Shown: one piece after another, positions 1 to 64,000 of the stretch
How the letters are laid out: each line of letters begins with the position of its first letter
Numbering within the stretch: position 1 is the first letter of the stretch
DNA from: Candidatus Soleaferrea massiliensis AP7
Lineage (GTDB): Bacteria; Bacillota; Clostridia; Oscillospirales; Ruminococcaceae
DNA: 64,000 nt
Assembly: GCF_000820765.1 (NCBI RefSeq)
Contig: NZ_CCYH01000029.1
Location: forward strand, 62,001-126,000
Reading direction: 5' to 3'
Notes under the pieces: model-generated
What the model saw: the letters and a program-made list of their open reading frames with translations, nothing else
Database searches by the model: none
What the model was told of the DNA's origin: nothing
Made by a program: the position numbers and the translations under genes

Positions 1-1
1 C

Positions 2-5221
<5,220 letters not shown>

Positions 5222-5396
5222 CGGCATCTTTCAAGTCTGAAATTCTCAATGGATGGCCATTTTCCTGCGTGAACCGCAACAATCAATCGTTTTTTATAGG
5301 CAAATCCAGTATGAACCAGACAGCGCTAAAGGTTGTCTGAACAAGGGAACTTTCCTGGAGGAGACATCTTTCTCCCTGAAAAACCGTTGAACTAAT

Positions 5397-5426
5397 TTGT
5401 CAATAAAAATATAAAACCACTTATAA
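5397..5426 (+). promoter_or_regulatory. Promoter-like -35/-10 pair before candidate small RNA
   Basis: TTGTCA at 5397-5402 and TTATAA at 5421-5426 are separated by 18 bp. This is a fair sigma-A-type match lying in an AT-rich stretch. No ORF follows, so the transcript would be non-coding and about 110 nt long. Confidence 0.4.
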
Positions 5427-5431
5427 ACAAG

Positions 5432-5540
5432 TGTTTTGCATGGTCCCAGGAAGGGTAACATACAGATTCAGCCCCTTAAGGGGCATGGTAGGTTTAGCAA
5501 CATTACCATTTAAGCAGCCGCTTCAAGCGGCTGCTTTTTT
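5432..5540 (+). ncRNA. Candidate stand-alone structured small RNA
   Basis: Between a promoter-like pair and a strong terminator lies about 110 nt without an ORF. It contains a compact hairpin at 5471-5484 (GCCCC, loop TTAA, GGGGC) flanked by GGTAAC and ATTACC-like stretches, then the terminator hairpin. This arrangement is typical of an independent sRNA. I could not assign it to a known RNA family. An alternative is simply 3' UTR of the GH2 gene. Confidence 0.35.
5513..5540 (+). terminator. Strong rho-independent terminator
   Basis: A 10-bp perfect stem (AGCAGCCGCT / AGCGGCTGCT) with a TCA loop is followed by a T tract. It would end the candidate sRNA and any read-through from the GH2 gene. 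Confidence 0.85.
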
Positions 5541-5573
5541 ATAAGCGCTCCGGCTGTGTGTCGGGGCACTTAT

Positions 5574-5608
5574 AAAAAAAGCCTGTAATCATATTGACTA
5601 CAGGCTTT
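5574..5608 (-). terminator. Terminator of the lipoprotein gene
   Basis: The inverted repeat AAAGCCTGTA / TACAGGCTTT is followed, read on the minus strand, by a T-rich tract. It lies about 40 bp after the stop of the minus-strand lipoprotein gene. Confidence 0.75.
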
Positions 5609-5648
5609 CGGTACCTATCGGCACTTCTTTGTCACGAGCACTTACATA

Positions 5649-6104
5649 TTACTTATATTCTTTAGAGAAAAGAATCTCGCCATTTTTATCAGAACATTCA
5701 ATAATGACGGATTCCGCCTCGGGCACAGCTGTTTTTAACATGGAGAACAATTGCGAATAGGTAGCGGACATACTATCCATTGCACTTTCTAAAGTTTCTT
5801 TGACTATCGAAGCGTCCCCAATATCAATCTTGTATTGGTAGCTGTATACCAAGGAATTCCCTCTGGCGGAGACGTCAAGAACCATTCCGGCGCTTTCAAA
5901 GGTCGAAGCCAATTGGTCAATCTGATCTTGAATGCTTACAATAAACTCCTCCATGGACTGTCCTCCAACGGGCACTGAACTCTCTGTGGATGCAGTTGAT
6001 GACGGCGTCGATTGATCCGCGCCAGTTCTGTTCACTCTAATCTTGCAGCCTGCCAAAGAAAAGCAAAGCGCGAAACATGCGATGATAATAACAAGTTTTT
6101 TCAT
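5649..6104 (-). CDS. Small secreted lipoprotein, DUF4854-like
   Basis: A 151-residue exported lipoprotein of unknown function. The N-terminus has a short basic start, a hydrophobic stretch and a lipobox-like LAGC with Cys at about position 20. A Ser/Thr-rich linker follows, then a roughly 110-residue globular domain (SMEEFIVSIQDQIDQL at its start). Size and layout resemble the small DUF4854-type lipoproteins common in Clostridia; this family call is from memory of the pattern and is tentative. AAGGAAGG precedes the ATG. The gene stands alone, with its own terminator downstream, between two glycosidase genes on opposite strands. Nothing ties it to carbohydrate use directly. Confidence 0.75.
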   Translation of the reverse strand: MKKLVIIIACFALCFSLAGCKIRVNRTGADQSTPSSTASTESSVPVGGQSMEEFIVSIQDQIDQLASTFESAGMVLDVSARGNSLVYSYQYKIDIGDASIVKETLESAMDSMSATYSQLFSMLKTAVPEAESVIIECSDKNGEILFSKEYK

Positions 6105-6667
6105 TCCATTTTCCTTCCTTCATATAAATTCCTTCTGTTATGTAAAAAACATTGTATACACCAGCTGAAAAACTGCTTCGGTCTGAATTTGGAGTTGCAG
6201 AATACTATAAAACGAAACTTTTTCGTTTGCGGAAATGATATTCATTTTTATCCAAATATGCTATATCATTCAAATATTTATTCATTGCAGAGAATCCATG
6301 ATACATGCACAAACGACCTCAGTTATTCCAATTTCAGCCAGTTTAACAACTAATACTTATATTATACATATTCCATATCAATTTGTCAACGAATATGTAT
6401 AAGGAAGGGATATCCAGTATGAAAACTTGTTCATATTTCTTATGCTTATTGTCAGCTTAAAACGCTGTATATTTATAAATTTAAAAGCAACGGCCAAAGA
6501 TTTCATGACGAGCTGTAAAATTGAGAAATGTGCAATCACTTGTTTTTGCAAAGGAAAATTTCTTATATCAATAGAAAACAAGACGCAGCCTGTGCAGGCT
6601 GCGTCTTGTTTGCCTGCCCTTCCTTGACAGGAAAAAGCATTTGCGATTCTATTGCTGTAAAACTAAA
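6105..6667. other. AT-rich intergenic region
   Basis: No supported gene. Short ORFs on both strands here lack ribosome binding sites and have low-complexity AT-rich composition. The only clear element is the terminator of the GH3 gene at 6579-6608. Upstream control of the lipoprotein gene presumably lies at 6120-6350. Confidence 0.6.
6579..6608 (-). terminator. Terminator of the first GH3 gene
   Basis: A perfect 13-bp stem (CAAGACGCAGCCT and its complement) with a GTGC loop is flanked by T/A-rich sequence. It lies about 60 bp past the stop of the minus-strand GH3 gene. Confidence 0.8.
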
Positions 6668-9600
6668 TTACTGGTAGATACCGTTGAGAATATTCAGCTT
6701 GATGATCAAGAGGTCGAATATGTTGATTCTGCCATCCTGATTGGCGTCCGCGCTCAATACCTGAAGCGGTGTGAAATCAGCGCGTCCAAGGATATAGGAC
6801 TTGACGTTCAGCAGGGTGGAGATGTTCGGCACATTGGCGCCGTCCAGATCTCCGAGAACAGACAGTTCATAGCTTCCCTTTACATTCCCGTTCAGCATGA
6901 TCTGTGCCTTCATTCCGCTTCTGACAGCCGTTTGCGCGTCGACCGCATTGCCGTTTTCATCGACGATGCCGACGATGGCCTTGTCACTGCTGCAGTGGAT
7001 CGCAGACAGCGCGTTTTCAGCGCTGGTTCCATATTCGATGCCGGAGATGGTGCCGTTCTCTTCGCTGATCTGGTACGTATCCGAAGAGATTGTAACAGGC
7101 TCTGCATAGATCAGGTCGACCGACTCGATGTTCACAATGTCGTTCTCCATCCTGAGATAGATGTTCTTCTCGCCCTGCGCTTTGGACTGATCGACGAAAT
7201 TGGTCGCGTTTCCAAGATAGGAAACGATGTACGGGTTCTGCGTATCCAGCGCGGTCTGTGCGGTGGTGCACTGGCCGTAGGTTTCCCAGTAGCCGTCCTT
7301 CGTCGTAAAGTTGATGCTCGCAAGCTCGTTCGCAAGCTGCAGGGAGCCGCCATAGTAAATGCTGTCATAGGTGATTCCGTCGACGGAGGTGGAACGCTTG
7401 GCCGGCGTTTCCAGATCATCGGCCTCCAGATAGAACTTGAGCGCGATGGTCGTCGCTGTGCCGCGTGAGAAGTTGACGCGGATTTCTTCGAGGCCAGTCA
7501 CATCAATTTTGCCGAGATAGACCGTGTCGTTGACCGTGGTCCAGCTCATAGCGCCCGAGCCGCCTTCGAAGCGGAAGCCGTCCGGCGCATAGATCCAAGG
7601 CGTATCCAAGGGTTTGACGCGGATGCCGCCGTCAATCTGCTGTGTTTTCTTCGGCGCAATATTGACCGGCAGAACCGTGCGGTTCAGTTCCTCAACGGCA
7701 GCTTCCAGTGCGGCAATCGCATCGGAAACCACTTCGCTGTTGACCGGTTCGCTGACGATCTGCCTGATTCCATCGAGCGCCTCGTTAAATGCCTTCTGTT
7801 TTGCGGTGGTATACTGCGTCAGGTCAATCTGCTGGGCCTCGAGAATCTTTGCTTCCAGCACAGAGGTATCCACATTGTCCTGCTTCATCTGGAACTTGAG
7901 CCAGTTCAGGTCGATGCCCGCGGTATCGAACACAATTTTCAGCTCGTGCGTTCCCTTGGTCAGATGCACAAATCCGTCTGTGCTGCGCGTCACCCATTCG
8001 CCGTTTGTCGACTGGATGTAGGAGAATGCGCCGAGTTCTTTCTGCGCGTCATAGACCGTGAAGGACATCTGTGCGAGCGGATTGTTGTTGGTGGCTTTGA
8101 AGCGGGAGGAAAGCTTGTAATCTCCCTCTTCCTGAACCTCCACTTTATAAGTGACCGATTCACCCTTTTCGCATCCGGTGAAGTGCTTGCCGCCGCCGAT
8201 GTCGTTGCTGTCGACCGGCTTGATCGAAGGGGTCATCGCGGCCGGTTCGGTCTCCGCCACCTTCAGCGTGGTATTTAAGTCCTCAAACGCTTTGACCGGC
8301 GTGGACGGGCTGTAATCAAAGTTCACATAGTCAAAGTCGGCGATGAACGGGTCGGCCGGCGACTGGCTGCCGGTGGAAGCGGTGAGTCCGAATTTCGGAT
8401 TCTCATAGTTGGCGGCAGTGGTGCCGAACGAGATGTAATTCTCGCCGTCTGCGCTTGCATAACCGGAATAGGTATTTCCGATTTTCTTGAGACGGAAATA
8501 AACCGTTGTGCCGCTTCCAAGAAGATCGGTGATCTGGCTGCCTGAAATCTTGCCGATCGGCACCGGATCCTGTCCTTTGGTCTCCTTGTACATGCCCATG
8601 ATGCTTCCGTTGCTCTGTTCATATTTCAGATAGATGTAGTTGTTGTTGTCCTGTGAAGCCACGACGCCGACACTCTTGAAATTGTCCTTCGGCTGTTCGT
8701 TCAAATCAACCTTGACGTTCGCTTCCCAGTTGCCGTACACATCCTGCTGGAAGAAGTTTTTCAGGTTGTTGTCCCCCTGCCAGAAGTCGCCTCTCTCGGC
8801 AATGATGCGCAGGGAGCCCGGCGCTGCTTCCAAGGACCAGTTGTCCTTATTCTCGCCGTTGTTCTGCGTATCGGTGTTGATGTACCAGACATCATTCAGC
8901 TCGGTGCTGTCAAACTGATCGGAGGTCGGGAGCTTGCCGAACTGCAGCACATAGGTGTTTGCCTGATCGGTGCTGACACAGCGGACCGATACGCGGTTGT
9001 TCTCCGGATCCGGGACTACCGTGGCGGTTACGCCGTCCGGCGCGGACACGGTGACTTCCGGCAGCGGATTCAGCGTGGATACGCCGGCCGCGTAATAGAA
9101 GCTGGTCCGGTCAAATTCCTCGAGCGGGCTGCCGTTCACCTGGATATCGTCGAGGTAAGCGTAGGTCGGATTCTCAAACAGCGGCTCCAGTCCGTCTTCG
9201 GTTGTGAAGATGACCTTGTAAACCCGCTCCTCTTTGCCCGAGATCGCGATGATCGTGGCGGCCGGCTTCTTGTCGCTGGCCTGCTCAATCTGGATGGTTG
9301 TGCCTTCCTGTGCGGTCGCATCGACCGTCGGATACTCGCCGGAGCCGTTGTAGAACGCCTTGTAATCCAGTGTCAGCAGGTTAAACACATCCGCACGGAT
9401 GCTCTTCCCGCCAATCCGGATGCCCGAAAGCATCGGATCGCCTGGGGTCACATCCTTCTGGACGGTGAAACGGTCCGGTCCAGGAGTAAAGGACGGTTCG
9501 TAGGTGATGCCCTCCAGACGCGCGAGCGCCGGGGATTTCACAAGATAGTTACAGATATTCTTCGCGGTGCGCTGCAGTTCGCCCAGCGTCAGATTTCCTT

Positions 9601-12025
9601 TCTGGTATTCGGAAAGCTGGTTCATGCCGGCAAGATTCTTCTCGGCTTCACCGCTGTTTTTCCTCATGTAGAGATCCTGCTGCGCGCGGACCATGACCTT
9701 GCCGTTGGTGCCGGTGCTTGCCCTGTCGTAGAATCCCTGATCCTCGCCGAGAGAAGCCCACCAGTCGGTCATCACGATGCCGTCAAATCCCCACTCATTG
9801 CGCAGGATGATGGTATTCAGATCGTAGCTGCTGGAGGTCCAGGTACCATTGATGGCGTTGTAGGAGGTCATGATGCTGCGGCAGTTTCCGCTTCTGACGG
9901 CGATTTCAAAGCCGCGCAGATAGATTTCCCTCAGCGCTCTCTCCGAGACGCAGGAGTTGTATTCGCGTCTGTCCTTCTCCAGGTTGTTCGCCGCAAAATG
10001 CTTGATGGTAGGTGTCACGCCTTGGCTCTGAATGCCTCTCGACGACGCAGTGGCCATCATACCAACGACCAGAGGATCCTCTGAAAAATACTCAAAGTTT
10101 CTTCCGTTCAGCGGATATCTGTGGATATCGACGCCCGGACCAAGAATGGTGTCGACGCCGTTCATGACCATTTCCTGACCCAGATATTCATACATTTTCT
10201 GAACCAGATCAACATTCCAGGTGCAGGCGAGCATGGTTCCGTTTGGAATGCTGGATACCGTAACCGATTTATTGACGCGGATACCGGCAGGGCCGTCCGC
10301 CGCGATGGCAAGCGGAATACCCATTGCTTCCAGCGACTTGGTGACGCTGCCGAAGCATCCAGCTGCGCCGGTGGTTCCGCGGTCGCTGTCGTTATTTTCC
10401 TCACCGATCACAATGGCGGCAAGGTCGTTGTCGGAAAACTGTCCGATAAACTGATCCATCGTGATGGTTCCGTTGTAGACATCGATCAGTCTGTATTCTT
10501 TTTTGTCGGTGCGTTCAATTTCCGCCGGGAAATTGTCCCGGATTCTCTGCTCATAATCAACCGTCCGCTGCGGGACATCCTCATAGGTCAATTCATAGGT
10601 TCCGTCTTCCTTCAATTCACCCGGCTTCATGCGCTGAAGCGGACGGGTCGGTGCCATGACCTCTTCGAGCACATCGGTTACGCGCGTTTCAGGCTCGTTG
10701 TATACCTTGACCTGTTCGCAGCTGCGCACATCGTTTCCAACATAGATTTTGTAATCTCCGGCTTCCAGCACATAGCTGGAATCATTGCCGGTTACGCCGC
10801 CGTCATCATAGGAAGCCATATCGTCAATCTTGTAGGAGATGGACATGGTCTGCGATTCGCCCGGCTGCAGGACGCCGGTTTTTGCGAAAGCTGCCAGCTG
10901 TTTGGCAGGCTTGCCCAGAAGTCCCTGCGGCGCGCCGTAATAGACCTGTACAACTTCCTTGCCCTTCATCTTGCCGATATTCTCCACCATCACATTGACC
11001 GTGACGGAACCGTCAGCGACGGTGACATCATTCGTGGTGGTCTTGAACTCGGTATAGGAAATGCCGTATCCAAACGGATAGAGGACCTTCTCGGGCGCAA
11101 AGGTTTCAAAGTACCGGTAGCCGACATAGATATCCTCTTCGTAGTTCAGATTTGCCCACCTGTCGCAGGTGTGGTTTCCATCTGCGGCATAATCCTCAAT
11201 ATTCTTCGCGATGGTATCGTTCAGCTTTCCGCTGGGTGTCACATCGCCGGTCAGAACGTCGGCTGTCGCGCTGCCGCCCTCCATACCGCCCTGCCACGCA
11301 TAGACGATCGCGGCATTCGGATAATCAGCAGCCCATTTCATGTCGATGATGTGGCCGACATTCAGCACGACGGCTACGCGGTCAAACTGCGCGTAGACCT
11401 TGTCGAGCATATCCTTCTCCGTATCGGTCAGCAGATAGGAACCCTTGATATTCTGAGCTTCATGGTCCTCGCCGGCCGTACGGCCGATGATGACAATCGC
11501 CATATCGGACTGTGCCTTCGCATCCGATACGATTTCTTCCGTCATGGGCATCTCTTTCTGGCTCCAAGAGGTGTTGTCCGTCCATCCGCCGTTTTCAATA
11601 AACGGATTCTCTTTGATCCATGCCTTGTAAATGGATGCGAGATTCTCGTTCACTTTGACATTCGGGTTGCTGCGCAGTCCGTCGGCGATTGTGGTGATGT
11701 GATCCACCGCAATTCCGCTGACGCCGCCGCCAGAACCGGTTCCATTCGAATAGTAATAATCCTGCACGACGCCAAAGATGGACACGGTTTGTCCATTTTT
11801 GACCGGAAGCACCTTGTCGATTTCATTTGCTTCCCCACCGGTGCCATATGCCGGGTTTTCCAGCAGCACAACGCCTTCCGCCGCCGCCATTCTGGATACA
11901 TCGGAAAGACCGGGCAGCGCTGCTGCGCTGACAAGTGTCAAAGCATTGGGTACGACCGAGAACAGCATCGCCGCGCTGAGAAGCAGCGATACAAGCCGTT
12001 TGGATTTCCTTCTTTCGCTTTTCAT
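6668..12025 (-). CDS. GH3 beta-glucosidase-type enzyme, permuted domain order, concanavalin-like and CBM modules, dockerin
   Basis: Secreted family 3 glycoside hydrolase of about 1785 residues, probably a beta-glucosidase or beta-xylosidase. The start is the ATG at 12025 because GGAGG lies 7 bp upstream; the upstream in-frame start at 12097 has no such site. A signal peptide (basic, then LVSLLLSAAMLFSVV) is present. Order: GH3 C-domain (about 45-310), Fn3-like domain (about 340-430), then catalytic GH3 N-domain (about 500-780) with nucleophile D754 in VMTDWW and KHFAANN. This C-before-N order is known from Ruminococcus albus and Butyrivibrio enzymes. Next come Ig-like linkers, a laminin/concanavalin-type module, a CBM6-like module, a FIVAR-like helical repeat and another beta-sandwich. 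The terminal dockerin has a degenerate first Ca loop (DLDGANVPN) and an intact second (DANQDG). Confidence 0.93.
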   Translation of the reverse strand: MKSERRKSKRLVSLLLSAAMLFSVVPNALTLVSAAALPGLSDVSRMAAAEGVVLLENPAYGTGGEANEIDKVLPVKNGQTVSIFGVVQDYYYSNGTGSGGGVSGIAVDHITTIADGLRSNPNVKVNENLASIYKAWIKENPFIENGGWTDNTSWSQKEMPMTEEIVSDAKAQSDMAIVIIGRTAGEDHEAQNIKGSYLLTDTEKDMLDKVYAQFDRVAVVLNVGHIIDMKWAADYPNAAIVYAWQGGMEGGSATADVLTGDVTPSGKLNDTIAKNIEDYAADGNHTCDRWANLNYEEDIYVGYRYFETFAPEKVLYPFGYGISYTEFKTTTNDVTVADGSVTVNVMVENIGKMKGKEVVQVYYGAPQGLLGKPAKQLAAFAKTGVLQPGESQTMSISYKIDDMASYDDGGVTGNDSSYVLEAGDYKIYVGNDVRSCEQVKVYNEPETRVTDVLEEVMAPTRPLQRMKPGELKEDGTYELTYEDVPQRTVDYEQRIRDNFPAEIERTDKKEYRLIDVYNGTITMDQFIGQFSDNDLAAIVIGEENNDSDRGTTGAAGCFGSVTKSLEAMGIPLAIAADGPAGIRVNKSVTVSSIPNGTMLACTWNVDLVQKMYEYLGQEMVMNGVDTILGPGVDIHRYPLNGRNFEYFSEDPLVVGMMATASSRGIQSQGVTPTIKHFAANNLEKDRREYNSCVSERALREIYLRGFEIAVRSGNCRSIMTSYNAINGTWTSSSYDLNTIILRNEWGFDGIVMTDWWASLGEDQGFYDRASTGTNGKVMVRAQQDLYMRKNSGEAEKNLAGMNQLSEYQKGNLTLGELQRTAKNICNYLVKSPALARLEGITYEPSFTPGPDRFTVQKDVTPGDPMLSGIRIGGKSIRADVFNLLTLDYKAFYNGSGEYPTVDATAQEGTTIQIEQASDKKPAATIIAISGKEERVYKVIFTTEDGLEPLFENPTYAYLDDIQVNGSPLEEFDRTSFYYAAGVSTLNPLPEVTVSAPDGVTATVVPDPENNRVSVRCVSTDQANTYVLQFGKLPTSDQFDSTELNDVWYINTDTQNNGENKDNWSLEAAPGSLRIIAERGDFWQGDNNLKNFFQQDVYGNWEANVKVDLNEQPKDNFKSVGVVASQDNNNYIYLKYEQSNGSIMGMYKETKGQDPVPIGKISGSQITDLLGSGTTVYFRLKKIGNTYSGYASADGENYISFGTTAANYENPKFGLTASTGSQSPADPFIADFDYVNFDYSPSTPVKAFEDLNTTLKVAETEPAAMTPSIKPVDSNDIGGGKHFTGCEKGESVTYKVEVQEEGDYKLSSRFKATNNNPLAQMSFTVYDAQKELGAFSYIQSTNGEWVTRSTDGFVHLTKGTHELKIVFDTAGIDLNWLKFQMKQDNVDTSVLEAKILEAQQIDLTQYTTAKQKAFNEALDGIRQIVSEPVNSEVVSDAIAALEAAVEELNRTVLPVNIAPKKTQQIDGGIRVKPLDTPWIYAPDGFRFEGGSGAMSWTTVNDTVYLGKIDVTGLEEIRVNFSRGTATTIALKFYLEADDLETPAKRSTSVDGITYDSIYYGGSLQLANELASINFTTKDGYWETYGQCTTAQTALDTQNPYIVSYLGNATNFVDQSKAQGEKNIYLRMENDIVNIESVDLIYAEPVTISSDTYQISEENGTISGIEYGTSAENALSAIHCSSDKAIVGIVDENGNAVDAQTAVRSGMKAQIMLNGNVKGSYELSVLGDLDGANVPNISTLLNVKSYILGRADFTPLQVLSADANQDGRINIFDLLIIKLNILNGIYQ

Positions 12026-12128
12026 TTTTTTCCTCCATTTCTTGATTGCAAGAGACATTCTTTCCTGCTCATTTCTGTTCATAGAATATAAAAACAACAG
12101 TGCCGCTTTTCATAACATAAGAAATATT

Positions 12129-12138
12129 GAAACGTTTC
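12129..12138. promoter_or_regulatory. LacI/CcpA-like operator palindrome upstream of GH3 gene
   Basis: GAAACGTTTC is a perfect 10-bp palindrome centred on CG, the hallmark of LacI-family and catabolite-control sites. It lies in the 5' region of the minus-strand GH3 gene. A similar CG-centred site occurs at 19312-19325 before the second GH3 gene. The match to the cre consensus is imperfect in the outer positions. Confidence 0.45.
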
Positions 12139-12547
12139 CAAATCCAGTTTCTTATTGTAAGAAAAATATACACTGTTGTCCAGCAAGCTGAATAGCTTTG
12201 ATATTTATGTATGATCACAATATAATTTTGACAATTTCATGATCGGCTTATCATTTTAGTAAAGGCGACAGCAATCATTATAGTATTTTTATAAAAAAAT
12301 CAACGTCATACGTGAACAATATATCCAAAAATATAATTTTTAAATTTCAAACACATATTTTATTTATAATTCTTCAATTTTTAGTTTGACCATTTATTTT
12401 TTCAAACTATGTATCTTTAATATGTTGCAGCCATTTTAAACTCCAGTAATATGAAGAACCCGCGCACGCTTCATTTTGAAGTCATTCCGCCGAATTTCAT
12501 CCATATTTTTTTTAGATAAAGGAATAGAATCTGTAGCATTTATTTCA

Positions 12548-12581
12548 AAAGGAGACTTTCAAAAAAATGAAAGTCTCCTTT
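12548..12581 (-). terminator. Terminator of the AraC-type response regulator gene
   Basis: A 13-bp stem (AAAGGAGACTTTC and its complement) with an A-rich loop is flanked by T runs on both strands. It could work in both directions; the nearest gene end is the minus-strand regulator. Confidence 0.8.
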
Positions 12582-12766
12582 TTGATCGAAGATAACCTAT
12601 TGATCCAAATCTTTAACGCCGGCTTTGTTTTCACACTTTCATATTTTCGCGATGGCATTCCGTCTTTCACCAACGACATAAACGTTCCAGAATCAAAAAC
12701 CATCAGCGCACAATGCATGAAAAAACGGCGCTGCCCTGGCCCTATTGAAATGCGTTCCACTGTCGT

Positions 12767-14254
12767 CTATTCCATTGGCATCGAAACCTTCTGCGGTTTG
12801 GATTCTTTTCGATAAAGATTTCGGTATACGCTAGGCGTATACCCCGTTTTCTGCTTAAAACAGGTGGAGAAATACTTGACATTCGCAAATCCGGTCTGCT
12901 TTGCAATATTGGATATTTTATCCTGTGTCGATTCCAATAAATCCTTCGCCCGGTCAATCCGGCATAACAGCAGATATTCTTTAAATCCCATCTCACTTTT
13001 TTTCTGAAACAGAGAGGATAGATACGATGAAGAAATTGGAATCTGTTTGGCTACGACAGCTAAAGTCAGTTTTTCCGCATAATGCTCCTGAATATAAAGC
13101 TGCGCCTGCTGAATGATACACTTGTACTGCAATTCTGACGAAGCATCATGAGAAGACCGAAAAAGCACCAGCTGTTTGTTCAAAAACAGACTGAATGAGT
13201 TCAGATCTTTAATCTGCAGAATATCCTCTCTATAACAGAACCAATGCTCAAAGACCTCCGGAAAGCTTCTTTGCAGTGCAATCAGGAAGTCAATGGCCAG
13301 CATTTGAGCGAAATCCACCGAAGCATTGATTTGACTTAACATGTACATCATATACTCCACAGCGCTCGCAAATGGCTGCCCCGCCTGCAGACAGTTTATT
13401 GTATAATCGATGCAGGTCCAGAAAATACAATATTCCTTTTCTTCAATCTGCAACTCGGAGAATGCCACAGATGACCGGCCGTGCAGCATGGCAAACCGCG
13501 CCACAGACTGGGCGATTCGAAACGCCTTCGGAAAATCCTGAAACGAAGCAACAGGCTGGCTGAAGCCGCTGTATGGCTGACAGCCATACCGTTCCCAATA
13601 CTGCCGATTGTATTTTTTCGCCCTTTCACACAGCAGCTGTTGCATCTCACCCGATGGATAATCCGTATGCGTGAATAAGAGACAGACCTCATGATTCAGC
13701 GTCATAAACAAACTGACTGCTTCGCTGTTTTCGAGCAGCAGTTCCAAAAACCTGTACATCAGACCCTCCCGGTCATCAAACGCCGGATTGTCATCAGGTG
13801 CAAACAAATACACAGACAGCGAATAAGCAGGCGCTGACATCGGAAGGCCAAACTGTTTTAAAAGGGACTTGGCCTGATCTGCATCCTCCGGCACGCCGCC
13901 AGTGATGAGCAGATTGCAGCAAAAGCGCTTCGCCGTCTGGCTGAGCTGTTTTAACTGTGACCTGATCTGTTGATCCTGTTCTTCCCTTTTCATGTTTTTT
14001 ATAATCAGCTGTGCCAGTAAATCCACCGCATGCAGCACATTGTTCATATTATCTAACCGCGGGTCTTTGATCAAATACCGGAAGCCCCCCAGAATCATGG
14101 TGTCGATCAGCGCTTCATCGTATATTTGTGTGGTATAAAGCATAAAACGGCACTGCGGCTGAAAGGACAGAATGTCGTCCATCATATTCAGCCCATATCC
14201 ATCCGGCAGGCACAATTCCGTCACGATAATGTCCGGATGATATCGCTGGGCCAT
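12767..14254 (-). CDS. AraC-family response regulator (YesN-like), interrupted receiver, Glu at phosphoacceptor site
   Basis: Predicted transcription regulator for the flanking glycosidase genes. The C-terminal ~100 residues form an AraC double HTH (ending in KQKTGYTPSVYRNL). The middle ~250 residues are the helical linker typical of YesN-type regulators. The N-terminus is the second half of a receiver domain; its first 40 residues are encoded just upstream but separated by an in-frame TAG (14255-14257). The usual phosphoacceptor motif (TDIxMP) reads TELCLP here, so Asp is replaced by Glu. The conserved receiver Lys is present (LIKDP). Expression of this piece would need re-initiation at the ATG that directly follows the TAG. 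No histidine kinase is adjacent. It could be a recent pseudogene or a sequencing error at one base. Confidence 0.75.
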   Translation of the reverse strand: MAQRYHPDIIVTELCLPDGYGLNMMDDILSFQPQCRFMLYTTQIYDEALIDTMILGGFRYLIKDPRLDNMNNVLHAVDLLAQLIIKNMKREEQDQQIRSQLKQLSQTAKRFCCNLLITGGVPEDADQAKSLLKQFGLPMSAPAYSLSVYLFAPDDNPAFDDREGLMYRFLELLLENSEAVSLFMTLNHEVCLLFTHTDYPSGEMQQLLCERAKKYNRQYWERYGCQPYSGFSQPVASFQDFPKAFRIAQSVARFAMLHGRSSVAFSELQIEEKEYCIFWTCIDYTINCLQAGQPFASAVEYMMYMLSQINASVDFAQMLAIDFLIALQRSFPEVFEHWFCYREDILQIKDLNSFSLFLNKQLVLFRSSHDASSELQYKCIIQQAQLYIQEHYAEKLTLAVVAKQIPISSSYLSSLFQKKSEMGFKEYLLLCRIDRAKDLLESTQDKISNIAKQTGFANVKYFSTCFKQKTGYTPSVYRNLYRKESKPQKVSMPME

Positions 14255-14377
14255 CTACCGGCCTTTTTCAACACTGTCCGCCCAGAAGCATCCCCGAATT
14301 TGATGCGCTGTCCAATCAATGCCCTGAATCAGCTCATATATCTTTGGATCACTGTCCACAAACAATATCTGAATCAT
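14255..14377 (-). pseudogene. 5' fragment of the response regulator before in-frame TAG
   Basis: Starting at ATG 14377 (GGGGAG about 12 bp upstream), 40 codons encode a typical receiver start (MIQILFVDSDPKIYELIQ), in the same frame as the downstream gene, ending at TAG 14257-14255. Joined through the stop, the two parts give a full-length receiver plus AraC regulator of 536 codons. TAG is used as the normal stop of other genes here (for example those ending at 28463 and 32018), so codon reassignment is unlikely. Confidence 0.7.
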
Positions 14378-14716
14378 AGATAGCGGCAACTCCCCACGTT
14401 TTTTTCCATTATATCATAAAAAGACAAACCTGTCTTATCCATATCAAAACTTTACGATACAAGCTCCATACATTTTCATAAAAATGTTTTATTCATATGG
14501 ACCAGGCTTTACAAGCTGCCGAAGCGGTATTTCTACTCCGCAAACAACATATCGATATGATCGGACTTTTTTATCCGGCCGATTGGTACATACGTACCAA
14601 TCCCATGTTCAGCATACCGGATATGTAACGGATTCTTCCGGCATAGGCCAAGCGGCAGTCTCTTTGCATAAAAAGAGCTGCGGACAAATGTCCGCAGCTC
14701 TTATAAAAAACGAAAA
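14378..14716. other. Intergenic region upstream of response regulator
   Basis: No gene seen. A 9-bp inverted repeat with a 4-nt spacer at 14581-14602 (half-site GATTGGTAC) lies about 205 bp upstream of the regulator start and could be an operator. The terminator of the second GH3 gene is at 14672-14702. Confidence 0.5.
14672..14702 (-). terminator. Terminator of the second GH3 gene
   Basis: A 14-bp stem (AAGAGCTGCGGACA and its complement) lies 15 bp past the GH3 stop and is followed on the minus strand by a T-rich run. Confidence 0.8.
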
Positions 14717-17700
14717 CTATGCGTTTAAGATCATCAGTTTGATATGCAGCAGGTCCAAGATGTTGATCCTGCCGTCGCCGTTCACATCGGCCAGGCGCTT
14801 CTGTTCATCGGTGAAGCCCTCATTCGTGAGGATATAAACCTTGACCTGAATCAGGTCCTGCAGTCCCAGAACGCCGTCCCCGGTCACGTCGCCCGGAAGC
14901 GGCGCGGGAACATTGGATACCTTCTGTACAAACACCTTGGAACCCGGCATTGCAAACCGGTAGACGCCTTCTTCTATCTTCTCAACGTCAATCGGGCTGC
15001 CGTTTTCATCGGATACGCTCAAGGTTTCCGTCTCTTCATCCAATCCTTCCACATAAAGGCTGACCGGTTCATTCTCATAATAGAATTTGAAGTCGACATG
15101 TGCCTGCAGATCGGACGCGTCGATCTCCACCGGATGATAGCTCTCCAATGCCGTTTTGTCGGCATCAAACAGATAGGTATGAAGCTCCATATACATCATA
15201 TCGCGCACAACACGTTCCAGCTGGTTTCTGGTCAGATCCCCGCTTTCCAGCGCGGCGGCGACGTCATGCGCCTGGTCATAGCTGCTTCCAATACCGGGCA
15301 TCTTCAGCGCGCTGCCTGCCTTGATCTCATCCAGCAGCGGAGCCAATGCGCCCCAGTCGGTCATGACCATGCCTTTGTATTCCCACTCGTCCCGCAGGAC
15401 GGTCTGCAGCAGGTCCTCGTGCATGGATGCCCACTTGCCGTTGATCTTGTTGTAAGAGGACATCACGCACCACGGATTGGAGGTGGAGATGGCGACTTCA
15501 AACGGTTTGAGGTAGATTTCCCGCATTGCGCGTTCCGAAACCATGCTGTCGCTGTTCTTGCGGTTGGTCTCGCTGTTGTTCGCCGAAAAATGCTTCAGCG
15601 TAGCGGACACGCCCTGCGACTGGATACCGTTGATCTGTGCGCCCGCCATGATGCCGGAGATGAACGGATCCTCCGAATAATATTCAAAGTTCCTGCCGCA
15701 TTTGGGGTCCCTGTGGATGTTGGTGCTTGGCGTCAGCATGATGGGTGAACCATGGTTGTTCAGCGAGTACTCAAGATACTGGGTAAGCACCTTCAATTCC
15801 CTTGCTTCCTTCGCCAATGCTTCTCCCGCGGCTTTCACCAGCTCCGGATTCCATGTGCAGGCCTGCATTGTTGCGCACGGCCATGCAGTGGACGTGTATT
15901 TATAGTTGCGGATGCCTGCCGGGCCATCGGAGGTCTGCAGCCTTGGGATGCCGTACGCGAGGTTCTCCATTGTGGTCGCCGTGATGCCGCCGTCCAGGAT
16001 TTCGCGGAAATCGCTGGTGCCGGAGCCATATGTGAGACGGATCAGCTCTTCATCGGTCAGCTGCGCGATAAACGCACTCATCAGGGATGGATCCTCAGCC
16101 ACATCCGAAAGCTTTATGATCCCTTCGGACTGCGCGGAAGCCGCGCCGTCTTTCACGGCGCTTGCCGCGGCGTTCGAAGAAGCGGACGCAGGTACGGGGG
16201 CGGCAGACGCGTCGTTCCAGATGGTGGTTTCATAGCTGGCAGGGCCCGTGCCGTCCAGCCTGCGCTGCAGCTGGTTTTCCTCATCCACAGGCTGGAAAAT
16301 CTTTGTCAGCTGCTGTGTCACCGTCAGTTCATCGACCGTATAGGAGCCTGCTGCCTGATTGTCCCGAACGGATTTTCCGACATAGATATCGTAGACGCCC
16401 GGTTCCAGCACATAGGCGGATTCTTTGCCGGTCTTTCCAATATCGTCGTAGCTCGCCATCTCATCGATATCAAAGGACATCGTGACGGTCTGAGATTCGC
16501 CGGGCGCTATCTCGCCGGTCTTCTGGAAGGCCGCCAGTTCCTTGCTCGCCTTTGGAAGAAGCCCGTCCGGAGCGCTGAAATAAACCTGTACGACCTCTTT
16601 TCCCGCCCGCTGTCCATTGTTTGTGACCTTCGCGGAAACATCGATGGTTCCTTTCGCTTCATTCGGCACAGCCTGGACATCCGAAATTGCAAAGTCCGTA
16701 TAGGACAGGCCGAAGCCAAACGGATAAACGACCTTTTCCGGGGCAAACGTCTCGAAATAACGGTAACCCACAAAAATATCCTCTTCATAGGACACATAGG
16801 AATTGCTTCCCACATTCTTATACGTGCCGGAGGACGGATAATCCTTAAAGCTGGTCACAAAGGTATCGGTCAGCCTGCCGGATGGATTGACGTCGCCGCA
16901 AAGCGCATCCGCGACTGCGATGCCGCCTTCCATGCCGGGCTGCCAGGCAAGCAGGATGGAATCGATCTTCCTGCCGGTGCTGCTGGATACGTTGGCGGCC
17001 CAGTTCAGATCCATGACGCCGCCGATATTCAGGACCAGCACGACCTTTTCAAACTTTTCAAGCGACGCTTCGATCAGCTCCTTCTCCCTTGCGCTGAACT
17101 GATACGAATTGGAGCCGGGATTGGTGTCGACATCGGAGCCCTCTCCCCAGCGTCTGGACAGGACGACAACCGCTGTGGCGTTTTCCTTTGCGGCCGCGGC
17201 GTCCATGAGCGGTTCCACCAGGCTGAATTCCGGCTCGTTGGTGGAGACGCTTCCGCCGTTGGTATAGTAATAGTTGTTGTAGAATTCGACCAAGGCATCA
17301 TCCAAACGGATCTTTCCGTCATAGGCCTTGTCCTGCAGGCCTTCCGGGATGGTGCGCACGAACGCGGATTCGACATCGCCGGAGCCGCTGCCGCCCTTCA
17401 CATAGCTCACCTGTCCCAGGCCAAGCAGCGCAACGTTCTCGCCGTTTTCCAGCGGCAGGACGTCGTCCTCGTTTTTCAGCAGCACAATGCCTTCCTGCGC
17501 GATCTCTCGGGACAGCCTGCTGTGTTCGTCGCTCTCATCGATCAGCTTCACCGTGATGTCCTTGGAAACAACATCCGGATGGGATTCGGAACGCGCCCGA
17601 AGCACCAGCTGGTCCGCTTCCTCGCTGAAGGGAACGGTCAGCACGCCGCTGCTGTCGATGCTGGCGCGGTTGCTGCCTTCCAGCTCCCAGGTGACAAAGG

Positions 17701-19144
17701 GGTTGCAGTTTTTATCGCCCAGCGCCTGCGCGAAAAACGTGGTCGATTTTCCCTTGACCGCTTCAAACGGCTCTTCGCCGACAACGTTGACCGCTGTAAC
17801 CGCCGCGTCCGGGTCGATGGTCAAACGCTCAAATTTCAGCAGGCTCAAATTGAACTGCGCCTTGAACTCGATGCGGATCACATGGTTGCCCGGAGCAAGG
17901 CGAAGGCCTACCGGGTCGGAGGACTTCCAGTTCTGCCAGCCGTCGGTTCCCGGACGGGAAAAATTGGACACCAGCTTTCCATCGATGTAGCACACATAGC
18001 TGATGGCGTTCTCAGCCGAGCCGGAACGCGCGACATGGGTGGTGAACAGAAACTCCCCGGCGGATTCCTCGGACAGGAAGAGATTGTACTCCATCCAGGC
18101 CCCGGCCATCGTTGAGCTGGGGTTCTTTCCGCTGCTGACCTCCGGATTGGAGCAGTTCTCCTGCCCGATGCCGCTGGAAGAAGAAGTGTAGTCCACCGCG
18201 TCGATCCGGATGGCGTCGCCCGTCATGGTGGAACGCTCCAGCTTAAACAGGCTGACGTTGCATTGCTTTGTCACGAGCATCTTGATGACATGCTTGCCGG
18301 GGGAAAGGGTGATTGCATAAGGGCCGTCGTTGACCCAGTTGAACCATCCGCCGGTGCCTGCCCGGTTGATATCCACCTTTCGTTCCCCGTCAACGAAGAA
18401 CTGCACGCCCACCAGATTCGCATTGGTGGTGGCGCGCGCCACATGGGCATACAAATCGTAACGGCCGGCCATCTCTTCAGAGACATACACGTCGAATTCA
18501 AACCAGTCCCCGGCGTACACCCCTTTGGGGATGGTTCCGATAACGGCCTCCGGGTCCTTGCTGTCCTCGAACTCCGAGTAGGACTTGTTTGCCCTGTCAT
18601 ATTCAATGATTTCGATCAGATTGGATTCCTCTATCGGCCTTGCTTCTATGTACCGCTCCAACTGAATCCAGCTCAGGTCAAAGGTACTGCCAAATTCAAT
18701 TTTTAAAATGTGCTCCCCTTTTTTCAGTTCCATCCTCTGAGGGGCTGTGGTGAACCATGGCACGCCTTCGCCGGAAGGGTCTCCTTCCGCCACCGTTAAT
18801 TGGGAAACATTGTCCACAAGGACATTCATGGTCGGTTTGTCACCGGCCGACTGCACCCGTGCGGAAAACGTATACGTTCCATCTTCCGGGACATTGATGT
18901 TAAATTCCAGCCAGCTGCCGTTCTGTGTGGGGCCGGCCATCTGTTCGTCTATCTTTTCCGCATCGGAATTGGCGATCAGGCCAACGCCTGCCGATGCCGC
19001 GGAAAATGCCGAGGAAGCAATCTGGCCCGGGAGCTGCGCCGCCGCGGCTTTCACCTCCAACGGACCCGGGTACGCAAACGCATGGATGACACTGGTTAAA
19101 GTCAGAATGACCGCCAGGACCATTGACACGAACTTCTTTGTCAT
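14717..19144 (-). CDS. GH3 beta-glucosidase-type enzyme with three CBM6-like modules and dockerin
   Basis: Secreted GH3 enzyme of 1475 residues. A GGAG site precedes the ATG and a clear signal peptide follows (FVSMVLAVILTLTSVIHAFA). Three CBM6-like carbohydrate-binding modules come first (about 45-165, 180-310 and 320-440), each with the WLEFN/WFEFDV/WMEYNL type strand and a closing LLKFERL-like strand. Then come an Ig-like domain (about 450-525), the GH3 C-domain (about 540-800), an Fn3-like domain (about 860-935) and the catalytic N-domain (about 1040-1310), with nucleophile D1263 in VMTDWG. As in the neighbouring GH3, the domain order is permuted. The C-terminal dockerin has two intact Ca loops (DVTGDG, DVNGDG). 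It is divergent from the GH2 gene at 19688. The exact substrate is not decided by sequence. Confidence 0.93.
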   Translation of the reverse strand: MTKKFVSMVLAVILTLTSVIHAFAYPGPLEVKAAAAQLPGQIASSAFSAASAGVGLIANSDAEKIDEQMAGPTQNGSWLEFNINVPEDGTYTFSARVQSAGDKPTMNVLVDNVSQLTVAEGDPSGEGVPWFTTAPQRMELKKGEHILKIEFGSTFDLSWIQLERYIEARPIEESNLIEIIEYDRANKSYSEFEDSKDPEAVIGTIPKGVYAGDWFEFDVYVSEEMAGRYDLYAHVARATTNANLVGVQFFVDGERKVDINRAGTGGWFNWVNDGPYAITLSPGKHVIKMLVTKQCNVSLFKLERSTMTGDAIRIDAVDYTSSSSGIGQENCSNPEVSSGKNPSSTMAGAWMEYNLFLSEESAGEFLFTTHVARSGSAENAISYVCYIDGKLVSNFSRPGTDGWQNWKSSDPVGLRLAPGNHVIRIEFKAQFNLSLLKFERLTIDPDAAVTAVNVVGEEPFEAVKGKSTTFFAQALGDKNCNPFVTWELEGSNRASIDSSGVLTVPFSEEADQLVLRARSESHPDVVSKDITVKLIDESDEHSRLSREIAQEGIVLLKNEDDVLPLENGENVALLGLGQVSYVKGGSGSGDVESAFVRTIPEGLQDKAYDGKIRLDDALVEFYNNYYYTNGGSVSTNEPEFSLVEPLMDAAAAKENATAVVVLSRRWGEGSDVDTNPGSNSYQFSAREKELIEASLEKFEKVVLVLNIGGVMDLNWAANVSSSTGRKIDSILLAWQPGMEGGIAVADALCGDVNPSGRLTDTFVTSFKDYPSSGTYKNVGSNSYVSYEEDIFVGYRYFETFAPEKVVYPFGFGLSYTDFAISDVQAVPNEAKGTIDVSAKVTNNGQRAGKEVVQVYFSAPDGLLPKASKELAAFQKTGEIAPGESQTVTMSFDIDEMASYDDIGKTGKESAYVLEPGVYDIYVGKSVRDNQAAGSYTVDELTVTQQLTKIFQPVDEENQLQRRLDGTGPASYETTIWNDASAAPVPASASSNAAASAVKDGAASAQSEGIIKLSDVAEDPSLMSAFIAQLTDEELIRLTYGSGTSDFREILDGGITATTMENLAYGIPRLQTSDGPAGIRNYKYTSTAWPCATMQACTWNPELVKAAGEALAKEARELKVLTQYLEYSLNNHGSPIMLTPSTNIHRDPKCGRNFEYYSEDPFISGIMAGAQINGIQSQGVSATLKHFSANNSETNRKNSDSMVSERAMREIYLKPFEVAISTSNPWCVMSSYNKINGKWASMHEDLLQTVLRDEWEYKGMVMTDWGALAPLLDEIKAGSALKMPGIGSSYDQAHDVAAALESGDLTRNQLERVVRDMMYMELHTYLFDADKTALESYHPVEIDASDLQAHVDFKFYYENEPVSLYVEGLDEETETLSVSDENGSPIDVEKIEEGVYRFAMPGSKVFVQKVSNVPAPLPGDVTGDGVLGLQDLIQVKVYILTNEGFTDEQKRLADVNGDGRINILDLLHIKLMILNA

Positions 19145-19687
19145 TTTTCCATCTCCTTTTTCTATTTATGATCGGGCGCTTCATGATGAAATCGATTCTT
19201 TTCCAAGATTTATATTGCCGCGTCAAATAATTTGTCATAATTTCCAGAAAAATATTCATTTTCATCACGAAGCAACATGAATTATATCATATAGCATTAA
19301 AAAAGTAAATAAAAAAACGTTTTCATTGTATAATTTACACTTTTATCATAATCATTTTTCCGTTTTCTGCAAAAATAAATCAAATTTATCTTTAATAAAA
19401 AAACGGCTTTTTCTAACCGATTCATCAAAAGCGGCCGAATATCTTTGTTCAATATACAAATTGATTTTCTGCATGTAATTTGATAACCTGATGATGTAAG
19501 CTGATATCCTTTGCCATCAGCGCCGGTGCCGGGATCAGAAGGGTTCGAAAGGAGGAAACACCGCGGAAAATGTCAAGCATTGCTTTGTTCCCTGCACGCG
19601 CAGAGCATTCCATAAAAGAAGGGATCCGCGCGCTGAGCATGCTGTATGCAATCCACAACACAATTTCTATTGAGAAAGGAGAAAACA
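19145..19687. other. Divergent promoter region between GH3 and GH2 genes
   Basis: About 540 bp, AT-rich in the left half, with no supported gene. It must carry the promoters of both the minus-strand GH3 and the plus-strand GH2 gene. It contains the CG-centred palindrome at 19312-19325. Short ORFs on both strands lack ribosome binding sites. Confidence 0.6.
19312..19325. promoter_or_regulatory. cre/LacI-like operator in divergent glycosidase promoter region
   Basis: AAAAAACGTTTTCA matches the catabolite-responsive element pattern (TGWAANCGNTNWCA) at 12 of 14 positions and is centred on CG. Read on the other strand it begins TGAAAACG. It sits between two divergent dockerin-glycosidase genes, so one factor could control both. 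Confidence 0.5.
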
Positions 19688-22600
19688 ATGAGAAAGAGAA
19701 AAGGGCTGTCGTTCTTTCTAGCGGCGGTGATGCTTCTGACCAGCATCGCCCTGCAGCCGCTGGCCGCTTCAGCCGAAGAAGATGCTGCCGCGATCGTGCT
19801 GGAAGACCCTCTTCGAAACCAATCCTTCAACAGCGACTGGAGATTTTACAAGACCACGGATTTTTCCGAGGATCACTCCGCACAGCATGCGGATGATTCC
19901 GATTGGGAAACCGTCGATCTGCCGCACGATTGGCTGATCGAGCAGGTCAAGGACCTCTATCAGACCTCCTGCGGATGGTACCGCAAAACCTTCTACATCC
20001 CGCAGGATAAGCGGGGCAAACGGATCAAAATCCGTTTTGACGGCGTCTACCAGGATTCCACCATCTATGTCAACGGCCGGGAAGCGGGCGGATGGGGCTA
20101 CGGCTACACCACCTTTGAGGTGGACATCACCGATTTTGTCCGCTATGGCAACGAGCCGAACAACATCACCGTGCGGGTGGACCACCGTTCCAGGAACACG
20201 AGATGGTACACCGGCGCGGGCATCTACCGCAACGTCTGGATCAGCTATCTGGAGGACACCCATGTCGACTTCAACGGCACCTATCTGAGCAACGACGGAA
20301 AAGGCGGCAATCTGGACATCAAAACCGAAATCCTGAACGAATCCAATGAGATGCGGGAAATCACGCTCCGGCAGACCGTTTACGACGCAGACGGCCGGCC
20401 GGTGGCGGAACAGCTCAGCGATCCGGTCAGTATCCCAGCTCGAGAGCAAAAAGCCGTTTCACAGGCGCTGAAGGTGGAAAACCCGCGCCTGTGGGGAATC
20501 GACGATCCGTACCTGTACCGGGTCAAAACCGAGATTCTGCGGCAGGGGCAGGTCGTCGACACGTACCAGAGCACGACCGGATTCCGATCCATCCGGGTGG
20601 ACCCGGACGAGGGCTTTTATCTGAACGACGCGTATATGAAGCTCAACGGCGTCTGCCTGCATCACGACCAGGGGGCGCTCGGCACCGCGATCAATCTAGC
20701 GGCGCAGCGCCGGGAACTGCGCATCATGAAGGAGATGGGCGTCAACGCCGTCCGCACCTCGCACAACATGCCCGCGCCGGAGTTTCTGCAGCTCTGCGAC
20801 GAGATGGGCATCATGGTGATGGTGGAGAGCTTCGACACCTGGTATGAGGGCAAGAACACCTATGACTACCACATCTTCTACGACGAATGGATTGAACGGG
20901 ATGTGCGCAGCTGGATTCGGCGGGACCGCAACCATCCTTCGGCGATCATGTGGTCGGTTGCGAACGAGATTCCCGAGATGCCCAACGACGGCGGTCCGGG
21001 CGGACGGGCCGAAACCGAGCTTCAGCGCATCAACGGCTGGATTCGCGAGGAGGACCCAAACGGCAACGCGCTGCTCACCTTCGCGACCAACGCGCTCGGC
21101 AACGCGAATACGCAGAATCTGGGCCAATACGAGCAGGCCGTCGGCATGAACTACGGCATCGGCTCCGCGGCGGGCATCCACAGCAGGCATCCGGGCTGGG
21201 CGATCTACGCTTCCGAATCCGCGTCGGCGGTGCGGTCCAGAGGCATCTACCATCCGCCCGCGGATGTGCCCGTCGCCAGCAATTCGGACGACCAGCAGGT
21301 CTCCAGCTACGACAACGCCAAGGTGCCGTGGGGCAACTTCGCGGAGGAGGCTTGGCGGTTCAACCGGGACAACAAGTGGTTCCTCGGCGAATTCGTCTGG
21401 ACCGGCTTCGACTATATCGGCGAGCCGGCGCCGTACGCCTCGAAAAACGCCTATTTCGGCATCGTCGATATGACCGGCATCCCGAAGGACATCTACTACT
21501 TCTATCAATCGGTCTGGACAGAGGAACCGATGGTGCATCTGCTGCCGCACTGGGACTGGAACGAGGGCGAAACCGTCTCGGTCTGGGCCTATTCCAACGC
21601 CGCATCGGTCGAGCTGTTTCTCAACGGGAACTCACTGGGCAGGCAGGCGGTCGATCTCAAGACCGCCGAGGTCATGCACTATGCCTGGGAGGTTCCATAC
21701 CAGCAGGGCGAGCTTGTCGCCATCGGCCGCGATGAAAACGGGAATGAAATCGCGCGCGACGCCGTTTCCTCCTTCTCCGACCCGGCTTCGCTGGTTCTGA
21801 ATCCCGACCGCGGCACGATCAAGGCGGATGGGAAGGACATCTCCTTTGTGGAGGTCAGCACGCGCGACGCGGATGGAAACTTCGTCGCGAACGCGACCAA
21901 CCGCGTCGAGATCAAGGTCGAGGGGGCCGGCGAGCTGGTCGCCTACGATAACGGCAGCTCCCCGGACAACGACTCGTTCCAGAGCGCCGCGAGAAGGCTC
22001 TTCTCCGGCAAGGCGATGGCGTACATCCGTTCGGACGGCACCGGCGGTCCAATCACGGTCACCGCATCCTCGCCGGGCCTTTCCCCCACGACCGTGACGC
22101 TCCATGCCGTGCATGAAAAACCGGTGCGGTCCATGGCGCTGGACGGCATCGACGGCATCCGGGACATCCATGAACCGGGCGGCACCCTGAAGATGGTTCC
22201 GGCGCTCTCCCCCGCTGTCCCGGACTTTGACAAGGTCTCCTACGCGGTCACTGAGCCGGATGGCTCCGCAACCGACAAAGCGTCCATCGACGAATACGGC
22301 GTGCTGAAAGCCAACAAGAACGGCACGGTGCGCGTGACGGCGACGGCCAGGGACGGTTCGGGCGTCTCCGCGTTCCGGGATGTCGAGATTTCCGGACAGG
22401 ACGGCTTCACACCAGTGTCCGCCATCACCATCAGCGGCGCGGACACGGTCGACCGGATGAACGGCAAGGCCGTGTTCACGGCGTCGGTCCAGCCGGCTCA
22501 AGCCTGCCAGGATATTGTCTGGAGCGTCTATGACGAATCCGGCAGCGCGGTCAGCCCCGCATCCATCAAGCAGGACGGCACGCTGATGGGCCTGCATGAC

Positions 22601-25516
22601 GGCACCGCCGTTGTACGGGCGACGGCGGCGGACGGCTCCGGCGTTTACGCGGAAAAGGCAGTGACCATTTCCAACCAGATGGATGCCGGCAGCTATGCGC
22701 GCAAAATTGAACTGCAGGTGATGATGGGCAGCCAGGCGCTGAGTGACGACAATCCGGAAGCTGTGATCCGCTATCAGGTCTTCCCGGCCGAGGCCGAGGC
22801 CGACGTGCGGTTCCGCATCATCGACAAGGACGGCTATTCCGCCAATAAAAGCGCGATGGTCATCGACAACGGCGACGGCACCGCGACGGTCACGGGCATC
22901 ACGCCCGGGCAGTTCCGCCTGTACGCGACCTGCGGCAACGGCACCGGACAGCAGGCTGTGCTCTCCTATCTGCCGTTCACCTGCGCGGTCAACACCGACT
23001 ACGAATACCCCGAAGATCCGGATATCGTCTGCGAAGCGGAGCTGTCCAGGAAGTATCACATCGACAACTACCTGATCGAAGGCGGCGGCGCCGCGGTCGG
23101 CGGCATCCGGGGCGGCGATTGGATCGCGTTCGACGCGGACTTCGGCATTGTCGGAACCAAATCGGTCACGGTGGTCGGCTCGAACGGCACCGGCTCGGAT
23201 ATGAAGGCCGAAATCCGCGACGGCGCGCCCGACGGCCCGCTGCTCGCGGCGGTCACGTTGAAGCCGACCGGCGGATGGGGCGATTACCAGCCGTTCACCG
23301 AAAAGATGACCGCGCTGGGCGACGGGCATGAAATCTATGTGGTCTTCCCGGGCGGGGGCGTCTCCTTCGACAAGGTGATCTTCACGCTGGACATCCCGAC
23401 ACCGGTCTACGGACAGCGCATCAGCGCTTCGTCCTACAGCACCGGCAGCAAGGAATTCGCACAGGAAGCCGGCGGCATCGGCGGCATCTTCCCCGGCGAC
23501 TGGATGATCTTTAAGGACCTCAACTTCGGCAGCGGCCCCAGAAAGATGACCCTGTCCGCCTGCACCATTAGCGATTCCGCGCGGTTTGAAATCCGCGAGG
23601 GCGGCAAGGACGGCCCGCTGCTCACCACCGTCACGCTGAAAAACAGCGGCTCCTGGACCGAGCCGGCGCAGCAGACCTTTGAACTGACCGGCATCACCGG
23701 CAAGAAGGACCTCTGCTTTGTGTTCATCACCTCCGCGATTGTACTCGACTGGTTCGAATTCATCCCGCAGAACCAGCCGTACCAGTCCATCGGGGGCGGT
23801 ATGTACGACGACTGCCGCGGCTCCTTCACCGAGACTGAGCTGGGGCTTTCGGGCATTCAAGGCGGGGATTACCTGGTATACAAAAACCTCGATTTCGGCG
23901 GCAGCGGCACCCGGCAGCTTCAGCTGTGTGCGGCGTCCGAAACAGCACAGCAGGTGCAGGTCCGCGAGGGCGGCGCGGATGGAGAAATCCTGGCCGCTGT
24001 GCAGCTCAAGGCCACCGGACCGGACACCGTGAAGGAACAGCTGTTCGCGCTGCGCGGCCTGACCGGCGTCCACGACATCTGCCTGCGCTTCTCCGCTCCC
24101 GCCGTCCTGCAGTCGTTCCGGTTCTATGAAAACTCGCCGTACGCACAGATCAACGCGGAAACCTTCGATGTCGGCTCGAAGGAGCATTTCAGTCCCGGAG
24201 ACGTCGGGCTCGGCGGCATTGCGCCCGGCGACTGGATGACCTTCCAGAACCTGGACTTCGGCCGCGACGGCTCGGATACCATCATCGTGAGCGCCGCCTC
24301 CCCGAACCAGCCGGAGGTGCAGATCCGCGAGAACGGTCCAGATGGAAAACTGCTGACATCGGTCCGGCTGAACAGCAGCGGCGGATGGGACAAGGCGGCG
24401 GTGACCACCCTCGACCTTTCGGGCCTGCGCGGCGTCAAGGACCTCTGCTTCGTGTTCCCAAGCGGCTCGATCATCTTCGACTCCTTCCAGTTCACCAAAG
24501 CGCGGGCCAGCGCCAATGTCGACGCGTTCTTCCCGGTCGAAGCGGAGGATTACGACGACGCGCTGACCAGCGGCACAAGCTTCGGCTTCGGCAGCTATAC
24601 CGATGAAAATGGCCGGGAACAGAAGGTCGTCACGGGCCTTGGCAACAATATGTCGCTCTACTATAAAAAGATCAATTTCGGGCTGACCGGATCGAGCCGT
24701 ATGGCTGTCAAGGGCATGACGCCGCTCGAGCGCTGCCGCATCAGCCTGCTTATCGGGGAAAGCCGCACCGATCTGGAATTTGCGGGCGGCGACGGCTACC
24801 GCACACAGGTTCTCGATCTGTCCGAAAGCTATACCGGCATCCAGACGGTCACCTTCATGTTCCTGCCCGGCAGCGAATTCAGCTTCGACTGCTTCACCTT
24901 CTCGAAGGATGCTGTCATCCTGCCGGTGGAAGCCGCCATCGACGGCATCGGGGATATCGGCCAGCTTTCCGAAGCGGACCGGCCGAAGGTGGAAGCGGCC
25001 CGAAAAGCATTTGACAGGCTGGACCGGGAACAGCAGGTCTTCGTCTTAAACCAGAGGAAGCTGCTCGACGCGGAGAAGAAACTGCAGCTGCTCGATTTCA
25101 AGCTGTCACTGCGGGACGGTTCCTCCCTCTATCTGGAAAACGGCATCCTGTCCGGGCTGGACACGGGCGTCTCCGTCAGCACGGTTCTTTCCCAGTTCTC
25201 GGAGATGCCGGGCGCTGAAATCTTTGTGCGCAGCAGGGACGCAGAAGTGTGCGATCCTGCCGATTTGGCGGAAACCGGCTTCATCGTATGCATGAAGGTG
25301 GACGGCATCATCACCGATCAGGTTCGGATCGCAGTATACGGGGATGCCGATGGGGACGCCCGAGCCGGCGTGTCCGATCTGCTTGCCGTGAAGTCCTTTA
25401 TCCTGGGCCGCTGGAATCCGGATGAGGCACAGCGGGCGGCCGCGGATGTCAACCGGGACGGCGTCATCAACATCTTCGATCTGGTAACACTCAAGATGCA
25501 AATCCTGAAGTCCTAA
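19688..25516 (+). CDS. GH2 glycosidase with Ig-like/Big domains, five CBM6-like repeats and dockerin
   Basis: Secreted family 2 enzyme of 1942 residues. The ATG at 19688 is chosen because AAAGGA lies just upstream and a signal peptide starts there (LSFFLAAVMLLTSIALQPLAASA). In order: sugar-binding jelly roll (about 35-200), Ig-like domain, TIM barrel (about 315-600) with acid/base E427 (VANEI) and nucleophile E568 (LGEFVWTG), then a DUF4982-like and an Ig-like domain of the BgaA type. Two Big2-like domains follow (about 830-1000). Five CBM6-like modules lie at about 1110-1615. A FIVAR-like helical stretch precedes the dockerin (last 60 residues; loops DADGDA and DVNRDG). The catalytic part resembles beta-galactosidases active on complex glycans, but the sugar is not settled. 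Confidence 0.93.
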   Translation: MRKRKGLSFFLAAVMLLTSIALQPLAASAEEDAAAIVLEDPLRNQSFNSDWRFYKTTDFSEDHSAQHADDSDWETVDLPHDWLIEQVKDLYQTSCGWYRKTFYIPQDKRGKRIKIRFDGVYQDSTIYVNGREAGGWGYGYTTFEVDITDFVRYGNEPNNITVRVDHRSRNTRWYTGAGIYRNVWISYLEDTHVDFNGTYLSNDGKGGNLDIKTEILNESNEMREITLRQTVYDADGRPVAEQLSDPVSIPAREQKAVSQALKVENPRLWGIDDPYLYRVKTEILRQGQVVDTYQSTTGFRSIRVDPDEGFYLNDAYMKLNGVCLHHDQGALGTAINLAAQRRELRIMKEMGVNAVRTSHNMPAPEFLQLCDEMGIMVMVESFDTWYEGKNTYDYHIFYDEWIERDVRSWIRRDRNHPSAIMWSVANEIPEMPNDGGPGGRAETELQRINGWIREEDPNGNALLTFATNALGNANTQNLGQYEQAVGMNYGIGSAAGIHSRHPGWAIYASESASAVRSRGIYHPPADVPVASNSDDQQVSSYDNAKVPWGNFAEEAWRFNRDNKWFLGEFVWTGFDYIGEPAPYASKNAYFGIVDMTGIPKDIYYFYQSVWTEEPMVHLLPHWDWNEGETVSVWAYSNAASVELFLNGNSLGRQAVDLKTAEVMHYAWEVPYQQGELVAIGRDENGNEIARDAVSSFSDPASLVLNPDRGTIKADGKDISFVEVSTRDADGNFVANATNRVEIKVEGAGELVAYDNGSSPDNDSFQSAARRLFSGKAMAYIRSDGTGGPITVTASSPGLSPTTVTLHAVHEKPVRSMALDGIDGIRDIHEPGGTLKMVPALSPAVPDFDKVSYAVTEPDGSATDKASIDEYGVLKANKNGTVRVTATARDGSGVSAFRDVEISGQDGFTPVSAITISGADTVDRMNGKAVFTASVQPAQACQDIVWSVYDESGSAVSPASIKQDGTLMGLHDGTAVVRATAADGSGVYAEKAVTISNQMDAGSYARKIELQVMMGSQALSDDNPEAVIRYQVFPAEAEADVRFRIIDKDGYSANKSAMVIDNGDGTATVTGITPGQFRLYATCGNGTGQQAVLSYLPFTCAVNTDYEYPEDPDIVCEAELSRKYHIDNYLIEGGGAAVGGIRGGDWIAFDADFGIVGTKSVTVVGSNGTGSDMKAEIRDGAPDGPLLAAVTLKPTGGWGDYQPFTEKMTALGDGHEIYVVFPGGGVSFDKVIFTLDIPTPVYGQRISASSYSTGSKEFAQEAGGIGGIFPGDWMIFKDLNFGSGPRKMTLSACTISDSARFEIREGGKDGPLLTTVTLKNSGSWTEPAQQTFELTGITGKKDLCFVFITSAIVLDWFEFIPQNQPYQSIGGGMYDDCRGSFTETELGLSGIQGGDYLVYKNLDFGGSGTRQLQLCAASETAQQVQVREGGADGEILAAVQLKATGPDTVKEQLFALRGLTGVHDICLRFSAPAVLQSFRFYENSPYAQINAETFDVGSKEHFSPGDVGLGGIAPGDWMTFQNLDFGRDGSDTIIVSAASPNQPEVQIRENGPDGKLLTSVRLNSSGGWDKAAVTTLDLSGLRGVKDLCFVFPSGSIIFDSFQFTKARASANVDAFFPVEAEDYDDALTSGTSFGFGSYTDENGREQKVVTGLGNNMSLYYKKINFGLTGSSRMAVKGMTPLERCRISLLIGESRTDLEFAGGDGYRTQVLDLSESYTGIQTVTFMFLPGSEFSFDCFTFSKDAVILPVEAAIDGIGDIGQLSEADRPKVEAARKAFDRLDREQQVFVLNQRKLLDAEKKLQLLDFKLSLRDGSSLYLENGILSGLDTGVSVSTVLSQFSEMPGAEIFVRSRDAEVCDPADLAETGFIVCMKVDGIITDQVRIAVYGDADGDARAGVSDLLAVKSFILGRWNPDEAQRAAADVNRDGVINIFDLVTLKMQILKS

Positions 25517-25527
25517 CCATTGAAAAT

Positions 25528-25561
25528 AAAAAGAGGAAGGCCCGACAGCCTTCCTCTTTTT
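25528..25561. terminator. Bidirectional terminator
   Basis: A 14-bp stem (AAAAAGAGGAAGGC and its complement) has a 6-nt loop, with A tract on one side and T tract on the other. It serves the GH2 gene on the plus strand and the NuoE-like gene on the minus strand, overlapping the latter's stop by two bases. Confidence 0.85.
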
Positions 25562-26027
25562 ATTTGTCGTCTATGAGCTTTTGAATCAATTGCTGATCCG
25601 CGCCGGAATAAAGCGTCCCATCCCATTTGAGGCTTGGGCCGTTCGGGCAGTTTTTCATGCAGCCGGTCACCTTGAACTGGAACCCTCCCCGCTTGCTGAC
25701 GCCGCCGCTCTTCACCTGAAAGGCATCCTCCACATAGCGGTGCAGTTCCCGGCAGCCGCGTTTGCGGCAGCGTTCCCCGCCGCACATCTCCAGGAGATGC
25801 GGCGCTTCCTCGGTGCGCAGGCTGGGAAACCGTTTGACCACTGCCGACAAAAAGGTTTTTTTCAGCTTCAGCGCATCCGCTATTTCATCCAGAGCCGCCG
25901 CGGGGATTGTGCCGTCAGAATGCTCCTGCACCTCGCGCAGCAATGCCACAAGTGCCTGCTGATCCTGGGGCGCGTTCCTCCCCTTGTAATAATCGATGGC
26001 TTCCCGCAAGCTCCATCCCTGTTCCAT
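25560..26027 (-). CDS. Stand-alone NuoE-like thioredoxin-fold [2Fe-2S] protein
   Basis: A 155-residue protein with the cysteine layout of the 24-kDa subunit (NuoE/HndA type) of NAD-linked oxidoreductases: CGGERC (C-x4-C) and CMKNC (C-x3-C), about 35 residues apart. These would ligate a [2Fe-2S] cluster in a thioredoxin-like fold. An N-terminal helical part of about 75 residues precedes it, as in NuoE. GGAGG precedes the ATG. No NuoF or hydrogenase subunit is adjacent, so it is probably a free ferredoxin-like electron carrier. The role is inferred from fold only. Confidence 0.82.
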   Translation of the reverse strand: MEQGWSLREAIDYYKGRNAPQDQQALVALLREVQEHSDGTIPAAALDEIADALKLKKTFLSAVVKRFPSLRTEEAPHLLEMCGGERCRKRGCRELHRYVEDAFQVKSGGVSKRGGFQFKVTGCMKNCPNGPSLKWDGTLYSGADQQLIQKLIDDK

Positions 26028-26179
26028 AATGTACCTCCGTTACACAGCGTTTTTACAGTCCTGTCTTTATTGTATCCGGACTTCCCTGATTTATTGGATA
26101 ATATGGTCGGCGCACACCCTACATTTCATCAAGTTCCATCTGAGCTTTTGGTAATCAGCAAGCTTGATTCAAGGCGCAA

Positions 26180-26222
26180 AAAAGCAGTAAGTCTTCATTG
26201 ATCGAAGGGCTTACTGCTTTTA
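26180..26222 (-). terminator. Terminator of the XRE regulator gene
   Basis: Inverted repeat AAGCAGTAAGTCTTC ... GAAGGGCTTACTGCTT, with one internal mismatch region and T/A tracts on the two sides, lies just past the stop of the minus-strand regulator. Confidence 0.7.
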
Positions 26223-26235
26223 CAAGTACTAAAAG

Positions 26236-26610
26236 TTATTTATTAGAGCTTTTTTGGTATTTTTGTTGGTTAAGTAAGGCATTAATCAGGTTTATCAAAG
26301 TGGTTCTATCTTGCAAATCCAAATGTATTATATTTTCAATTATTTTTAACGAAGCAACTTTTCCTCCAATAATTTTTATATCAGTGTTTGCATCTTCCCA
26401 ACTCATTCTTGTTACGCTGTTACCCAATAAGTAATCCGTGCTAACATTAAAGTACCTCGCCAGTTTCACGAGAGCTTCATATTCTGGAGCACTTACTTCA
26501 TTCTCGTAATTAGAAATTGTCGAAGGAACAACATTAAGTGCAGCGGCAAGTTCTATCTGCTTCATATCTTTTTCTTCTCGTAAATTTCTTAATCTATCAC
26601 CGATACCCAT
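26236..26610 (-). CDS. XRE-family HTH transcriptional regulator
   Basis: A 124-residue DNA-binding protein. Residues 5-62 form a classic Cro/C1-type HTH (RLRNLREEKDMKQIELA, STISNYENE, YFNVSTDYLLG). The C-terminal half is a short helical tail, probably for dimerisation. A GGGGAGG site precedes the ATG. It is divergent from the pseudo-phosphoesterase gene at 26775 and has its own terminator. Base composition is clearly more AT-rich than the glycosidase genes to the left, which may mark a boundary. The target is unknown; its own promoter or the divergent gene are the simplest candidates. Confidence 0.85.
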   Translation of the reverse strand: MGIGDRLRNLREEKDMKQIELAAALNVVPSTISNYENEVSAPEYEALVKLARYFNVSTDYLLGNSVTRMSWEDANTDIKIIGGKVASLKIIENIIHLDLQDRTTLINLINALLNQQKYQKSSNK

Positions 26611-26694
26611 GTTGCACCTCCCCTTTTATTTGTGTTTATGATAACATGTTTTGACATTATTTTTTCTAAAATTCAAGTATCTTCATTTAATCTA

Positions 26695-26723
26695 TTTACA
26701 AATCAAGATTATTGAAATATAAT
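26695..26723 (+). promoter_or_regulatory. Sigma-A-type promoter for the pseudo-phosphoesterase gene
   Basis: TTTACA (26695-26700), 17-bp spacer, TATAAT (26718-26723), about 50 bp before the ATG at 26775. The -10 is a perfect consensus. Confidence 0.65.
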
Positions 26724-26774
26724 GGTCTTACTCAGAATAAATTGATATTGTGAAACCCTTTATGGAGAAATACT

Positions 26775-27611
26775 ATGCAAAAAGTTATTGTTGTCAGTGA
26801 TACACTGGGCAAAATAGAAAATCTGTATGCCAATCTATTATTGGAGGATGCGGACATCGTGATTCATCTGGGAGATTATTATTCCGATTCCCGCAAAATC
26901 CGGGCCATGATGCCGGACAAGACCTTTTACTGCATCGGCAGTTATGCGGAGCACAGAAGCTCGCCTGAAATCGAGGAATACATGCTCCTGCGGCTGGAAG
27001 CTCTGAACCTGCTTTTGATCCACAACTTCGTCCATTACAGACTGATCAAAGAGATCACATCCCGGGAGGATATCGACCTGATTCTGTTCACCGACCCATA
27101 CCGGCTGGAACAGCGCACCATCGATGGGGTTCGGGAGATTGGGACAGGCAGCTTCAACGGCGGGGAGGAGACATCCTGCTATATCCGCCTCGCCATCGAC
27201 AGCAGGTCCGTCCAATGCGAATATGCCAAGCCGCTCCGGGTCATGGAGGAAGCCGGCGCATGCAGCGCATTTGCCAAACGCTACGCCCATCAAAAATCTT
27301 ACTATCCCATTCTGAGGGATTTCTACGAATACGGTCTGAGCAAAGCGGACCTGGCCCGCAAATATGGCCTATGCATCTCAGATGTGTTTTCCATATTCGA
27401 TCTGTACCTGAGGGAGCTGATCACCATTTTCCAGACGATCCATTCCGTATCCTATAAAAGGCGGGACATCGAGCCATTTGTCAAATACGCATTTGCCCCG
27501 GATGAAAATTTTCTGTTGAGAAAAACAAAGCTTCGCAGGCCGTACAGCCCGCAATACCTCTGCCATGCGGCCCTGGAGCGGCTGGCGGATATCCGGAACC
27601 GGCACAGGTAA
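26775..27611 (+). CDS. Degenerate YfcE-like metallophosphoesterase domain fused to HTH-like C-terminal region
   Basis: A 278-residue protein of unknown function. Residues 1-155 follow the YfcE/MJ0936 phosphodiesterase pattern strand by strand: VVSDTLG for SDTHG, VIHLGD for the second metal motif, IGSYAE for GNCD, LLLIHNF for the THGH segment, LILFTDPY for the GHTH segment and IGTGSFN for NPGS. The first Asp and the GD Asp remain, but the other metal-binding His and Asn residues are lost, so it is probably catalytically inactive. The C-terminal ~120 residues include an HTH-like motif (GLSKADLARKYGLCISDVFSIF). It may be a sensor or regulator that binds a phosphorylated ligand. The 3' part is duplicated at 47783-48219. 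The start is ATG at 26775 with a promoter upstream. Confidence 0.7.
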   Translation: MQKVIVVSDTLGKIENLYANLLLEDADIVIHLGDYYSDSRKIRAMMPDKTFYCIGSYAEHRSSPEIEEYMLLRLEALNLLLIHNFVHYRLIKEITSREDIDLILFTDPYRLEQRTIDGVREIGTGSFNGGEETSCYIRLAIDSRSVQCEYAKPLRVMEEAGACSAFAKRYAHQKSYYPILRDFYEYGLSKADLARKYGLCISDVFSIFDLYLRELITIFQTIHSVSYKRRDIEPFVKYAFAPDENFLLRKTKLRRPYSPQYLCHAALERLADIRNRHR

Positions 27612-27680
27612 CCCGCTTTCAGGATACCCGATGTGTTCCGTCCTTTGACAAAGGCATCCGCGCTTTTCGTTCTCTTTTAA
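27173..27680 (+). repeat. Direct repeat copy 1 (3' part of pseudo-phosphoesterase gene)
   Basis: This segment recurs at 47783-48219 in the same orientation with only scattered differences. The second copy lacks 74 bp corresponding to 27463-27536, with GC at both deletion ends. The repeat covers the last 145 codons and about 70 bp past the stop. The two copies flank about 20 kb of signalling genes. Confidence 0.85.
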
Positions 27681-28004
27681 AGTCCAATGATGAGAACAAT
27701 TCCATATGGAGCGCGGTGCTCTGCGGCGGCGAAATCGTCATCTTGGCGCTCTCCCAGGCGGGCAGCATTGGATTCCTGCCGCTCACAGTCTATTATGAGA
27801 TTGACGGCTATGACACACCGGCCCATTGAGAACACCCCCATCCGGCAAGTTGCAGGCGCAATGTCGGATGGGGGTGTTTTTCTTTTTACTTTGACCCGGA
27901 TGGATAAGGGGATTTGCGACCGGAAAATGAGAATACCTGAGATGTAAATATCTGTTGAAGATTTTTTCTATTCCATATATTCTGTCGTACATTGGCCGGA
28001 TAAA
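27612..28004. other. Intergenic region with possible gene remnant and terminator
   Basis: From 27612 to 27829 a frame without its own start runs to TGA at 27827-27829 and ends with a plausible protein-like tail (ILALSQAGSIGFLPLTVYYE). It is one base out of frame with the upstream gene and could be the 3' remnant of a deleted gene; I do not recognise it. A strong terminator follows. Confidence 0.4.
27831..27887 (+). terminator. Strong terminator
   Basis: A 14-bp stem (AACACCCCCATCCG and its complement) with a 20-nt loop is followed by a long T tract. It insulates the upstream gene from the phosphorelay operon. Confidence 0.85.
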
Positions 28005-28033
28005 TTGACATTTGTCGTTTTTTGTGATAAACT
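28005..28033 (+). promoter_or_regulatory. Promoter of the phosphorelay operon
   Basis: TTGACA (28005-28010), 17-bp spacer, TAAACT (28028-28033). The -35 is a perfect sigma-A consensus. It lies about 70 bp before the Hpt gene, and the following six genes are closely spaced in the same direction. Confidence 0.7.
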
Positions 28034-28106
28034 TATTTGGTAGAGGTACACAGAATATTTGGTGTGAAATTATTCTCCATAAACAATTTAAGTTGGTGAT
28101 ATAACG

Positions 28107-28463
28107 ATGACCGTTAAAGAATGTTATCAGAAAATGGATGGCAATTATGAAGCAGCTGTTCGTTTAATGGGCAGTGATGAACGAATTATAAAATATTTAA
28201 AGATTTTACAAAGAGATACCAATTTCAGTTCTCTTTGTAAGGCAATTGATCAAAATGATCTGGAAACTGCATTCTGCGCAGCGCATACATTAAAAGGGAT
28301 TGCCCTGAATTTGAGCTTGACATCCCTTGCAGACAGCACAAAAGAGCTTACCGAGATGCTTCGCAGTGGAATGCCCGACAAAAATATGGGTTGGCTGCTT
28401 CAAAATACAAAAAGGGCTTATGCATTGGTGCTGGAATGTGTGAGCGCTCTGACAAATATGTAG
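28107..28463 (+). CDS. Free-standing Hpt (histidine phosphotransfer) protein
   Basis: A 118-residue single-domain phosphotransfer protein. The motif AHTLKGIALNL places the phosphorylated His at residue 60, with the usual Lys-Gly following and a helical-bundle pattern throughout. In phosphorelays it carries phosphate from the receiver of a hybrid kinase to the receiver of an output regulator. It is first in an operon with two hybrid kinases and a REC-HD-GYP-GGDEF protein 16 bp downstream, so the likely route is hybrid kinase to this Hpt to that regulator. The ribosome binding site is weak (AGTTGGTGA). Confidence 0.9.
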   Translation: MTVKECYQKMDGNYEAAVRLMGSDERIIKYLKILQRDTNFSSLCKAIDQNDLETAFCAAHTLKGIALNLSLTSLADSTKELTEMLRSGMPDKNMGWLLQNTKRAYALVLECVSALTNM

Positions 28464-28479
28464 CGGAAAGGGTGATAGG

Positions 28480-30552
28480 ATGAAACTCCAAAATAAAGTT
28501 CTGATTGTAGACGATTCTGAGCTGAACCGTTCTTTGCTTGCAGATATGCTCCGTGATGAATATGAAATCTTAGAGGCCGATAACGGGCTGCAGGCAGTAA
28601 AGCTTTTGGAATTTCATCAATTTGAGATTTCATTGGTCCTGCTTGACATTGTCATGCCGGAGATGGATGGGTTTGAGGTGCTGGCAATGATGAATAAAAA
28701 CAAATGGATCGAGCGAATCCCGGTCATCATCATTTCAGCAGAAACAACGGCTTCTTATATCGATGCCGCTTATGATTTAGGCGCAACCGAGTATGTCAAC
28801 CGTCCTTTTGATCCCAAAACGATCAGACGGCGTGTTTCCAACACCATTATGCTTTATTCCAAGCAGAAGTTCCTTGAAAATGCAGTCACAGAACAGGTGT
28901 TGGAAAAAGAAAAAAGCAATCTTATTATGGTTGAGGTTTTAAGCCACATTGTAGAGTTTCGTAACGGCGAGAGCGGAATGCATGTCCTTAACATCCGCAC
29001 TATCACGGAAATGCTGCTGAAACAGCTCTGCGCTTTAAGCAGCCAATACCGTTATCTTCAATCCCAAATTTTATTGATTTCAAACGCATCGTCATTGCAT
29101 GATATTGGTAAAATTTCGATTGCTGAGCAAATTTTAAATAAACCCGGCAAACTCACCTTTGAAGAGTACGAGAAGATCAAAGAGCACAGCGGTATCGGCG
29201 CAAACATGCTGGAAAAAACTCGATATTATCCCAATGAAGAGATCGTGCGGATCGCAAGGGATATTTGCCGGTGGCACCACGAGCGGTATGACGGCAAGGG
29301 TTATCCGGATGGTCTGGCAGGCGATGAAATCCCCATTGAGGCACAGGTGGTTTCCCTTGCGGACGTGTATGACGCTTTGACCCACAAGCGTGTTTATAAG
29401 GAAGCCTATTCGCACCAGAAAGCTTTTGAGATGATTTACAGCGGGCAATGCGGTGCGTTCAATCCGTTGCTGCTCCAATGCTTGAAAGATATCGGCCCTA
29501 TGCTGGAACGGGAGCTGAAACACCGTTCGCTTGGCTATGTTACAAAAGAAGAGATCAAAGAAATAACCCGAACCATCCTGCAAAGCGGAGAGGCTTCCAA
29601 TCGCACATTGGCCCTATTGGAACAGGAACGCATTAAATATCAATTTATTGCTGAAATGTCGAAAGAAATTCTTTTTGAGTATACATATCCAACTGATATT
29701 CTGACTCTATCGGAAGAGGGTGCTGTTCAGCTTGGATTGCCAGAAATCATAGTTAATCTGAAAGAGGACAGGCTGTTTCAACAGGTTATGAAAGCTGAGG
29801 ACTATCAAGATCTGCGCAACAAGCTTCGATGCGCATCGCCAAGCAAACCTACAATTTCGGAAAACTACTGCCTGTGTGTCAAGGGGCAGTGGCGATGGTA
29901 CAAAATTATAGCCCGCCCGCTCTGGCTGGGGAATAATACGAATGCAGTTACAGGAGCCATTGGAAAATGTACAGACATTCATGCGGAAATTACGGAACTG
30001 GAGCTTTTGAAGAAAACAGCGCATATTGATGATGTAACAGGTTTATACCGCAGAAACTTTGCCCGCACTAAAATCAGGGAAATTCTTGAAAAAGAATATT
30101 CCTCGAACAAAAAATATGCACTTATGCTGTTCGACTTGGATTTCTTTAAAAACGCGAATGATCTGTATGGACATATGTTTGGAGACCAAGTACTGCGTGA
30201 AGCAGCACAAAAAGTCCAAAAATCGGTACGAAACTCAGATATTATTGCCAGGATCGGCGGAGATGAATTTTTGATTTTTGTGGAATATAAGAATGATATC
30301 ACGCCGGTGGCTGAACGCATTTTTCAATCGATCGGCGGAATGTACCAAGATTTTTATATTCGTGCGAGTATGGGGGTTTCGCTCGCTCCCACTCACGCAG
30401 CAGAATATGAAGATTTATTTCATTGCGCAGACCAGGCTCTTTATGCCGCAAAGCACAAAGGACGGAATTGCTATTGTATTTACGACAATTCCATGGACAG
30501 CTTTTTGTCCGTCCTATCAGAAGAAACGCCTTATGAGGAAAAAATGAGATGA
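28480..30552 (+). CDS. Response regulator with HD-GYP, PAS-like and GGDEF domains
   Basis: A 690-residue cytoplasmic output protein for c-di-GMP. Residues 1-125 are a receiver with acidic pocket (LIVDDSE) and phosphoacceptor Asp near 56 (LLDIVMP). Residues about 145-340 are an HD-GYP phosphodiesterase: HD in SLHDIGK, and the full signature HHERYDGKGYP near 265. A PAS-like segment follows (about 385-500). The C-terminal GGDEF domain (about 505-670) has an intact GGDEF near 593, with an inhibitory RxxD (RNSD) five residues before it. The protein thus pairs an intact synthase with an intact hydrolase domain under one receiver. It is 16 bp after the Hpt gene and overlaps the GntR gene by 4 bp (ATGA). 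Confidence 0.92.
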   Translation: MKLQNKVLIVDDSELNRSLLADMLRDEYEILEADNGLQAVKLLEFHQFEISLVLLDIVMPEMDGFEVLAMMNKNKWIERIPVIIISAETTASYIDAAYDLGATEYVNRPFDPKTIRRRVSNTIMLYSKQKFLENAVTEQVLEKEKSNLIMVEVLSHIVEFRNGESGMHVLNIRTITEMLLKQLCALSSQYRYLQSQILLISNASSLHDIGKISIAEQILNKPGKLTFEEYEKIKEHSGIGANMLEKTRYYPNEEIVRIARDICRWHHERYDGKGYPDGLAGDEIPIEAQVVSLADVYDALTHKRVYKEAYSHQKAFEMIYSGQCGAFNPLLLQCLKDIGPMLERELKHRSLGYVTKEEIKEITRTILQSGEASNRTLALLEQERIKYQFIAEMSKEILFEYTYPTDILTLSEEGAVQLGLPEIIVNLKEDRLFQQVMKAEDYQDLRNKLRCASPSKPTISENYCLCVKGQWRWYKIIARPLWLGNNTNAVTGAIGKCTDIHAEITELELLKKTAHIDDVTGLYRRNFARTKIREILEKEYSSNKKYALMLFDLDFFKNANDLYGHMFGDQVLREAAQKVQKSVRNSDIIARIGGDEFLIFVEYKNDITPVAERIFQSIGGMYQDFYIRASMGVSLAPTHAAEYEDLFHCADQALYAAKHKGRNCYCIYDNSMDSFLSVLSEETPYEEKMR

Positions 30553-32018
30553 AATATGATAAATTTCAATATGACAGGATATTTGAGATTATAAAGAACA
30601 AAATCGAATCCGGACTGATGCCGAAAGGTACGGTACTTCCCTCCTATGCCGCCCTTTGCAGGGAATACAAAGTATCCAACAAAACAATACGCCGTGTGGT
30701 GGCCATGCTGTCTGACGCAGGACTCATTGAGACAAAAGAACGACAGCTTTCTGTGGTTATTTTTGAACAAGCGGACCCGGAAAGCGATTCAGCACACAAT
30801 TTGAAAAAGCCAAATATCCCCGTCATGACAGACATCTTAAAAACGGCGGAAATTCTTTACTATCCTTTTATATGCCACGGAATTTCTCTGTGCGACAAGT
30901 TCGATTGGGATATCCCCGAAAAAATTGTTCAGCAATTGAATCCGGAAACACCAAAACTCTTTTGGAAAAACTCTAAACTGATCTGGCGTTTTTTCATCGC
31001 CAGATGCGAAAACGAGCTGAGCCTTCATATCGTTGATGCGCTTGGCTTTCTAGGAGTCGAATATAGGGAAAACAACTTTTGTTCACGCGTCACATATCAG
31101 CAGACACTCATGGATTTTATTCAAAAAAGCAGAATAGCGGCGCCTGAAAGCAGCGTCGTCAAAGATTTTCTTGCGTATATCCACTTTATTACAATTTCAA
31201 GGGAAGATTTTCAATGTTATGTTCCTGCCGATTCGCCCTTTCGCATCGGTGTTCAGGGACTTGATCAGTGGATGAAAACAGCGGAAGAGCGCTATTCCAG
31301 CGTATACCTGGATATTTTGGGGCTTATCTCTATCGGTTATTATCAGCCTGGAGACAAGCTGCCTTCTCACGCCCAGATGCAGAAGCAGTATGGCGTCAGC
31401 GTAAACACGACGACGCAGGCGATTCAATGTCTGCAGAAATGGGGCATTGTAGAGGCAACCCGAGGAAAGGGAATTTTTGTCTCTACGAATATAGAGACGT
31501 TAAACGATATTCATGTGGACCCGAAGTTAATTGCCAGCCATCTCAGAAGATATTTCGAGTGCTTGGAGCTGCTTTCCCTTACCATAGAGGGAGTGGCATA
31601 CCATGTTGCGGCTCATGTTTCTTATGAGCAAATTCAAACATTAATTCAGCGATTAGACGAAGCGAAAAAATACAGCAGTTTATACCAACCGGCGCCTGTT
31701 GTTTTGCTGGAATTTTTAACAGAGCATATTCCATTTGATGCTCTGCAATCGGTCTATAGGATTATACTCAAAAACTATCGAATCGGCCGAAAAATACCTA
31801 AACTAATAAACAAGTCCAACGCATCCGGAAAACTGGAAATCCATCGCAAGTGTGCAGCAGCGGCAAACGTATTGCTCGGCGGGGATCAAAACGCATTTGC
31901 AAAACAAGCCGCGGAGATGTTCCAGTATACCCATCAACTCATCATCGAAGAGTGTAAAAGGCTGGGCTACTGGAAGACGGTTAAGGATATATATGACGGC
32001 TCTCAGTTGTGGAAATAG
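30549..32018 (+). CDS. GntR-type regulator with two winged-helix domains
   Basis: A 489-residue transcription factor. The first GntR wHTH is at residues 1-75 (MPKGTVLPSYAALCREYKVSNKT). A middle region of about 160 residues follows. A second complete GntR wHTH lies at about 240-320 (YQPGDKLPSHAQMQKQYGVS, then RGKGIFV), and about 170 C-terminal helical residues end the protein. GntR proteins normally have one HTH, so an internal duplication is likely. The C-terminal part does not clearly match FCD or UTRA. Its start overlaps the stop of the c-di-GMP gene (ATGA), implying coupled translation and a role in the same signalling system. Confidence 0.85.
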   Translation: MKYDKFQYDRIFEIIKNKIESGLMPKGTVLPSYAALCREYKVSNKTIRRVVAMLSDAGLIETKERQLSVVIFEQADPESDSAHNLKKPNIPVMTDILKTAEILYYPFICHGISLCDKFDWDIPEKIVQQLNPETPKLFWKNSKLIWRFFIARCENELSLHIVDALGFLGVEYRENNFCSRVTYQQTLMDFIQKSRIAAPESSVVKDFLAYIHFITISREDFQCYVPADSPFRIGVQGLDQWMKTAEERYSSVYLDILGLISIGYYQPGDKLPSHAQMQKQYGVSVNTTTQAIQCLQKWGIVEATRGKGIFVSTNIETLNDIHVDPKLIASHLRRYFECLELLSLTIEGVAYHVAAHVSYEQIQTLIQRLDEAKKYSSLYQPAPVVLLEFLTEHIPFDALQSVYRIILKNYRIGRKIPKLINKSNASGKLEIHRKCAAAANVLLGGDQNAFAKQAAEMFQYTHQLIIEECKRLGYWKTVKDIYDGSQLWK

Positions 32019-32096
32019 TATTGATACTACAATTTTAATAAATAAATCGACCGGTACTTGCAGTGCCATTCTATGCCGAGGGGGGCGGGAACCAAA

Positions 32097-34229
32097 ATGA
32101 AAAGAGAAATGAATGGCAAGACAAAAAATGTCGGAGCGGAAATTCTGCCGCGTCTCAGGCAAATAACCATTCTGCTGGCGTTTCTGCTCATCTCCGAGAT
32201 CTTTTTGTTTACCGCTACATATCGTCATTTAAACCAGTCCATTCAAAATGAGCGGATCGACTCCATCGAGCAGATGAGTACCCTCATTTCGGAAAAGCTG
32301 TTTTTGCTGAGACAGCATTATGAGGATAAGGTACGGCAGGCGGCCTGCGTCATCATGAGCAGCCACATCCAGTCGCTGGATCAGGGGCAGGAGCTGCTTA
32401 CGGCCTTTGAGCAGTTATACCTGCTGGCTGAGGACGGCTCCTGTATCTCCTTGACAGGAGAAAAAATCGTACTGTCCGAATCGGAAGAAACCAAGAAACT
32501 TAAAATTTCGGATGAGGTTCGGACGGATTTCTGTACGGTACAGACCAAAGGTGATTTTTGGGTTTTTATGTCCCCGCTTTCCAATGTAACCATAGATAAT
32601 AAAGAGTACTTTGGCGTTATCATGCTGGTGGACTCAAACACCTACGCAGAGATTGCAGCCACTGCCCTGTATGAGAATCAGGGCGCTTCCTATGTGGTGA
32701 ATCAGCTGGGCGTGATCGAGCTGCGGCCAACTGATTCAACCGCCAACGACTATTTTGGCGGATATAACCTGCTCCATACCTTGCGGGAAAAGAAGGTGGA
32801 CGAGCAACAGATCCTTGCGCTGCAGCAGGGACTGGAACAGCAGCATAAAGTGGAATTTATAACAAAAACAGATGGAGAAACCTGGCGTATTCAAAGCTTT
32901 CCGGAAAGTGAGGGCAACAGCATTGTATTGGCAATCCCTGTTTCCATTACAGCCCGAAAAACCTTTGAAGGAATGCAAAATGTTGTCGTTATGATCGTCC
33001 TTACCCTCTCAACCGTGGTGGCCATGGCTGTAGTTTGGATCTACTACTATGTGAAAAAAGGACAGCAAGTCAAGCTGGAGCAAGCAAAAGCCACCTTGAA
33101 GAGCGACTTCATGAACAAGGTCTCCCACGATATCCGCACACCGCTGACCGCCGTGATCGGGCTGAACGATCTGATGCTGCACAATGCGGGCGAACCGGAT
33201 ATCGTGGCCGACTGCGCGCAAAAAGCGAAAAAGTCCGGTGAATATCTCATCTCCATTATCAATGACGTATTGGATATGAGCCGCATCGAAAGCGGAAAGC
33301 TGCGAATTTCCCATGCGGTTTTTGATATGAAGGAGCTGCTGGAGACCGTTATTCAGCTGGAAACCTATCCCTCAGGCGAGAAGGCGCTGAACTTTCGTCT
33401 GGACTGTCCGGACAACTTCCACAGAGGATTCTTGGGAGACGCCGTCCGCATCAAGCAATGTCTCGTCAACTTGATTTCCAACGCCATCAAGTTTACCCCC
33501 GAGCAGGGGGACGTAACCCTTACTTACCGGGAAAACCCGGAAAGCGGCAGGTACACCAGGGCCTGCTTTACCGTCGAGGACACGGGGATCGGCATGAGCG
33601 AAGCGTTTATGCAGCAGATGTTCCATCCCTTTGAGCAGGAACAGTCCTCTCTCACCGCCGCCCATGTGGGCAGCGGTTTGGGGCTTGCGATTGTACACAG
33701 TCTTGTGACCCTGATGAACGGTACCATCCATGCGGAGAGCAAATTGAATCGAGGGAGCAGATTTGTCATAGAGCTTCCTCTGGAGCGAACCGAACTGAGT
33801 GAATCGGACCCGGAAGACGGGCGTACCGATGAACTGCCCGCATATCTGCTTGGCAAGAGGATCCTGTTGGCGGAAGATAACGAAATCAACCGCGAGATTG
33901 TCGCAGATCTTTTGGCCGGACTCGGCTTTGTGGTTGACGGGGCAGCCAACGGCACGGAGGCTGTGGAGCGCTTCAAAACCTCTTCCATGGGATATTATTC
34001 CATTATTTTGATGGACATCCAAATGCCGGTGATGAATGGTCTCGAGGCCGCCGCAGCCATTCGCGGCTCGGCTCACATGGACGCCCCAAGCATCCCCATC
34101 ATCGCCTTATCCGCAAACGCTTTTGAGGAGGATGTGGAAAAATCTCTTGCCCACGGAATGCAGGCCCATATCAGCAAGCCGGTAGATATAGAGATTATCA
34201 AAAAAACATTCATTAAATATATACATTGA
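32097..34229 (+). CDS. Membrane hybrid histidine kinase with extracytoplasmic sensor and receiver
   Basis: A sensor kinase of 710 residues. The ATG at 32097 is chosen over 32058 because a GGGGGGCGGGA site lies just before it. TM1 (about 22-42), an extracellular Cache-like sensor (about 43-295) and TM2 (about 297-320) are followed by HisKA with H343 (SHDIRTPL), HATPase with N-box (NAIKFTP) and G-box (DTGIGM), and a C-terminal receiver with D640 (LMDIQMP). The receiver needs an Hpt partner, and one is encoded at the start of this operon. The next gene, 13 bp on, encodes a solute-binding lipoprotein that may present ligand to this sensor; that link is inferred from position. Confidence 0.92.
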   Translation: MKREMNGKTKNVGAEILPRLRQITILLAFLLISEIFLFTATYRHLNQSIQNERIDSIEQMSTLISEKLFLLRQHYEDKVRQAACVIMSSHIQSLDQGQELLTAFEQLYLLAEDGSCISLTGEKIVLSESEETKKLKISDEVRTDFCTVQTKGDFWVFMSPLSNVTIDNKEYFGVIMLVDSNTYAEIAATALYENQGASYVVNQLGVIELRPTDSTANDYFGGYNLLHTLREKKVDEQQILALQQGLEQQHKVEFITKTDGETWRIQSFPESEGNSIVLAIPVSITARKTFEGMQNVVVMIVLTLSTVVAMAVVWIYYYVKKGQQVKLEQAKATLKSDFMNKVSHDIRTPLTAVIGLNDLMLHNAGEPDIVADCAQKAKKSGEYLISIINDVLDMSRIESGKLRISHAVFDMKELLETVIQLETYPSGEKALNFRLDCPDNFHRGFLGDAVRIKQCLVNLISNAIKFTPEQGDVTLTYRENPESGRYTRACFTVEDTGIGMSEAFMQQMFHPFEQEQSSLTAAHVGSGLGLAIVHSLVTLMNGTIHAESKLNRGSRFVIELPLERTELSESDPEDGRTDELPAYLLGKRILLAEDNEINREIVADLLAGLGFVVDGAANGTEAVERFKTSSMGYYSIILMDIQMPVMNGLEAAAAIRGSAHMDAPSIPIIALSANAFEEDVEKSLAHGMQAHISKPVDIEIIKKTFIKYIH

Positions 34230-34242
34230 GGAGGAGGTCCAT

Positions 34243-36108
34243 GTGAAGAAACAGAAACTGTTGATCTTATTTTTGGCAGGCGCCATGCTGTTGGGAATGG
34301 CCGGCTGCGCCGATGCGCCGCACAAAATCCAGACGTCGGCGTTGTTCTGCGCGGACAATGAGATTTTGACCTATGAGCCGGTGAATTTTGATAAAACGGT
34401 TATCACCATTGGTACATACGCGCCCTGCAGCGCGAAGCCGGTGGAGCTTGCCATCGAAACGGAATTTCCTGACGTCGACATCGTTGTTCTGGATCAGGCC
34501 AGCATTCCCGACATCCAGAAGCATGTGAAAAATCCCCAGATACAGGGGGATTTGGAGGATATTATTTTTACAGGCGCTATAAAAGATGTAGAAATAAACA
34601 GCAATATTTTTTACGATCTGTCAGCGGAGGATTTCACCTCCCGGTACAATCGATCCACACTGAACGACTTGAGCTCCGATGGGAAGCTCTACCAGCTTCC
34701 TATTAACAGCTCGGTCCAGGGAATCTTTTACAATAAAGATCTATTTGAGGCTCATGGATGGGAAATTCCGGAAACGATCGATGCATTTTACGCCCTGTGC
34801 GATGAAATTTCCGCCGAAGGCATCCGCCCCTTCGTGCCCTGCTTTAAGTATTCCATGGATGGGGTCGGACTGGGGTTCAGCAACCGCACCGTCTTTTCCT
34901 CCGAGGAAAAACGGGAGCAGTATGACCTGTTTTGTAACGGTCAAGCCTCCTGTAAGGGCGTGCTGGAGCCGTATTTTGCGGCACACAAAAAACTCTATGA
35001 CCGCGGGATCGTTGTGGAGGAGGACTTCTCTTCCAGCTTGACGAAAAACCGCCATGCCCTTTACGCAGGCGAGATCGCCATGCTGCCGGAACAATTAACC
35101 ATGTTTTCCCTGTATGAGGACGAACAGCCGGCGTGTGAAATCGGCTTTTTCGGCTACCCAACCGACACCCCCGGGGAACGCTGGATGCAGATGTCTCCTG
35201 GGCGCAGTATGGCGCTGTCAAAAGCGTCCATGGAGGACGCCGATAAAAAACAGATACTGCTGGATATCTTTGCGTTTCTCAGCACTGACAAAGGTCAGGA
35301 GGCTTTGCTGGAGGTCTTTTCGGGGCTGAGCAGCGTAAAATCCGTTCAGGCAAATTTGAATGAAGCGTATTGGGATATACAAAATTGTATTGAGAATGGG
35401 CAAATCTTTTTCGCAGACAGAATTGGGAATGATCTTCATAACCAAACAATGAAAGAATATTTAGCAGACAATCTGACAATGGAACAGGTCATTGCCGAAA
35501 CGGACGCCATGTATGAAAAAATCTCAGCTGCTCAGAAGCCGGAGGAGTCCATCGGAACGGCTGCGGAGGAATTTACGATTCTGGAAACCAGCAGCTTTAT
35601 CGCCGACGCCATGCGTTCCGCCACCGGGGCGGAGATCGCTCTCATTCCCCACTGCACTTATTACAAAGGGAATTTTGCAAAATTCTATGAAGGCGGGGTG
35701 ACCATGCTGTACCGCTTCTACCTGCGTGGCTTGGACACCGAAGACTACCTGACCACCTATGAGATCACCGGTGCAGATTTAAAGGCTCTCATGGAGCATC
35801 CTATTATCAACGGTGAGGAGATCAACGCCATGTACGCGTTTTCCGGCCTTGCCATGGAATATGCTCCCTGGCGGGACAAGAATGAAAATGTCATCAAGCT
35901 GTCCTTGGCCGATGGCAGTGAGATCGAAGACGGCAAGGTTTATACCGTGGCCGCCTGGGAGACCTCCATTGACGAATCGTACATTGTTTCCACCGTGAAC
36001 GTCCATAGTGAGGCCGGCAGTAATATTGATCTGGTTTCTGCTGCCGTTAGACAGGCAGGGACCATCTCTCCGGCAAAGGATCATCGGCTTACACTGCGAT
36101 GGGATTAA
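34243..36108 (+). CDS. Lipoprotein fusing solute-binding protein fold to 5'-nucleotidase C-terminal domain
   Basis: A 621-residue exported lipoprotein. The start is GTG at 34243 with GAGGAGG upstream; the ATG two bases before is followed directly by a stop. A signal peptide with lipobox MAGC places Cys near 21. Residues about 45-430 resemble an ABC sugar-binding protein (family 1 type: YNKDLFEAHGWEIPET, MSPGRSMALSK). Residues about 445-620 resemble the 5'-nucleotidase C-terminal domain (SFIADAMRSATGAEIALI, TYEITGADLKALMEHP, KVYTVAAWE), without the metallophosphoesterase catalytic domain. It therefore probably binds a ligand, perhaps a nucleoside or sugar, rather than hydrolysing it. No transporter permease is nearby. 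Its place between two hybrid kinases suggests a sensory role. Confidence 0.82.
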   Translation: MKKQKLLILFLAGAMLLGMAGCADAPHKIQTSALFCADNEILTYEPVNFDKTVITIGTYAPCSAKPVELAIETEFPDVDIVVLDQASIPDIQKHVKNPQIQGDLEDIIFTGAIKDVEINSNIFYDLSAEDFTSRYNRSTLNDLSSDGKLYQLPINSSVQGIFYNKDLFEAHGWEIPETIDAFYALCDEISAEGIRPFVPCFKYSMDGVGLGFSNRTVFSSEEKREQYDLFCNGQASCKGVLEPYFAAHKKLYDRGIVVEEDFSSSLTKNRHALYAGEIAMLPEQLTMFSLYEDEQPACEIGFFGYPTDTPGERWMQMSPGRSMALSKASMEDADKKQILLDIFAFLSTDKGQEALLEVFSGLSSVKSVQANLNEAYWDIQNCIENGQIFFADRIGNDLHNQTMKEYLADNLTMEQVIAETDAMYEKISAAQKPEESIGTAAEEFTILETSSFIADAMRSATGAEIALIPHCTYYKGNFAKFYEGGVTMLYRFYLRGLDTEDYLTTYEITGADLKALMEHPIINGEEINAMYAFSGLAMEYAPWRDKNENVIKLSLADGSEIEDGKVYTVAAWETSIDESYIVSTVNVHSEAGSNIDLVSAAVRQAGTISPAKDHRLTLRWD

Positions 36109-36185
36109 AGTCAAGAGCAGGCACAGGTCAATATCTCACAGAAACAACATGTTTTTGCGAGACAACTATTTGAGTAGGAGTCTAT

Positions 36186-38996
36186 ATGAAACATTCTATA
36201 AATCAGTCAAAAAAACATAGTATGAAAGTTTTTACTGTGGTGGTATTGCTTGCTATTCTGCTTTCAAGTGCCGTTTCGGTTTCCGCCGCGGAAGAACAGC
36301 CTATCCGGCTTCGTATCCCATTTCCGGAAGCGGAAGGCTTTACTATGACCGACGAAAACGGGAAACGCTACGGTCTGGTGGTAGATTATCTGTATGAAAT
36401 CGCAAAATACACCGGTTGGTCCTACGAATTCATTGATACCGACGCCAACGACATGACGGGGGAGTTTATTGCCGGTAAATATGACCTTATGGGCGGCACA
36501 TACTATTCAGAGACTTTTGAAAAATACTTTGCCTACCCGGATTACAGCTGCGGCAATACCAAAGCGGTACTGCTGGCCCGCCAGGATAATGAAGACATTA
36601 AAGGTTATGATTTAAGGGATTTGAATGGAAAAACCATAGGCGTTGTGGCACGGGCAACCGATAATGTGCGCCGGCTGGAGGAGTACCTCTCTGTCAATGG
36701 CCTGGACTACACACTCAAACCATATACCTCCGAAGAAGTAGCCGCCAATCAAATCAACCTGGATTTGGAAACCGGGAAAATCGACCTGAAACTTGGAAAT
36801 GCGACGGATGATACAGGTGAGTTTCGTGCGGTAGCGTACTTCGATGCACAGCCTCATTATCTGGTTGCGCAGCCGGACAACAAGGAACTGCTTGACCAGC
36901 TGAATTGGGCAATGGAGCGTATTCTGTTATCGGATCCCCACTTTTCGGAAGAAGTATATAATCGATATTTTGATGATACAGGTGTGGAAAACCTGCTGCT
37001 CACCGAGGAAGAAAAAGCCTATATTGAACAGAAGGGCACAGTGACTGTGGCGGTCCCCGATTATTTTCATCCGCTTTATTGTATTGGTTACGAAGATGGT
37101 GACCATGTTGGCCTGGTTCCGGAACTGCTGAAAAAAATAACCGTGCGATATGGGATTGAGTTTTCCTACATATTGACAGACTCCTATGCCCATGCTCAAC
37201 AACTCGTTCTCGAAGGCAAAGCCGATATGGCCGGCATTTTTTTTGATGATGCCGCGGATGCCATGCGGGAGGAATTGGCGCAAACCAAGCCCTATGCCGC
37301 ATTAAATGACTTAATTGTACGCAACCGAGCTGTGACCTATCCGGAGGACGGATTAACCTGCGGCCTTTTAGAAGGCCGTCAACTGCCCTCGTATGTAAAA
37401 GCAAGCGAAGTAACGTATTTTAAGACCATTGAAGAAGTTTTGTCTGCGGTGAATACCGGTAAGGTGGATTTTGCCTGCGGGCTTTCTGCACGGGTGGAAC
37501 AGATGATGCAGGACAACATTTATACCAACGTGGTTCCCGTTACCTTATCAGCAAACCGCATGAGCATCAGCTTTGCTATGCCCATGCCCGCAAATCCTGA
37601 GCTGCTGTCCATCATTAACAAAGGTATTAACAGCTTATCCGATGATGACAGGAATTCTCTTTTAGATCATAATCTGGTCTCTATCGGAGACGTTAAGATA
37701 TCACTGAAAAATTTTATGGAGACCAATCCCATTTTATCAATCGTCGTTATATCAACTTTTTTACTGCTCGTCACAATGGTGATTATTATAATATCCAATA
37801 TGCGTGTAAAGAATGCCAATATGCAAAAAAACATTGCAAAAGCAGAGGCGGATAACAAAGCAAAAAGTGCATTTCTTTCCCGAATGAGCCACGAAATCCG
37901 TACGCCGATGAACGCCATCGTTGGGACGACCGCCCTCATCGCAATGAAAGATGATGTCCCCGAAAGCATAAAAGGAAATTTGGCAAAGCTGAACGCAACT
38001 TCACAGTATTTATTGGGGCTGATCAATGATATTTTAGATATGAGCCGAATTGATAACGGTATGCTTTCAATTGCAGATGAAGACTTCTCCTTACAGCAAC
38101 TGCTTGATGAACTTTGCAGCATGATGCAAACGCAGGCACAGGCGCGGGAAATAGCGCTTTGCTGTGAAACAAATTTCAAGCATTCTGATTTAAAAGGTGA
38201 TGCGATCCGATTAAAGCAAGTTTTGATGAACCTGGTTTCAAATGCCATAAAATTTACTCCGCCGGGAGGAACCGTACATCTGACTGTGGAAGAAACCACA
38301 GCCTCTGACCAGCAAGCCGCCTATTTGTTTAAGGTCTCCGATACCGGCATCGGCATCAAAGCCGAGGATTTAGATCGCATTTTTGAATCCTTCGAACAGG
38401 CTGGAGCCAATCAAATGCGCAGCCAAGGGACTGGGCTGGGCTTACCGATCAGCCGGAACATTGTACAACTCATGGGCGGCACTTTGAAGGTGAAAAGCAA
38501 GATAAATGTGGGCAGCGAATTTTTCTTTTCCATTCCTCTTTCCTTTGGGAAACCCATAGAATTCAAAACACCGCATGCGCCTTCTGTCCATTTTGAAAAT
38601 GTACGGATTCTGCTGGCCGAAGATAACCCAATAAATGCAGAAATCGCTATGGAAATTTTGGCCTTAAAAGGAATGCAGATAGAGCTTGCCGAGGATGGAG
38701 TAAAGGCAGTCAATTGCTTTGAGCAAAGTACCACCGGCTATTATGATCTTATTTTAATGGATATGAGGATGCCTAACATGGGAGGTTTAGAAGCAACAAA
38801 GGCTATTCGAGCTTCAGCCCATTCCGATGCAGTAAAAATCCCCATTATCGCCCTAACCGCCAACTGTTTCCAGGAAGATCGAGATATGGCAAGAGATGCG
38901 GGTATGGATGATTTCCTTACAAAGCCATTGGAGATTGACCTGCTCTATGCTGTACTTCAGAAGTGGCTATCAAATAAAAACGAAAAATCCAAGTAA
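36186..38996 (+). CDS. BvgS-like hybrid histidine kinase with two periplasmic-binding-protein domains
   Basis: A sensor kinase of 936 residues. A signal/TM segment lies at about 14-35, then two SBP family-3 (amino-acid-binding-type) domains in tandem (about 38-270 and 280-500), TM2 (about 515-537), HisKA with H568 (MSHEIRTPMN), HATPase (NAIKFTPPGG, SDTGIGI) and a receiver with D859 (LMDMRMP). There is no internal Hpt domain, unlike BvgS, so the free Hpt at 28107 is the natural partner. TAGGAG precedes the ATG. It is last in the operon and is followed by a terminator-like hairpin. The ligand is unknown; SBP-3 domains typically bind amino acids or small polar molecules. Confidence 0.92.
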   Translation: MKHSINQSKKHSMKVFTVVVLLAILLSSAVSVSAAEEQPIRLRIPFPEAEGFTMTDENGKRYGLVVDYLYEIAKYTGWSYEFIDTDANDMTGEFIAGKYDLMGGTYYSETFEKYFAYPDYSCGNTKAVLLARQDNEDIKGYDLRDLNGKTIGVVARATDNVRRLEEYLSVNGLDYTLKPYTSEEVAANQINLDLETGKIDLKLGNATDDTGEFRAVAYFDAQPHYLVAQPDNKELLDQLNWAMERILLSDPHFSEEVYNRYFDDTGVENLLLTEEEKAYIEQKGTVTVAVPDYFHPLYCIGYEDGDHVGLVPELLKKITVRYGIEFSYILTDSYAHAQQLVLEGKADMAGIFFDDAADAMREELAQTKPYAALNDLIVRNRAVTYPEDGLTCGLLEGRQLPSYVKASEVTYFKTIEEVLSAVNTGKVDFACGLSARVEQMMQDNIYTNVVPVTLSANRMSISFAMPMPANPELLSIINKGINSLSDDDRNSLLDHNLVSIGDVKISLKNFMETNPILSIVVISTFLLLVTMVIIIISNMRVKNANMQKNIAKAEADNKAKSAFLSRMSHEIRTPMNAIVGTTALIAMKDDVPESIKGNLAKLNATSQYLLGLINDILDMSRIDNGMLSIADEDFSLQQLLDELCSMMQTQAQAREIALCCETNFKHSDLKGDAIRLKQVLMNLVSNAIKFTPPGGTVHLTVEETTASDQQAAYLFKVSDTGIGIKAEDLDRIFESFEQAGANQMRSQGTGLGLPISRNIVQLMGGTLKVKSKINVGSEFFFSIPLSFGKPIEFKTPHAPSVHFENVRILLAEDNPINAEIAMEILALKGMQIELAEDGVKAVNCFEQSTTGYYDLILMDMRMPNMGGLEATKAIRASAHSDAVKIPIIALTANCFQEDRDMARDAGMDDFLTKPLEIDLLYAVLQKWLSNKNEKSK

Positions 38997-39230
38997 GTAT
39001 TACATATCCCGAAAGATATATAAAGATAAATAAGTTGGATATCAAAAAGTTTTCAGAATCTGGTGGCTAATCATGAGAATAAGAGATTGATCGTTTAAGT
39101 TATGATCGTTGTATAAGCATTCGTTACTGTTTTTTCAGTGCTCATTGTCAAAAATCCCCGATTATACTTGACATAGTTTTCATATAATAACTTAATAGAT
39201 TTTTGATTATCTCTTTATAACTTCTCAAAT

Positions 39231-39270
39231 GCTGGGAAAGCCCGTAACTCCGTGCTTTCCCGGCTTTCTT
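39231..39270 (+). terminator. Probable terminator of the phosphorelay operon
   Basis: Stem CTGGGAAAGC / GCTTTCCCGG with a 12-nt loop is followed by TTTCTTTAT. It lies about 240 bp past the last operon gene. Confidence 0.6.
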
Positions 39271-39336
39271 TATATTGGAAGGACCTCACATATCCTCATA
39301 ACCGCTCACGTCTTTGCTATCAGAAAAAAGAGGAAA

Positions 39337-39383
39337 CCGCACCGAACTGTGCTGTCATAACATAACGGTACAGTTCGGTGCGG
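39337..39383. repeat. Inverted repeat, 14-bp arms
   Basis: CCGCACCGAACTGT and its perfect complement are separated by 19 bp. There is no clear T tract, so it may be an operator, a recombination site or a transposon end rather than a terminator. Confidence 0.55.
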
Positions 39384-39948
39384 CTGTCCCTGTTCTATAT
39401 CAAAATTTATTCCCGCCGTATTTGCCACGCAGCCCCGGCGATGCGCCGAAATCGGCGCAGGGGATATTGCAGGCCGCCCCTGGCAGGGCTGTCATAACTC
39501 CACAGCGCCGTATCTAACGTGCGCCGCAGAGTTCCCCCCAAGTCATTAGGAGACCGTGAGGAAGTTTCATTATCCCCCGCACTGTCGTCGCGCCCGATGT
39601 GCCTCACCGGGTCTAAGGCTTGCGTAGATCGCTCAGACAGCTCGTCCTTCACCTCCTTGGGACTGTCGTCATGGCGCCGCGCCTTATACCGCTATCACGC
39701 GGGTTTTGTGCCTGCAACACCGTATATTCAGTTGTCATGGTTCAGGGAAGCATGTCCTTCACCCTTCACGTTTTTGCAGGTGGTTTCGCACCCTGTTTTA
39801 CCTTATTTTTAGAAGTTTTTTCTGGCCTTGATGCTCTATCAAGTAATAAGGTGGAATGTTACATTTGATACTATTTACGCCATTCTGTACAAGACGAGGA
39901 GTGGCATGGAAAGGGACAAGCAATACAGGAAAGTAAGAATATTCAGCA

Positions 39949-39988
39949 AAGCGCCACAGCTCTTAGTTATAGAGCTGTGGCGCTTTTT
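39949..39988 (+). terminator. Rho-independent terminator
   Basis: Stem AGCGCCACAGCTC and its complement with a 9-nt loop is followed by six T. No intact gene precedes it, so it probably belonged to a lost gene. Confidence 0.7.
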
Positions 39989-40138
39989 TCATCCACAAAA
40001 TGATTTCCAAAGTCTACCGATCCATCAAAAACCAGAAAACGGCTTTTAAGCAACAGAGTTTCCGGTTTGTTTCGGTGCCGATCCCCTCTGCATCCGCTTC
40101 GATTGTGTGAACCAAAAATTGAAGCGGAGGAAAGGAAA

Positions 40139-40330
40139 ATGTTTGATAAGAGAAGTGATTATGCGCAAAACAAGCGCGAGAAAGACTCCATAGTCTGCAT
40201 AAGTGTAACCGGCCCGGTTCTATTGACCCGTGCTGCGTTTGCCAGTGAGGACGAGTTCATAAAATGGAAAGACTGGTCCGATAGTGATTACCATGCCGTT
40301 GAAAAGATGGGGCGAGACGGGCCACAATAG
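40139..40330 (+). pseudogene. N-terminal fragment of a mobile-element-type small regulatory protein
   Basis: 63 codons start at ATG 40139, preceded by GCGGAGGAAAGG. The sequence (RSDYAQNKREKDSIVC, FASEDEFIKWKDWSDSDYH) resembles the N-terminus of small sigma-like/HTH proteins common in clostridial conjugative elements, recalled from their typical pattern. Those proteins are longer; here the frame ends at TAG shortly after the conserved SDxDYH. It is read as a truncated remnant and not as a working gene. It is one of several decayed pieces between 39.3 and 40.8 kb. Confidence 0.45.
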
Positions 40331-40436
40331 AATAGGCCCGTGTTTTTAGGGGATTCAGCTCACAGAAGCGGCGCAAAAGTATAGACACGGGCTAGACATT
40401 CCTCGGTTTCAAAGGGCTTTGAGATAGTCGTCAGCC

Positions 40437-40731
40437 CTATTTGAATGTCTCCAGCTTATCGGCCAGTGCCGTCGATGTAGAAAGAATCAGGATAGGCATG
40501 GGCCTTAAACCCCGCAGGGTCTTTAATAGTTCCATTCCGTCTGCTTCAGGAAAACAGGCATTGAGAATAACCAGATCGTATTCCTTACCCGCCAGCACCG
40601 TCAGCCCTTCCCGGATGTTTAAGGTATAATAGGCATCTGTTTTTCACTATCTACATTGTACTTGATGTACTTGCAGGTTTGTAAATCATGGTCAATAATT
40701 AAAACTCTGTTTTCCGCAATACTTACCCCTT
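40437..40731 (-). pseudogene. Frameshifted response-regulator receiver remnant
   Basis: Reading the minus strand from about 40731, the frame gives a receiver start (ENRVLIIDHDLQTCKYIKYN). It then shifts by one base near 40640 and continues as DAYYTLNIREGLTVLAGKEY, DLVILNACFPEADGMELLK and PMPILILSTST, ending at TAG 40437-40439. The phosphoacceptor position reads Asn (ILNACFP). The output domain is missing. This is a decayed response regulator, probably of the OmpR type found with vancomycin-type or mobile-element two-component systems, although the family is uncertain. Confidence 0.6.
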
Positions 40732-40822
40732 TCCCGGAAAAGGCTCGATCAGCATAATCGAAAGGTCTTACCTCCACCGCTATATTTCGCAGATTATTGC
40801 TTGACTAAATAAAATGAAATGT

Positions 40823-43800
40823 TCACAAAGTGCCTTTTTCACTAAGTTTGTTTTTGGCCTTCAATAGTGGCCGGACGAACGTAAAATCGCAGACATCACC
40901 ATTGTCGTTGATATAGAACACGGTTAGAATTTCACATGGACCACATTTTTCAGCAGCCGAGTCCAGTCGCTCTCCATAAAAACTAACGCTTGTTTCTCCT
41001 TCCTTATAGGCTTTTAATAACGCTTCCCTAGACATTGTCTTCATAGCCTCTTCTTGACAATCTGGATGTAGTAATTTTTTTACAGCTTCAAGAAAATCAT
41101 CATAGTTATCATTCTTAAGAGCAATTGATGCTATATATTCACCTGCTTCCATGAGGGAATATCGATTGCAACTTAGGTTAACGGAGAATATCAGTGGATA
41201 ATATGTAGCAATTGCACCAACCATTTTGCTCAACTCACCTATATTCGTTGTTGCACCATCCATTGGTAATGTCGAGTGACCTTGATACAGGTAATTTTCT
41301 TTCTCCATTTCAGGAGAGTAGAAGGCATAATCATTTTTTCCATGGCGCTTTACATGATATAATGCGGTATCCGCCTTTTTGTAAAGAGTAGAGAAGTCGT
41401 CTACACCGGTTTTACCAAGTACTGCCCCGATACTACAATGCATGGATTGTTCATCTTTTTCTCCAATGACAATAGAAGACAGCTTACGCAGTAAAGACGA
41501 TAGAGAATTTTTCAGGCCTTCTTCGCCTGAAGCATTTGGTAGAAAGATGAGGAATTCATCGCCTCCAATTCTGCCTATTATATCCGAATGCCTAAAATGT
41601 CCGAGTAAGATATCCCCAATCGCACGCAGTGCCCTGTCACCTTCGTTATGACCCAGCGTGTCATTGATTGTTTTTAAATCATCCAGATCAAGAACTAAAA
41701 GAACGCAGTAATTCCCTCCTCGCAGCAATTTTTCCTGAACACGAGCCTCTACGGTAGAACGATTATAGAGCCTGGTCAGACCATCACGTTGGGCGCGAAT
41801 AATAAGATCGTCTTCTTTGAGTTTATCTATTGTTACGTCATCCATATAAATCGTGGCGGTAACTGGCTTTCCATCTCCGCCCAATGCTAAGAAATAGCGA
41901 GCCTTTAACCAAACTGTATTATTTCCGGATGCCCGTCTCTCGAAGATCCATTCTCCTTCACATGGATTTCCAGCGAGAATGTTTCTGTAAAAATCGAGGT
42001 ATGTTTCCGTACTATCTTGCGAAATATATGAGTGTGCTATTACACTGTCAGGCACATTCTCGACAACTGCTGGCAGGCCCAGCAGTTGTCGCATCTTCTC
42101 TGGCAGATAAGCGGTTTTGCTTGAAATATTATATGTGTAGATAAGACGATCCGTGTTCTCGACTACAAGTCGGTAGCTCTCCTGACTGACGCGCAACTCA
42201 TCAATGAGATTATGACGTTCGGTGTTATCAAGGTATGTTGTAATATATCCGACGTTCCCTTTGCTATCCACAAAACGCGCTCCGTTTGCAGAGAGCCAAA
42301 TGAGTTCACCATCTTTTTTCACAATACGATATTCAAACGAATAGTGGTCGGGACGATTATCATACACTTCACGCATTTTTTTTGTTATCATATCGACATC
42401 TTCAGAATAGACCGCACCACTGATTCCGCATTGTATAAAAGATAAAATTTCCTCATGATTATAACCGAGTTTCCTGGGTAAATTACCTATCATAATCGGA
42501 GGAAGCCCCCCAGTTTGATAACGCAAGATAATCATCTCTGGGCTGAACCGATCAATCAGCTCACAGAAATAAAGGCTCTGCGTTAGTTCATCAGATGTAG
42601 CTTTTAAAGCGGATTTGAGCGCTGCTTCATTTTTTTTCTGATTATCAATAATACGGAACAATGTGATTTCCAGGACATCATCGTCGTAGGGGTTGTTCAC
42701 ACGCAATACAATGGTTTCAACCCAATGCAATACTCCATCGTCTCCTACCTGCCGATGTTCCAGCCTTACCGTATTCTTTCCCTGCCCAAAGGCATCAAGT
42801 AAATTCTGGCGAGAAAAAGTAGTGCGAAATGCTTTTTTATCTTCCTCTTGTATAGTTTTAATAATATCCTCAACAAACTGGTCATAAACACCATGTTCGG
42901 CCATCTTTTTTACAAAGAAGGTATCACTTTCAAGTATATGATAGTTGTTTTGCGTCAGATTTACAGCAATCGACAAGGGATATTCAATGCTGATAGCCTT
43001 ATATATCCCAGCAAATCCAAACGCTTTATTTTTATCAAGTATGCGTTCGTCCGTAACTTCTTTACAGGTCACAATAGCGGAAACAGGTTTATTGTCTTGA
43101 CCAAATACACTATTGAACTCCATGCGGAACCAACAATATTCACTATCTTTTCCTTTTGTACGACACTCGGCAGTACCCACCCTGTCACCACACTCGATCC
43201 GGTTAAAGAAATCTAACCATTTATCCACGCTCTCTGAAGCCACAATGCCAGCGCTTACAAAATAATTTGGTGCGTCCGGGAGTGAAGTGGGAATTCCGAA
43301 CATCGTGGCAGTTTCCTCCGACAATTCCATGCAATGGTCGGCTATAAGATACCGATAAATCATTCTATCGCTAAATTTTACGGCGGTTTGGTATTCTTCC
43401 TCTCGTATCCGCAAAGCATCCTGTGCACGGTGTTGTTCAGTTACATCAAAAATCTGTGCATAGGCGCGCATCACACAGTCTTCGCCGCGTACTGACCTAA
43501 GAGTATCCATAGCATATCGGACACTTCCGTTTTGATGCAGAAAACGGTATTCGATGGTCATAGTCTGTGGCTGTTCTCTCAGATGATTTAAGGCTGATCT
43601 TACATATTCCCGATCTTCTGATAAAACTATTGCAAGGGGGTCAGCTTTCGTGAGATCGCGAAAATCCTCGTAGCTGTACCCGTTCATTCGGAGTGTCCCC
43701 TCGCTGATAAACTCCAGATACATAGGTGCATCAAGCCGCCAACGACATACGCCACCGGGAGCATTTTCCATAACTTGATTAAGCTCAGTTTCTGACGCCA

Positions 43801-46759
43801 ATCGAAGTTCTTCCGCTGATTTTCTGAAGGTTATATCGGTATAGATGCCGTAAAAGTATAGATTATCACCGTCTAATACGACGGGGTTTGCAATTAAATT
43901 GACCCAGCGGATCCCGCCAGCTTTGGATAAAACACGCATATCAAAATTGAAGCGCTGCCGGGACCTTGTAGCCGCAGCAACAGCTATTCTCAATTTAGCA
44001 AAGTCATCGGGATGGACGCGTGACATAGCATCATTCATATCAAGGGATGGACGGTCATCCTCGGTGTATCCGAGGATGCGATAGGCTCCTTCGCTGAGGT
44101 AGGTGCGGTGGACTTTGCCGTTCATATACCGAAACACAGCCAGACCACTGGGTATGGAATTGATAATAGTTTGTATCTCCGTTTTATCACGCGCTAAGCT
44201 GGCCTCCAACCGCTTTTGTTCCGTGATGTCAATCATCACCGTAGTCACTACCACACCGTCGCCTTCACGTTTTAGAATCACAGCATTCATCTGCACCCAA
44301 CGATAGGATGCATCCTTACAGATATGACGAAATGTAATGGAGCCTGTGTCTGACCGTGACGTACCGTTAAGGACACTATCTGTCACCTCCAGAATTTTTG
44401 CTGTATCTTCTGGATGAATCGCATTTTTTATGCCACCTTTATACAAGTTTGGGTATTCGTCTAACGTATATCCAAACATCGTGGCAGCAACCTCGTTAAA
44501 GTACAACAACTCTGTTCCATTCGGGAATATCCTAATATCTTGCACTGCTCCAGGGATACTGTTGACAAGAACAGTGAGCTGCTCTGTCAGTTCACTGTTG
44601 TGTATCTCCAGCTTTTTGCGCTTCGTTACATTTTCAATGTAATGATAAAAAATGTAGCTTCCAGCCTTTTCTGCGAGGCAGCGCACCCTGCAATAGGTCC
44701 ATATAGGTTCCCCTCCTTCTACCAGGGGGTAGGAATAAATGGTACAATCGGCTTCATCATCTGTCCGGATTGCTGTCTCCAGCATTTCGATGAAGACAGA
44801 ACGCTGGTCTGGTGGAAAGCGGTCTTGGATATGATATTGCCAGGTTCGAAATGATTGCCGGGTAGCCCCCAGCTCTTTTAAAAATTTATCATTGATACGC
44901 AATGCCGCAATATTGCCTTTTTCATATTCCAAAATTACAGCACCACCCATAAACGTATTAAACAGTAAGGTGGCTTGAGCAGAGGTATTAAGAAAATCGA
45001 TAGAACCGTCAATACCTGGATGAAAGCGGCATTTGCCTTTATGGGTATCGTCATACTTTTCAATGAGCAGTTTCTCAAATTCCTCCACGGGGAGAGGTTT
45101 GGAAAAATAGTGGCCTTGCATAAAGAAGCAGCTTATGCTTTTCAGATATTCTGCATGTTGATATGTTTCAACCCCCTCCGCAATGACAGGGAGTTTAATG
45201 GAATGCGCCATGCGTACAATGGCACTAAGAATGTTACCGCCACGGTCGCTATCTATATCCTCAGCGATGAATTTCATATCAAGCTTGAGAATGTCCACCG
45301 GCACATCTTTCAGCATATTCAATGAGGAATACCCACTACCAAAATCATCCATCTCAATATGAAATCCGCATTTTTGTAGCTCCGCTACGATTCGAATAAG
45401 TTGTTTCGGATTTTCCATGTATGCAGATTCAGTAATTTCCAAATGTAACATATCTGGTGTAAGACGGTACTTTGACACTAAATCTTTAAATATATCAACA
45501 AGGTCAGGTAGATAAAAATCACGCCGTGAAACATTGACAGAGATGGAGGGAAGGGGTATTCCTTTATCGTGCCACTGTCGAATCTGTATGCAGACCCGTT
45601 CCCACATATATCGATCCATCTCACAGATAAATCCATTACGTTCAAATACAGGAATGAATTTCCCCGGTAAAAGTATACCCTTTTGTGGATGCAGCCAGCG
45701 TATTAAAGCCTCCGCACCAATGATGCCGCCAGTATCATAATTATACTGAGGTTGATAGTAGACGATAAACTCTCCATTAGAGAGCGCCTGTTTCATCGTA
45801 GAATCAATCTCTTGCTCCTCCACAATCTCCATGCGCATGGATTCGTCATACCATGCGTAATTTTTTCTATAGTTACCCTTAATGGAATTAAGGGCCATAA
45901 GAGCGCGATCACACATAACGCCTACATTAATAAGAGGACTCTCAACGCGATAGAGGCCAAGGCGGATTGAAAAGTTATAGTCAGGGTAGACTTGGCAAAG
46001 CTGCTCAAGCGTGTGTTCATAAAGTTTTTGTGCCTCGAGCTGGCTGGACGCCCAAAGAGAAACAAAGTGGTCGGCATCCCAATGTCCATAGGTTAATCCA
46101 CCGTGCAGACCGTTTCCTTTTTTGCTTTCCATATATTTTTCTCCGATGTCCAGAAGTAACTGGTCACCGGCTGCAACACCAAAAGTATCATTAAACACTT
46201 TGAAATTATCAATGTCCCATCGGGCAATCACGTATTCCCCGTCCGCATGTTCTTTCAAATATTTCTGTGTTTTACTACAAAATGACTCCTTGTTCCAAAT
46301 GCCAGTTTTCGGATCAATTTGCGAAATACGTGTCAACTCGGTACGCCACTTTGCTTCTTCCAACCGGCTGCTTTCTCTGATGGAGGAAAGAATATTTTCC
46401 ACACGATATTGAACGGTTTCCGGTTTATAGGGCTTTGTGATTACATCTATCGCACCCATTTGGAGCGCCTTATGCTGGCCCCGCATGTCGTCACAATTTG
46501 CTACAACCACCACAGGTATGCGGCGCATCGCCTGGCTTTTGCGTATCTTTTTTATGATGTTATAATCGTCTATGTCAGGGGTATTCATATCGAGAATTAC
46601 TATATCAACTTGAACTCCGCCACGTAACTGCTTCATTGTCTCTGCACAACTTTTTGTCTCAAGAACATGATACTTCTTATCAAAAATTCCTTTTAGAAGA
46701 AGGCGTGAATCCGTGTTGCCATCAACGATAAGCATTATCAAAGTATTAGTCACTTTCAT
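40823..46759 (-). CDS. Giant response regulator: REC, degenerate GGDEF, EAL, about eight PAS-like modules, GGDEF
   Basis: A cytoplasmic c-di-GMP protein of 1978 residues. The ATG at 46759 follows AGGAGG; a TTG start at 46783 is less likely. Order: receiver (1-125, phosphoacceptor in VILDMNTPD), degenerate GGDEF (about 150-295, GHWDADHF in place of GGDEF), intact EAL phosphodiesterase (about 320-575: GAEALIRW, NVSRRD, LEITES, DDFGSGYSSL, LKLDMKF, AEGVET), PAS-like modules (about 610-1640), and an active-type GGDEF near 1735 with an RHSD inhibitory site. After it comes a roughly 145-residue C-terminal module (YPLIFSVNLSCNRYSL) that resembles an internal one near 1270 (YPLSIAVNLTQNNYHIL). No TM segment is seen. 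The TetR gene and two palindromes upstream suggest its control. Confidence 0.92.
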   Translation of the reverse strand: MKVTNTLIMLIVDGNTDSRLLLKGIFDKKYHVLETKSCAETMKQLRGGVQVDIVILDMNTPDIDDYNIIKKIRKSQAMRRIPVVVVANCDDMRGQHKALQMGAIDVITKPYKPETVQYRVENILSSIRESSRLEEAKWRTELTRISQIDPKTGIWNKESFCSKTQKYLKEHADGEYVIARWDIDNFKVFNDTFGVAAGDQLLLDIGEKYMESKKGNGLHGGLTYGHWDADHFVSLWASSQLEAQKLYEHTLEQLCQVYPDYNFSIRLGLYRVESPLINVGVMCDRALMALNSIKGNYRKNYAWYDESMRMEIVEEQEIDSTMKQALSNGEFIVYYQPQYNYDTGGIIGAEALIRWLHPQKGILLPGKFIPVFERNGFICEMDRYMWERVCIQIRQWHDKGIPLPSISVNVSRRDFYLPDLVDIFKDLVSKYRLTPDMLHLEITESAYMENPKQLIRIVAELQKCGFHIEMDDFGSGYSSLNMLKDVPVDILKLDMKFIAEDIDSDRGGNILSAIVRMAHSIKLPVIAEGVETYQHAEYLKSISCFFMQGHYFSKPLPVEEFEKLLIEKYDDTHKGKCRFHPGIDGSIDFLNTSAQATLLFNTFMGGAVILEYEKGNIAALRINDKFLKELGATRQSFRTWQYHIQDRFPPDQRSVFIEMLETAIRTDDEADCTIYSYPLVEGGEPIWTYCRVRCLAEKAGSYIFYHYIENVTKRKKLEIHNSELTEQLTVLVNSIPGAVQDIRIFPNGTELLYFNEVAATMFGYTLDEYPNLYKGGIKNAIHPEDTAKILEVTDSVLNGTSRSDTGSITFRHICKDASYRWVQMNAVILKREGDGVVVTTVMIDITEQKRLEASLARDKTEIQTIINSIPSGLAVFRYMNGKVHRTYLSEGAYRILGYTEDDRPSLDMNDAMSRVHPDDFAKLRIAVAAATRSRQRFNFDMRVLSKAGGIRWVNLIANPVVLDGDNLYFYGIYTDITFRKSAEELRLASETELNQVMENAPGGVCRWRLDAPMYLEFISEGTLRMNGYSYEDFRDLTKADPLAIVLSEDREYVRSALNHLREQPQTMTIEYRFLHQNGSVRYAMDTLRSVRGEDCVMRAYAQIFDVTEQHRAQDALRIREEEYQTAVKFSDRMIYRYLIADHCMELSEETATMFGIPTSLPDAPNYFVSAGIVASESVDKWLDFFNRIECGDRVGTAECRTKGKDSEYCWFRMEFNSVFGQDNKPVSAIVTCKEVTDERILDKNKAFGFAGIYKAISIEYPLSIAVNLTQNNYHILESDTFFVKKMAEHGVYDQFVEDIIKTIQEEDKKAFRTTFSRQNLLDAFGQGKNTVRLEHRQVGDDGVLHWVETIVLRVNNPYDDDVLEITLFRIIDNQKKNEAALKSALKATSDELTQSLYFCELIDRFSPEMIILRYQTGGLPPIMIGNLPRKLGYNHEEILSFIQCGISGAVYSEDVDMITKKMREVYDNRPDHYSFEYRIVKKDGELIWLSANGARFVDSKGNVGYITTYLDNTERHNLIDELRVSQESYRLVVENTDRLIYTYNISSKTAYLPEKMRQLLGLPAVVENVPDSVIAHSYISQDSTETYLDFYRNILAGNPCEGEWIFERRASGNNTVWLKARYFLALGGDGKPVTATIYMDDVTIDKLKEDDLIIRAQRDGLTRLYNRSTVEARVQEKLLRGGNYCVLLVLDLDDLKTINDTLGHNEGDRALRAIGDILLGHFRHSDIIGRIGGDEFLIFLPNASGEEGLKNSLSSLLRKLSSIVIGEKDEQSMHCSIGAVLGKTGVDDFSTLYKKADTALYHVKRHGKNDYAFYSPEMEKENYLYQGHSTLPMDGATTNIGELSKMVGAIATYYPLIFSVNLSCNRYSLMEAGEYIASIALKNDNYDDFLEAVKKLLHPDCQEEAMKTMSREALLKAYKEGETSVSFYGERLDSAAEKCGPCEILTVFYINDNGDVCDFTFVRPLLKAKNKLSEKGTL

Positions 46760-46823
46760 AAATTTACCTCCTATTCTTTTCAATCCAGCATTCTAATGGC
46801 ATGCATACCAAAAACAAAACGTT

Positions 46824-46846
46824 CTGTGTCCTTTACCGAGACACAG
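46824..46846. promoter_or_regulatory. Palindromic operator site A
   Basis: TGTGTC, 9-bp spacer, GACACA, extended by C and G at the ends. It lies about 65-85 bp upstream of the giant c-di-GMP gene and shares sequence and spacing with site B. It is probably a binding site for the adjacent TetR protein. Confidence 0.65.
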
Positions 46847-46879
46847 CTACGCAAAAAAATGAGCGATCGTCTCACCGCC

Positions 46880-46902
46880 GTGTGTCCCTATATGAGACAC
46901 AC
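46880..46902. promoter_or_regulatory. Palindromic operator site B
   Basis: TGTGTC, 9-bp spacer, GACACA, extended by G and C at the ends. Its centre is 56 bp from that of site A, a little over five helical turns. Confidence 0.65.
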
Positions 46903-46908
46903 AGTGTT

Positions 46909-46942
46909 ATAAGAATGGCCGCCCGCAGACGGCCATTCTTAT
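46909..46942 (-). terminator. Hairpin at the end of the TetR gene
   Basis: A 13-bp perfect stem (ATAAGAATGGCCG and its complement) with an 8-nt loop overlaps the TetR stop codon by one base. No long T tract follows on the minus strand, so it may only partly stop transcription into the next gene. Confidence 0.55.
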
Positions 46943-47601
46943 TATGTCTTAATAGCAGCAAGGACTGCTTCCACATAACAGTTAATTATTTGTTTTGCCG
47001 ATATGCAATTCTCAACGTCACTATACATTTCCGGAGCGACGGCAAGTCGTGATAACATACCAGAGAATGACGTAGATATCCATGCATGAGTTAACTTCAA
47101 ATCAAGATCACTGCGAAAACTACCATTCTCAATACCTTCTTCCAAAAGACCCTGGATATAACCATACCTGCGTTCTTTGTATCCATGACGCTGAAATTCA
47201 AGTGTGGGACCGAGCAATTCGTGAGGAGGTGTTTCCCCTTGCCGTTTCCAAAAAGCCTCCAGTTCCTGCATTACAATAATTGATGGCATTCCTGGTTGAA
47301 AAAGGTAGACATGCATCCTTAATGCAAATTCCAACTGCTGCAAAGTGCTCAGTCCATCCACGCTGTATGATCTAAACAGCTTTTCATATTGCTCATTAAA
47401 GGTACTCATATATTGATAAGTGGCAGCACGTAAAAGATTCATTAATGTACCAAAGTAGCGTTGTAACGAACGGGTACTCAGATTTGCCTTCTCCGCAATT
47501 AACTCCCGGGTACAGTTTGAAATACCATCCGTCTCAAAGCAAGAGATAGTAGCCTCAATGGCAGCTTTTTTATTTCGATCTCGATCTTCTGCCGTAGGCA
47601 A
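46942..47601 (-). CDS. TetR-family transcriptional regulator
   Basis: A 219-residue repressor-type protein. The N-terminal HTH (residues 10-57: AAIEATISCFETDG, TRELIAEKANLSTRSLQRYFG) is typical of TetR, and the rest is an all-helical ligand and dimer domain. The start is TTG at 47601, with AAAAGGGG about 10 bp upstream; no better ATG exists. It is encoded just upstream of, and in the same direction as, the giant c-di-GMP gene, with two TGTGTC-N9-GACACA palindromes between them. These are the obvious candidate operators. The ligand is not predictable. Confidence 0.85.
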   Translation of the reverse strand: MPTAEDRDRNKKAAIEATISCFETDGISNCTRELIAEKANLSTRSLQRYFGTLMNLLRAATYQYMSTFNEQYEKLFRSYSVDGLSTLQQLEFALRMHVYLFQPGMPSIIVMQELEAFWKRQGETPPHELLGPTLEFQRHGYKERRYGYIQGLLEEGIENGSFRSDLDLKLTHAWISTSFSGMLSRLAVAPEMYSDVENCISAKQIINCYVEAVLAAIKT

Positions 47602-47782
47602 TAGGTATTCACCCCTTTTCTGAACTAGTATATTAAGGCCTGTTTTAAAAAATTAGTCATTGTTTATTATACCTCCAAGTTCGACACAAAACAAGTGATT
47701 TTATATAGTTTCCGAATCATTATTTAGCTAATAAAATGAGCCTGTAATATAATGATTGGATTTATGTTAAAATAGGGTATAG

Positions 47783-48219
47783 GGAGATATCCTGCTATAT
47801 CCGCCTCGCCATCGACAGCAGGTCCGTCCAATGCGAATATGCCAAGCCGCTCCGGGTCATGGCGGAAACCGGCGCATGCAGTACGTTTGCCAAACGCTAT
47901 GCCCATCAGAAATCTTACTATCCCATTCTGAGGGATTTCTACGAATACGGTCTGAGCAAAGCGGACCTTGCCCGCAAATACGGCCTGCGTATCTCAGATG
48001 TGTTTTCCATATTCGATCTGTATCTGAGGGAGCTGATCACCATTTACCAGACGATCCATTCCGTATCCTATAAAAGGCAGGCCGTACAGCCTGCAATACC
48101 TCTGCCATGCGGCCCTGGAGCGGCTGGCGGATATCCGGAACCGGCACAGGTAACCCGCTTTCAGAATACCCGATGTGTTCCGTCCTTTGGCAAGGACAGC
48201 CGCGCTTTTCGTTCCCATT
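47783..48219 (+). pseudogene. Truncated duplicate of the pseudo-phosphoesterase gene (direct repeat copy 2)
   Basis: This matches 27173-27680 closely but begins in mid-gene, without a start codon or ribosome binding site of its own. It lacks 74 bp corresponding to 27463-27536 (frameshift) and stops matching about 70 bp past the original stop position. Only the HTH-like C-terminal region is represented (GLSKADLARKYGLRISDVF). The junction at 47783 follows unrelated AT-rich DNA. It is a decayed segmental duplication. Confidence 0.85.
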
Positions 48220-48237
48220 TACAGGCCCATCCAGAAG

Positions 48238-48271
48238 AAAAAAGCTCTCTGATTTCTCAGAGAGCTTTTTT
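48238..48271. terminator. Bidirectional terminator
   Basis: A 15-bp perfect stem (AAAAAAGCTCTCTGA and its complement) with a 4-nt loop gives T tracts on both strands. Confidence 0.8.
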
Positions 48272-48303
48272 CGATTATATTGCAGATAAAATGGACCGCA
48301 ACA

Positions 48304-48348
48304 AAAGCACAATGCCGGCGAAACACACCTCCGCCGGCATTGTGCTTT
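48304..48348 (-). terminator. Terminator of the AraC/GyrI-like gene
   Basis: A 17-bp perfect stem (AAAGCACAATGCCGGCG and its complement) with an 11-nt loop lies about 80 bp past the stop of the minus-strand regulator. The T tract is short. Confidence 0.65.
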
Positions 48349-48429
48349 CCTCATGTTATCCGAATAAAACGCCTGACCGTATAGTTCGGTCCATCTTATT
48401 ATATAATAATCCTGACCTCTTGATTTGGA

Positions 48430-49293
48430 TCATTTTATTGGGATATGGATTTTGACCTCATTGTCCGGGTCGTCAAACGACCGCACCTTTCGTTCATATA
48501 CCTCGAAATCCTCGCGGTCATCCAATTCTTCCTTTGCCATCGGCAGCCATGTGCCAAAGATGTACTGATAGGTTTTAAACAGGTTTGCAAAGGTTCCCCG
48601 ATGGGTGAACACGGCATATCTTCCCCCGCTGAGCGTTTTTCTGGCCAGCGCCGGCGGCAAACCGTCGAAGTTCTGCACCGGACTGCCCACCATCGCCAAA
48701 AAACGCACATCCCCGTCCTTGCTGTAGATGGTCGGCTGCGTTTCACAGATGCCGTATCCTGTCCCTGTGAAAGCATAGACATCCTGATAGTACCGCAGAA
48801 ACCGATCCCACAACTCCGGAAGCCGGTTATCGGAAAGCGAAGTCGTCGCCCGCAGGCCGGCTATCTTCGTTTCCTCCAGATAGAGAATTTCAGGGGCATG
48901 GGATATGTTGTTCGCAATATGACGCACATCTTTGGGGGCCAGCTCCCTTTTGGCATACACCACAAGATCAAGCCCCGCTTTCCGGTATTCCGCCGGACTG
49001 CTGCCGAAAACGGCTTTAAACGCCCTGCTGAACGCTTCGGATGATTCAAATCCACAGTCGAGCGCAATATCAAGGATCCGCCTGTCGGTATGAAGAAGCT
49101 TCTGCGAGGCGTTATACAGTCTGCGTCTGTTGATATACCGGCCGACCGATTCGCCCAGCACAGCGGAGAACAGCCGCGTCATGTGGCAATAGGAATAGCC
49201 GGTTTCCCTTGACACATCGCTTAAGCCGATCTCTTCATCCAAATGCTCCTCGATATATTCGACTGCCCTTTCCAAGGGGGATAATTGTTTCAA
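48430..49293 (-). CDS. AraC-family regulator with GyrI-like effector-binding domain
   Basis: A 287-residue regulator. TTG at 49293 is preferred because AGGAGG lies 8 bp upstream; an upstream ATG at 49320 would place that site inside the gene. The N-terminal AraC HTH pair spans about 1-105 (AVEYIEEHLDEEIGLSDVS, ILDIALDCGFESSEAFSRAF). The C-terminal ~160 residues are a GyrI/SOUL-like ligand-binding fold (RYAVFTHRGTFANLFKTYQYI, IHIPIK), as in Rob and SoxS-related drug-responsive regulators. It is divergent from the UvrA-like ABC gene, so it may activate that gene in response to a small hydrophobic compound; this role is inferred. Confidence 0.88.
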   Translation of the reverse strand: MKQLSPLERAVEYIEEHLDEEIGLSDVSRETGYSYCHMTRLFSAVLGESVGRYINRRRLYNASQKLLHTDRRILDIALDCGFESSEAFSRAFKAVFGSSPAEYRKAGLDLVVYAKRELAPKDVRHIANNISHAPEILYLEETKIAGLRATTSLSDNRLPELWDRFLRYYQDVYAFTGTGYGICETQPTIYSKDGDVRFLAMVGSPVQNFDGLPPALARKTLSGGRYAVFTHRGTFANLFKTYQYIFGTWLPMAKEELDDREDFEVYERKVRSFDDPDNEVKIHIPIK

Positions 49294-49450
49294 GCCGGCA
49301 CCTCCTTTCTTTGTTTTCATTATACCATATTTGATTTTATATCTCCAGACCAACATAACTCAGCAAAAAATATCATGAATGGGACGCGATCCTTTGTTAT
49401 GATATCATGTGATATTCATGATGTTTTGAACAGCAAAGGAGTGTAATGGA

Positions 49451-49549
49451 ATGGAAGAAACAAAGAAAACCGCGGCGGATATTCTCACCGCGCTGGTGAT
49501 TGCGTTCCTGTTGTGGTATGATAGTAAATGGAAGAGAAATGAGGTGTAA
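49451..49549 (+). CDS. Short membrane peptide, possible leader of the UvrA-like gene
   Basis: A 32-codon ORF with AAAGGA about 11 bp upstream. It has a charged N-terminus (MEETKKTAAD), a single hydrophobic segment (ILTALVIAFLLW) and a basic end (KWKRNEV). It ends 4 bp before the ATG of the UvrA-like gene, which suggests translational coupling or attenuation. It is not similar to anything I recognise. Confidence 0.45.
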   Translation: MEETKKTAADILTALVIAFLLWYDSKWKRNEV

Positions 49550-49553
49550 GCAG

Positions 49554-51797
49554 ATGGCTGATATTCTTGTACAGGGACTGACCCAGAACAACCTGAAGCA
49601 TGTCACATTCAGTATTCCAAAGGAGAAGATCACGGTGTTTACCGGGGTGTCCGGTTCCGGCAAATCGAGCATTGTCTTTGATACCATCGCCGCCGAATCG
49701 CAGCGGCAGATGAACGCCACCTACCCGGCGTTTGTGCGCGCAAGGCTGCCCAAGCATCCCAAACCGGCTGTGGAACGAATCGACCATTTAACGGCGTCCG
49801 TCGTGGTGGACCAGTCCCCGCTGGGCGGAAACGCCCGTTCCACAGTGGGAACCATCAGCGGCCTGTATGCCAGCCTGCGGCTGCTCTTTTCGAGAATCGG
49901 CAAGCCGTATGCCGGCACAGCGTCCTGCTTCTCCTTTAACGACCCGAATGGGATGTGCAAAACCTGTTCCGGTCTCGGAAAGATCACAAAGGTCGATGTA
50001 GCGGCCATCCTGGACCTGGATAAGTCCTGGAACGAGGGCTGTGTGAAGGATTCACTCTACCGTCCCGGCTCCTGGTACTGGAAGCAGTACGCCCAATCCG
50101 GCCTGTTCGATCTGGACAAGCCGGTGAAGGCCTATTCCAGCGAGGAATACAACCTCCTTCTCTATGGCTCGCGGGACGGCAAGGGGGAACCGGAAAATCC
50201 GAAGGTGACCGGACTGGTTCACAAATACACAAAGACGCTGCTGAACCGGGATATCAGCAGCAAAAGCAGGCACACACAGGAAAAATCACAGAGCTTGGTT
50301 ACGGAGCTGGAATGCACCGACTGTCATGGAAGCCGGCTGAATGAAACGGCTTTGCGCTGCAAAATAGGCGGATATTCCATTGCGGATATGTGCGGGATGG
50401 AGCTGACGCAGCTGCGCGAAGTCCTGTCGCGGATCACAGATCAAACGGTGGGGGTGCTGGTGCAGACGCTGATCGAGGGACTGGACAGAATGATCGAAAT
50501 CGGTCTGCCGTATCTTCATCTGAACCGGGAAACACCGTCCCTGTCCGGTGGGGAGGCGCAGCGGCTCAAGCTGGTCCGGTACATGGGCAGCAGCCTGACG
50601 GGGCTTACCTATATCTTCGACGAGCCCAGCGCCGGGATGCATCCGCGCGACGTTTACCGCATGAACAACCTGCTCCGGCAGCTTCGCGACAAGGGCAACA
50701 CGGTCCTCGTGGTCGAACATGACAAGGATGTCATCTCGATTGCAGATTATGTGATCGACGTAGGCCCGCAGGCGGGACAGAACGGCGGGGAAATCGTTTT
50801 TGCGGGCAGCTATCAGGATCTGCTTCATTCCGGTACCCTGACCGGAAGGGCGATGCTTCGGTCCCTGCCGGTGAAGCAGAATCCGCGCCAGCCGAAAGGC
50901 AGCCTGCCGGTCCGGGGAGCAAGCCTGCACAATTTAAAGAATGTTGATGCGGACATCCCGCTCGGTGTCATGACCGTCGTCACCGGCGTGGCCGGTTCAG
51001 GTAAGAGCACCCTGATATCCCAGGTTTTTGCGAAACAATATGAAAGTGACATCGTGATGGTGGACCAGGGGCCGATCACCGCGACGAACCGCTCCACCCC
51101 AGCCTCCTATCTCGGTTTTTTTGACGAGATGCGGAAGCTGCTGGCGCGGGAGAGCGGCAAGCCGGACGGACTGTTCAGTTTTAATTCCGCCGGTGCCTGC
51201 CCGGTGTGCGGCGGGAAAGGCATCGTTGTGACCGAGCTCGCCTTCATGGACCCGATCATCACGGAATGCGAGGCCTGCGGCGGAGTGCGGTACAACGAAG
51301 AAGCGCTGTCCTGCGCCTATAAGGGTAAGAATATCGTCGAGCTGCTGGGGCTGACCGCGTCCCAGGCGTTGGAGGTGTTTGAGGATCTCAAAATCAGGAA
51401 GCGTTTGAAGGTGATGCAGCAGGTGGGGTTATCCTACCTGACATTGGGGCAGCCCTTGAGCACACTGTCCGGCGGTGAACGCCAGAGAATCAAGCTGGCG
51501 AAAAATTTAGGAAAAAAGGGCGGCATCATTGTGATGGACGAACCGACCACCGGCCTGCACATGTCTGACATCCAAAACCTCTTAAAGCTGTTTGACATGA
51601 TCGTCTCCCGCGGGAACACCCTGGTGGTGATCGAACACAACCTGGACGTGATGAAGCAGGCGGACTGGATCATCGATATCGGGCCGGACGGGGGAAAGAA
51701 TGGCGGCGAGGTGGTATTTGCCGGAACGCCGATGGATATGCTGCGCGGCGCAAAAACGCTGACAGCCGACAGCCTGCGGGCGTCGTGCTTCGGATAA
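49554..51797 (+). CDS. UvrA-like ABC ATPase, short paralogue associated with drug resistance
   Basis: A 747-residue twin-ABC protein of the UvrA superfamily. The start is the ATG at 49554 after GAGG; in-frame upstream starts would overlap the leader peptide. The first ABC half has Walker A GVSGSGKSS and signature LSGGEAQR; the second has GVAGSGKST, LSGGERQR and Walker B VMDEPTTGLHMSD. Zinc-binding CxxC pairs are present (CKTC, CTDC; CPVC, CEAC). At 747 residues it is about 200 shorter than DNA-repair UvrA (about 940), lacking most of the insertion that contacts UvrB. Such short UvrA paralogues are linked to antibiotic tolerance in actinomycetes and firmicutes. No TM segments are present. It is first in a run with three small genes. 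Confidence 0.88.
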   Translation: MADILVQGLTQNNLKHVTFSIPKEKITVFTGVSGSGKSSIVFDTIAAESQRQMNATYPAFVRARLPKHPKPAVERIDHLTASVVVDQSPLGGNARSTVGTISGLYASLRLLFSRIGKPYAGTASCFSFNDPNGMCKTCSGLGKITKVDVAAILDLDKSWNEGCVKDSLYRPGSWYWKQYAQSGLFDLDKPVKAYSSEEYNLLLYGSRDGKGEPENPKVTGLVHKYTKTLLNRDISSKSRHTQEKSQSLVTELECTDCHGSRLNETALRCKIGGYSIADMCGMELTQLREVLSRITDQTVGVLVQTLIEGLDRMIEIGLPYLHLNRETPSLSGGEAQRLKLVRYMGSSLTGLTYIFDEPSAGMHPRDVYRMNNLLRQLRDKGNTVLVVEHDKDVISIADYVIDVGPQAGQNGGEIVFAGSYQDLLHSGTLTGRAMLRSLPVKQNPRQPKGSLPVRGASLHNLKNVDADIPLGVMTVVTGVAGSGKSTLISQVFAKQYESDIVMVDQGPITATNRSTPASYLGFFDEMRKLLARESGKPDGLFSFNSAGACPVCGGKGIVVTELAFMDPIITECEACGGVRYNEEALSCAYKGKNIVELLGLTASQALEVFEDLKIRKRLKVMQQVGLSYLTLGQPLSTLSGGERQRIKLAKNLGKKGGIIVMDEPTTGLHMSDIQNLLKLFDMIVSRGNTLVVIEHNLDVMKQADWIIDIGPDGGKNGGEVVFAGTPMDMLRGAKTLTADSLRASCFG

Positions 51798-51873
51798 GGA
51801 AGGAATCCGATCCACATCAGATTGATTTTCTCCAGACCGGGCAGGAAAAGCAAACAACCTTGGAGGCCAGAAA

Positions 51874-52146
51874 ATGAATGACTTAATCGAGAACATAGGC
51901 CGGCTCCACACCACTGAAATGGGGGCAGAACGTATCAGAAGAAATCTGTCCGTGGATGTTGTGCAATGGTGCAGAACCAGAATTCTGGATGAAGATGCGG
52001 TGATCAAACGGCAGGGAAAGAACTGGTATGTCCACATCGATCGCTGCACCATAACAGTAAACGGACACAGCTATACCATCATCACAGCGCATCCAGAAAA
52101 ACATGGACATCCAGCTGACGGTCGGATGGAACATGAGCGGCCTTAG
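51874..52146 (+). CDS. DUF3781 family protein
   Basis: A 90-residue protein with the DUF3781 pattern: ENIGRLHTTEMGAERIRRNL near the start, VVQWCRTRI in the middle and ITVNGHSYTIITAH at the end. Function is unknown; the basic helix and beta-rich end suggest a small nucleic-acid or RNA-associated protein, but that is a guess. GGAGG precedes the ATG. It lies 76 bp after the UvrA-like gene in the same direction, with no terminator between. The last 15 residues look less conserved than the rest. Confidence 0.8.
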   Translation: MNDLIENIGRLHTTEMGAERIRRNLSVDVVQWCRTRILDEDAVIKRQGKNWYVHIDRCTITVNGHSYTIITAHPEKHGHPADGRMEHERP

Positions 52147-52193
52147 CAAAGCGAACATCCATCATAAATCTTAGATTGAAAGGAACAATCGAT

Positions 52194-52658
52194 ATGGTTC
52201 ATTTGGTGTATTGTGACAATGCAGGCAAAAAAGGCGAGCACGTGCTGGATAAAATCCTCACAGGCACAAAGACAATGGTTGTACGCGGAGCAGCTGGACG
52301 CAAGATTCCGCACAGCAGAGTTTTTGAAGGCGAAACGCTTTATTTTATGGAAAAAGGGACCTTACAGATTTCTGCAAAGGCAGCGGTAAAAAATGTACAA
52401 AACTATGTAAAACTATCTGATGAAGAGATCACGCAGGTCTTGGAAGAGAATCAGCCGAAGTTAAATCTTTCGGATAAACAGAAGCAGCGCTGGCATAAAA
52501 AGTGCCTTTGCCTGGTTGAATTTGAACACGTCGAGGCAATCGCTCCTCTTGAATTTGACCATCAGGGCAATATGGATGACTGGCTGATCATTGAAAAGAT
52601 AGAAGACGTTGTCGTCGGCACAAGCATCCCCTACAACTATGAAAAATCAAAGTTTTAA
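52194..52658 (+). CDS. Small PUA/ASCH-like protein
   Basis: A 154-residue protein. The ATG at 52194 is chosen because AAAGGA lies upstream and conserved-looking sequence begins at MVHLVYCDNAGKKGE. The pattern (DKILTGTKTMVVRGAAGRKIPHSRV, ETLYFMEKG, AKAAVKNV, VVGTSIPYNY) fits an ASCH/PUA-like beta-barrel, a fold that often binds RNA or modified nucleotides. The family call is tentative. It lies 47 bp downstream of the DUF3781 gene and upstream of a SAP-domain gene, so all may be co-transcribed. Confidence 0.72.
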   Translation: MVHLVYCDNAGKKGEHVLDKILTGTKTMVVRGAAGRKIPHSRVFEGETLYFMEKGTLQISAKAAVKNVQNYVKLSDEEITQVLEENQPKLNLSDKQKQRWHKKCLCLVEFEHVEAIAPLEFDHQGNMDDWLIIEKIEDVVVGTSIPYNYEKSKF

Positions 52659-52723
52659 GACGCATCGGCCACGCAAGCGCGCAGGACGCAGCGGATAAGC
52701 TGATATAGAAAAGGATTGAAAAG

Positions 52724-53296
52724 ATGAGAGAAAGACCGCCTTTAGACACGCATTTAGACAGCAGAACATTTCGTGATTTCTATTATTTAAAAGAGGAACT
52801 GGTGGACTTTTGCCGAAAAAACGGTTTGCCGGCCACTGGAGGGAAGATAGAAATAACAGACCGAATTGCCTGTTTTCTTGACACAGGCAATGTATTGCCC
52901 GCTTCGGCTTCGAAGAAAAAAACAGTTTCCAGTCAAAGCATAGATGAAAACACTATCATAGAACCGGATTTTGTTTGTTCTGAAAAGCATCGGACATTTT
53001 TTAAAGAGCACATCGGAAGCAGTTTTTCTTTCAATGTCGCTTTCCAAAAATGGCTGAAAAGCAACGCTGGAAAAACCTATCGGGAAGCGATTGCTGCATA
53101 CCATCAAATTCTGGAAGATAAGAAAAAGGGAAAGACCACGATTGACAAACAATTTGAGTACAACACCTATATTCGTGACTTTTTCGCAGACAACAAAGGC
53201 AAATCGCTGAAGGATGCGATCAAGTGCTGGACATATAAAAAGCAGTTAAAAGGTCATAACCGTTATGAAAAATCCGATCTTTCGGCGTTGGAATGA
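52724..53296 (+). CDS. SAP-domain protein with DUF6434-like region
   Basis: A 190-residue protein. Residues about 15-55 fit a SAP motif (SRTFRDFYYLKEELVDFCRKN, then GGKIEITDRIACFL), a helix-loop-helix that binds DNA. A Lys/Ser-rich linker follows. The C-terminal half (HRTFFKEHIGSSFSFNVAF, FEYNTYIRDFFADNKGKSL) resembles the DUF6434-type region found with SAP in firmicutes. It is last in the run starting with the UvrA-like gene. The function is not known; a DNA-binding accessory role is likely. No terminator follows within 200 bp. Confidence 0.78.
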   Translation: MRERPPLDTHLDSRTFRDFYYLKEELVDFCRKNGLPATGGKIEITDRIACFLDTGNVLPASASKKKTVSSQSIDENTIIEPDFVCSEKHRTFFKEHIGSSFSFNVAFQKWLKSNAGKTYREAIAAYHQILEDKKKGKTTIDKQFEYNTYIRDFFADNKGKSLKDAIKCWTYKKQLKGHNRYEKSDLSALE

Positions 53297-53717
53297 TATG
53301 CTCCAGTTCATCGTACTGGCTGCAAGAAACTTTGCTGAACCGCGTCATCGTTCAACAGGTGCTTTTGATATCCACAGCTGCGCTATGGATAGATTGCATA
53401 TGTGTAAGCTGCAAGATGAAAAGCTTGACGGTAACAATAAGAACGCTGTAAACCCGTTATTGTAGAAATCGATAGGCCGAAACGAGCTTTCATCTCTCTG
53501 CCCTATTTTCATCATAGCATACTTCCCAAGATATCTTGGGCGAATACAATGCGGTATGGATTCCAGCTTGGTATTCAAAAGACAGCCCCCGCGTTAAACT
53601 GTTTGTGTCATTGGGTTTTCGGTCCGCTCTCCCCTTTGGCACTTTCTTGCAGTTGACATACTGCATTTTTATTGTATCAAACAAAGTTTTTTATATCCAT
53701 TGTTCAAGCCTTCCCTA

Positions 53718-53742
53718 AACCCCCGGCTGTGCCGGGGGTTTT
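53718..53742 (+). terminator. Terminator hairpin
   Basis: Stem AACCCCCGGC / GCCGGGGGTT has a TGT loop and a short T run. It probably ends transcription from the SAP operon. Confidence 0.7.
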
Positions 53743-53753
53743 CGCTTACAACA

Positions 53754-53787
53754 AATAAGCAAAGCCGTTTAAACGGCTTTGCTTATC
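53754..53787. terminator. Long palindrome, probable minus-strand terminator
   Basis: The arms ATAAGCAAAGCCGTTT / AAACGGCTTTGCTTAT form a near-perfect palindrome. Read on the minus strand it is followed by TTTGTTG, so it could act as a terminator for the XRE-type gene upstream. Confidence 0.55.
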
Positions 53788-53867
53788 GCGCCGCTGAACA
53801 CGCCCTTTTTGGTAAAAGCACGATGTTGCGGCTATTTTCATCTGTGAGAGACACATAAAAAAGATAT

Positions 53868-53922
53868 TTTTGCGGTGGGATTCGAACCCACGCGCCCTTG
53901 CGGACCAGTTCCGCCGTGCCGG
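53868..53922 (-). pseudogene. Deleted tRNA(Leu)-like remnant
   Basis: On the minus strand the sequence has a Leu-tRNA-like D-arm start (CGGCGGAACTGG) followed, without an anticodon arm, by a complete T-arm (GTGGGTTCGAATCCCAC). The 3' acceptor strand does not pair with any 5' strand. This is a tRNA fragment, not a working gene. T-arm ends are common integration sites, so it may be the scar of an integrated element. Confidence 0.5.
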
Positions 53923-54025
53923 AAATCAGGGATGTGAATAATCGTTGTTTTCCCTATCCATTATTTCCCTTTACTGCTTTGACCGAAGCCAACAGAGACT
54001 GGTTTTAACGCCGCGTTTTCATGTG

Positions 54026-55528
54026 TCACTCCTCCAACTCCCGGATCAGTTCCCGAAGCCGGGACTTAATCTTCGTTCGGTGAATGCCCGCGTATCCTAC
54101 TTTCTCCGCCAGGCGAAGCAGGTACTCCCGGTATAGGGCCACGATCTCAGGCTGGGAGATCTCAAAGACGGTAAAGGGCTCCGAAGTATGCACCAGAAGA
54201 GCTCTGTGATTTTCCTTGACCATAAGGGAGCTCTCTTGTTCAACAGACCCTTCCAGGGGGACAAAGTGATAGTTTTCGTGAGTGTCCAAAATGTGCAAAA
54301 TCTTCTTCAAGTGCAGGGTATAGGTTTCCGGGGTATAGTAAAGGGCGCCGACCGACCAGCAGGTGGCGGTGATGGGCACTGTGCCGGCACGGACCTGGTC
54401 AGCGCTGGCCAGGTGAACGATATCGATCAGATTGTACTGGTCCTGCTCCTGTTCCAGCCGCTTCATCTCTTGCAGATAAAGTTCGCCCAGGCGTTTTTGC
54501 TCGGGATCTTCTCTTTTTCCGATGGAGTCCGCGACAAGTTCAAAGGGCGCGGTCACTGAGGACAAAGAAATCAGCTTTTGTATGCGGAAGCCCTGGGGGG
54601 ATAGGAATTTCATAAAGCACTGGAACAGCTTTTGGGGTTCCGAGTAAGTATTCAGCATAGGTCGGCACAGGGCGAGATAGGCCTGAAACTCTGCTTCCGT
54701 CGCCCGGAGCACCCCCGGGTCTGTGGTCAGCATCGTGGCGTAACTGGTGGGCTCGCCCGCCATGGAATGGGACGCAATCGCGATTTGTCCGGGCTGCATG
54801 ATGATGGTGTGCCGGTAAAGGCGGTCGCGGATATGAGGATAAAAATAGGCTTTTACCTTGCCGGTCATATAGAGAGGGATCCAGCGGGCCAGGGATTCCA
54901 GGATCTGATCGCCCGAGTAGATCGGTGGAATGATGTGGCAGATCTGAAAGCCCCGCCGGATACAGTCCAGCAGCCAGGCCTGCATTTGGGAGGTAAAATC
55001 ATAATCCTCCATCAGCCAATCGTCGGTCTCATCGGCAAGAATGCAGATCGTGCCCGGTTCCTGCCGGGCCAGCAGGTGTTGATACATGGACCGCACCGCG
55101 GCACGCTTTCCCTCATTTCCAAAATGGATAAAATTCCCTTTACGGCTGATGGTTGTGGCTTCCAAGGTGGAGTTGGACGCAACCCCCTTAATGGTCAGCG
55201 ATTCAAAGCTTCGCATGAAGCGGTCCACTCCGTCATCGTCACCGCACAGCCAGCAAAATAAAAATTCTGACAGTTGATCTTGCTTGTCCATGAGGACTCG
55301 TCTGACCCCCGCCATCTCCGACAGAGCTCTTCTCTGATATTCGCCGGTACAGCGTTCGGCAAGAAAATCCGACATGCTGCGCAGCAGCTCCAGATTACGC
55401 GGAAGCCCTCTCTTCCCGCTGCGGAATCGGCTGATGATGGAGGGGTCTACCTGCGCTGCCAAGGCCAACTCCCGGTTCGTCGTTTGGGTCAAATTCATGA
55501 CAAAAATCAGCTTTTCATAGAACTGCAC
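54026..55528 (-). CDS. XRE-type regulator with large C-terminal sensor region
   Basis: A protein of 500 residues. The start is GTG at 55528 (AGGAGG 8 bp upstream), not the ATG at 55603, which would place the promoter inside the gene. The N-terminal ~70 residues include a Cro/C1-type HTH (TNRELALAAQVDPSIISRFRSGKR). The remaining ~430 residues are a large domain I do not recognise; it is predicted soluble, without TM segments, with mixed alpha/beta content. It is divergent from a REC-EAL-GGDEF gene. Two copies of GTCATTTAAAATGAC-type palindromes lie between them, each just upstream of a -35 element, so the protein may activate both promoters. This is inferred from position. Confidence 0.8.
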   Translation of the reverse strand: MQFYEKLIFVMNLTQTTNRELALAAQVDPSIISRFRSGKRGLPRNLELLRSMSDFLAERCTGEYQRRALSEMAGVRRVLMDKQDQLSEFLFCWLCGDDDGVDRFMRSFESLTIKGVASNSTLEATTISRKGNFIHFGNEGKRAAVRSMYQHLLARQEPGTICILADETDDWLMEDYDFTSQMQAWLLDCIRRGFQICHIIPPIYSGDQILESLARWIPLYMTGKVKAYFYPHIRDRLYRHTIIMQPGQIAIASHSMAGEPTSYATMLTTDPGVLRATEAEFQAYLALCRPMLNTYSEPQKLFQCFMKFLSPQGFRIQKLISLSSVTAPFELVADSIGKREDPEQKRLGELYLQEMKRLEQEQDQYNLIDIVHLASADQVRAGTVPITATCWSVGALYYTPETYTLHLKKILHILDTHENYHFVPLEGSVEQESSLMVKENHRALLVHTSEPFTVFEISQPEIVALYREYLLRLAEKVGYAGIHRTKIKSRLRELIRELEE

Positions 55529-55552
55529 AGTCTCATCCTCCTTTTTTATACC

Positions 55553-55581
55553 AGTATACCTTAAAGTGATTAAGTTTGCAA
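55553..55581 (-). promoter_or_regulatory. Promoter of the XRE-type regulator gene
   Basis: On the minus strand TTGCAA, 17-bp spacer, TATACT. It lies 25-55 bp before the GTG start at 55528. Confidence 0.65.
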
Positions 55582-55598
55582 TAAAATTCGCATCATTT

Positions 55599-55613
55599 GT
55601 CATTTAAAATGAA
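55599..55613. promoter_or_regulatory. Palindromic operator site 1
   Basis: GTCATTTAAAATGAA is one base off the perfect palindrome of site 2. It lies 17 bp upstream of the -35 element of the regulator gene. Confidence 0.7.
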
Positions 55614-55705
55614 AGTAAAGTGTCATTGTCAAATACGGATATGCTCTTGAATTTTGCTTAAAAATAAAGTATTCTATAGTTTGAGAGCGATAAAGTTCAT
55701 TAACT

Positions 55706-55720
55706 GTCATTTAAAATGAC
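55706..55720. promoter_or_regulatory. Palindromic operator site 2
   Basis: GTCATTTAAAATGAC is a perfect 7-1-7 palindrome. It lies 4 bp upstream of the -35 element of the c-di-GMP gene. Confidence 0.7.
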
Positions 55721-55724
55721 AAGT

Positions 55725-55753
55725 TTGTATCATTTGCAATTGGATTATATACA
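55725..55753 (+). promoter_or_regulatory. Promoter of the REC-EAL-GGDEF gene
   Basis: TTGTAT, 17-bp spacer, TATACA; about 40 bp before the ATG at 55791. The -35 is imperfect, as expected for a promoter needing an activator. Confidence 0.6.
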
Positions 55754-55790
55754 TATCTGCATGAATAATATAAAGGATTGGGTGTGAGCA

Positions 55791-58358
55791 ATGCTATTCG
55801 AGAGAAAAATTTTAGTGGTTGAAGACAATGAGATCAACCGGGCGGCGCTGTGCGTCATTCTGTCTTCTCAATACACGGTTTTGGAGGCAGAAAATGGCGA
55901 ACAGGCCCTGTCGCTGTTGGAGAAATACAGAGAGGGAATCTCTCTGATCCTGTTGGATATTGTTATGCCGGTCATGGATGGCTACACCTTTTTGAAGCAT
56001 TTGAAAGCAGACCACAGGCTGAATTCGATCCCGGTCATTGTCACAACGTCCAACAACAGTGAGGCGGATGAGGTGGCCGCGCTTTCCAACGGGGCCACAG
56101 ACTTCATTACCAAGCCCTACCGCGCCCAGGTCATTTTACACCGGGCAGCCAGCATTATCCGCCTGCGGGAGACCTCCGCCCTCATCCATCAGATCCAGTA
56201 TGACCGGGTCACCGGGGTGTACAGCAAGGAATATTTCTGCCAGCAGGTCAGGGATATCCTGTTTCGGAATCCGGATGTGAAATATGATATCCTTTGTTCC
56301 GACATTGAGGACTTCAAACTAATCAACGATACTTTCGGCATGGCCGCGGGCGACCGCCTGCTGCGGCAGGTGGCGGAGCTCTGCACCCAACGGCTGGGGG
56401 ATCACGGGATCTGCGGCCGCCTGAGCGCGGACCAGTTCGCCTGTCTTCTGGAGCACCGCGAGGACTATGCGGACGAGATGTTTACCCACTCCGACAGCCG
56501 GATCAACAGCGGCTTCGGCAATCAGAACGTGATTATGAAATATGGCATCTACGCTGTGGAGGACCGGGAGGTTTCCGTAGAGCAGATGTGTGACCGGGCG
56601 CTGCTGGCGGCGCACAGCATTAAGGGAAAGTACGGCAAGCACTTTGCCCTCTACGACGATAAGCTGCGTGGTACGCTGCTGCGCAGGCAGGCCATCACGG
56701 ACGGCATGGAAACGGCCCTGTCCACGGGACAGTTTGAGGTCTACCTGCAGCCCAAGTACCAGATCCGGGACGGCCGGCTGGCGGGGGCCGAGGCGCTGGT
56801 GCGCTGGAACCACCCGGAATGGGGCCTGCAGCCGCCTGGGGAGTTCATCCCCATCTTTGAGCACAACGGCTTTATTACAAAACTGGACCAATATGTCTGG
56901 GAGCGGGTCTGCGCTCTGCTCCAGGAATGGGACCGGAAGGGCTATCCCAGCATCAACATATCCGTCAACGTCTCCCGGATGGATATTTACAACGCGGATC
57001 TGGCTGACGTCCTGACGGGGCTCGTTCGGCGGCACGGACTTTCCCCCTCCCGTCTGCACTTGGAGATTACGGAGAGCGCGTACACTGACACCTCAAGACA
57101 GCTTATCGAGACGCTGAGCACTCTGCGCAGGCTGGGTTTCGTCATTGAGATGGATGACTTTGGAAGCGGCTATTCCTCGCTGAATATGCTCACGGAAATG
57201 CCCATTGACGTGCTGAAGCTGGATATGAAGTTTATCCAGACCGAGATCACAAGACCCACCGGCCAGGGCATCCTGCGCTTTATCGTGGACCTGGCCCGTT
57301 GGATGAAATTGAGCGTGGTGGCGGAGGGCGTGGAGACCCGGGAGCAGTTGGAGCGGCTTCAAAACGACGGGTGTGACTACGCCCAAGGCTATTATTTTGC
57401 CAAACCCATGCCTGTGGAAAATTTTGTTTCCGTCTTGACAGCGCAGGCCCCTCCCGCAGACATGGAAAACAGCCGCTCTGCCGGTTCTGCGGACCGCATG
57501 AACAGAGTCCTGCTGGTGGCCGATGAGGACGAGGAATACCGCGCCCAGGTGCGCGGGACCTTCTCCGACTGCTTCAAGGTACTGGAGGCGGACAGCTATG
57601 AGGAGGCAGTTAAGATCCTGGGAAACCGTCCGTATCAGATGTCGGCTGTGATTCTTAGCTTAACACTCCAAGGCGGCACTGATATCCTGACTGCGGTTCA
57701 AAAGGAGCGGGGCGCCTGGGAAACGCCGTGCATCGCCACGGGACCGCTGGATATGGAACTGGAACGCAGGGCCATGGAACTGGGCGCCGCCGACTATGCA
57801 GCTAAGCCCCACAGTCAGGAGTCGCTGCGCAGGCGGGTCCTGCGGGCGATGAGTATCCACACGCTTCAGGTACGGATGCGTTCTCTTCAAGATGAGTCCT
57901 GCAGAGACACTATGACCGGCCTGCTCAACCGCCGGGGGCTGTACACCATCGCCGAATCACTGCGGCATGAGCCTTCCTCCACTGTTTATCTGTTTGAACT
58001 GGACGATTTGAAAACATTCAACGAGAAGTATGGCTATGTGGAGGGCGATCATTTGATCTTCCACTTCGTCTCCCTTCTTCGTGCCCACACCCGGGCGGAC
58101 GATGTGCTGGTCCGAATGGGCGGGGATGAATTCCTTGTTGTGATGCGCCACATAAGCTCCATAGAAGTTGCTCATAAGAAAGAAACGGCTATACTCCGGG
58201 CTTATTATGAGAGCCGTTACGTGGATCCGGATTCGGTGGCCTGCTTTGCCGGTACAGCACTTTGGAATGCAGAGGAACCATTGGATGAAATCATACGCCG
58301 GGCTCGCGAGGCCATGTATGCTGCAAAGGCCGGCGGTAAGGACGAGTACCTTTCATGA
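55791..58358 (+). CDS. Response regulator: REC, degenerate GGDEF, EAL, degenerate REC, GGDEF
   Basis: A cytoplasmic c-di-GMP protein of 855 residues. Order: receiver (1-120, phosphoacceptor in LLDIVMPVMDG), degenerate GGDEF (about 140-285, GRLSADQF in place of GGDEF), intact EAL (about 300-550: GAEALVRW, NVSRMD, LEITES, DDFGSGYSSL, LKLDMKF, AEGVET), second receiver (about 570-690) in which Asp is replaced by Ser (VILSLTLQGG), then a shorter GGDEF (about 705-855) with intact GGDEF and an RADD inhibitory site. The first half closely parallels the giant protein at 40823-46759, so the two are paralogues. The next gene starts 16 bp downstream. The ribosome binding site (AAAGGA) is distant, with GGTGTGAG nearer. 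Confidence 0.92.
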   Translation: MLFERKILVVEDNEINRAALCVILSSQYTVLEAENGEQALSLLEKYREGISLILLDIVMPVMDGYTFLKHLKADHRLNSIPVIVTTSNNSEADEVAALSNGATDFITKPYRAQVILHRAASIIRLRETSALIHQIQYDRVTGVYSKEYFCQQVRDILFRNPDVKYDILCSDIEDFKLINDTFGMAAGDRLLRQVAELCTQRLGDHGICGRLSADQFACLLEHREDYADEMFTHSDSRINSGFGNQNVIMKYGIYAVEDREVSVEQMCDRALLAAHSIKGKYGKHFALYDDKLRGTLLRRQAITDGMETALSTGQFEVYLQPKYQIRDGRLAGAEALVRWNHPEWGLQPPGEFIPIFEHNGFITKLDQYVWERVCALLQEWDRKGYPSINISVNVSRMDIYNADLADVLTGLVRRHGLSPSRLHLEITESAYTDTSRQLIETLSTLRRLGFVIEMDDFGSGYSSLNMLTEMPIDVLKLDMKFIQTEITRPTGQGILRFIVDLARWMKLSVVAEGVETREQLERLQNDGCDYAQGYYFAKPMPVENFVSVLTAQAPPADMENSRSAGSADRMNRVLLVADEDEEYRAQVRGTFSDCFKVLEADSYEEAVKILGNRPYQMSAVILSLTLQGGTDILTAVQKERGAWETPCIATGPLDMELERRAMELGAADYAAKPHSQESLRRRVLRAMSIHTLQVRMRSLQDESCRDTMTGLLNRRGLYTIAESLRHEPSSTVYLFELDDLKTFNEKYGYVEGDHLIFHFVSLLRAHTRADDVLVRMGGDEFLVVMRHISSIEVAHKKETAILRAYYESRYVDPDSVACFAGTALWNAEEPLDEIIRRAREAMYAAKAGGKDEYLS

Positions 58359-58374
58359 AAGGGGTGAGCATGTG

Positions 58375-61300
58375 ATGTGTCAATATACAAATTTAGAAGT
58401 GATATATATCTCTCCTTCCAGCAAGCTGCTACGCGGAAAGGACGGCAGCACCGGCAATCGGGTGGTACTTAAGACCGGAGGCCAGGAGCCCATGACACAG
58501 GAGGAAACAGCGCGGATGCGGCGGGAATATCAGATCATGCAGCGGATAGACAGCCCTTATGTGGTAAAGGCGCTTGGCGAGGCCACACTGGACGGGCGCT
58601 ACTGTCTGGTGGAGGAATTCTGTCCGGGGATCACGCTGAGCAGGCTGCTGAAACAGGGCGCCCTGGAGATGTCGGATTTCTACCGGATTGCGGAACAGTT
58701 GGTGATGGGCCTGCGGGACATCCACAAGGCGGGTGTCATCCACAAAGATGTGAACCCCTCCAATATTATGTACGACGCGGAGTCCGGCCGGGTGGCGCTG
58801 CTGGACTTCGGTATCTCCTCCATGTTTATACATGAACAGATGTCGGGGACCAGACTTGAAAATATTGAGGGAACTCTCCGCTACATCGCCCCGGAGCAGA
58901 CCGGACGAATGAATACGGAGCTGGATTATCGCGCGGATTTTTATTCCCTGGGCATAACCTTGTATCAAATGCTGACGGGGCGTCATCCATTTGACGCCGA
59001 GACTCCCACAGAGCTGGTTTTTTCTCATATTGCGAAGACACCGCCGGATCTTCGCGTAATATTACCTAATGTGCCGCCCATGCTTGCGGCCGTCATAGAC
59101 AAGCTCCTGTCCAAGATGGCAAAAGACCGCTATTTAAGCAGCGAGGGCCTTCTTTATGATCTGACACGGTGCCAAAGGGAAAAGGAATTCGTCCTTGGCG
59201 AAAAGGATTTCAGCCGGCGTTTTGAATTCGCCCACCGGCTGTATGGGCGGGAAGATGAAATCGCCCAACTGAAGAGTGACTTCAAAGAAGTGGCGTCCGG
59301 TTCCAAGATCCTTGTCTCCATCAGCGGCTATTCCGGCATTGGAAAGACCTCGCTGGTCAATCAGCTTCAGGAGGAGGCTCAGCGGACTAACGGTATGTTT
59401 CTACAAGGGAAGTTTGACCAGTATCACGCCAATGTACCCTACTTTGCCTTCTTTGAGGCCATCAAACAATTTTGCAGCATGATCTTTATGGAGCCGGAGG
59501 AGAGTATCGGCAGGTGGAAGCAGATGCTGTCGGAGCACTTGGGCGGCGACGCCGCTTTGCTGACCGGTAAGGTGGCGGAGATGGCCCTGTTGACCGGCGA
59601 TCAGCCAACTCCTGAGGATATGGGGCCGCTGGAGGAGCGGACCAGGTTCAAATCCGTACTGGAACAGCTCCTGTACCTGCTGGCTGCGCCGGAGCATCCC
59701 CTGGTTCTGTTTTTGGACGATGTGCACCGGGCGGATATGGGCTCCCTAGAAATTCTGGAAGAGCTGTTCAAAAATGAGGATATTCACGATTTGATGATCA
59801 TCGTGTGCTATCGCGACAATGAGGTAAGCAGCGAACATCCGCTCACCCTCACCCTGAAGAAAATCATACAGCGGGGCGGTCGGGTCACGCAGCTCAACCT
59901 GATAGGGCTGGACCCGGAGAGCACCGCACAGATGCTGGGAGACATATTCAAAGCGGAAGCGGACACAACTTCCGCGCTGGCGGAGATCCTTTATAAGAAG
60001 ACCAAGGGAAATCCATTTTACATCAAGCAGTTTCTGCGGCTGTGCCATTCAAAAGGCTATCTGAAGCTGGATATGGACACCGGAAGCTGGAGCTGGAAGG
60101 AGGCGGAGATCCGGGCCTGCCCCGCTCAGGAGAATGTAGTGGACTTCCTGACAGAAAATCTGAACCAGTTTTCGGAGGAGACAATATCCCTGCTGTCCTT
60201 TGGCGCCTGCATCGGTCAGAGCTTTTCTGTGGAGGATCTGTCCGCTGTCTGCGGCCTGCCGGAACGCGAAATCAACCGCAGGCTGATTACGGCGGTGGCA
60301 CAGGAGGCAGTGTATCCCATGGAGAAGGATGGGAAAACCGGCCTGCAGACCATGTATCAGTTTGCCCACGACCGGTTCCAGCAGGTGTTCTATACGGCCC
60401 TGTCTGAGAAGGCGCGGGCAAGTGTCCATTACCAGCTTGGAAAGCGGTATGAGGAACACTCGCGCGCCGCAGGCGATCTGGACGAACGGGCGTTTGAGAT
60501 TGCAGACCACTACGCAATGGGGCTTGGGGAGGCGAAGGATCCGGAAGAACGGCGCCGGATTCAGGAGTTCCTGCTGGGGACGGCGCACCGGTGCGGGCTG
60601 GTATCCGCCTTCGACACGGCGGAGCGGTACCTGAACCTCCTGCTTTCCCAGCCGGAGTTAAAGCGCCCGGAAAACCGCCCGTTCCTCACCAAAGTCTACA
60701 TGGAATATCATGCTGCGCTGTGCAATCTGGTAAAAGAAGAAGAAAGCGACCGGATCTACGGGACGCTCTGTAATCTGGTGACGGAGCCCACCGAGCTGGT
60801 AGACAGCTGCCGTCTGCAGATATCAAGCTTCTCCAACCGTGGCCGGTATGAAGACGCCTTTGAGATCGGACTCGCCCTGCTTGAACAGCTGGGAGTTACC
60901 TTCCCCGGTGAAAATATTAAGCTGACCCTGGAGCAGGATATCGCATCCTTTTATCGGGAGCGGGAGGCTCTTGGAGCGGAAGATATCCTGAATCTCAAAG
61001 AAGCCGAAGACCCGGTGGAAGCCGGGATCAGTAAATTGCTCTGCCGCCTGTGCGGTCCGACCTTTTTCTTTCATCCCGACTATTCCTACTGGACGGTATT
61101 TACAGCTGTGCGGCGCATGTTCCGGCATGGCTATACACCCCATGCGCTGCAGATGTATTCCAATCTGATGATGCCTCTGGGGGAATTGCGCAGGGATTAC
61201 CGGACGTCTTACGCGGCCGGCAGGTCGGCTATGCGTCTGGCCGAAAAGCACCGGTACAGGGAAGTAATCCACTCCATCTACTGTATGTTTGCCCTCCATA

Positions 61301-63372
61301 CCGGTCATTGGTTCGAAGATGTGGTCAATGAAATTCCCTATGCAAAGGAGTCCATCAAGGGCAACGCCCAGATGGGAGACTTTGAGTACGCCTGCTATGG
61401 CTATTATGGGCTCATGATGGCGGTCCTGGAAAGCGCGGCCCATGTGGAGGAGCTGTGGAATGAGGTACAGGCCGGAGTCAAGTTTGCGGAAAAGACCGGC
61501 AGCGACCATGCTTTGGGCAGTTTTTTGAGCTTTCAGCAGCTGTGCAGGAGTATTCGCGGGGAGCTCTCCCTCACCGGAAGCTTTGATGGAGACGGATTTT
61601 CCGAACAGGTGCATCTGGAGCAGTTTTCCCATAATCTGCAGGCAATCAGCTATTACCATGTCATTCGGGCCCTGTCGGCAGTGATCTACCGGGATTATTC
61701 CACGGCCTGCCGGCTGTGCAGGGACGCTGTGCCCCTGCTCCCGTATGTCTCCAGCTTTTACAACGTGGCGCTCCACAATTTCCTGTATTCCCTGTCCATC
61801 TGCCAGGTTCTGGAGACAGGGGATTATGAGCCGGAAACAAGGTCCCGCTTTCTGCGTGTCCTGGAGGAAAACCAGGATTGGCTGAAGGAACGCAGTAACG
61901 ACGCGTTCTGCAATTATGGACATCTCTATCTTGTGATCGAGGCGGAGCGGAAAACGGCGGAGGGCTGTATCGGAGAGGCCCTGTGGCTCTACGAAGAGGC
62001 TCTGGAGGCCGCGAAAAAGCATGACCGCAGCCTTCATCATGCCATCCTCTGCGATGTGACCGCGCTGCGCTATGAAAGACTCGGGATCAAGTCGGCGGCC
62101 AGAAATTATCTGACGGATACCTACCGGCTGTACGGCCATTGGGGAGCAGAGGGCAAGTGCGCCCGGATGCGGCAGGACTACCCGGATCTGGCCGGCCTGT
62201 GGAAGAACGACAGCCGGCAGAGTACCCTGTCGGAAGCTTCCATCCGCACCACCGCTTCGCTGGATATGCGCTCTGTGCTGAAGGCATCCCAAGCCATTTC
62301 GGAGGAGCTTGAACTGGAAGGCATCCTGGAAAAGCTGATCCACAGTCTCCTGGAATGTGCGGGAGCACAGCATATCTACTATCTAAGCCAGACGGATTCC
62401 GGGTATGAGATCCAGGCGGAGGGTCATTCCGGGGCCAAGGATGTATGCATCGTATCAAAGCGGCCGGCGGAGGGCCGGGATATTCCGCTGAGCATCGTGT
62501 CGTATGTGGAGAGAACGCTGGAGGCCGTGATCCTGGAAGACGGTGAGAACTCCAGAGTCTTCGGGAAGGACATCCATATTAAAGAGAACCACTGCAAGTC
62601 GGTCCTTTGTATGCCCATCCTCAGTAAGGGGGAGCTAAAGGGCATCCTCTACTTGGAAAATAACCTGGCCGCGGGCGTCTTTGACCAGCGAAGAAAAGAA
62701 AATCTTATGCCCATTGCGGCACAGCTGGCTATTTCTCTTGAAAATGCCTATTTATATGAGCATCTGCGCTTTCTGGTAGACGAGCGGACGAAGGCGCTGC
62801 TGGAGGAGATCAAGGTGCGCAAGCGGGCGGAGGAAAAGTTGGCCCATATGGCAAACTACGACGCTCTCACCGGACTTCCCAACCGCAGACTGTTTCACAA
62901 AATCCTATCCCGGCTGCTCCTGGAGGCAGAAACCAGCGGACAGCTGCTTGCTGTCCTCTACTTGGATTTGGATGGATTCAAAGAGGTCAACGACACCTAT
63001 GGCCATGAAAAGGGTGATCTGGTATTGGAGGAGACAGCCAGACGGCTGATCCGTGCTGTGCGCGGCAGCGATATCGTGTTCCGTATGGGGGGTGACGAGT
63101 TCGTTCTGCTGTTGAGCCGAATCAGAGCGGACGAAGAGATCCGGCACGTCTGCGATCGGATTCTCTCTGAGATCAGGCAGCCTTTCCAGCTCTCAGAGGA
63201 CCTGTTTGTTGAAATGACTGCAAGTATCGGGGTCAGCGTCTATCCCAGGGATGGTCAGGATGAAAAGGAACTTCTCTCCCGCGCCGACCAAGCCATGTAC
63301 AGGATCAAAAAAAGCGACAAAAACTTTTACTCGTTCACAGAGCCTTTTTCTGAAGCGCAGGAAAAGTCTTAA
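58375..63372 (+). CDS. Ser/Thr kinase-AAA ATPase-GAF-GGDEF signalling protein
   Basis: A protein of 1665 residues. The ATG at 58375 follows GGGGTGAGC and comes 16 bp after the previous stop; in-frame upstream codons overlap that gene and are not expected to be used. The protein kinase domain (about 1-270) has HKDVNPSN (Asp near 126), DFG and APEQTG, so it looks active. The AAA/STAND-type ATPase (about 280-480) has Walker A GYSGIGKTS and Walker B VLFLDDVHRAD. A long helical, TPR-like region (about 480-1270) leads to a GAF domain (about 1295-1460) and a C-terminal GGDEF (about 1500-1655; RMGGDEF near 1571, RGSD inhibitory site). Similar kinase-AAA-GAF proteins usually end in a histidine kinase; here the output is a c-di-GMP synthase. 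Confidence 0.92.
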   Translation: MCQYTNLEVIYISPSSKLLRGKDGSTGNRVVLKTGGQEPMTQEETARMRREYQIMQRIDSPYVVKALGEATLDGRYCLVEEFCPGITLSRLLKQGALEMSDFYRIAEQLVMGLRDIHKAGVIHKDVNPSNIMYDAESGRVALLDFGISSMFIHEQMSGTRLENIEGTLRYIAPEQTGRMNTELDYRADFYSLGITLYQMLTGRHPFDAETPTELVFSHIAKTPPDLRVILPNVPPMLAAVIDKLLSKMAKDRYLSSEGLLYDLTRCQREKEFVLGEKDFSRRFEFAHRLYGREDEIAQLKSDFKEVASGSKILVSISGYSGIGKTSLVNQLQEEAQRTNGMFLQGKFDQYHANVPYFAFFEAIKQFCSMIFMEPEESIGRWKQMLSEHLGGDAALLTGKVAEMALLTGDQPTPEDMGPLEERTRFKSVLEQLLYLLAAPEHPLVLFLDDVHRADMGSLEILEELFKNEDIHDLMIIVCYRDNEVSSEHPLTLTLKKIIQRGGRVTQLNLIGLDPESTAQMLGDIFKAEADTTSALAEILYKKTKGNPFYIKQFLRLCHSKGYLKLDMDTGSWSWKEAEIRACPAQENVVDFLTENLNQFSEETISLLSFGACIGQSFSVEDLSAVCGLPEREINRRLITAVAQEAVYPMEKDGKTGLQTMYQFAHDRFQQVFYTALSEKARASVHYQLGKRYEEHSRAAGDLDERAFEIADHYAMGLGEAKDPEERRRIQEFLLGTAHRCGLVSAFDTAERYLNLLLSQPELKRPENRPFLTKVYMEYHAALCNLVKEEESDRIYGTLCNLVTEPTELVDSCRLQISSFSNRGRYEDAFEIGLALLEQLGVTFPGENIKLTLEQDIASFYREREALGAEDILNLKEAEDPVEAGISKLLCRLCGPTFFFHPDYSYWTVFTAVRRMFRHGYTPHALQMYSNLMMPLGELRRDYRTSYAAGRSAMRLAEKHRYREVIHSIYCMFALHTGHWFEDVVNEIPYAKESIKGNAQMGDFEYACYGYYGLMMAVLESAAHVEELWNEVQAGVKFAEKTGSDHALGSFLSFQQLCRSIRGELSLTGSFDGDGFSEQVHLEQFSHNLQAISYYHVIRALSAVIYRDYSTACRLCRDAVPLLPYVSSFYNVALHNFLYSLSICQVLETGDYEPETRSRFLRVLEENQDWLKERSNDAFCNYGHLYLVIEAERKTAEGCIGEALWLYEEALEAAKKHDRSLHHAILCDVTALRYERLGIKSAARNYLTDTYRLYGHWGAEGKCARMRQDYPDLAGLWKNDSRQSTLSEASIRTTASLDMRSVLKASQAISEELELEGILEKLIHSLLECAGAQHIYYLSQTDSGYEIQAEGHSGAKDVCIVSKRPAEGRDIPLSIVSYVERTLEAVILEDGENSRVFGKDIHIKENHCKSVLCMPILSKGELKGILYLENNLAAGVFDQRRKENLMPIAAQLAISLENAYLYEHLRFLVDERTKALLEEIKVRKRAEEKLAHMANYDALTGLPNRRLFHKILSRLLLEAETSGQLLAVLYLDLDGFKEVNDTYGHEKGDLVLEETARRLIRAVRGSDIVFRMGGDEFVLLLSRIRADEEIRHVCDRILSEIRQPFQLSEDLFVEMTASIGVSVYPRDGQDEKELLSRADQAMYRIKKSDKNFYSFTEPFSEAQEKS

Positions 63373-63442
63373 AAGAAAACACCATACCCAGCGGCGGCCG
63401 GCGTGAGCAAGACCATTGTTGGTAATGGAAAGGATGAGATCG

Positions 63443-64000
63443 ATGGAAAAAACAATGACGGCCTGGGAGACCTTTCAGGCTTTTTGCAGCGCCTGGTTCG
63501 AGCGGAGAAACGCCGAGGAGGTCTATGCCTTTTTAGGCGATGAGTTCTGCTTTGTGGGGACTGGGGAGGACGAGTTTGCCCACAGCCCCCAGGAGATGAG
63601 AGATTACCTGGTCCGGGACATCCAGGAGATCCCCGAGCCCTTCACGGTGGAGCTTACGCTCTTTCAAGAGCAGGAGATCAGCCAGGACATCCGCAATCTG
63701 TCCGTGGGGATGCTTCTCAAGAATACCCAGTATCGCTGGCGGCTGCGGGGATTCTTTACCCTGGTCCGGCAGCGGGGGGCCTGGCGGCTGCGCACCCTGT
63801 GGTTTTCCGAGCCCAGCAGCAGCCAACGGGGCGAAGAGCATTATCCCCGCGCCCTGGTGATGGAGCACGTCGCCAGACAGAGACAGGAATTGCTCAACGA
63901 CTCCCTGCCCGGCGGTATGATGGGCGGGTATATCGAGGAGGGATTCCCCTTCTATTTTGTGAACAACCGGATGTTGAAGTATCTGGGCTATGCCAGCGAG
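63443..64000 (+). CDS. NTF2/SnoaL-like plus PAS sensor protein, 3' end cut by window
   Basis: The frame is open from ATG 63443 (AAAGGA nearby) to the window edge, 186 codons; an in-frame ATG at 63425 is an alternative start. Residues about 1-130 fit a small NTF2/SnoaL-like domain (AWETFQAFCSAWFERRNAEEVYAFLGDEFCF, split here for length as AWETFQAFCSAW and RNAEEVYAFL). The last part begins a PAS domain (GGMMGGYIEEGFPFYFVNN, MLKYLGYAS). Proteins of this layout in Clostridia usually continue into EAL or GGDEF domains, which fits the neighbouring c-di-GMP genes, but the rest is outside the window. It lies 70 bp after the kinase-GGDEF gene. Confidence 0.8.
   Translation, partial: MEKTMTAWETFQAFCSAWFERRNAEEVYAFLGDEFCFVGTGEDEFAHSPQEMRDYLVRDIQEIPEPFTVELTLFQEQEISQDIRNLSVGMLLKNTQYRWRLRGFFTLVRQRGAWRLRTLWFSEPSSSQRGEEHYPRALVMEHVARQRQELLNDSLPGGMMGGYIEEGFPFYFVNNRMLKYLGYASE

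Follow-up and report, generated by a model that had tools for sequence, protein, structure and literature searches.

A lipoprotein joining a solute-binding domain to a 5'-nucleotidase C-terminal domain, a probable co-receptor of the adjacent hybrid histidine kinase

The locus and the fusion protein

The window analyzed here is a 64,000-nucleotide stretch of contig NZ_CCYH01000029.1 from Candidatus Soleaferrea massiliensis AP7; coordinates without a locus label refer to it, and all genes in this paragraph lie on its forward strand. A response regulator of 690 aa with REC, HD(GYP) and GGDEF domains (28480-30552; open reading frame and Pfam), possibly with a c-di-GMP output, overlaps by 4 bp the gene of a 489-aa tandem-GntR regulator (30549-32018; Pfam and genome search), in which Pfam recognizes two GntR DNA-binding domains of the winged-helix type. 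This gene directly precedes that of a 723-aa hybrid histidine kinase (32058-34229), composed of a transmembrane helix, a 255-aa ectodomain (32220-32984), a second transmembrane helix and HisKA, HATPase and REC domains, as delineated by Pfam, hydropathy, alignment and an ectodomain model. After a gap of 13 bp follows the gene under study (34243-36108), encoding a lipoprotein of 621 aa, and 77 bp after it on the same strand lies a second hybrid histidine kinase with two SBP_bac_3 domains (36186-38996; Pfam).

The lipoprotein gene has a GTG start, and its ribosome-binding site, GAGGAGGAGG, located 5' of the start, overlaps the stop codon of the upstream kinase. The signal peptide extends to Cys22 (34243-34308); the lipobox was recognized by eye, and the cysteine is invariant in 14 of 14 aligned sequences. 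Residues 72-370 (34456-35352) form a solute-binding domain matched by SBP_bac_8 (1.8e-12) and SBP_bac_1 (1.9e-9), the two models scoring 48.1 and 38.4 bits against curated Pfam cut-offs of 27 and 26. The closest solved structures to this part are sugar-binding proteins (PDB 2hq0, 2.4e-13). Residues 449-572 (35587-35958) match positions 24-143 of the 158 in PF02872 (5_nucleotid_C) at 1.6e-11, with 45 bits against a cut-off of 23.6. No metallophosphoesterase family appears among the Pfam matches of the protein at E up to 1, and no NCBIfam model matches it at its cut-off. The first-pass annotation, made from the letters and translations, had read the N-terminal part as resembling an ABC sugar-binding protein and the C-terminal part as the 5'-nucleotidase specificity domain lacking its metallophosphoesterase partner, and all three points are borne out by these searches.

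A profile of the window-type C-terminal domain also matches the solved nucleotidase 3ivd (2.6e-8). Homology of this domain rests on profiles because both AlphaFold2 models are of low confidence (mean pLDDT 31.2 for the full fusion with two SBP relatives, 32.0 for the C-terminal 199 residues alone); these profiles speak against the refuting condition of the first-pass annotation, a missing match of residues 445-620 to the fold of the 5'-nucleotidase domain. Within its own genome the whole fusion protein has no second match at E up to 0.001, and PF02872 is found in two proteins, the fusion (48.2 bits) and one ordinary 5'-nucleotidase in which both domains are present, with the usual motifs by eye. 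The fusion of a solute-binding domain to a 5'-nucleotidase C-terminal domain without the catalytic part is thus real.

Distribution, descent and the nucleotide site

A profile search found matches covering both domains in at least 15 of the 197 genomes of the bacterial family, with up to six candidates scored per genome, and in at least 17 of the 394 genomes of the order, with up to three scored, one match (G417) being in two pieces. In a phylum-wide sample of 398 genomes, three reached E values of 1e-60 or lower, namely the genome of the window, another of its family, and one from outside the order (G891). A contig scan for relatives of the fusion returned only two, L002 and L003, both matching the solute-binding part, and patterns of the single fusion protein had no match on viral contigs. 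Altogether 34 complete fusions from 28 genomes were read (32 plus two at locus L125), leaving out a split gene (L095), a fragment (L104) and a gene cut by the contig end beside a kinase (L110). PF02872 is detected at E up to 0.01 in 29 of the 34 (11 of 14 full proteins and 18 of 20 C-terminal parts). The broken genes at L095 (2309-4349) and L104 (7899-8684) have no kinase seen adjoining, and the L104 fragment adjoins a transposase-like gene.

The six positions compared with the nucleotide site of UshA include R379, R410, N431 and D504, its nucleotide-contact residues besides the two stacking aromatics; these numbers agree with the UshA alignment of 1oi8 once the offset of 1ush is applied, the position of D504 being set by its motif. 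According to PMC7922932, PF02872 is the substrate-binding domain, and the base is stacked between Phe429 and Phe498 in UshA, with Tyr at both positions in CpdB. Equivalents of all six contacts (R379, R410, F429(Y), N431, F498(Y), D504) are kept in 10 of 32 fusions. None is kept in the window fusion and no more than two in any of the other 21, the alignment being loose in the diverged members. The ten site-keeping proteins retain 6/6 contacts in every case and carry Tyr at both stacking positions, the CpdB state. The window-type C-terminal domain aligns with those of the canonical clade at an hhalign probability of 98.8, and the three groups of C-terminal domain are homologous by profile comparison (probabilities 98.8, 96.2 and 98.0).

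In a tree of the solute-binding parts all 34 fusions fall together (support 90/87), and the ten with a canonical site form a clade (100/100). The window fusion groups on a long branch with those of L033, L034, L103 and L107 (100/99). The simplest reading is that the C-terminal domain was gained once and that the nucleotide site was kept in one clade. The C-terminal domain of the window fusion has no recognizable nucleotide site, and the suggestion in the first-pass annotation that it could sense nucleosides or nucleotides was rejected on this residue test. The sister clade, in which all six contacts are kept, may still sense nucleotides.

Pairing with histidine kinases

In 30 of the 34 complete fusions, namely 27 of the 32, the one at L038 and both at L125, the neighboring gene on the same strand encodes a histidine kinase. 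Across the 27 pairs the gap is between -65 and 115 bp, with a median of 1 bp and 24 of the pairs within 50 bp, and the kinase lies downstream of the fusion in 23 pairs and upstream in 4. With 22 HisKA matches exceeding the cut-off in the 3.1 Mb of the window's own genome, such adjacency is far above chance. The partner kinases are mostly hybrid, as a pattern scan found a REC motif in 25 of the 27 and a HATPase motif in 26. At L038 the kinase gene overlaps the last 4 bp of the fusion gene and runs off the end of the locus; at L125 the kinases stand 24 and 347 bp from the two fusions, the more distant one without a REC pattern. The first fusion at L099 is in tandem with a second, which precedes the kinase. 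The complete fusions at L097 and L103 have no kinase adjoining, and none follows the gene at L036, where the contig starts 32 bp before it; an ectodomain match is found elsewhere in the respective genomes (244 bits for L097, 94 bits for L103 and a weak 47 bits for L036).

According to a hydropathy scan, the partner kinases share a common layout of a transmembrane helix, about 250-275 aa outside, a second helix and the histidine box, and their ectodomains can be aligned across the family. dCache_1 is matched at E up to 1 in 19 of 27 ectodomains (best 2.4e-13), the window ectodomain has no Pfam match, and the L043 kinase reaches 28.2 bits for dCache, below the cut-off of 45; we therefore term the family dCache-like. 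An ectodomain model built from the other 26 kinases recognizes the upstream kinase of the window (79 bits; 1.6e-22 against a nominal 10000 sequences) and gives no match to the downstream one. On this leave-one-out result the downstream kinase was rejected as the partner; it is probably an independent sensor encoded within this run of genes. The first-pass annotation had pointed to both flanking kinases, of which only the upstream one carries the family ectodomain. Within the window's clade the kinase is upstream of the fusion at L033 and L107, downstream at L034 and not adjoining at L103. A second kinase beside a family kinase or its SBP was also observed at L114 (10564-12672), L115 (10315-12417) and L118 (7852-11076), as in the window (36186-38996); among these, Pfam confirms SBP_bac_3 domains only for those of the window and L118.

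Sugar-permease homologues are rare near the fusions. Of 32 fusion loci, some of them cut by contig ends, one has such a homologue within 7 kb, a single 21-bit match; the window gene has none in this range, in agreement with the earlier remark that no permease lies nearby. The same comparison found them at 5 of 5 loci of permease-type SBP-only relatives, three of which had supplied the six query permeases, so that L044 and L050 are the independent cases. These five relatives have no extra C-terminal domain, their matches ending at or before profile position 418. At the contig edge of L036 a purine-permease-like gene recognized by eye (2321-3661) starts 458 bp after the fusion gene.

Fusions and partner kinases have diverged together. 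Over 27 pairs, distances between ectodomains correlate with those between solute-binding parts (r = 0.88) and between C-terminal domains (r = 0.89), and in neither case did any of 5000 permutations give a value as high. Part of this is common descent, because kinase-core distances also correlate with the two parts (0.81 and 0.84, respectively); partial correlations given the kinase core are 0.62 for the solute-binding part and 0.61 for the C-terminal domain.

The ectodomain model has 66 matches in 46 of the 197 genomes of the bacterial family. Among the best 18 (213 bits or more), 12 of which are in the model by construction, 16 adjoin a fusion, one of these being a contig-end fragment; of the six outside the model (two in G189 and one each in G057, G170, G179 and G030), four do. 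Seventeen further ectodomain loci comprise two with fusions (L110 and L125), five with an SBP-only lipoprotein and ten without a lipoprotein of this kind. The ectodomain thus also works without such a neighbor; at three of the ten (L119, L121, L123) it belongs to a protein without similarity to kinases. The SBP-only lipoprotein adjoins a family kinase at L114-L117 and L120, no permease homologue was found near any of these five pairs, and Pfam finds no 5'-nucleotidase domain in the lipoproteins of L114 and L120. Because the ectodomain also pairs with SBPs lacking this domain, the fusion can be seen as an elaboration of SBP-coupled kinases, and the pairs at L114-L117 point to a wider family of these. 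Their SBP-only lipoproteins, free of permease homologues nearby, are located at L114 9225-10511, L115 8995-10269, L116 9615-10880 and L117 3317-4597.

Proposed role, alternatives and related systems

We propose that the fusion, anchored in the membrane, binds a ligand and acts as co-receptor of the adjacent upstream hybrid histidine kinase (32058-34229), a reading to which we give a probability of about 0.77. Its computed basis consists of the domains, the lipobox, the gene pairing, the rarity of transporter genes, the shared ectodomain and the co-divergence. The solute-binding domain would catch an extracellular solute, most likely a saccharide, and the loaded protein would dock on the dCache-like ectodomain of the kinase and alter its autophosphorylation. 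The phosphoryl signal might then pass through the REC domain of the kinase to the REC-HD-GGDEF regulator, changing c-di-GMP turnover, and perhaps to the tandem-GntR regulator. In the window protein the 5'-nucleotidase C-terminal domain may now serve as a docking or spacer domain. The dCache-like ectodomain could also sense alone. Of the earlier idea of a ligand receptor beside kinases, the receptor part is strengthened by the kinase adjacency (30/34), the near absence of permeases (1/32) and the correlated distances (r = 0.88), but its nucleotide ligand is not supported for this protein.

A plant-polysaccharide sugar is the natural guess for the ligand because four very large GH2/GH3 enzymes with carbohydrate-binding modules (29-5221, 6668-12097, 14717-19144 and 19646-25516; modules NPCBM, CBM6, CBM35 and GH43_C2) are encoded in the neighborhood; dockerin domains are present in three of them. 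The two GH3 proteins both have their C-terminal GH3 domain ahead of the N-terminal one.

Other explanations have to be weighed against the co-receptor. Orphan SBPs that use distant permeases are known, and the fold family is that of transport SBPs, so the fusion might feed an ABC permease encoded elsewhere; with permease homologues at one of 32 loci, a kinase adjoining 30 of 34 fusions and no extra C-terminal domain in the five permease-type relatives examined, this reading was rejected on gene context and we hold it to be very unlikely. It is unlikely, too, that the fusion is a nucleoside or nucleotide receptor whose C-terminal domain binds as in UshA while the kinase reports extracellular nucleotides. 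The substrate-binding nature of PF02872 (PMC7922932) and the six contacts of the sister clade (10/10, with CpdB-like Tyr/Tyr) speak for it; however, the window protein keeps none of them, 22 of 32 fusions lack the set and retain at most two within a loose alignment of the diverged members, and the fusion lacks the catalytic domain, which in UshA closes over the ligand.

The true partner might instead be the downstream kinase, or both kinases might be served. Its close position on the same strand, the SBP_bac_3 kinase beside a family kinase at L118 and the downstream placement of the kinase in most family members (23/27) are compatible with this, but the downstream kinase has two SBP_bac_3 domains of its own, escapes the partner-ectodomain model and has no counterpart at L033, a member of the window's clade where only the upstream kinase is present; we regard this arrangement as quite unlikely. 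That the fusion is a decaying enzyme fragment without function, as the lost nucleotide site and the two broken relatives (L095 and L104) might hint, is hardly credible given 34 complete open frames in 28 genomes with conserved gene pairing, lipobox and co-divergence. More tentatively, we speculate about a dual-input receptor, in which the SBP lobe would read a saccharide, and the C-terminal domain, recruited once from an ectonucleotidase, would read an extracellular nucleoside, 3'-nucleotide or cyclic dinucleotide in the site-keeping clade, one hybrid kinase integrating both; the window clade would have dropped the nucleotide input and kept the domain for kinase docking. If true, the kinase would join food supply with a signal of lysed or signaling neighbors.

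Signaling by an SBP through a kinase is already established in three-component systems. LuxPQ, TorTS and other SBP-coupled hybrid kinases combine a binding protein with a hybrid histidine kinase, as in the window; they differ in their SBP families and their Gram-negative periplasmic setting and are not known to carry PF02872. XylFII-LytS of Clostridium beijerinckii has another SBP type, a LytS-type kinase and no known nucleotidase domain, unlike the window fusion. It shares with our proposal a clostridial SBP that signals through a kinase ectodomain (cited in PMC10384115). Nearest in kind to the fusion/kinase module is CuaDSR of Ruminiclostridium cellulolyticum (PMC10384115), where the cellobiose-binding lipoprotein CuaD binds the ectodomain of the kinase CuaS in a two-hybrid test; a lipoprotein SBP can thus act as a kinase co-receptor. 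There, too, the gene of the sensing lipoprotein adjoins that of a membrane histidine kinase, the CuaS ectodomain has no predicted domain, and transport is served by another SBP. In contrast to the window system, the description of mature CuaD (about 410 aa) mentions nothing beyond an SBP, CuaS is reported to have HAMP and kinase domains and not to be a hybrid, and an AraC-type regulator of a transporter operon provides the output.

The C-terminal domain is homologous to that of the 5'-nucleotidases UshA, CpdB and CD73, but in the window fusion a solute-binding domain takes the place of the metallophosphoesterase and the nucleotide contacts are not kept. PF02872 also occurs in the extracellular receptor part of glutamate-family GPCRs of choanoflagellates and Capsaspora (PMC12716839, PMC3251606); these are eukaryotic seven-helix receptors, and nothing points to common descent of the architecture. 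A literature search, with most subscription journals outside its scope, found no description of the fusion, in line with the first-pass view that it is not a described family, and the main text of an SBP repertoire paper (PMC9602780) contains no words beginning with "nucleotid", "fused" or "fusion". New here are the 5'-nucleotidase C-terminal domain on an SBP, a whole family of such proteins, the dCache-like kinase as their usual partner and the tandem-GntR regulator.

The ligands of most sensor kinases are unknown. In the present case the protein presumed to bind the ligand is separate from the kinase, has a well-studied fold and is encoded in a stable gene pair, so that the input can be tested. 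Reuse of a nucleotidase specificity domain in a bacterial receptor is undescribed as far as literature searches show, and from the nucleotide site retained by one clade, sensing of extracellular nucleotides is predicted for that clade.

The tandem-GntR regulator provides a second lead, on output. Scoring up to eight candidates per genome in 197 genomes gave four matches at E up to 1e-25 in three genomes, the window copy included (30549-32018; L043 5049-6503; L110 3039-4493; L120 1805-3325). They are 484-506 aa long and align end to end, and L043 contains one further relative, a distant one (44 bits). Because all four sit at kinase/SBP modules, the protein is probably the transcription factor of the module; it contains no receiver domain, and a literature search for tandem GntR domains found nothing. 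The L120 copy belongs to a paralogous trio in the window's own genome (contig C25), together with a hybrid kinase bearing the family ectodomain and a 442-aa SBP-only lipoprotein. A full-length REC-HD-GGDEF relative stands beside few fusions, those of the window and of L037, where the domains come in another order and the gene follows fusion and kinase; a shorter one is present at L125. Further c-di-GMP signaling genes near the module encode a protein of 1986 aa in which REC-, GGDEF- and EAL-like sequence was recognized by eye (40823-46783) and an 855-aa REC/EAL/GGDEF protein (55791-58358).
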